From a virus, in IMG/VR virus record IMGVR_UViG_3300030333_004842, positions 1 through 30,902 of that record: a DNA stretch of 30,902 nt. One strand, 5' to 3'. The notes under the pieces are model-generated. The model was not told the origin of the DNA. It was given only the letters and a program-made list of their open reading frames with translations, and ran no database searches. The translations under genes were made by a program, and so were the position numbers. Below, in pieces: positions 1-30,902 of this stretch (position 1 is the first letter of the stretch; the number at the start of each line of letters is the position of its first letter).

Positions 1-609
1 CCTCTGTACTGTAGCAGCTGCAGTTGTTGCACCCAAACCAACCATTGCAAGTTGTACAGTATATCCAAACTCGACTGCTGCCTTATCAACTGCCTCAATA
101 CCTGTATCAATGACCTCATCGGCCTCGTAATCCATAACCTCACAACTCAATGTGTAAACATATAGTTTATTCAACTGATAGAATGGTTTTTTAACTTCAA
201 CATACTTAATCTCAAATATTGTATTGTCTAATGGGAAATATATCAAATCCCCTTCTTCTGGTCTTGTTGTTAATTCTATCTCAGAGTCTGTTAAGAATGG
301 ACTAACAAAATCTTCGTATCTTTCTTTAGATATTACAAAAGTAACTTGATCAGTTGTTTGTACTCCAAATTTTGACAGTATATCTCCAGATCCTTCAAAT
401 CCTTCATAATTAAGTAAATATGCCTCCATCCTAAAAGCATCATCAAATTTAGATGCTGATACTTCTTTTAGAATATTATCTTTATTAACAATCTTTCTGG
501 GAAGATATACTACATCTTGCCCAAACATTTTTAATTGTTCATTTATGAGATCTTGAATTAATCTCTGTTCACTTGTAGAACCTTGTAAAAAATACGGATT
601 GAGTGGCAT
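1..609 (-). CDS. 14: Neck protein gp14 (head completion), 3' end cut by window edge
   Basis: This is a 203-codon open frame running off the left edge without a stop. It starts at an ATG at 609 preceded by AGGA about 7 bases upstream, and begins 4 bases after the gp13 stop. The N terminus (MPLNPYFLQGSTSEQRLIQD), the following LPRKIVNKDNIL and the FDDAFRMEAYLLNYEGFEG segment are typical of T4-family gp14. In T4, gp14 binds gp13 at the portal vertex after DNA packaging and forms the ring to which the finished tail attaches. Its place directly after gp13 matches T4 order. The 203 residues seen are most of the T4 protein (about 256 residues). The visible C-terminal part is alanine/threonine rich. 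No frameshift is seen. Confidence 0.9.
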   Translation of the reverse strand, partial: MPLNPYFLQGSTSEQRLIQDLINEQLKMFGQDVVYLPRKIVNKDNILKEVSASKFDDAFRMEAYLLNYEGFEGSGDILSKFGVQTTDQVTFVISKERYEDFVSPFLTDSEIELTTRPEEGDLIYFPLDNTIFEIKYVEVKKPFYQLNKLYVYTLSCEVMDYEADEVIDTGIEAVDKAAVEFGYTVQLAMVGLGATTAAATVQR

Positions 610-613
610 AACA

Positions 614-1435
614 TTATCCTATCATGTCCATTGGAGGTAATTCGTACTCATTCCTGAGTTGCTCCTCAATTATTTCCAATTCTCTTATTGCATCTTCATA
701 AATTTCTCTACCATTTAATGCAACACCACCTGGAAGAAGAACACCATTAAACTTAATTAAATTTTGACCCCATTGTTTTTTAACAGTAGCAGTAAAGTAT
801 TTCTTTAACCACCAATCATTATAAACATCAGTTGCATTAGTGGGATCTACAATTCTCCAACAATCAAAAATGAAATACTTATCATCAGATACTTGACCCC
901 AATCAATATCCAAATAGAGTCTATGATTCTTTTTATTAAACCTAAGTTGAACATCTGGAGTAATTATTCTACTCAGATCCTCAAGATAAGTTTTTGTCAT
1001 AGCATAGTTCATCAAATCAAGAGCACCATAATAATACAAATCATTTAAGAAAATTTGATATTTGATATTAAATAATCCACTTGATATAGTACTCTCATCA
1101 ACTTTAAATACTTTACTTACACTAATAATGTGATCAGGTAATTGTAAAAAGTTTTGTGTCTCTGTAAATGAAGGGTTAGTTATACCAATACCTGAAGTTG
1201 CAGTTGTTGTAGTTATTCCTGTTTTTATAGTTTCCTTGTCTTCTTTAGATAATTTATGTTTTAAATATACCCTTTCAACTCCATCAAAATGCCTTTCTTG
1301 AAAATACTGAAGAGCATCATCTAGAAGATCTTCAACTTGATCATCATCTACATTAATTTCCAGCACAGGATATCCAAGTCTTCTTAAAGCGTAATCCTTT
1401 AGTCCAGTTCTTGAACTTATTAAATGTCCTGCCAT
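614..1435 (-). CDS. 13: Neck protein gp13 (head completion)
   Basis: This 273-residue protein matches the T4 gp13 family (T4 protein about 309 residues). The diagnostic N-terminal stretch is residues 20-45, with GYPVLEINVDDDQVEDLLDDA followed by a YFQERHFDGVERVYLKHKL-type helix. Known role: it binds the portal vertex after packaging, seals the filled head and recruits gp14, so that the tail can join. The ATG at 1435 follows GGGGTAAAGTA, a usable ribosome site. The stop is 4 bases from the gp14 start, so the two are surely co-transcribed. A late-promoter-like sequence lies about 55 bases upstream, inside the preceding small gene. Confidence 0.93.
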   Translation of the reverse strand: MAGHLISSRTGLKDYALRRLGYPVLEINVDDDQVEDLLDDALQYFQERHFDGVERVYLKHKLSKEDKETIKTGITTTTATSGIGITNPSFTETQNFLQLPDHIISVSKVFKVDESTISSGLFNIKYQIFLNDLYYYGALDLMNYAMTKTYLEDLSRIITPDVQLRFNKKNHRLYLDIDWGQVSDDKYFIFDCWRIVDPTNATDVYNDWWLKKYFTATVKKQWGQNLIKFNGVLLPGGVALNGREIYEDAIRELEIIEEQLRNEYELPPMDMIG

Positions 1436-1462
1436 TACTTTACCCCAATTTTAGTTGCTGGT

Positions 1463-1729
1463 TTAGTCATTGAATTCAGCATCCTTCTGGTATTTATCTG
1501 CTGTTTTAGTTTTCCTTTTTGGTTTGGAAAATTCATCAATTTGTTTTTGCATTTCAAGATTTGCCTTTAATAGAAGATCTTTTTCTTCTTGAAAATCTTT
1601 AGTCAAAGAGGTTATTCTAGCCTCTAAATAAATGTTTTGATTTGTTAATTGTGCAATTCTTTGATTATATACATTAACTAAAACATTCACATCAACGTCA
1701 TTATTCATAGGATCAGAAGGTTCCTCCAT
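1463..1729 (-). CDS. Small coiled-coil protein between fibre gene and gp13
   Basis: This protein has up to 88 residues and I do not recognise it. Residues about 15-70 show heptad-like hydrophobic spacing (VLVNVYNQRIAQLTNQNIYL, then EARITSLTKDFQEEKDLLL), which predicts a coiled coil. The tail is basic (KPKRKTKTADKYQKD). The ATG at 1729 overlaps the end of the upstream fibre-like gene by 17 bases and has no Shine-Dalgarno in front. A second ATG at 1708 removes the overlap and has GGAGGA about 12 bases upstream, so it may be the true start (81 residues). It sits where T4 has wac (fibritin, also a coiled coil), but it is far too short to be called that. The function is unknown; a structural or assembly role is inferred from position. 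Confidence 0.75.
   Translation of the reverse strand: MEEPSDPMNNDVDVNVLVNVYNQRIAQLTNQNIYLEARITSLTKDFQEEKDLLLKANLEMQKQIDEFSKPKRKTKTADKYQKDAEFND
1491..1498 (-). promoter_or_regulatory. Possible T4-type late promoter before gp13
   Basis: The minus strand reads AGATAAATA, one base from the T4 late consensus TATAAATA. It is 55 bases upstream of the gp13 start, inside the end of the small coiled-coil gene. The same GATAAATAC string also occurs inside the gp8 gene near 11970-11976, where no gene start follows, so chance occurrence in AT-rich DNA is a real possibility. Confidence 0.35.
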
Positions 1730-3089
1730 CTAAAGTTGTTGTCCATTTCGGTATGCCAGAAGCATCAGTTGTTAAAACATAATTGGAAGTACTAATACCA
1801 GAAGATGTGGCAGCAGCACCAACCATCTTACCAGTAGTATCGAAGTAAACAATACCATTACCAGTAGCATCAAAATCACCATTCTGGAAATAGATATTTT
1901 TAATATCTAAACTTCCTCTTGTACCAGCAACAACATTACCTGTTATAGTAACATCTGGAATATAAGTAAATGATCTTGCTGGAGCATTACTGCTTTCTCC
2001 TGCACTATCGTTATAACCGAAGAAACCAGTTTTGTTGTTAGATGTTCCAGAACTTAAATTGTAATTAAAAGAAACACCACGGTCAGTATTAGTATCAAAA
2101 GCGTGAGTAACAGTTATTTGACTTTCTGTAGTAATTCCAGCACTAGTTTGTCCTTGGAATGTAATTACTTTACTAGCTGCATGATAAGAAGTAACAGTAG
2201 CAATTCCAGAATTATCAATTCCAGTTACTGCTAATATGTCTCCAGTATTAATACCAACAATAGAATCAACTGTTACTGTGGAAACACCAGATGCAACAGT
2301 TGCAAGAATAGTTCTTTTACTGGTAACATCACCAATATTCATTATTGGATCAATTAATGATGTATTTGTAGAGTTAACAGTAGTTGTGGTACCATCTACT
2401 TGTAAACTACCTTTAACAATAACCATACCTTCACTACTCAATCCATCTGGGTATGGGTCAATATAAAGTGTATTACCACCTCCAGATAATGTTGATATTA
2501 TATTAGAAGATATTCCAACATTATCAATAGATACTCCACCTGAGATCTGCATTGCATTGTTGAATACCCAATCTGCACCAGTTACCAGAACTTTGTCAGT
2601 ACCATTTTCATCATACTCTATACTAGAGTCTTTACTTGTACCAAAAGTAAGTTTCTTATCATCTGGTATTACAACATGTCCAGTACCATTAGTATAAAGG
2701 TTTATATCTCCATCATTATTATTTGAATATATTGTATTTCCATCTATTGTTATATTATCTACAGACCATTGATCAACTCTAGGTAATCTTGCTACTGCAC
2801 CTAATTGACCAGGATTACCACCATTTTCTGTTAATAGTATCGGAATGAATCCGTTTGCTGGTGTGGCAGGGTTATCTCTACTTGCAACTTGACCTGGACC
2901 ATTAGTCATCATGTCGGTGTAATACTTACCACCAACTACATCAACATTACCACCGTCATCACCGACAAATAATCTTTCACCCTTATTACCAGTAGCACCT
3001 CCTCCAATCGTGAGGCCAAGTTCACCAAAGGCTAAGCTTCCTGGAGCAGCTGTACCTGTCGATCTTTTTACTCTGATTATACTTGCCAT
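1713..3089 (-). CDS. Tail-fibre-like virion structural protein, 458 aa
   Basis: The first 20 residues (MASIIRVKRSTGTAAPGSLA, then FGELGL) match the short adaptor motif at the N terminus of many phage fibre and receptor-binding proteins (Mtd N-terminal type). The body is glycine, serine, threonine and asparagine rich. It contains the fibre-type phrases GSLQVDGTTTTVNSTNTSLI followed by DPIMNIGD, and KTGFFGYNDSAG followed by FTYIPD, which recur in cyanophage fibre proteins. The C terminus is TTLDGGTF, similar to the end of the preceding 75-residue protein. It starts 2 bases after that gene. Position after the baseplate genes and before gp13 corresponds to the T4 gp11/gp12/wac region. Likely role: a fibre or whisker component attached to the baseplate or neck. 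The exact T4 counterpart cannot be assigned from the sequence alone. Confidence 0.75.
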   Translation of the reverse strand: MASIIRVKRSTGTAAPGSLAFGELGLTIGGGATGNKGERLFVGDDGGNVDVVGGKYYTDMMTNGPGQVASRDNPATPANGFIPILLTENGGNPGQLGAVARLPRVDQWSVDNITIDGNTIYSNNNDGDINLYTNGTGHVVIPDDKKLTFGTSKDSSIEYDENGTDKVLVTGADWVFNNAMQISGGVSIDNVGISSNIISTLSGGGNTLYIDPYPDGLSSEGMVIVKGSLQVDGTTTTVNSTNTSLIDPIMNIGDVTSKRTILATVASGVSTVTVDSIVGINTGDILAVTGIDNSGIATVTSYHAASKVITFQGQTSAGITTESQITVTHAFDTNTDRGVSFNYNLSSGTSNNKTGFFGYNDSAGESSNAPARSFTYIPDVTITGNVVAGTRGSLDIKNIYFQNGDFDATGNGIVYFDTTGKMVGAAATSSGISTSNYVLTTDASGIPKWTTTLDGGTF

Positions 3090-3091
3090 GG

Positions 3092-3319
3092 CTAGAAGTT
3101 ACCCCCATTGATGTCTAGATTCTGCGTTGTGCCTGGTGTTAACGATAAGGTTGCATCCCACTTTGATGTTGAAGCATTGTAAACTAACACCATACCATTA
3201 CTTAATCCACCTGAAACATCAATATCACTTAGTGCTCCTAAAGATCCACCAGCACCTCCAATAGAGGATAGAACTTTAATAGCATTTTGTTGACCGACTC
3301 TTACTTTAATATCTGCCAT
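3092..3319 (-). CDS. Small fibre-like structural protein, 75 aa
   Basis: This 75-residue protein contains the phrase LGALSDIDVSGGLSNGMVLV followed by YNASTSKWDA. That pattern (LsDvd..gl.nG.vLvYd..t.kW) is widespread as a repeat in phage tail-fibre proteins. The protein ends in NLDINGGNF, echoing the LDGGTF end of the next gene. It starts at an ATG at 3319, 8 bases after the 113-residue gene, and its stop is 2 bases from the following start. I read it as a minor fibre or fibre-adaptor subunit. It could also be a single fibre domain split off from the longer neighbour. Confidence 0.7.
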   Translation of the reverse strand: MADIKVRVGQQNAIKVLSSIGGAGGSLGALSDIDVSGGLSNGMVLVYNASTSKWDATLSLTPGTTQNLDINGGNF

Positions 3320-3327
3320 AGTTTTAA

Positions 3328-3669
3328 TTAAGTGGTAGTTACTCCAGCAGTGACTAATGCACTACCTTCGACAATTCTAGTTTTCAAATTAGAACTATCT
3401 TTTAATAAAACATCATAACTATATCTTCCTGGTTTTAGATCATTAGTAATCGTTGAACCTAAAGATATTTTTACTTGTCCAGAAGATCTACTTGGAAATG
3501 ATACCGCAAATGATGCAGTATTAGTAAGAGATGCTGGATGCTTCTTCATGATAGAAGTACCAGTATACCCAGTTAAATCTAGAGGGGCATTGTTATTGCC
3601 TTCAAGATTGAATGTCTGATTAAAATCAGCACCCACATCAATTACAATATTACTAATGTATGCTGCCAT
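3328..3669 (-). CDS. Beta-rich structural protein, 113 aa
   Basis: The protein has 113 residues. The opening MAAYISNIVIDVGADFNQTF, followed by alternating hydrophobic strands (PLDLTGYTGTSIMKK, GRYSYDVLLKD, RIVEGSALVT), indicates a compact beta-sandwich. Similar N-terminal layouts occur in small phage baseplate-upper and fibre-adaptor proteins (BppU-like), but I cannot assign the family firmly. It is the first gene after a perfect late promoter (3700-3707) and is followed within 8 bases by two fibre-like genes. It is therefore probably the first member of a fibre operon that continues into gp13 and gp14. I infer a virion role. Confidence 0.7.
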   Translation of the reverse strand: MAAYISNIVIDVGADFNQTFNLEGNNNAPLDLTGYTGTSIMKKHPASLTNTASFAVSFPSRSSGQVKISLGSTITNDLKPGRYSYDVLLKDSSNLKTRIVEGSALVTAGVTTT

Positions 3670-3699
3670 TATTAGGTCAGTTAGAATCTATCTGTTATA

Positions 3700-3707
3700 T
3701 ATTTATA
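3700..3707 (-). promoter_or_regulatory. T4-type late promoter
   Basis: The minus strand reads TTATAAATATATA, a perfect TATAAATA match to the T4 late promoter -10 element. It lies in the 40-base gap between the 74-residue and 113-residue genes, about 30 bases upstream of the latter. It probably drives the fibre-like genes and the neck genes late in infection, through a gp55-type sigma factor and the sliding clamp. Confidence 0.75.
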
Positions 3708-3709
3708 AT

Positions 3710-3934
3710 TCAATTACGCACTAATGATTTTAGAAGAGATTTTATCTCATCTAAATCACTTTTCATACTATTTACATCAGATTTTAAATCTTCTATTTCC
3801 TTCTTCTCATTATATTTTAATTTAGATACTTGAAGAAATTGATCATATTCATTAAAATTGTTATTAACAATAGCATTATTACTGACATCACGGAGTAATC
3901 CGTGATCAGATTCCACTTTCAAGTATTTCTTCAT
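3710..3934 (-). CDS. Small C-terminal coiled-coil protein, 74 aa
   Basis: The ATG overlaps the stop of the 2,521-residue gene by 4 bases (ATGA), a classic translational coupling. Residues 40-72 (KLKYNEKKEIEDLKSDVNSM then KSDLDEIKSLLKSL) form a strong predicted coiled coil with leucine and isoleucine at heptad positions. The N-terminal part (LKVESDHGLLRDVSNNAIVN) is more globular. No known family is recognised. Coupling to the large DUF4815-type gene suggests a partner or assembly factor for that protein. It is the last gene before the late promoter at 3700. Confidence 0.75.
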   Translation of the reverse strand: MKKYLKVESDHGLLRDVSNNAIVNNNFNEYDQFLQVSKLKYNEKKEIEDLKSDVNSMKSDLDEIKSLLKSLVRN

Positions 3935-6900
3935 ATTACCTTATCAATAACGTATGATTTTAGTGCAATAGATCTAAAGTTCTTCATTCTTGGCACCTGA
4001 GCCTGATTTGTAGAAATCATAACTACCTTAATCATAAATCCATTAAATGTTGGTACATTTTCACATGTGTACTTGTATTCACTAAATCCATTTTTATTTT
4101 TATTTGCTTTAACAACTTTATCTGGAGATCCATCTAAATTAAATGGTGTATAGACTTGTTGTGAGTCTTCACTATCATTTCTATAAAGTTTATAGAATAC
4201 TTTGAAATCTCCAGATACTTCTCTATGCCCATCAAACATTACTTGAATTGAGTTTGAATCAAACTCTAAATCAATCCTCTTAGTTTCATATATTCCACTA
4301 TTTGGATCCAAACCAGCAGTTTTTGGTCTACTGTCTGTTGTGTAATCAGAAACATGACTATCAACCAAATTACTATGTAAAATAACATTTGGTGTTTCTA
4401 AATCAACCAAAGGTGAAACATGAGGACTTGTTGATGATAATGTTAATTGTAATTGTAAAGATTTAGAATTGTTCATTACATCAAATTCATTTGTCTTAGA
4501 TGCAACAATTCTTGGGTCACTTAACTGATTATAAGTATTCAATGCTATATCTTCCCATCCTTTATCACTAAATGATACTTCAGATCCACTAATACTAGTT
4601 CCAGAAGTTGATTTAAGTCTTGCAGTAAGATTTGTTCCTGTTGGAAGCATATTAGCAATTTTTGGAGTAATTGCTTCAAATGGTATATTTTGTGAAACTT
4701 TTAAATTCTCACCAGATCCAAATTTTGTTGACTTGAACATGTTTGTTGAAGTCAATTTTACATAATAACTATCAAATGTTCTATTTCTAGAATCTATATC
4801 ATGAGTAGTATTAATCTTTCTCAAAGACATATTATTAAATTCATACTTATAAACAAAATCATTTGCATCATGATTAGTTTGTAAACTATCATCTATTGAT
4901 CTTGTTATATCAGTAAGTTCCTTAGTGGAAGTAGATACTCCAGTATATGAAATAATTTCATTTCCAATCTTTATGTATCCAGTTGCTGCACCAGGAGCAA
5001 TACGAACACCTTCAAACTCAGTTAGTGAAGTTACATTATCAACTTTAATTGTAGTAGTATCAGAAGTAATATTTTCTGATAAAATTACAGGAGCAATATC
5101 ACTTACAAAATCTTCTACCTTTACTTTATTCGCATCACTATGCATACCATGATTCTTATGATCAAATAGCATAGTCAAACCATCTCTAATTGGATCGTTT
5201 GCTACAGAAGTAGGAGCAGGAAGATTGGTTGCAGCTCCAGCACCGTTGTAATGAGTTACACCAGTACCAGTAACGATATTGTTACTAACATCATCAAGAA
5301 CTATAGTGTCTGTTCCATTAGTAGTACCAACTATTGCACGAACCCCTGATCCAGTAATACCTACTTGACCAGATACTATTAGGTCACCTTGAGCATATCC
5401 ACTACCACCATCAGTAATAGTAATTCTATCTACAAGATTACTAACAACTCTAACTGTTGCTTTAGCACCAGAACCAGAACCAGTTAGAGATGTAAATGAA
5501 ACATTTGTGTATTCTGTTCCACTACCAGAACCAGTTACACCTGCACCAGTATTTCTATGACTGAATGTGACAGCAGTACCAGTAGTAGCAATAGGTCCAC
5601 CTACAGAGAATACATTTCCAGAATTTGTTCCTTGAGTGATAGTAGTTCCTGCATCAAATACTCTTGTTGTAACTGCGATTCCAATAGTTTGTCTCTTAGA
5701 GTAAGCAACTACTGAATTTTGTTTACGGATTTGACCTAAAGGTAAATCGTTATTTGTTAATATAACTGATGCATTAACATCATTTACAAATCTTGCTTTG
5801 TAAAGTGTGAATTTCAAGTCTTCTTGTTGACTTGCAGTCCAAAGTTGATTGTTTTGTGACTTGAATAGAGATCCTAATGTTGGTTGCTTATCATTTAATC
5901 TACCAGAAAGAACATCTGGTTCATTCATTCTAGTAATGAATGTATTCCATCCAATACTATCTGCTTTAATAACTAAAGCGTATTCACCATCTGGTCTTAG
6001 ATAAACTGGTGTTTGGAAAGTAAATCCTGTTCCAACAGTACCATTAGTTGATACTCCAGCACTAGCTGATGTTATTAATGTTTGTGCAAAAGGAAGAATA
6101 GTTTGAGATGGTCTTCCACTTTCATCCAATTCTCTAATTTCTACACCCACATCAGTCTCATCTTTTGTCTTAAAGTATAATTCTCCACCCGTACAGAATA
6201 TTCCATCTGCATATTGACTACTTGTAACCTGGAATGATTGTGCAAGTGGGTCATCCCAATTCTCTTCTGGAGGATCTGGTTCTGGAACAGGTGGAATTAT
6301 TACTGGTTCTGGTTCTGGATCTGGTATAGGTGGTCTTGGTAATTCTTCTATATTAATTACTGATACAGTATCAGTATCAGTCCATCCACTTGTGGTGACA
6401 TTAGTGCTGGTACCAGTAATTGCTGTACTGCTACTGCTAGTACTACCAACAACTCTTGAAAGTGCTCTACGACCTGTTTCAACTTTATTTACAATTGGAT
6501 TTCTAACTGAAAGTGTTTGTTGAACGCTATTTACTTGTTGTCCAGAAGTAAGGTACTCTGCTTCTGCAGCACAATCACCTGGATCTAGTATTATCTCATT
6601 AGTTTCACTAGAAGTTACTCTAATAGTACTCATTCCAGTGGTAAACTTAGGGTTGGTTGCAATAGTAGGATCTGGTATATGTAAAGAAAATATCAAAACA
6701 CCAAATTCATCACTCATCAGTGAAATTTCATTTACAGTTGCTTCTGCTGTTCCATCTGCACTAGCAAGACGCATTCCTTCAACAACACACCCAAGTCTCT
6801 CTACATTTCTAAAATCAGATAAATCAAAAGTATCAACGTTAATTGTCTCGCTAGTTGCAGAATATGATGGAGTTAGAGTATTTTGATTATAAGGTTCTGT

Positions 6901-9900
6901 TGTATATTGTAAATCAGGAGAATTCCAAGCACCAGTTTTATGATTGGACTGTGCTGCTCTAAATGTAATTGTTTTTGCTGCTATCTCAGATCCAATATTT
7001 GGAGTAATACTGGTAACTATATCTCCAGTATCAAATGACCCCCTAACCATTGTAATTGGTATCAATTTGGGTACACACCACTCAGTTACATCAACATTTT
7101 CCATAAAGACATAGTATCTGGTATTTGGTTTCATCCTCGTACCTTTTACTTCAATGTTTCTGGATCTATTATTGAATAATGCTTCGATTCCAGTTACTTT
7201 ATTTCCCAAATCTGTCGTATCAACTCTTGATGAAAGTTGAAGTCCGTAATCAATTTCTGCTCCACTTTGAGTAGTCGTTGTAGTAACTGTTGTAGTTCTT
7301 CTATTAGTTGTTGTAGTAGTAGTTCTAGTTGCAGTAGAATTAGTATCAATTTGAAAATCTCCAGTAAGACCAGGAGAACTAAATCCTCCAACATCAATTC
7401 TTGTCGAAGATCTTGATAATTGCTCTGCACTAGAACTAGAACTAGAACTATCACTAGTACTAGTACTTGAACTTGTTGTAGTACCACCCCAAACAGTTTC
7501 ACTAGTATTGAACATAGCAGCAGCCATACCGCCATTCTCTCTGTCCTCAACACCCATTACTGCTGCAATAGCATTAAATACCTCATCACCCATACTAATG
7601 ACTTCTGGGGTATCTGCAAGCACTTCATCTATCCAATAATCGGTAGATGGTCTCAATTCAAGTCTTCCATTAAAAGTTGTAACCATGAAAGGATTTAAGT
7701 TCTCAACTCTAGTTGCTAACGATTGTTGTATGAATATTTCATTATTATAAGCAAGTGTTAATCCTGGACCTCCTCTATTAATATTACTATCTTCAAAATC
7801 TCTAGCAATAGAATAATCAGTACTTAACGGACTAGTACTCGAAGAAGCAGTTTCAAACACTAAACTAACATTTCTCTCTGTACTTCTTGGTCTACATTCA
7901 CCTAATGTTAAATCAATATCAAATTTAGACTCACCACTAAAATTATGAGAAGCATGATTTCTAAAGTTATCTACATAGAAACCTGATTTAAATTTATCTA
8001 ATCCAGTATTTGGATCTTTAATTGCTAAATTCTTAGTATCAGTCTCAAGAAGAGAAAGTGTAGTATAATTCTCAAGATTCTTAATTCTATTTTCGAGACT
8101 ACCAATATGCTTCATGGTATATCTCTTATGAGGTATATACTCTGTTATAACACTAGAAGATGCATTAAGCATATAAGGTTTCATTGCTAATATAGCAACT
8201 TGCATTCCCTCATCATTAGGAAGAGGTGGTTTTGGTTCTAATGCTGCTTCTCCTTGTTTTAGTTCAAATGTACCATTTTTGGTTAGGTATAATGTATCAA
8301 TTCTTGGCAAATAATGACTATAATCTGCTACGATACTTCTATCTGAGACTAAAGTTTCTGTAGAAGAATCTGTAAAATCTCTACCATCAAAAGTAAATGG
8401 TGAACCAGCACCAGCATATGGTTTCACTCTTGGTCTTAAATCTAGATAATCTGATGCTCTAGAATCTATTACAAATGGAACTTCTCTACTGTAATCCATT
8501 CCATCATAACTAGAAACATTTTCAATGCTTCCTGGTTCTTCTACATTTGTATAATGGTCGAAAACTATCTTAAGTTTTCTTGTGGGTTCATCTGCTTCTC
8601 TAATTCTAATAAGACTACCTAAATCTACATATTCTTTTCTTTGTCCATTTTCCAATAGATAATTTTTTCCAATATTTCTATCACCAACAATTATTGAACT
8701 AATATCACCAACAATTTCAGAAGTTTTCAGTGTTATTGTTTCACCAATTTCAAATACTTTTTGATTTTCATATACAAATTCAATTTGAGTAGCACTAACA
8801 ATTCTAACAACACGTGCAAGTGATCCAGAATCATTTCCAATAAATTGCTCACCAATTACAACATTATTACCATCTAATGCACTAGAAGTATTAGATAATG
8901 TTAATGTTGGAAGTTGAGGATCAGTTGTATCATTAGATTCAAATACACCCATTACTCTATGAATTTCTGGATATCTTAATGATATTCTACTATCTTGAAC
9001 CCTTAAACCATAAGTTGCGTCATAAGTTAAACCATCACCAAATGTAGTAGATCCAATACCTGCTCCAGAATATTTTGATTTATCAACTATTAATTGTCTA
9101 CATCTAGTAATAGATTTCTCTTTATTGATAAGTTTTGTTCTTCTTACTGTTGCTGTTAATTTATAAGTTTTACTTGCAGTAACACCACTGATAGTTAAAA
9201 CTCTTAAATTTGCATCAATACTTCCCTGTTGATCAGTTAATGCAACTCTATTATTTGCCATAGTAGAATTACTATGGGCAGTTAACATATAATTATCCAA
9301 ACTATATGGTTCAAAATAAAGATCATTACCAGTTAATGTAAATGTAAGTACTCCAGCAGCACTAGAAGTTGCCTCAAATTGCTTTCTTGTAATATAAGAT
9401 GAATCTAGAAGATTTGCACTAGAAACCCAATTTTCTGGGAAAGGAACTCTATAACCAGGATTATCTGCTTGAAGTAATTCATTAGTAGCAACTTTTACAC
9501 CAGTAGGTGTTCCATCAGCAAGAGTACCATTACATATTCCAGTAACAGATTCTACAGCTGATAAAATTAATTTTGTACCAGCATTTGTGATGTTATCTAT
9601 TCTATTAAATCTTACTATAGTATCAGCAGCATTATTCCATTTAAGAATATCTCCAATTTTAACAAAATTATTAAAGTTAGCAATTTGAGAAGATATTGCT
9701 TCTGTTCCACTATTACTAATATTAAATTCAAATCCACTATCAAATACTTGTTTATCGTTAGTTAAATCTAAATCTGCAGCAAAAGTACCTACACCAACAG
9801 TAGTTTTCCATCCAAGTCCCTGACTATTTCTATGAATAGATTTAATACTATCAAAATCATATTCAATTAAAGATGTAATGTTTCTACCAGCATCTTTACC

Positions 9901-11496
9901 ATTAATTAATATTGGTTCATTAGTTCTAAAACTACCTTTAGTATCCTGTAATGTTATTGTTGAAGTTGTTTGTGGACTTGAAACTCCTGCTCCCAATTTT
10001 ACAAAACCAGTACCACCACTATACTTTCCTTCAATATAGTCACCAGAATTAACAGTTGCTGTTAATCCAAGAGTCAATTCTGTATATGTTTGAATATCAA
10101 ATAATCTTACTTCAAATGTAGTGGTTATTCCTGTGGTATTTGGGGTCCAATCATAAACTCTTGCTGCACCAATAACTTTTGCAGATGCATGTGGTAACTT
10201 TCCTGTACCCAATCTTCTATCTAATAGGTTAACAGAACTTAAAGTACTTCCATATCCAATAGTTGGTGATCCAGTTATATTATTAACTCTAACAATATTA
10301 CCAACATCAATAGGAAGACTAATATTATTCTCTTCCTTAGTTGTTCTAGGTTTAACTACATCTACAGGTGTTGTGCGAACCTTATCTACTCTATAACCTT
10401 TAACATATGCTCTACCTGGTGATATGTTCAGACAGAAAAGGTCATCAGATGGAGTATTTCCACTCTGAGTTAGTTTATTTTCAAAATATAATCCTCTATT
10501 TGAAATTCTATCATTTAAACTTTCTCTAATATCAATAGAAAATGGTTTGACATAATAGTCACCAGATTCATCATATGTTCTTTTTGCTAGTGCCTCTGCA
10601 AATATATTAAATTGTGGATCTTCACCGTTTACAAAATTTTGAACAGTTCCTTCATCAGTTCTAACTAACTCGATAAAATTCTTATCATCTTCATCTGTTA
10701 ATAATTTCTTTACTAATTTAACTGAAAGAGCAAATCTATCAGCACCTGGTGCTGCTTCATTGGAAAATCCATGAGCATTATCATACAAATCTTTATTTGC
10801 TGAATCAGCAGAAACAATTTCTTCACTAACTGCAAATCCTACTTTATAACTTGGTTTAACATTATATTGATCTAATATTATAGTTTCTTTTGGAACTTTA
10901 ACAAAATATCCTCTAATAAAATAAAGTCCTTCATTGATAGAAACAGATGATCCACGTTGCCATGCCCTATTATCAACACATTTTGCAAATGTACTATTTG
11001 CTTCAATTTTTGTATTTAAGTAATTAATATCACCTAATGTTATTAAATTTTCACCATCCTGGAACAATTTAGATTTTCCATCTGTTCCAGATGAAGTATA
11101 TTTGATGTATAGTGTATCTGTATTGTGTATAGATTCTGTTTCTGTAAGTTTGTTTATAACAACCGCAGTAACACCTGAAGTTTCTCCTTTTATTTTAATA
11201 TTATTATCTGCTAATACTTGAGTATAATTTTTAACTGGAACATTCAACCACATAGGGTCAATTTTTACCGCAGTATAATTTTTATCTAATGATATCCCAC
11301 CAGGAATTACTACAGAACCTTCTTTAAAAAAGTACTGTCCAAACTTCGATATCTGATTCTGAAGAATCGTCTGTAAGGTAGTTAATTCTCTTGCTTGAAC
11401 TGGGAATCCAGGTTTGAACAATACCTTATTATAGTTCTTAGTATCATCAAAATCGTCAAAATATGGCGATATGTTTAAGTTTGTATTTTGGGTCAT
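3931..11496 (-). CDS. Giant DUF4815-type baseplate/fibre-attachment protein, 2,521 aa
   Basis: The N terminus (ISPYFDDFDDTKNYNKVLFK, PGFPVQARELTTLQTILQNQ, then FGQYFFKEGSVVIPGG) is the hallmark of DUF4815-type phage structural proteins, found in cyanophage virions. Residues about 1332-1415 are an extreme Ser/Thr tract. A Pro/Glu linker (PDPEPEPVIIPPVPEPDPPE) follows at about 1715-1745, then a WDDPLAQSF segment that starts a new beta-rich module. One GGSGYAQGD beta motif occurs near residue 2035. The C-terminal 200 residues (FKVFYKLYRNDSED, NGFSEYKYT, PRMKNFRSIALK) are the conserved end of the family. It occupies the T4 gp9/gp10 position between gp8 and the fibre genes. It starts 3 bases after gp8 and is coupled by ATGA to a small coiled-coil gene. 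I infer a peripheral baseplate protein that anchors fibres. Which T4 subunit it replaces is not clear. Confidence 0.85.
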   Translation of the reverse strand: MTQNTNLNISPYFDDFDDTKNYNKVLFKPGFPVQARELTTLQTILQNQISKFGQYFFKEGSVVIPGGISLDKNYTAVKIDPMWLNVPVKNYTQVLADNNIKIKGETSGVTAVVINKLTETESIHNTDTLYIKYTSSGTDGKSKLFQDGENLITLGDINYLNTKIEANSTFAKCVDNRAWQRGSSVSINEGLYFIRGYFVKVPKETIILDQYNVKPSYKVGFAVSEEIVSADSANKDLYDNAHGFSNEAAPGADRFALSVKLVKKLLTDEDDKNFIELVRTDEGTVQNFVNGEDPQFNIFAEALAKRTYDESGDYYVKPFSIDIRESLNDRISNRGLYFENKLTQSGNTPSDDLFCLNISPGRAYVKGYRVDKVRTTPVDVVKPRTTKEENNISLPIDVGNIVRVNNITGSPTIGYGSTLSSVNLLDRRLGTGKLPHASAKVIGAARVYDWTPNTTGITTTFEVRLFDIQTYTELTLGLTATVNSGDYIEGKYSGGTGFVKLGAGVSSPQTTSTITLQDTKGSFRTNEPILINGKDAGRNITSLIEYDFDSIKSIHRNSQGLGWKTTVGVGTFAADLDLTNDKQVFDSGFEFNISNSGTEAISSQIANFNNFVKIGDILKWNNAADTIVRFNRIDNITNAGTKLILSAVESVTGICNGTLADGTPTGVKVATNELLQADNPGYRVPFPENWVSSANLLDSSYITRKQFEATSSAAGVLTFTLTGNDLYFEPYSLDNYMLTAHSNSTMANNRVALTDQQGSIDANLRVLTISGVTASKTYKLTATVRRTKLINKEKSITRCRQLIVDKSKYSGAGIGSTTFGDGLTYDATYGLRVQDSRISLRYPEIHRVMGVFESNDTTDPQLPTLTLSNTSSALDGNNVVIGEQFIGNDSGSLARVVRIVSATQIEFVYENQKVFEIGETITLKTSEIVGDISSIIVGDRNIGKNYLLENGQRKEYVDLGSLIRIREADEPTRKLKIVFDHYTNVEEPGSIENVSSYDGMDYSREVPFVIDSRASDYLDLRPRVKPYAGAGSPFTFDGRDFTDSSTETLVSDRSIVADYSHYLPRIDTLYLTKNGTFELKQGEAALEPKPPLPNDEGMQVAILAMKPYMLNASSSVITEYIPHKRYTMKHIGSLENRIKNLENYTTLSLLETDTKNLAIKDPNTGLDKFKSGFYVDNFRNHASHNFSGESKFDIDLTLGECRPRSTERNVSLVFETASSSTSPLSTDYSIARDFEDSNINRGGPGLTLAYNNEIFIQQSLATRVENLNPFMVTTFNGRLELRPSTDYWIDEVLADTPEVISMGDEVFNAIAAVMGVEDRENGGMAAAMFNTSETVWGGTTTSSSTSTSDSSSSSSSAEQLSRSSTRIDVGGFSSPGLTGDFQIDTNSTATRTTTTTTNRRTTTVTTTTTQSGAEIDYGLQLSSRVDTTDLGNKVTGIEALFNNRSRNIEVKGTRMKPNTRYYVFMENVDVTEWCVPKLIPITMVRGSFDTGDIVTSITPNIGSEIAAKTITFRAAQSNHKTGAWNSPDLQYTTEPYNQNTLTPSYSATSETINVDTFDLSDFRNVERLGCVVEGMRLASADGTAEATVNEISLMSDEFGVLIFSLHIPDPTIATNPKFTTGMSTIRVTSSETNEIILDPGDCAAEAEYLTSGQQVNSVQQTLSVRNPIVNKVETGRRALSRVVGSTSSSSTAITGTSTNVTTSGWTDTDTVSVINIEELPRPPIPDPEPEPVIIPPVPEPDPPEENWDDPLAQSFQVTSSQYADGIFCTGGELYFKTKDETDVGVEIRELDESGRPSQTILPFAQTLITSASAGVSTNGTVGTGFTFQTPVYLRPDGEYALVIKADSIGWNTFITRMNEPDVLSGRLNDKQPTLGSLFKSQNNQLWTASQQEDLKFTLYKARFVNDVNASVILTNNDLPLGQIRKQNSVVAYSKRQTIGIAVTTRVFDAGTTITQGTNSGNVFSVGGPIATTGTAVTFSHRNTGAGVTGSGSGTEYTNVSFTSLTGSGSGAKATVRVVSNLVDRITITDGGSGYAQGDLIVSGQVGITGSGVRAIVGTTNGTDTIVLDDVSNNIVTGTGVTHYNGAGAATNLPAPTSVANDPIRDGLTMLFDHKNHGMHSDANKVKVEDFVSDIAPVILSENITSDTTTIKVDNVTSLTEFEGVRIAPGAATGYIKIGNEIISYTGVSTSTKELTDITRSIDDSLQTNHDANDFVYKYEFNNMSLRKINTTHDIDSRNRTFDSYYVKLTSTNMFKSTKFGSGENLKVSQNIPFEAITPKIANMLPTGTNLTARLKSTSGTSISGSEVSFSDKGWEDIALNTYNQLSDPRIVASKTNEFDVMNNSKSLQLQLTLSSTSPHVSPLVDLETPNVILHSNLVDSHVSDYTTDSRPKTAGLDPNSGIYETKRIDLEFDSNSIQVMFDGHREVSGDFKVFYKLYRNDSEDSQQVYTPFNLDGSPDKVVKANKNKNGFSEYKYTCENVPTFNGFMIKVVMISTNQAQVPRMKNFRSIALKSYVIDKVI

Positions 11497-11499
11497 TTT

Positions 11500-13077
11500 T
11501 TAGAACTCTACTACGATTTTTAGCTCTTCTTTTTGAGATTCAGATCTTGTAATCTTTGTACGATTGTCAACATAAATTATTTCACCAGAGAATTTTTTAA
11601 TTTCAGGTGGTGCAATTCCATTAGTAAATGTTTGTCCAAATTTTACATTTTTACCATTTACTATGTCTGATGAACCACTAAATGTTGTATCTACATTCAA
11701 ATTGGCACTAACAGAACTAACTATGGAAAGTGAAGCACCTCCAGCTGTTGAATTTGTGAATGGCAATATTTTATATGAATATGCTGCACTTGTTGAAAGT
11801 CCAGTTGGTTGATAATATCTCAACACACCTGAATTTTTATCCCAAGAAGCAACATAACCAACAGCAGTTGAATTAACACCTACAGTTTGTGTTATTACAC
11901 TATTTACTGCATATGTTCCACCTGTTGGACTTGCCAATCTCAATGCACCAACAGCTGATGCAGTTGATGTATTTATCTTCTCATTTGTACCATATGTTGT
12001 TGGGTTTTTGACAATTCCAACTCTAGAGAAATTATTTCCAACAATATAATCTTCGTTGGTATCATACTTAGAGTAAACCATAACTCTATGAGAACCAAGT
12101 TCTCTATAGATGTCAGAACCATGACCACCTTTTGGAGGAACTGCTACAAATAATTTTGCTCCAGAACCTGCTGTACATGATATGACATTTCCACTGTCAT
12201 CAGTATTTAACCCACTAGTTCCAGCACCAACAACAACAAATGCTCTAGTATAATCAGTTCCACCCTTTGTAATTTGGGCATTAGTAATTTCACCATTACC
12301 AATAGTTATTGTTGCTTCCCCACCAGTACCATCACCAAATACTGGTACTCTAAGAGTTGTTCCAGTATTCAATTGGAATGAATTTCCTCTCTCTTCAACA
12401 ATAATACCTCCTTTTTCAAGTTTACCATTTACTGCTGCATCTTTAACTGTAGCAGTATTTCCAGTACCCCAATTTGAAGGTAATGGAATATAAGAGCTAG
12501 TAGCAAATTTTATAACATCAGGAACAGAAATAGTATAAAGATATTTCCAAATATATCCATCATCTACAACAGCAGATGCACGTTGAGGTAAAGTAGAAAC
12601 AAAAGTCGGTTCAACTAATGATTTTTTACCGTTTGGATTTTCTTTATCTGTTCCATTATTAATACAAAGATAAACTTTAAATTCTCCAGTAACTACAACA
12701 TATTTTGCATCATATAATGTCTTTGCATCAGTATTTGGAGATTCATTGTTTATATCATAATCATGTCTATACATGTCATAGGTAGACCCTTCTTGCCAAT
12801 CATATCTTGGTATAATTCTGGCAATATCTTGTGATGTTATCCGTTTCAAGCATAGCATACTATCATGGTATGCAGATTCTTGCTCAAAAGAATCCTTTGG
12901 AGCAGGAGCAGGGTTGGTTGTATCCCAACCGTAATTATCTATTGTTTGGTTTTCTGGATCTGGGTGACCTAAAAAAGTATAAAAATAATTATCTGCAGTA
13001 GTACCTACTCCAACAAAACTGTTGACAAAGGTTTCAGCATTCAATATTCTAAATTGGTCGGTGATTATCGCTGGCAT
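11500..13077 (-). CDS. 8: Baseplate wedge protein gp8
   Basis: The protein has 525 residues, against about 334 in T4 gp8. Matching segments run in order: an N-terminal FRILNAETFVNSF, then FYTFLGHPDPE (T4 has an IFITFGR segment here), ARIIPRYDWQEGS near residue 90 (T4 VIPRRDWGD), DDGYIWKYLYTIS (T4 GDGYVWEYLFEI), and the last 30 residues SGEIIYVDNRTKI then EELKIVVEF (T4 SGEMIYMENRPPI ... EEINILFTF). T4 sequences are from memory. In T4, gp8 dimers bind gp7 and gp10 at the wedge periphery. The extra length is in the middle, where a beta motif like those in the giant neighbours occurs (ITKGGTDYTRAFVVVG). The gene sits behind a perfect late promoter, and the next gene follows 3 bases on. Confidence 0.9.
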   Translation of the reverse strand: MPAIITDQFRILNAETFVNSFVGVGTTADNYFYTFLGHPDPENQTIDNYGWDTTNPAPAPKDSFEQESAYHDSMLCLKRITSQDIARIIPRYDWQEGSTYDMYRHDYDINNESPNTDAKTLYDAKYVVVTGEFKVYLCINNGTDKENPNGKKSLVEPTFVSTLPQRASAVVDDGYIWKYLYTISVPDVIKFATSSYIPLPSNWGTGNTATVKDAAVNGKLEKGGIIVEERGNSFQLNTGTTLRVPVFGDGTGGEATITIGNGEITNAQITKGGTDYTRAFVVVGAGTSGLNTDDSGNVISCTAGSGAKLFVAVPPKGGHGSDIYRELGSHRVMVYSKYDTNEDYIVGNNFSRVGIVKNPTTYGTNEKINTSTASAVGALRLASPTGGTYAVNSVITQTVGVNSTAVGYVASWDKNSGVLRYYQPTGLSTSAAYSYKILPFTNSTAGGASLSIVSSVSANLNVDTTFSGSSDIVNGKNVKFGQTFTNGIAPPEIKKFSGEIIYVDNRTKITRSESQKEELKIVVEF

Positions 13078-13094
13078 TGCTGTAGTTTTTTGAT

Positions 13095-13102
13095 TATTTA
13101 TA
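13095..13102 (-). promoter_or_regulatory. T4-type late promoter before gp8
   Basis: The minus strand reads TATATAAATAATC, containing a perfect TATAAATA. It lies in the 44-base gap between the giant gp7-position gene and gp8, with the -10 about 18 bases from the gp8 ATG. Initiation would therefore give a very short leader. It probably boosts gp8 and the DUF4815-type gene late in infection. Confidence 0.75.
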
Positions 13103-13121
13103 TATGATTAAGCATCGTTAC

Positions 13122-16100
13122 TTATGCTAGTCCCAAAAGTCTTGAGACATAGGCAGATGTTTCAATACCTGCTAATCCGTTAGAATTATAGTAACTGAAT
13201 GATTTAGAATTACTAGACCTAGAAACATTGATTGTTCCCCAAGTATAAGTACCACAATCAGGACGACCAGTTGCCCCAGAAATTGGTGCAGGTAATCCAG
13301 TAGTATCTATACCACTTAATGACTCAACATGACAAGTTACACGAAGTGTTGAAGCACCAACTCCAGTTGTGGTGAAATCAGCAACCTGATATACACCATC
13401 TATCCAAGTAGTACCCGTACCAACAATAGTAGATGTTGTTATACCCAAAGCAGTAACACCAGATCCTATTATTGTATTTTCAATAACAAAGAAGTCACCA
13501 GTATTTAATCCAGTTCTGGAAACTTCATTTTGTATATTCACTGCTGGATGTAAATCGAATATGAGTTGATGAGTTCCAACTCCCGTTTTTCCTGTATTAA
13601 TTCCAATAATTACACCATGATCACCAGTATAGGTAACTCTCTTTATTTCTTCATAGTTCAATACTCCAGTTTCTCCAGTTGCATCTCCAACTGAATTTCC
13701 AGAGGTAATTGTACCAGGTCCAACATTACCATCAGTATTAGATGTAATTGTAATAGCAGTCGATCCAAATCCAACGAGTCTAATATGATTTAAGTTTTGT
13801 CCAATATCATCATATGCATAGAATGTAGGATATATGTTTCTAACATATATTTTAGTATCAGTTGCACTAACTGGTGCAATTATATTTGTATTTGGAGTAA
13901 CTTCTGGTTCTAAGTATACCCTAGATTTTGAAATAGGTACACCATCAATAACTGTATCTGCTTGTTGTTTAGACCAAAGAACTGGTCTTGGTATATTTCC
14001 TAAACCATTAGTTGCAATTCCAGGTCCACCATATGTTTGTGTTTCTACAGAGTCAGAAGAAATTAATTCATATACAATCCTATCTTCTTGTGATGGGTAA
14101 CTTGGATCTATGATTGGATGTTGTTTTTCACCTGTATTTGGATCATAAGATACTGATTCACCATAAGTAGGTAAATTTGGTTGAATCATCAATGTATCGC
14201 CAGGTTTAATTGTTTCATCAATATCAACATCAAAATAATCATCCCTAGATGCAACATAAAGATACATTCTAACTTTACTTCCTCTTCTTGGAGCATCATT
14301 GAATGTTATTCTAGTACCTTGATCAAAATTATAATCAATAACTGGTTTTTGTAGAACATCATTTATGTAAACTAATAAATTATTTGCTAAAACTATTCCA
14401 GAATCTTTCTTAGCAATGATACTAAAGTAACCTTTAACACCACCAACAGTTCTAGTAATTAGGAATTGCTTTCTAAATCCATTAAACAAACTATCAAATG
14501 GATCCATTTCTAATAACTGGCCAACAGTCCATCCAGCAAATTTATCTTGGTGTCTATTTTTAACGGTTAATGTTAATGGAGTAGTAGAAACACCAACTTT
14601 ATATGGAACTGGGTTTAGAGATAGAACATCATTAATAGCATAACCAGAACCAGGATTTGATAATTCATACTGTATAGCACTACCACCAGTACCAACAACT
14701 ACGTCAAGTGTTGCTCCAGATCCCTGTCCACCAGTTAATGGTAAATTCTTCCAAGGTGAAGGTGGATCAATTGTAATAATTGGTTGATATGATGTAGTAT
14801 ATCCTGCTCCTGGATTAGTTACAGTTATACCAGTAACCATTCCATTGTCTATAGTAGCAGTAAACGATGCTCCAATACCTGCACCTCTTCCAACATTAAC
14901 TGTAATGGTATTTGTAGTAGCATTTGTGATTGCTGTCTGTATTCCTGCAACAGGGTCAGTTGTTCTTGGATAAGAATGATTAGTAGTATAACCATCCTTA
15001 GAACACTGGAATACTATAGTATTATTAGAAATTTGAACTGTATCGTTAATTCCTAATCCATGACCATTAATAGTTAATATTAATTCTCCAGTTTTGGAAG
15101 TATAATGTGCATACGATGGCGTGTAATTTGTTGATCCAGCAGAAACTACAGAATTTGGTGCTGCACTTACAAATTTATGATCATAATGATAATTTGTTAT
15201 TGCAACACTTACTTTAGGAGGATAAAGATATCCAGATCCACTATTACCAATACTTACAGATGCAATTGTTCCACCAACACCAACAGAAGCAATTCCAATT
15301 GCAGTAAATGCAGATTGGATACCAACACCAGGATTAATATCAAATTCATTAATTATACCACCTTGTGGTAAGTCTTTAGTAGCACCACCAACAAATGTGT
15401 TATTTGCATAAGTACCAGCAAATGTGATTGATGTACCTGCTCCTGCTATCTGATAATCAGAAATGTTTAAATTTGATCCACCTTCTCCATGATGAGGATC
15501 TTGCCAAATATTATTGACTAATACAAATCCATAATTTGTTGTTATTCCAGAAATCGTATTTCCATTACTTGTAATAAAGAAATCTCTTTCTTGACTATCA
15601 AATTCTTCTGAAAGATCATCAAATATAAAGTTTTTATCATACTTCAATCTATAGAAAGATCTTCCACTAAATGTTGATCTAGTAGTTAAAGATCCAATTC
15701 CAGTTGGTCCATATGGTGCATCTGTGAAATGTATTGTACCATTCTCGATCTTATAATCACCACTAACTACCGTTACTGCTGCTCCAACAGTGTGTGCAGC
15801 AGCTACACTACCCATTACACCCCTAAACACATTTAGAGCATTTGTAGACCCAACACCAACTGCTTCAACTTTAATTAATTCATTTTCAATTTTTATTAAT
15901 CCTGCTGATACTCTAGAAATATTATGTAAAAATACTTGTGTTGAACCAATACCAACTGCTGTTGATAATTGAAGAGGTATATTCTTTTTAAAAGTTAATG
16001 GACTTTGAATAACATTATCGATAGTTATTAAAGTTCTATTAGTTGCTAGTTCAGTTGGTACAGCAAATGTATGAGTGTTTCCAGTACCAACACTAGTAAT

Positions 16101-19100
16101 AGTTAAAGCAATACCAGAATTTGCATTAGAAGCACTAGATGCTAATTTAAACTTAGTTTTTTCTCTTATACCTTCATTTACACTTACTATAGCATACACT
16201 TCTTCTGGTAAGAAATTTGTACTAACTCCAGATATAGTTGTAGTGTCAATACCAATTCTAGTAAACCCATTAGAAGAATAAATTAAAGGTTCTCCAGTAT
16301 TAAATTCATTATTAGCAATACTAAATTCATTTTGAGTTAAATTTACTCCAAGACTTGGTTGAATAGTCTTAACAAATAATCTTTCTGTACTAACTCCTGT
16401 TGGTTCTACTCCCTTTTCGTCAATAGTATATAAATTGAAGGTTGATAATCCAACATTTTGACCACCAATAACTGGAGTATTAACGGTAACAGTAAATGAA
16501 TTTGTTGTAGTATTTCCAACTGATAATATACCATTATTAAATTTACTGTTAGAAGTTGATGCAGGGTCACTAGGACGAGGATATGGATGATCAGAACCAT
16601 AATTATCAAAATTGCATCTGAATATCATGGAATTATCTGTTATTGATACAGTTGCTCCATTAGATAATCCATGTGGAGTTGCAGTAACAATCGTCAATAC
16701 TCCAGTAGAAGCATCATAATCAGTTCCTCCAACTGGTGTTAAACCACCAGATCCACCAGTTATAACACTTACACTATTAGTACCAGCACTAATAAATGTA
16801 TGAATTCCTGTAAAAGTCTTATTTTTTCCTGTAAATTGATTAGCAATATCATCAATCATTAAAACTTTATTGGTTCTAGATTCACTATAATCAGTAAGAA
16901 CCTTTCCATCAAATACAATTATCTTAGAATATGTTGGATCATTAGTAGATTCCGTTACATTGTCATAATAATACCTTTCATATGTTGCTGCATCACTTTC
17001 AACTTTAATTTCTAAAGATACATCCCCAGAAAATGTTCCCATCCCAACAGTAGTTCCAACACCATTAAGAACTTCCAAATCTCCAAATGGTTTATATCCA
17101 GATATATGTCCAAGACTTGTAACTGGTTCTTTCCAACTATCAAATGGAACTTCTCCTTGAATAGCATATGAGAATCTTTGATAATAATCATTATTATGTA
17201 ATTTCTGATGATTTGAATTCAATTTACCCTTATCATCATCCCAAGTTGTTGATTTATTAACTATACTATCAACTGTAAGATCAAAATCAAAGTTATAGAT
17301 CTTTTGTGTTATTGATTTAGAATCAAGAAGAGAACTTGACACTTTCACACCTTCTTCAAAAACACCATTAACATCTTTTAATTTTAAAAGTTGAGATACT
17401 GGATCCCATCCATCTTTTGCTACTATTCCACTTGCATTTCCATTAATTTGTGATACTCTTTCACCTTCTACAAAATTAACTTTTTTAAGATTTGCAGTAA
17501 ACTTAACTAAATCACTTTCCTTAATAACTCTACCAAATACATTATTAGTATCAAATGTTCCTCCAGTACTTCCAATACCAGCTATAGAATATGATACTGA
17601 TTCATTACCACCAGTTGTGTTTATGGCACTAATTGTAAAGAAACTATATTCATAATCACTTGAATTATATCCATCCATACTATCAGTTATTCGGATATTC
17701 TCTACCCAAATTTTATCTCCAACTGCAAATGGGAATGTACTAAATCCTGTAACTGGTGCTTTTAGTTTTAATTGATTTACAGCAAAATTTGAACTAGCAT
17801 CTATCACACCAATTCCATTTGAATTAAATGTTGGAGCAAATTTAATATTTTTGGATAATCCACTGTCATTACTGACAATTTCTACACTACCAACGGTATT
17901 GCCATCCAATACTGCATTTAATGTAATCGAAGTATTTCCTATAGCAATAATATTTGGTCTAGACGTATAATTCCTTCCACCAGTTTCAACTCCTACAGAT
18001 TCTAGAGTATAAACATCTTTTAATTTTAATACAGTGAATACTTCTGCTGATGGTGTTAATGTTTTATCTGATGGATATTCAAATCCTTGATTTTCAACCA
18101 AAGTACCAACAATTTGTCCAATTTCATCAGATTCTTCCGAGAAAAGTGCTTCAGAACCAGTAGACCCAATTCCAACTATTTTAACTAAATTATTAGATGG
18201 TTTTAATTGATTTACTTCAATTGAATGAATTCCACCTTTTGCTGTTTCAGAATTAGTTGTATATGAGGCACTACTAAATCCTGCAGTATTGTATGATGTG
18301 GTTTCTGCAAATCCAACCATATTAAAGTCGAATGTTGTCGTACCTATTCCACTTATTCTTTGCAATCCATTAAATTTAGAATCCAATAACTTAATTGAAG
18401 AATAATCAACAACATTAGTATCTGTATGATCTAAACTATTAACAAAATTGGTAGATTTTCCAGAAACTTTATAGTAAAAAGTTGATGGTAAAGAATCATC
18501 TGTATTAATTGTTATTTTAGTAGTTGTAGCAGAATCACCAAAAACTCCTGTTTTAATAATTCGTGTACTGTCTATTTTTGAATTAAATTCTCTATCATAA
18601 TAAAAATCAATATCATAATCATCTAAACTTGGGTTTGAAACTCCTATAGATACGACATTTCCTCTATAAATTTTTATTCCTGGATTGATTCTCAATAACT
18701 CATGGTTTCCACTACCTGTAGAACTAAAAACAATGTTTTCTGAAGGAATTTTATCAAGTAATACTTTAGTTTTAGCAAGTCCAATAACATTATCAGATAT
18801 TTTTATAACATGATACTTAGTTTTATTTGATAATCCACCTATTGCATTTGCTGCTTTATAATAAACTACATCTCCAGTAACCAGTTTATGACTTGGAATT
18901 GTAATAGTAGAGTTTGTTCCAGTAGAAACTCCACTTGAAGCAAATTCCAATGGATTCACAACTAGTTTTCTAATTTCTGGATCGAATCTAAAGTCATAAA
19001 CATCAGTTAATTGTGGACTTACATTCAAATTTATTTCATCTTGTAATGCTAAATCATGTTTAACATCTAATAGTACAGATCCAAGAATTTTTTGTGCTTG

Positions 19101-22100
19101 TCCAGTTACATTAGTTGTAACTGTTTCAAATCTATGATCTTTTCCTTCAGTTTCTGCAGTAAACCAAACTGCTGTTGAAGTAAATCCAACTGCAGTAGAA
19201 ACACCAACCTTTTGTGTACTAATTCCAATAAAATCCTTATTCCACTTTATACAGAAGAATGTATTAATTCCAGTTATATCAAGTTGTGGAGTTAATGCAT
19301 CTGTAATAGAATACTTCAATGTACTTCCAACAGAAACATAACTTAATTGATCTCCAGTCTTAAATTCATGATCTGGAAGATAAATTGATCTTGCTGGAAT
19401 GGTTTTAGTGATTGTACTTAAACCAATATACCCAACTAAACGTGATTGTGCAGTACTACCAATACCAATAGATCCATCCAAATTGGTTGTTTGGTTTGGT
19501 ATAGATGGTCCTTCAAAATTGAACTTTTTGGAAAGAATTATATCTTTATTTGCTGTATTTGTTATTGGAAATGTAAATTCTTGAGGTAATTTTTTAACAA
19601 CTAATCCAACATTATGTGCTGATCCAGAAGTGCCTTGATGCATTCTACAAACTCTATATCTGTTATTATAATTGTCTTTATTGAGAATTATCATTCTCTC
19701 ATTACCAATCTGAATAACATCATTAACTTGGAATTTTGTGCTCCAAGATGGTTCTTTCAACCTTATGAATGTGGATATACCAGTTGTAGCAGTATTTGCA
19801 ATAGCAACTGAATTAGTTGTAATAGTTGTTGTTACTCCAATAAATTTTGATCCCTCAAGAGAAGAATAAGCAAAAGAAGTAATTCCAGAAATTTGAACTG
19901 CATCACCATCTTTATAAGCATGTGGAAGTGTACTAAAAGCAGTTGCAACATTATTTTTAACAGAAAATGTCAAACTATCAATAGATACTGAACTACTTGC
20001 AATAGAAACTATATTTTTACCAAGAATATCTTTAATTTTTCCATTAACAACATCAGAATCTGCAAACGTAACCGCATCACCAACACCATAATTATCTCCA
20101 GAATTATCAATGAATACTGTTGTCAATCCAGCACTCTTAACACTATCAATAATGATAGATGTTCCTGATTTTTTCGGTTCATTTAAGAATCTATATCTTC
20201 TATACTCATCATTTAAACCCAAATGAGTTACATTTCTCTTATAAGATCCACTATTTAAAAACTTATCAGACTGATCTATAAGGAAATCGTAATTAAAACT
20301 ATCAGTTTTATTAAAATGTTTTATAGTTGTATATGGATATTTTGGACTTGATGATCCAGTATCAGTATCAATTGTACTAAAATATACATATCTTCCCTCT
20401 GGAAAATCATCATTAATTACATATCTTCCATTATATTCATCTAAATCTCCACTACCCTCATCATAATCATAATCATCAATAAAGAAACCACTTGCTCCAT
20501 AAGAAGGTCTCAAATTATTATCACTTAATGCATTTAGAGTATAACTACTTTCAATTCTCTTTACTCCACCAAAATTACCATTTGCATCTGGAACAGGAAG
20601 AGCATTTCCATAAGGTCCATAAATTGGATTTCCATCATACGCCCAACCAATTATTGGTGAATGTTTTCTATCATCAGCAATTGCTTCTTCTTGATTTTCT
20701 CTTATATTATCACCCAAAATTGTTCTAAGATTCTTAGTTGCATAATAAGAAATTAATTTATTTCCCTTAATTTTTAAAGGAGCTGGTATTTGAACAGTTT
20801 CTTTGAAATTTGGATTAGATAATACATTATCATACCTTGGAATTGCGTTAACCTTCCATTCATGAACTTCTGCATCAATAACTCCATCTATTCCAGCAGG
20901 TGTTAACTTTACTGAAGTTGTAAGTTGAGTGTAATTATTACCTGGATTAAGAACATCAACAGAATTTAATTTTCCATCAACTATATTTACTCTAAGTTTT
21001 CCAAATTGCCCCTTATCAGTACTAATAACTTCAAGAATTGGTGGAGAAGTATAATTTTTACCTTCATTGACAACATAAGCACTTGATATCCTACCATCTG
21101 AACCTACTATACAATCAACACTTCCATCTTCACCTTCACCATTTTGTATGGTTAATTCAGGTTTTCTTACATGATTTAATATTGTAGAAACTCCATAACC
21201 AACACCACCATTCTTAATGAATACATTAGAAATTTTTCCTTTTACTACTGGATAAGCAGAAGCATTATAATAATTGGGAACTAAAGCACCTGCTGTAAGT
21301 CCAATACCAGTAGCAGTAGCACCTTCTATGGATACCGTTATATCTGAATAATTAAAAGTATGTGTTCCTACCCCAACATTACTAAAATCAATATAATCTT
21401 TATTTAAATAAGAAGTCTCATTCGTACTCAATCTAAATTTATCTCTATCTACAACAGTCACATAGTAATTGGTGGCATCTACTAATCCACCTATAACAGT
21501 ATTTGTTTTTGTATATTTTACTATTTCTCCACTCTTATAATTGTGATTTTTAGCAAAAATGTAATTATCAGAAGTATTAATTCCAACAAAAGTTGTCATT
21601 ATTCCACTTCTTGTAGTAGGTGGATATGGTTGTGCGTTAACCTCTACTTTATTAGTGGAAAATCCTTCTCCATGAGTTCTCAATACAATTCTATCTAATA
21701 TTTTTCTAGTTCTTGTTGCAGTTAATGTATGTGTTCCTGAACCATCATCTACAAAATCAAGTAAAAACTTTTTATCTATTGCTCTTTGTTTAGTTACAGC
21801 AAGAGAGAGATTACTTTCACTATTTTTAGCAACATAATAAATTCCTCCATTAACCAAAGAACTTGTGGATCCTGCTCCTGGTACTGGTGCTCCAACAGTT
21901 GTATTTGTGCTTCCTATTCCAATTGCATGTCCATCACTACTTACTGTGTAAATAACCTCTTCACCGTCTAAGAATCTATGCTCTTGATTTAAGGCAATTT
22001 TTCCAATTGTTGTCCCAAGACTTACTAAACTATCTCCAAATGAGACCACCTGAGTGAGATCTCCCATTTTTGCTTCAGCTACGACACCTTTACCATTACC

Positions 22101-25016
22101 ACCACTAACTGTTATTGCTGGTACATTTCTATAATCATATCCAGAAGAGGTTAGGACAATATCAGCAACATGTCCATCAGAAAGATGTAAATTTGGTTCA
22201 AATCCAGTTCCTGAAGTGTCAGCAACAGAAACATTTGGTGGATTAATTACATCATATTCCTTACCAGAATTTAAAACATTACACTTATCAATTTGTCCAT
22301 AATAAACAGCATCTTCAGAAATTGGAGAATTTAATTCTACTCCATTTAAAGAAACTCCAATTGAACCAACGATATTATCATTTTCTTCAATTTTTCGTTC
22401 TGGAGTCTTTAATATCCTTTTAAAATGATCTTGATTTTTTAAAGTTTTTCCTTCCCATAAAGAATATGGAGTGATTTTATGACTATCAGAGAACGTACCT
22501 ATACCAATAGGGTATTCTAAACTATCCCATAAAGTATTTGATGAAAATATATTATGCCTACTAATTGATAATCTTATATTATTATCATCAACTTTAGAAA
22601 CATAATAAGTTCCTGTTTCTATACCAGTAACACCACTATTAACAAGTACTCCACTCTGATTAACATAACCCAACTTAATTCCACTTCCACTTTGAGAACT
22701 TATTGGTTCATAATAAACCTTTTCCCCAGTAATAAATCCATGATTTGTTATCTGTATAGCACCTGGTGATTGATAAGATCCAGTAGTAACTCCACTAGTT
22801 GTAAATGTTTTTGATCTATCAGTAGTTTGTATTGATGAAGATGGATATCCAGAAAATGCAACATAAGCATTTTTATCTTTATCTAAGAAGGTATTTTGAA
22901 TATCTCCTAATAATATACCAGTTCCTAAATTTGAATCAACTAAGTTAATGTTCTTCTTTATAACATATTCATAACCAACTAATGGTGCTTCTTTCAATGA
23001 ACTTTGACTACCATTACCTTTATAATTGAATTTTGTTCCACTAATTATACTATCAACCTCCACATTAGTATCTAATGGTTTTCTAGTATATTTTTCAAAA
23101 ACATCAATTTTATCTCCTTTTTTCAAATAATGTAAAACTTTTGCTTCAATAACTCTTGAAGAAGTGTCAATTTCCTGAATATCTGTTTCAGAAACGTTGT
23201 TATAAATCCAACTATTAAATCTTATATCAGATTCTAATGTTTTTTCTCCAAGATGCTTTAGGGTAATTTTATCACCTTTCTTTGAGTATTTTGTATGTTC
23301 AAAATCTTTATCTATACCAACTACTGTTCCAAGAACACGCATTTGGCATGGTTTTGTAGTATCATTATCTTCATATGCATGTACAAAATCATTTCCAATG
23401 ATTAGTTGTCCTTCTCTTGATGTTGTTACACCAACGCAACCAAAGAATTGATTATATGATTTTGATGTATATTCTGCTTTTTGGTATACTCCATCAATAT
23501 CCTGGTACCAGAAAACTCCATTAGCACCAAACCCAATAGTAGAATCAACCGTTACTGTACTTAAATCACTAAACTCTGATCTAATTACCTTAGTTTTGTT
23601 AGATACTTTAAATTTACTCTTAACTGTTTCTTTGGATAAAAATATCTTATAATAAGTCTTATCATCCAAAAATACCTCTTCAACATTCTCAATTGCTCCA
23701 CTTGCGGTTGAATTTGTTAAGAAATCACTACTTTCTCCTTGATATAAGGTAGAAAATTGTAAATTCATGGGATTTCCACTAATTGCATCAACAATTATTT
23801 CATCAGAAGTTAACCAATTAGCATCTGATGCTGAAATTGTATTATCCCAAGGTTTGTTTACAGTTATTTGCTTACCAAAAAGAACTTTAAACAAAATATC
23901 TAAAGATTGGTCGGTTCCTTTTGATATAAAGAAGTCTTTTGCTCTAGTTAAAATATTTTCAATAGACAATCCAGTAGCAAATTTCCTATTTTCCACTCCT
24001 GGAAGGAAATTTGTCTTAAATTTCTTATAAAATTGCCCTAAAAACTCAAAATTAAGATTTAGTACACCTGTTGATAGATCATGTGCTGCTGCATTGGTTT
24101 TACTAAATGTTAATTCCTCTGGATTTCCTTCTGTCTCTATTTTAGAGATTCCACTAAATCCACGAGCACATCCAGTAAATGAATTATCGATAATATCGAA
24201 TAAAATACCAATAGGAAGATTTGCTGGTGGTGGATTAGTCCCTGCACCTGCATATGTTATTGTATGAGTAGGATCCCAGTTTAGGTTTGCAGTACTTATT
24301 GGTACATTACTAACAACTATTGTCCCTGTAGTGGCATCTGCTGCCAATATAAAGGTTCCTTTAGGGAATACTGGTAATTCTGTACCCTCATCATTTTGAT
24401 AGGTCGCTGTAAACGACATTCCTGCTTCAATTTTTGCAAAATTATCAGCAGCAATTTGATTTGGTTCAAGTCCAACAACTACAGTTGTATCAAGAAAAAT
24501 AGTTGTTCTCTTTAAAGTTTCATCAACAATAAATGCATTAGGATATTGAGGATTACTATCAGTTCCAGTACCAACTAAAACTGGATCTCTCTTTTTTTGT
24601 CCAACTGGATGTCTTGCATATATTTTTGTTACAGATTTATTACTATTTTTCCCAGTATATGTGATTATTTCATCATCAATCTTCAATAAACCATAAGTTA
24701 ATGGAAATCCATCATTATGATTTGTATAGATCTTTTGATCATAAGCAAAAACAGGAGCAGTAACAACTATAGGTGATTCTGGAGTACCTGTATCCTCTAA
24801 ATTAATTGTTTGTGCTCTTACAGTTTCAATTTCTGCTAGAGTTGATATATTTTTATATTCTGCAAGATTATCTGCTAGGTTAGTAGACCCATATTCACGT
24901 TCTTCAACAGCATAGTACTGTTTCAAGAAATCCTTAAACAGTGGATTATCTACATGAACGAATTCTGGAATCAAACTGCCCAGAATATTTGAGATTTTTA
25001 CTTTTTTATCTTGCAT
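13122..25016 (-). CDS. 7: Giant baseplate wedge protein in the gp7 position, 3,964 aa
   Basis: It lies between gp6 and gp8, where T4 has gp7 (1,032 residues). Near the N terminus, residues 12-45 (LGSLIPEFVHVDNPLFKDFL then KQYYAVEEREYG) and 357-384 (RAKDFFISKGTDQSLDILFK then VLFGKQITV) resemble a region in the C-terminal third of T4 gp7 (FYSTKGIEASYKFLFKVLY, from memory). The gp7 core thus seems to lead the protein, followed by about 3,500 added residues. These contain many beta repeats: about ten G..Y motifs; six copies of an H...tG..v.Y ... YyV ... G.gtH unit; two F.C..D.Y...H.YPR domains (about 2760-2850 and 3300-3380); and a YHYH-type segment SPIIGWAYDGNPIYGPYG near 1450-1470. The gene starts 3 bases after gp6. 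The gp7 assignment is moderate. Role inferred: wedge scaffold with a large exposed, perhaps glycan-contacting, extension. Confidence 0.85.
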   Translation of the reverse strand: MQDKKVKISNILGSLIPEFVHVDNPLFKDFLKQYYAVEEREYGSTNLADNLAEYKNISTLAEIETVRAQTINLEDTGTPESPIVVTAPVFAYDQKIYTNHNDGFPLTYGLLKIDDEIITYTGKNSNKSVTKIYARHPVGQKKRDPVLVGTGTDSNPQYPNAFIVDETLKRTTIFLDTTVVVGLEPNQIAADNFAKIEAGMSFTATYQNDEGTELPVFPKGTFILAADATTGTIVVSNVPISTANLNWDPTHTITYAGAGTNPPPANLPIGILFDIIDNSFTGCARGFSGISKIETEGNPEELTFSKTNAAAHDLSTGVLNLNFEFLGQFYKKFKTNFLPGVENRKFATGLSIENILTRAKDFFISKGTDQSLDILFKVLFGKQITVNKPWDNTISASDANWLTSDEIIVDAISGNPMNLQFSTLYQGESSDFLTNSTASGAIENVEEVFLDDKTYYKIFLSKETVKSKFKVSNKTKVIRSEFSDLSTVTVDSTIGFGANGVFWYQDIDGVYQKAEYTSKSYNQFFGCVGVTTSREGQLIIGNDFVHAYEDNDTTKPCQMRVLGTVVGIDKDFEHTKYSKKGDKITLKHLGEKTLESDIRFNSWIYNNVSETDIQEIDTSSRVIEAKVLHYLKKGDKIDVFEKYTRKPLDTNVEVDSIISGTKFNYKGNGSQSSLKEAPLVGYEYVIKKNINLVDSNLGTGILLGDIQNTFLDKDKNAYVAFSGYPSSSIQTTDRSKTFTTSGVTTGSYQSPGAIQITNHGFITGEKVYYEPISSQSGSGIKLGYVNQSGVLVNSGVTGIETGTYYVSKVDDNNIRLSISRHNIFSSNTLWDSLEYPIGIGTFSDSHKITPYSLWEGKTLKNQDHFKRILKTPERKIEENDNIVGSIGVSLNGVELNSPISEDAVYYGQIDKCNVLNSGKEYDVINPPNVSVADTSGTGFEPNLHLSDGHVADIVLTSSGYDYRNVPAITVSGGNGKGVVAEAKMGDLTQVVSFGDSLVSLGTTIGKIALNQEHRFLDGEEVIYTVSSDGHAIGIGSTNTTVGAPVPGAGSTSSLVNGGIYYVAKNSESNLSLAVTKQRAIDKKFLLDFVDDGSGTHTLTATRTRKILDRIVLRTHGEGFSTNKVEVNAQPYPPTTRSGIMTTFVGINTSDNYIFAKNHNYKSGEIVKYTKTNTVIGGLVDATNYYVTVVDRDKFRLSTNETSYLNKDYIDFSNVGVGTHTFNYSDITVSIEGATATGIGLTAGALVPNYYNASAYPVVKGKISNVFIKNGGVGYGVSTILNHVRKPELTIQNGEGEDGSVDCIVGSDGRISSAYVVNEGKNYTSPPILEVISTDKGQFGKLRVNIVDGKLNSVDVLNPGNNYTQLTTSVKLTPAGIDGVIDAEVHEWKVNAIPRYDNVLSNPNFKETVQIPAPLKIKGNKLISYYATKNLRTILGDNIRENQEEAIADDRKHSPIIGWAYDGNPIYGPYGNALPVPDANGNFGGVKRIESSYTLNALSDNNLRPSYGASGFFIDDYDYDEGSGDLDEYNGRYVINDDFPEGRYVYFSTIDTDTGSSSPKYPYTTIKHFNKTDSFNYDFLIDQSDKFLNSGSYKRNVTHLGLNDEYRRYRFLNEPKKSGTSIIIDSVKSAGLTTVFIDNSGDNYGVGDAVTFADSDVVNGKIKDILGKNIVSIASSSVSIDSLTFSVKNNVATAFSTLPHAYKDGDAVQISGITSFAYSSLEGSKFIGVTTTITTNSVAIANTATTGISTFIRLKEPSWSTKFQVNDVIQIGNERMIILNKDNYNNRYRVCRMHQGTSGSAHNVGLVVKKLPQEFTFPITNTANKDIILSKKFNFEGPSIPNQTTNLDGSIGIGSTAQSRLVGYIGLSTITKTIPARSIYLPDHEFKTGDQLSYVSVGSTLKYSITDALTPQLDITGINTFFCIKWNKDFIGISTQKVGVSTAVGFTSTAVWFTAETEGKDHRFETVTTNVTGQAQKILGSVLLDVKHDLALQDEINLNVSPQLTDVYDFRFDPEIRKLVVNPLEFASSGVSTGTNSTITIPSHKLVTGDVVYYKAANAIGGLSNKTKYHVIKISDNVIGLAKTKVLLDKIPSENIVFSSTGSGNHELLRINPGIKIYRGNVVSIGVSNPSLDDYDIDFYYDREFNSKIDSTRIIKTGVFGDSATTTKITINTDDSLPSTFYYKVSGKSTNFVNSLDHTDTNVVDYSSIKLLDSKFNGLQRISGIGTTTFDFNMVGFAETTSYNTAGFSSASYTTNSETAKGGIHSIEVNQLKPSNNLVKIVGIGSTGSEALFSEESDEIGQIVGTLVENQGFEYPSDKTLTPSAEVFTVLKLKDVYTLESVGVETGGRNYTSRPNIIAIGNTSITLNAVLDGNTVGSVEIVSNDSGLSKNIKFAPTFNSNGIGVIDASSNFAVNQLKLKAPVTGFSTFPFAVGDKIWVENIRITDSMDGYNSSDYEYSFFTISAINTTGGNESVSYSIAGIGSTGGTFDTNNVFGRVIKESDLVKFTANLKKVNFVEGERVSQINGNASGIVAKDGWDPVSQLLKLKDVNGVFEEGVKVSSSLLDSKSITQKIYNFDFDLTVDSIVNKSTTWDDDKGKLNSNHQKLHNNDYYQRFSYAIQGEVPFDSWKEPVTSLGHISGYKPFGDLEVLNGVGTTVGMGTFSGDVSLEIKVESDAATYERYYYDNVTESTNDPTYSKIIVFDGKVLTDYSESRTNKVLMIDDIANQFTGKNKTFTGIHTFISAGTNSVSVITGGSGGLTPVGGTDYDASTGVLTIVTATPHGLSNGATVSITDNSMIFRCNFDNYGSDHPYPRPSDPASTSNSKFNNGILSVGNTTTNSFTVTVNTPVIGGQNVGLSTFNLYTIDEKGVEPTGVSTERLFVKTIQPSLGVNLTQNEFSIANNEFNTGEPLIYSSNGFTRIGIDTTTISGVSTNFLPEEVYAIVSVNEGIREKTKFKLASSASNANSGIALTITSVGTGNTHTFAVPTELATNRTLITIDNVIQSPLTFKKNIPLQLSTAVGIGSTQVFLHNISRVSAGLIKIENELIKVEAVGVGSTNALNVFRGVMGSVAAAHTVGAAVTVVSGDYKIENGTIHFTDAPYGPTGIGSLTTRSTFSGRSFYRLKYDKNFIFDDLSEEFDSQERDFFITSNGNTISGITTNYGFVLVNNIWQDPHHGEGGSNLNISDYQIAGAGTSITFAGTYANNTFVGGATKDLPQGGIINEFDINPGVGIQSAFTAIGIASVGVGGTIASVSIGNSGSGYLYPPKVSVAITNYHYDHKFVSAAPNSVVSAGSTNYTPSYAHYTSKTGELILTINGHGLGINDTVQISNNTIVFQCSKDGYTTNHSYPRTTDPVAGIQTAITNATTNTITVNVGRGAGIGASFTATIDNGMVTGITVTNPGAGYTTSYQPIITIDPPSPWKNLPLTGGQGSGATLDVVVGTGGSAIQYELSNPGSGYAINDVLSLNPVPYKVGVSTTPLTLTVKNRHQDKFAGWTVGQLLEMDPFDSLFNGFRKQFLITRTVGGVKGYFSIIAKKDSGIVLANNLLVYINDVLQKPVIDYNFDQGTRITFNDAPRRGSKVRMYLYVASRDDYFDVDIDETIKPGDTLMIQPNLPTYGESVSYDPNTGEKQHPIIDPSYPSQEDRIVYELISSDSVETQTYGGPGIATNGLGNIPRPVLWSKQQADTVIDGVPISKSRVYLEPEVTPNTNIIAPVSATDTKIYVRNIYPTFYAYDDIGQNLNHIRLVGFGSTAITITSNTDGNVGPGTITSGNSVGDATGETGVLNYEEIKRVTYTGDHGVIIGINTGKTGVGTHQLIFDLHPAVNIQNEVSRTGLNTGDFFVIENTIIGSGVTALGITTSTIVGTGTTWIDGVYQVADFTTTGVGASTLRVTCHVESLSGIDTTGLPAPISGATGRPDCGTYTWGTINVSRSSNSKSFSYYNSNGLAGIETSAYVSRLLGLA

Positions 25017-25019
25017 TTC

Positions 25020-26936
25020 TTATCTTGTATATTTTGATGTACTTAAGAAACTTGATGGTGGTACATAAGTAACTCCAGATCTGTTAGAACCAGAAGAGAT
25101 AACATCTTCCAAAAGAGATAATGTACTATTCGCTGTAGTATCTAGCACAATATAAAGGTTCTGTTTTGCGACAATATCATTTGACTCAGGAATCACTTGA
25201 ATTTCAATCCTATCTGTAAGTCCAGATGTTGAAATCGATATAGGGAATAGTATTATTTCTCCTTTTTTGTAATCTACTGTACCAGCAGCATTATTGACAT
25301 AAAAAGGAACATCATTAACCATTTTGAAGAATTTTATTACTCCTGTTGTTCCAGTAGCACTATCTGGGAAATCAGTTAAGTAAAGATCACCATCAACTCC
25401 ATCAATCTTGAATGAAGAAGATTTTATATTAAATCCTTCCATATCCATATGGAATCTATTACCATAACATAACTCATAGTTGGCAAATTGGTTATATAAT
25501 GGAACTAAGTTCCTTCTCATCTTAAGATTTGTAATATTTGAAGTGACAGAATCACTAACTTTATCAATAATGTTCAATAATTTACTATATTTCAATCTTC
25601 CACCAAATTGATTAATATCACTGGATTTAGCATATGTAGATATTGCATTAAGAATACTTGATCGTAATCCTTCTTTAGTCTCTGCAAACCCTGGATCATA
25701 AGAAACAGTGCTTTCATACTCAACATAGAGATATTTCAAATCAAGAAATTCTTGTTTAATTCCAGCAACAGTATATTTTTTCAATCCAGACTTAATTGAT
25801 GCCTTTGATACATCTGATATAAATTCACCATTTTGTGGTTTAATTGTAATATAAACCTTTCCATATTCTGGTGGTTCTAGTTCTTCTCCACCATATGCAG
25901 AAACGGATTCGACATTTGAGTATAAAGATGGAATCAAACTCATATAATCATTGGCCGTCACTGCCCTCTGCTGAGACGCATAGACCCTTGGAGCAAGGTA
26001 TTTGATAGAATCTATGGATTCTATATCTGAACCGTTCTCAGACGATTGTACAGTGGTTATAAGAGATGTTCCTGTAGTAATATCCCTTTCCGATCCTGCT
26101 AATGTATATGTCAATCTACCATTGAATGTGAAATTAGCACTGCCATTTCCTTCTTCTCCATTTGTCACAATATAAGTAACACTTATAACACTTCCATTCT
26201 CAGGTTTCTTACCTAGAGTATTATCACCAAATAATAGTTGATATCTCTCATCAAGTATCTCTTGTACTAAGAATAACCTTGAATTTGCATCAACATCGAA
26301 GATATTATCATAACGATTGAATATTTCACTTGTCCCAAGTGGACTTGTTACTGTAACTCTGATAGAAGATGTGTCAATATTGGCATTTGGAAGCACATAT
26401 TTGGCATCTTTCTGTGAATCATCGACTGTAAATGTCTTTGTAAGTAAAGTTCCCTCACTAATTGGGATATTTGTGAATCTTGCTATACCATCTCCACCAA
26501 CATTAACAGCAATATCATCAGGAACTGAAAAAATATAGTCTCCATTCGTAACAGTACCCTTTGCAACTAGTCCTGCCTTTAATTTTACTAATTTTGGTAT
26601 GTTAACTAGTCCAACTTCTGCTATATAATCGTTTAAATCAACTGTAAAACTAATATTTGCCGTTGCAGATGTCTTTGATCGTGGGACATATCCAATATTT
26701 CTTGCTAAAGATACCACATTTTCCCTTAAAGTGGCACTATCAATGAACGATTCATTGACTGCCATGTTGGTATTATAGGCAGTAATGTAAGAATTATATG
26801 CTAAAGTATCGATTAATATAGAAAAGTTAGATCCCTCATAGTCAAAATCAGTAAAATTAGAGTTAGCTCTCAGATAATCCTTAATCTGATCACGTAAATC
26901 TATGAAATCTAAGTTAGTAAACTGATTAAATGACAT
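25020..26936 (-). CDS. 6: Baseplate wedge protein gp6
   Basis: The protein has 638 residues, close to T4 gp6 (660). The N terminus (DFIDLRDQIKDYLRANSNF then DFDYEGSNFSILIDTLAYNS, and SLARNIGYVPRSKTSA at residues 76-91) is the conserved gp6 and J-like opening. A second family signature, RAVTANDYMSLIPSLYSNVE then AYGGEE, lies near residue 330. In T4, gp6 dimers join neighbouring wedges into the ring that holds the baseplate together and moves during sheath contraction. The ATG overlaps the gp25 stop by 1 base (TAATG) and follows AGGA at a good distance. The length and both signatures are intact. Confidence 0.93.
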   Translation of the reverse strand: MSFNQFTNLDFIDLRDQIKDYLRANSNFTDFDYEGSNFSILIDTLAYNSYITAYNTNMAVNESFIDSATLRENVVSLARNIGYVPRSKTSATANISFTVDLNDYIAEVGLVNIPKLVKLKAGLVAKGTVTNGDYIFSVPDDIAVNVGGDGIARFTNIPISEGTLLTKTFTVDDSQKDAKYVLPNANIDTSSIRVTVTSPLGTSEIFNRYDNIFDVDANSRLFLVQEILDERYQLLFGDNTLGKKPENGSVISVTYIVTNGEEGNGSANFTFNGRLTYTLAGSERDITTGTSLITTVQSSENGSDIESIDSIKYLAPRVYASQQRAVTANDYMSLIPSLYSNVESVSAYGGEELEPPEYGKVYITIKPQNGEFISDVSKASIKSGLKKYTVAGIKQEFLDLKYLYVEYESTVSYDPGFAETKEGLRSSILNAISTYAKSSDINQFGGRLKYSKLLNIIDKVSDSVTSNITNLKMRRNLVPLYNQFANYELCYGNRFHMDMEGFNIKSSSFKIDGVDGDLYLTDFPDSATGTTGVIKFFKMVNDVPFYVNNAAGTVDYKKGEIILFPISISTSGLTDRIEIQVIPESNDIVAKQNLYIVLDTTANSTLSLLEDVISSGSNRSGVTYVPPSSFLSTSKYTR

Positions 26937-27340
26937 TATATCCTATTAGGTTGTAGTAAAAATTCTATAGTTTGTACTGGAAGTGGTACTCCTACAATAT
27001 CATAACGAATAGTAATGTATAAACCATTATAATCTGATTCAGTATCGATACTTATATCGGTTACATCTATTCTTGGTTCAAAGTTTGATAGTAATGTTGA
27101 TATCTCTTCTTCTAATGAAGCACCAATATCTGGTCCTACTACCTCAAATAGTGTATCTTCGATTGAAGTTCCCAATAATTCATTAAAAAACCTCTCGTCT
27201 AGTCGTGTACGACATAGATTTATGACTGATTTTTTAATTGCATCCTCATTTTTGAGAGCAATTATGTCATTCGTTACTGGATGTTTAGAAAATGATAGAC
27301 TAATATCCTTAAATGAACGAGATCTCTTGACTCTAGGCAT
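26936..27340 (-). CDS. 25: Baseplate wedge protein gp25 (GPW/gp25 family)
   Basis: The protein has 134 residues (T4 gp25 132). The conserved features are an N-terminal FKDISLSFSKHPVTNDIIAL, a helical CRTRLDERFFNELLGTSIED, and the EPR motif at residues 88-90 (NFEPRIDVTDISI), the family hallmark also seen in P2 gpW and type VI secretion TssE. The C terminus is a beta hairpin ending in QTIEFLLQP. Role: the wedge protein that sits against the sheath base and starts sheath polymerisation with gp6. It overlaps gp6 by 1 base. The T4 gene neighbours gp53 and gp5 are not upstream here; a 54-residue protein is. Confidence 0.93.
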   Translation of the reverse strand: MPRVKRSRSFKDISLSFSKHPVTNDIIALKNEDAIKKSVINLCRTRLDERFFNELLGTSIEDTLFEVVGPDIGASLEEEISTLLSNFEPRIDVTDISIDTESDYNGLYITIRYDIVGVPLPVQTIEFLLQPNRI

Positions 27341-27365
27341 TCAATTTAACACACTTACAGTATAT

Positions 27366-27530
27366 CTATAATGGTTTTTCGTAAATTTCGACTTCTCCCT
27401 CGTAATCAGGGGCATCATCATGGGTAACTTCCTGCAAAATCCTCTTTTTAGGAGGATAATCAGTAACTAATCTGTTAGTTCCGTGTTCTTCAACCATAAA
27501 TTTGCGGTCACGATCTACATGAATCACCAT
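27366..27530 (-). CDS. Small acidic protein, 54 aa, first gene of the baseplate block
   Basis: This short open frame (MVIHVDRDRKFMVEEHGTNR, then LVTDYPPKKRILQEV and an acidic tail ending EIYEKPL) is preceded by GGGGAATAAAA, a good ribosome site, and by a late-type promoter about 26 bases upstream. Its stop is 25 bases from the gp25 start. The protein is highly charged. I do not recognise a family. Context says it is made late with the wedge proteins. Confidence 0.7.
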   Translation of the reverse strand: MVIHVDRDRKFMVEEHGTNRLVTDYPPKKRILQEVTHDDAPDYEGEVEIYEKPL

Positions 27531-27554
27531 TTTTATTCCCCATTATAGTAAAAA

Positions 27555-27563
27555 CTATTTATT
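27555..27563 (-). promoter_or_regulatory. T4-type late promoter for gp25-gp6 block
   Basis: The minus strand reads GCAATAAATAGTT, an AATAAATA element matching the relaxed cyanophage late consensus NATAAATA. It lies directly downstream of a strong terminator (27568-27593) and about 25 bases before the 54-residue gene. That arrangement separates the late structural block from the genes to its right. A TATAAT occurs between it and the start (27541-27546), so a host-type promoter is also conceivable. Confidence 0.6.
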
Positions 27564-27567
27564 GCAT

Positions 27568-27593
27568 AAAAAAGGGAGGTGTTTACCTCCCTT
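27568..27593 (-). terminator. Intrinsic terminator overlapping the end of the 46-aa gene
   Basis: On the minus strand a 9-base stem AAGGGAGGT / ACCTCCCTT with loop AAAC is followed by a run of T. The last two sense codons (GGG AGG) of the basic-protein gene form the stem, and its TAA stop lies at the stem-loop junction. It should end transcripts coming from the right just before the late promoter. Confidence 0.85.
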
Positions 27594-27723
27594 GTCCTCT
27601 ATAGCGTTTCTTGGCACCGTTTCGACTCGTTGCAGAGTACTTAGAGTGCTTTCCTCTTCCTTGTCTTGACTTTTTCGGTTTGGATTCTACTTGTGTATCA
27701 CCAACCAGACTTCTCATACCCAT
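27583..27723 (-). CDS. Small basic protein, 46 aa
   Basis: This frame (MGMRSLVGDTQVESKPKKSR, then QGRGKHSKYSATSRNGAKKR and YRGQGR) is preceded by AAAAGGAGGAAAACATT, the strongest Shine-Dalgarno in the window. It is rich in Lys, Arg, Ser and Gly, with almost no hydrophobic core, so it is probably disordered and could bind nucleic acid. From memory, similar small basic proteins recur in cyanomyoviruses without known function. An alternative start is Met3. The gene ends inside the terminator stem. Confidence 0.75.
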   Translation of the reverse strand: MGMRSLVGDTQVESKPKKSRQGRGKHSKYSATSRNGAKKRYRGQGR

Positions 27724-27756
27724 AATGTTTTCCTCCTTTTAGTTTATACTTTAACG

Positions 27757-27776
27757 AGGGCGATTTTTTACGCCCC
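27757..27776. other. Hairpin in the gap before the 46-aa gene
   Basis: GGGCG and CGCCC pair around an 8-base A/T loop (27758-27775). No T run follows on either strand, so it is not a typical terminator; it may be a processing or pausing site. An 11-base direct repeat (GGCGATTTTTT on plus) occurs at 27759-27769 and 27789-27799. Confidence 0.4.
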
Positions 27777-27798
27777 CTTGACTTTTACGGCGATTTTT

Positions 27799-28551
27799 TT
27801 AGATGATTCGGGTCTTTTCATGTCCCACACGGATCTTAGGATCACACCAGATCTCAAAACCTGCTTCAATAGCATCTAAACAGAAAGATACATCCTCTCC
27901 GCACATGTCCTGAACCTCACCAGATTCAAAGACTTGCATCTTCGGAGCAAACCAAGGATACTTAAGACCTTCGTGCTCGAATACACCTTTCTTTATAAGC
28001 AACCAACCAAACCCAGTGTAATCCACTGTAAAAGGTTTCCGTCTCTTGCTAATCGACTCTAAGGTCTCATGGTTCATCACACCGCCATTGGTACGGAAAT
28101 CGTCTTCCTCCAACCAATGTGCCACTGAAGTAGTCTTTCCATCCTCTGTACAATACCAACCTGCTGCAATGTCTTTCTGCATCCATAGAAGACGGTAGAA
28201 CTGCTCGGTATTGAATACAATGTCGCTGTCTATCCATAATTGATAGTCATACTTAAGTTTTCCATCCCAAGGTAGTTGGTCAGGGCCTCGAAGAACATTC
28301 GCACCCAAGCACTTACAACGTGCAAAGTTAACCATACTACTATAATCTTGAGATATCTGTATAGCACCACCACCTTGAACGATATCAAAGCATAACTGTA
28401 CAAATGCTTTTAGAAAAATATACGATACTCCTCGTCCAGGTAGACAGAATACAATAGTTTTTCCCTTCAATAACTCTTTTGCTGCTGCTAAGTCAAAGTC
28501 GTCTGCACTTTTCTTCGGTGCTGTACTCTTGACTGTAAATCCTTTTGCCAT
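27799..28551 (-). CDS. GT-A type glycosyltransferase-like protein, 250 aa
   Basis: After a 25-residue Lys/Ala-rich lead, residues 31-45 (KTIVFCLPGRGVSYIF) open a Rossmann-like domain. The DxD-type motif LWIDSDIVF at 105-113 would bind the metal and nucleotide-sugar. VDYTGFGWLLIKKGVF (176-191) and GEDVSFCLDAIEAGFEIW followed by VGHEK (218-246) match the acceptor and catalytic end of GT2/GT-A-like enzymes. Similar proteins are common in cyanophages as predicted glycosyltransferases. The donor and acceptor are unknown; a virion protein or host surface is possible. A sigma70-type promoter with 17-base spacing lies immediately upstream (28575-28603), giving a leader of about 17 bases. The ATG has only a weak AGAG ahead of it. 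Confidence 0.75.
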   Translation of the reverse strand: MAKGFTVKSTAPKKSADDFDLAAAKELLKGKTIVFCLPGRGVSYIFLKAFVQLCFDIVQGGGAIQISQDYSSMVNFARCKCLGANVLRGPDQLPWDGKLKYDYQLWIDSDIVFNTEQFYRLLWMQKDIAAGWYCTEDGKTTSVAHWLEEDDFRTNGGVMNHETLESISKRRKPFTVDYTGFGWLLIKKGVFEHEGLKYPWFAPKMQVFESGEVQDMCGEDVSFCLDAIEAGFEIWCDPKIRVGHEKTRII

Positions 28552-28574
28552 AATCTCTGGAATACTATAAGGTT

Positions 28575-28603
28575 ATTATACCACTTCAATCAAATAATTG
28601 CAA
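28575..28603 (-). promoter_or_regulatory. Sigma70-type promoter for the glycosyltransferase-like gene
   Basis: The minus strand has TTGCAA (28598-28603), a 17-base spacer and a perfect TATAAT (28575-28580). The spacer overlaps the end of the 62-residue gene. The expected start of transcription is near 28568. Confidence 0.7.
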
Positions 28604-28774
28604 TGGTTCTGTATTTAGAGTGACATCTATCGTATCTTTGATCGTTTCTATGTTCGGTTCTTTCGATTTCATCCAGATAATCTCTGCAATCTGCTCCTTA
28701 CGCATCTCTAAGTTCTTCTCAGGAACATTTTGTAGTATGACTCTTTCATTCACTGAGATATTATACGTATTCAT
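28586..28774 (-). CDS. Small unrecognised protein, 62 aa
   Basis: The protein (MNTYNISVNERVILQNVPEK, then NLEMRKEQIAEIIWMKSKEP and a short tail ending PLQLFD) is charged, with a central amphipathic helix. Its ATG lies 14 bases inside the end of the 50-residue gene in another frame, so the two are probably translated in tandem. No family is recognised. Its last codons overlap the promoter of the next gene. Confidence 0.65.
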   Translation of the reverse strand: MNTYNISVNERVILQNVPEKNLEMRKEQIAEIIWMKSKEPNIETIKDTIDVTLNTEPLQLFD

Positions 28775-28913
28775 CTTCTAGAAATTTGTTCATAAGGTCT
28801 TCGAGATCATCTTTTACTGAGGCGTTTATCAGAAGGTGTTCGTCGTTCTCGATACGATACTGAATTGTCTCGATCAGTGCATCCTTCTCGTATTCGTCGA
28901 GTTCTAATCTCAT
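28761..28913 (-). CDS. Small acidic helical protein, 50 aa
   Basis: This short open frame (MRLELDEYEKDALIETIQYR, then IENDEHLLINASVKDDLEDL and MNKFLEDEYV) is acidic and predicted to be largely helical. AGGA lies 5-6 bases before the ATG. The pattern L.LdeyE...l...I.yri..d..l is common in small phage proteins of unknown function. A sigma70-type promoter ends only about 10 bases before the ATG, so its transcript would be almost leaderless. It overlaps the next gene by 14 bases. Confidence 0.65.
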   Translation of the reverse strand: MRLELDEYEKDALIETIQYRIENDEHLLINASVKDDLEDLMNKFLEDEYV

Positions 28914-28922
28914 AACATTCCT

Positions 28923-28951
28923 ATTATATCATTCAAAAGTATATATTGCAA
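28923..28951 (-). promoter_or_regulatory. Sigma70-type promoter for the two small genes
   Basis: The minus strand has TTGCAA (28946-28951), exactly 17 bases, then TATAAT (28923-28928). Both hexamers and the spacing are identical to the promoter at 28575-28603. The predicted transcription start, near 28916, is about 3 bases before the 50-residue gene. Confidence 0.7.
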
Positions 28952-29200
28952 AGGGGTTTTTAACAATTTTTTATATTCGGAATTTTTTTATGGGGCAATT
29001 GGGGTATTGGGGGTTTTTGAATATCCTCGGAATTTTTATAGCACACTCGATCTGGGTTCGTTGTAGGTTAGCTAAGCTCACTTTTTTATAACGCAACGCC
29101 CAAGGGCGTTAACACATAAGAACGCAAATAAACTGCTAATTGTTGATACTCAAATACGCAAATATGCTCTATATTGTTATTACATAAGACTGCAAATACT
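28952..29200. other. Non-coding stretch with G-runs, hairpin and short repeats
   Basis: No convincing gene is seen here. The stretch contains an 11-base direct repeat TCGGAATTTTT (28977-28987 and 29027-29037) flanking three G-runs (28992-28995, 29001-29004, 29009-29013). It also has an inverted repeat AACGCCC / GGGCGTT (29095-29110) and the 34-base-phased repeats described separately. No tRNA fold could be closed. Confidence 0.6.
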
Positions 29201-29215
29201 AAAAAAGAGGGTGTT
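29114..29215. repeat. Three repeat units in exact 34-base phase
   Basis: GCAAATA occurs at 29124-29130, 29158-29164 and 29192-29198, each exactly 34 bases apart. Units 1 and 3 share ACATAAGNNNGCAAATA (17 positions, differing only in the N bases). Units 1 and 2 match at about 22 of 34 positions, including ACGCAAATA and ATTGTT at the same offsets. Unit 3 runs into the terminator at 29201. Iteron-like or protein-binding function is inference. Confidence 0.6.
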
Positions 29216-29228
29216 AATAACCCTCTTG
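29201..29228 (-). terminator. Intrinsic terminator after the 66-aa gene
   Basis: On the minus strand the stem AAGAGGGT (29220-29227 on plus) pairs with ACCCTCTT (29205-29212) around a 7-base loop, followed by TTTT. It lies 20-48 bases after the stop of the 66-residue gene. Confidence 0.85.
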
Positions 29229-29248
29229 TAATTTAACTGTCTTAAGTG

Positions 29249-29449
29249 TTAGTCACCTCTTACGACTTTATAAGGTTCGTTATCATTTAAGACCCCGAAC
29301 ATGTCGTAGAAATCTTTATAACCAGAATCCTCATATTCTTGGAGGATTATGTTATAAAGTTCAGGAGAATAAGTGTTCATAAGTAATAAGAATTGAGAGA
29401 GAATTAAAGGACTGTTTATGTTACTTTGATTAGAGGATATTGCCCCCAC
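29249..29449 (-). CDS. Small protein with GTG start, 66 aa
   Basis: The frame opens with GTG, 20 bases inside the end of the 122-residue gene, with GGA about 10 bases upstream. The sequence (SPLILSQFLLLMNTYSPELY then NIILQEYEDSGYKDFYDMFG) looks like a small helical protein. I recognise no family. An internal ATG (MNTYSPELY, residue 24) is an alternative start but lacks a ribosome site. It is followed by a clear terminator, so it ends the operon of the 122-residue gene. Confidence 0.65.
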   Translation of the reverse strand: MGAISSNQSNINSPLILSQFLLLMNTYSPELYNIILQEYEDSGYKDFYDMFGVLNDNEPYKVVRGD

Positions 29450-29798
29450 AAAGTATCATTCCATCCCAGAAATCTACTGTCTGATTGTTGTTACTTTTGA
29501 AGTACCAATCCCACTGCTTTTGAAATACTTTGCAACCATAATCTATCTCACATAAAATAGCATTTAGTCGTGATTTTGTGGTGTTTGTTTGATAACCACA
29601 GGATGACAATTTCAACGCTTGATTGTTATGATCTAGGGTTGCAATTTGGTGACCATGTAGATAAACAGAACTGCAATTTGTGCTCTCATTGTATAACACT
29701 TCTGTGTTATCTTTTCTCCAATTTGTTTTATTGGAAAGAGCGAAATTCATTTGCTTTTCTATTAGTCTCATAGTGAAAATAAGGTTGTTAAGTAACAT
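29430..29798 (-). CDS. Conserved hypothetical phage protein, 122 aa
   Basis: The core NWRKDNTEVLYNESTNCSSV, YLHGHQIATLDHNNQALKLS, NTTKSRLNAILCEI and VFQKQWDWYFKSNN, then FWDGM, belongs to a small family that, from memory, recurs in marine phages. It shows a beta-strand 'vYLHGn.IA' and a helix 'TKSRLNAIL'. The function is not known to me. The first ATG gives 122 residues, but it has no clear Shine-Dalgarno. Met10 or Met17 (MNFALSNKTNW) could be the real start, since the recognisable core begins around residue 24. Confidence 0.75.
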   Translation of the reverse strand: MLLNNLIFTMRLIEKQMNFALSNKTNWRKDNTEVLYNESTNCSSVYLHGHQIATLDHNNQALKLSSCGYQTNTTKSRLNAILCEIDYGCKVFQKQWDWYFKSNNNQTVDFWDGMILCGGNIL

Positions 29799-29892
29799 TT
29801 TGTGTGGGTATCTCTCCCACCCTTATATAATACCCTGAATCGGGTCATTATGGGCGATTCTTACCAATAACGTTACACTATGAAATAATGAT

Positions 29893-29926
29893 ACATAAGG
29901 TCTCAAATATGCTCAGAGTTGTTTAT
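29893..29926 (+). repeat. Fourth copy of the ACATAAG/CAAATA repeat
   Basis: This 34-base unit begins ACATAAG, has CAAATATGCTC at the same offset as unit 2 (29148-29181), and TTGTT ten bases later. It matches unit 2 at about 23 of 34 positions and unit 1 in the first seven. It lies in the 145-base gap between the 122-residue gene and the next gene upstream. The gap holds nothing else I recognise. Confidence 0.55.
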
Positions 29927-29943
29927 AAGAATGCACTACAATC

Positions 29944-30114
29944 TTATGAGAGATTTTGTATAAATCGTCTGAGGATTCTCTCTCCTTTGTTTATATCTTT
30001 CTCGAATTTTGTGTCCATAACTAATGCTAACTGTATGAACAGTTGTGCATAACACTCAGGAACTCTGATGTGCTTAGTGTTACCTGAGTTTGGAAACTTC
30101 TTCTTGAATGGCAT
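29944..30114 (-). CDS. Small protein with possible ribbon-helix-helix motif, 56 aa
   Basis: The open frame extends to 30240 (98 residues), but a promoter at 30149-30177 lies inside the longer version. I therefore prefer the ATG at 30114 (MPFKKKFPNSGNTKHIRVPE, then CYAQLFIQLALVMDTKFEKD and a basic end RRFIQNLS). The phrase KHIRVPECYAQLFIQLALVM resembles the strand and first helix of small ribbon-helix-helix DNA-binding proteins ('IrVPe...').  This is a weak, pattern-level match. GGAGG lies 20 bases upstream, which is too far for a normal ribosome site, so the start is unsure. If it is a DNA-binding protein, the repeats in and around its own promoter would be candidate operators. Confidence 0.55.
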   Translation of the reverse strand: MPFKKKFPNSGNTKHIRVPECYAQLFIQLALVMDTKFEKDINKGERILRRFIQNLS

Positions 30115-30128
30115 TACTTTTCTGTGCC

Positions 30129-30145
30129 TATTTGCCTCCTTATGT
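30129..30145 (-). repeat. Fifth copy of the repeat, inverted, at the 56-aa gene leader
   Basis: The minus strand reads ACATAAGGAGGCAAATA, fitting ACATAAGNNNGCAAATA exactly. It lies just downstream of a TATAAT element and contains GGAGG. It is in opposite orientation to the other four units. Confidence 0.55.
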
Positions 30146-30148
30146 GTT

Positions 30149-30176
30149 ATTATACCAGATCCACTAATTATTAGCA
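30149..30176 (-). promoter_or_regulatory. Sigma70-type promoter for the 56-aa gene
   Basis: The minus strand has TTGCTA, a TATAAT (30149-30154) and a 16-17 base spacer. It is close in form to the promoters at 28575 and 28923. The predicted start, near 30142, puts the fifth repeat copy at the very beginning of the transcript. Confidence 0.55.
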
Positions 30177-30273
30177 ACCCCTTGACATTTTTATGGTTTG
30201 ATGATAGAATGGTCGCCAAGATCACTAAAGAAAGTAACATTTAACATAAGGATTCTGAGAGGTTCTTAACACT

Positions 30274-30439
30274 TATTCCACACATTAAATATAACAATTC
30301 CACACCTTTTCCACACCCTAAGTATCATTAATTCTACGATTGTGGAAAACTAAGTAATAAACAGAGGTATATTTATAATGGCATTTAAAACATGTTTTTA
30401 CCCTTATTTCTGTGGAAAACTATCATTTTCTGTGGAAAA
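30274..30439. repeat. Cluster of six TTCCACA sites (DnaA-box-like)
   Basis: TTCCACA occurs on plus at 30276-30282, 30298-30304 and 30309-30315, and on minus at 30341-30347, 30411-30417 and 30431-30437. Four of them extend to TTTTCCACA (30307-30315; minus 30341-30349, 30411-30419, 30431-30439), one base from the E. coli DnaA box TTATCCACA and, from memory, the form found at cyanobacterial origins. The left three point one way and the right three the other, in very AT-rich DNA without a gene. The last two form a 20-base tandem (TTCTGTGGAAAACT). Confidence 0.65.
30370..30377 (-). promoter_or_regulatory. Possible T4-type late promoter
   Basis: The minus strand reads TTATAAATATACC, a perfect TATAAATA match. 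It lies inside the TTCCACA cluster. The nearest start downstream (30240 or 30114) is more than 130 bases away, so its role is less clear than for the other late promoters. Confidence 0.4.
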
Positions 30440-30440
30440 C

Positions 30441-30569
30441 TTACTTATAATACTTATTACATAGTCTCGTAATCTCTTTTCTCCAATATAACTTTTCTTC
30501 TTCACTTATCCAAGGTGAATGATAATTAATATAAGCATTTTGTATCTCTTTCTTATTACTTTCGTCCAT
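30441..30569 (-). CDS. Small unrecognised protein, 42 aa
   Basis: This short frame (MDESNKKEIQNAYINYHSPW, then ISEEEKLYWRKEITRLCNKY and YK) starts 7 bases after the 66-residue gene. Charged helices flank an aromatic centre. There is no strong ribosome site (AACTAAGT before ATG), so translation may be coupled to the upstream gene. Its stop is directly followed by the TTTTCCACA cluster. No family is recognised. Confidence 0.55.
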   Translation of the reverse strand: MDESNKKEIQNAYINYHSPWISEEEKLYWRKEITRLCNKYYK

Positions 30570-30575
30570 ACTTAG

Positions 30576-30776
30576 TTAACAATGTTCTTGTGTAATATCC
30601 CATACTTTAATATAACAGGATAACCAATCTTGTTGCTCTGATGTTAACTTAGTGTGGCAATCTGCATCCTTGTAATGAATACTTTCATAGAGTAAATCGT
30701 CTGCTGAAATGTATGGTAAGTCATGCAATGTGCAATAGTCTTGTAATACATTAGATAGAAAATCAAGTGCGTTCAT
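30576..30776 (-). CDS. Small hypothetical phage protein, 66 aa
   Basis: The protein (MNALDFLSNVLQDYCTLHDL, PYISADDLLYESIHYKD, then LTSEQQDWLSCYIKVWDITQ) has a helical layout with the 'lP.isADeLLyE' and 'Lt..Q..WL..f..vWd' phrases that, from memory, occur in small cyanophage proteins of unknown function. It starts 6 bases after the partial gene at the right edge and is followed 6 bases later by the 42-residue gene, so these form one unit. No Shine-Dalgarno is seen at the ATG. Confidence 0.7.
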   Translation of the reverse strand: MNALDFLSNVLQDYCTLHDLPYISADDLLYESIHYKDADCHTKLTSEQQDWLSCYIKVWDITQEHC

Positions 30777-30782
30777 TGTTAA

Positions 30783-30902
30783 TTAGTTTGTTGAATAAGG
30801 TTTGTGTAATAGAATAAAATTGTCCTCTATATGTGAAAAATAGATGTGAATCTTATCCCTATAAGATGTTGACCAAGTTAGATACTTTCGGTCTTTCGTT
30901 GA
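30783..30902 (-). CDS. 3' end of a gene cut by the window edge
   Basis: An open frame enters from the right edge and stops at a TAA at 30783, giving 39 residues (STKDRKYLTWSTSYRDKIHI, then YFSHIEDNFILLHKPYSTN). The composition is protein-like and the spacing to the next start (6 bases) fits an operon. It is too short to identify. Confidence 0.5.
   Translation of the reverse strand, partial: STKDRKYLTWSTSYRDKIHIYFSHIEDNFILLHKPYSTN

Follow-up and report, generated by a model that had tools for sequence, protein, structure and literature searches.

A host-type DnaA-box array in T4-like cyanophages is a candidate oriE-like site of replication initiation

Can a T4-like phage, equipped with a full replisome of its own, make use of the replication initiator of its host? 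The window analysed here, a stretch of 30,902 bases with 32.8% GC from an IMG/VR virus fragment, encodes gp6, gp25 and further baseplate genes of a T4-like cyanophage, and its gp6 matches best, at 55-56% identity, those of the Synechococcus phages Sf-FS3, S-SCSM2R and S-SSM7. It is part of a T4-like cyanophage genome, and we infer from the relatives of the phage that its host is a marine picocyanobacterium. Within the window lies a compact array of words resembling host DnaA boxes, upstream of the baseplate wedge genes gp6 and gp25 (25020..27340, minus strand). A host-DnaA-type array is not what would be expected of T4-like phages, and its presence suggests that the host initiator is either borrowed or sequestered.

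The array (30274-30439) holds six copies of TTCCACA within 166 bp, at 30276(+), 30298(+), 30309(+), 30341(-), 30411(-) and 30431(-), four of them within the nonamer TTTTCCACA. Taken as nonamers, the plus-strand boxes are the variant TATTCCACA at 30274..30282, the variant AATTCCACA at 30296..30304, which follows after 22 nt, and TTTTCCACA at 30307..30315, a further 11 nt on; the minus-strand boxes are all TTTTCCACA and lie at 30341..30349 (34 nt past the box at 30307 and convergent with it), 30411..30419 (70 nt past that) and 30431..30439 (another 20 nt on). The left three boxes point right and the right three point left, giving a convergent layout. Elsewhere in the 30.9-kb window TTCCACA is found only at 2277 and 19921, and TTTTCCACA not at all. 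Among all 7-mers compared, these six copies form the densest 170-bp cluster in the window; in 300 second-order Markov shuffles TTCCACA reached at most 3 per 170 bp, and the maximum for any 7-mer was 5, attained in 1 of 60 such shuffles. Multiple copies of TTTTCCACA and DnaA-like variants are thus packed into a few hundred bases at a density above chance. The first-pass annotation had described six sites, four of them the nonamer, in two opposed triplets and too dense for AT-richness to explain. The window count and the shuffles, which never reached six copies, uphold that description, and the word is not dense elsewhere in the window, as the annotation had required.

Conservation among close relatives is strong. 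Each of the five related contigs that include this site (L005, L006, L007, L010 and L011) retains the array, while three others (L008, L009 and L012) start too near the array site to be judged; the annotation had made its proposal depend on such conservation. In an alignment of the window with the four relatives spanning the array, 0 of 35 columns vary in the box 7-mers versus 29 of 109 in the spacers within the array (P=1.6e-4). The array persists in L006, L007 and L010 even though their upstream flank can no longer be aligned with that of the window.

The identity and spacing of the boxes connect them to the host. TTTTCCACA is the published cyanobacterial DnaA box (PMC4674748, PMC2275245, PMC6323995), which agrees with the first-pass annotation. 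In an unbiased search of all 9-mers at loci carrying the phrog_554 gene, TGTGGAAAA ranks first among clustered words, and the one-mismatch words enriched in phage arrays are TTATCCACA, the general or E. coli DnaA box (14x), TATTCCACA (21x) and ATTTCCACA (20x); most changes to the CCACA core are not enriched. Among direct spacings of 10-39 nt, 69 of 76 are phased at 11-12, 20-22 or 31-33 nt, where 20 would be expected. In the host family, 21 of 121 genomes have direct TTTTCCACA pairs, at 26 places in all, and none has pairs of the reversed word. Among the places whose sequence was examined, four are the region between dnaN and an adjoining gene, which was assigned as threonine synthase on the strength of the published Prochlorococcus origin, where dnaN and that gene are the flanking genes (PMC2836286). 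In these thrC-dnaN intergenic regions of Prochlorococcus/Synechococcus relatives the word recurs at the 11-12 and 21-22 nt phasing seen in the arrays, so that box spacing in the phages is comparable to that of host oriC; steps such as 22-12-21 and 12-21-11-21 occur in three of the four, and the first of these phrases is nearly identical to the 22-11-21 steps of the phage arrays L035, L047, L096 and L044. The phage arrays differ from cyanobacterial oriC in having no dnaN or thrC beside them and in their orientation, with box groups often convergent in phages and divergent at the best host oriCs; a search of 61 host-order genomes found no convergent pair with a spacing of 30 nt or less. A DnaA C-terminal domain was found in no phage tested, whereas the host has one, so a phage-encoded DnaA was rejected; the T4-like setting assumed by the annotation stands, in phages without a DnaA of their own. 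From these features we infer that the array would serve as a binding platform for host DnaA composed of phased cyanobacterial boxes.

The region upstream of Prochlorococcus dnaN was discarded as an oriC template because it holds weak boxes only, and other members of the host family were used for the comparison instead. In the Prochlorococcus genomes L396-L399 this region contains no perfect TTTTCCACA; its boxes are limited to a weak pair with a spacing of 30 nt, in which TTTTCAACA accompanies ATTTCCACA or GTTTCCACA. A second DnaA-box cluster, away from dnaN, is conserved in all four Prochlorococcus genomes checked (L244 3473-3525, L245 4541-4604, L246 3759-3822 and L247 3583-3646); it consists of TTTTCCACA and TGTGGAAAA separated by 44 nt, to which three of the four add a TTTTTCACA-type box 11 nt on. 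In L244 this second cluster sits between what we take to be DUF1818-like and EVE-domain-like genes.

Arrays of this kind recur well beyond the window. A blind scan of 2.9 million IMG/VR viral contigs for two direct copies of TTTTCCACA no more than 30 nt apart returned at least 120 stretches, and among those listed 48 encode T4-like cyanophage genes found near the array in the window, namely gp25, gp6, the phrog_1574 glycosyltransferase-like gene or phrog_554. Since these contigs were chosen by the box pattern itself, the scan speaks to occurrence and not to prevalence. Prevalence was estimated from loci anchored on phrog_554 (29430..29798, minus strand, in the window) and picked regardless of boxes: at least three boxes were present in 20 of the 40 loci having 2.5 kb downstream, and TTTTCCACA reached at least two per 250 bp at 19 loci, where 150 permutations of the word averaged 0.07 loci and peaked at 4. 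At glycosyltransferase-anchored loci, only 2 of 48 had at least two boxes in the 1.5 kb upstream. Among 16 named T4-like cyanophages, close pairs or triples of the exact word occur in S-PM2, Syn9, S-SM2, S-ShM2, S-SM1, P-SSM7 and P-TIM68, S-SKS1 carries TTTTCCACA-TTATCCACA-TTATCCACA in 21-nt steps, and the cluster is absent from P-SSM4, P-HM2, S-RSM4, S-SSM7 and Sf-FS3; it is also absent from T4 and from the T7-like P-SSP7. The box word is rare in the whole genomes of other cyanophages, at 0-8 copies each, yet in about half of them it is clustered upstream of gp25/gp6. Across many lineages the array precedes gene 6 by about 2.5-10 kb (3.3 kb in the window), with most cyanophage boxes intergenic and with layout and exact position differing between phages. 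The array is common but optional, given its presence in some named isolates and loci and its absence from others.

Phased TTTTCCACA pairs also occur on viral contigs without cyanophage marker genes, so viral DnaA-box clusters extend beyond the T4-like cyanophages. Closely spaced arrays without cyanophage baseplate genes were seen at L050 123-195, L094 4250-4460, L105 6127-6198 and L128 2165-2218; L050 also encodes an integrase, L094 a terminase and L128 a DnaB-like helicase, with boxes every 15 nt.

The transcriptional surroundings of the array depend in part on where the neighbouring gene begins. Upstream lies a small gene of unknown function, phrog_9962 (30576..30776, minus strand), and downstream a 98-aa open reading frame (29944-30240). 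In comparison with relatives, codons 1-41 of this frame show no third-position excess of changes and codons 42-98 do, so the small downstream gene (29944..30114, minus strand) probably starts at the Met at 30114 and not at 30240. A divergent promoter pair overlaps these apparently non-coding first 41 codons. With a start at 30114, a non-coding stretch of approximately 30115-30575 would hold both promoters and the array. One of the pair is an early sigma-70-type promoter, TTGACA-17-TAGAAT (30182..30210, plus strand; 11/12 matches, TG before the -10), which is antisense to the phage genes and aimed into the array from 64 nt away; an antisense early promoter occupies the same place in the five relatives that retain the array (L005, L006, L007, L010 and L011). 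Nearly back-to-back with it is the sense promoter TTGCTA-17-TATAAT (30149..30177, minus strand; 10/12 matches, TG before the -10). In a survey of strict TTGACA-type promoters around 94 distinct phage clusters, 27 antisense promoters lay 50-150 nt to the downstream side and pointed into the cluster where about 0.7 were expected; related phages were counted separately, so exact significance cannot be read from these counts, though the effect far exceeds that concern. Sense promoters peak farther from the clusters, at 100-250 nt.

Between the two box groups of the window lies a T4-type late-promoter-like motif, NATAAATA (30370..30377, minus strand), identified with the consensus of PMC2984593. 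The late-promoter-like TTATAAATA is invariant in 6 of 6 relatives, and 15 of 65 arrays have such a motif no more than 80 bp away, compared with 5% of random stretches; a constant late promoter common to all arrays was rejected on that count. In two phage arrays (L035 13089-13218 and L104 5018-5146) a strong sigma-70-type promoter separates the main array from another group of 2-3 boxes.

The position and surroundings of the array bring to mind oriE of T4. The annotated T4 oriE is at 79355, 1.7 kb upstream of gene 6 (81081), and its primer RNA is complementary to the gene 5 transcript. It contains evenly spaced 12-nt iterons of ill-defined role, apparently needs an early promoter and tolerates the loss of gp59 with little effect (PMC3016281). 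The cyanophage arrays share with it the location upstream of gene 6, the evenly spaced short repeats, with another repeat sequence, and an early promoter oriented to give RNA antisense to late genes, a likeness that for the cyanophages is one of sequence. They differ in that the T4 iterons have no assigned binder whereas the cyanophage repeats are host DnaA boxes, and in that oriE lies inside gene 5 whereas most cyanophage boxes are intergenic. In the way it would work, the array is a cross between T4 oriE and the box platform of a host oriC. T4 itself was considered as a parallel for the E. coli box TTATCCACA and rejected, as it has three isolated sites and no cluster.

We consider it an even prospect that the array is a host-DnaA-binding, oriE-like site of replication initiation used early in infection. 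In this model host DnaA would first bind and oligomerise on the helically phased boxes, a step for which the identity of the boxes, their variants and their spacing speak strongly. The host-sigma-70 early promoter would then transcribe into the array antisense to the phage genes, yielding an RNA that could prime the leading strand as an R-loop, while bound DnaA may open the DNA or keep it open and may aid helicase loading; R-loop priming and opening by DnaA are modelled on T4 oriE. Finally, the phage replisome (gp43, gp41, gp61 and others) would take over, and late replication would turn recombination-dependent; in T4, takeover by the phage replisome followed by recombination-dependent late replication is established. 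P1 and iteron plasmids are extrachromosomal replicons with host DnaA boxes that use host DnaA together with their own Rep. The cyanophages would putatively resemble them in having host DnaA serve an extrachromosomal replicon, and differ in possessing a full T4-type replisome and no known Rep. The broader proposal, that many T4-like cyanophages start replication at a captured or convergently built host DnaA-box platform in the place of oriE, with the host initiator launching a T4-type replisome, we hold tentatively, at slightly less than an even chance.

In favour of an initiation site we count box identity, host-oriC phasing, the enriched variants, the invariant boxes, position, the antisense promoter and the lack of a phage DnaA; on the other side stand the roughly half of surveyed phages without an array, several isolates having none, together with the missing DnaA-trio, the slight AT excess, the variable layout and position, and the frequent convergence. 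Features of a bacterial-type origin are largely wanting: only phage genes, and neither dnaN nor dnaA, lie beside the array, the DnaA-trio motif is not enriched at the arrays, and no clear unwinding element is evident, the AT excess beside arrays being about 0.06. A bacterial oriC proper was rejected on these three grounds. In P-SSM7 and Syn9, GC skew is monotone with no switch at the array, where genes lie on one strand and mask replication skew. Loss of the gp59 helicase loader was also rejected as a reason for DnaA use, since most isolates encode gp59 whether or not they have an array.

What favours the initiation site over other functions is the antisense promoter together with the synteny to T4 oriE. 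One alternative, which we judge unlikely, is a titration decoy: multiplying phage genomes would soak up host DnaA, so that the host chromosome begins no further rounds of replication and nucleotides are saved for the phage. E. coli datA, a DnaA titration locus, is likewise a cluster of DnaA boxes away from oriC. Boxes that are dense and perfect, an array that is optional and variable in layout, and the lack of a DnaA-trio, a clear unwinding element and an origin-type skew (masked as it would be by one-strand genes) would all suit such a role. A decoy could sit anywhere, yet the arrays lie upstream of gp25/gp6 in many lineages and adjoin an antisense promoter, so that, in contrast to datA, they recur in a fixed genomic neighbourhood beside a promoter; a single cluster of 3-8 boxes per genome would, moreover, provide few sites at early times. 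Comparably improbable is a transcription switch in which array-bound DnaA represses or activates the divergent early promoters or the internal late promoter. DnaA is a transcription factor in bacteria, divergent early promoters flank the array, and a late promoter lies inside it in the clade of the window, but the boxes are mostly downstream of the antisense promoter and not over it, most arrays have no late promoter, and the host-oriC phrasing exceeds what an operator needs. Arrays do lie in early promoter regions, as would an operator bound by some phage-encoded regulator with a coincidental preference for TTTTCCACA; this is very unlikely, because the same word, variants and phasing recur at host thrC-dnaN oriCs, the word is the DnaA box of the literature, and no candidate regulator was found. 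That the cluster arose by chance, or is a neutral leftover in AT-rich spacer DNA, would fit the many related phages without an array, but has a negligible probability given the Markov shuffles, the permuted-word control, the invariance of the boxes among relatives and the recurrence of the array across many lineages.

As an initiation site, a conserved host-DnaA-box array at an oriE-syntenic place would provide a specific, testable candidate for where cyanophage replication starts and a direct link between phage replication and host replication control, with wide bearing given the abundance of T4-like cyanophages in the ocean. Our literature search, which did not reach subscription papers, found no paper linking DnaA boxes with T4-like cyanophages; a single theta origin was predicted for Syn9 in its genome paper, as cited in PMC2984593.

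Two further features of the window deserve mention. Three 23-nt repeats (GTTAACACATAAGAACGCAAATA) lie in 34-nt steps at 29108-29198, and a copy in inverted orientation, at 30129-30149, is reminiscent of a shared 5' leader (TAACACATAAGGAGGCAAATA). The baseplate/tail region also encodes two very large proteins, of 2521 aa (3931-11496) and 3964 aa (13122-25016).
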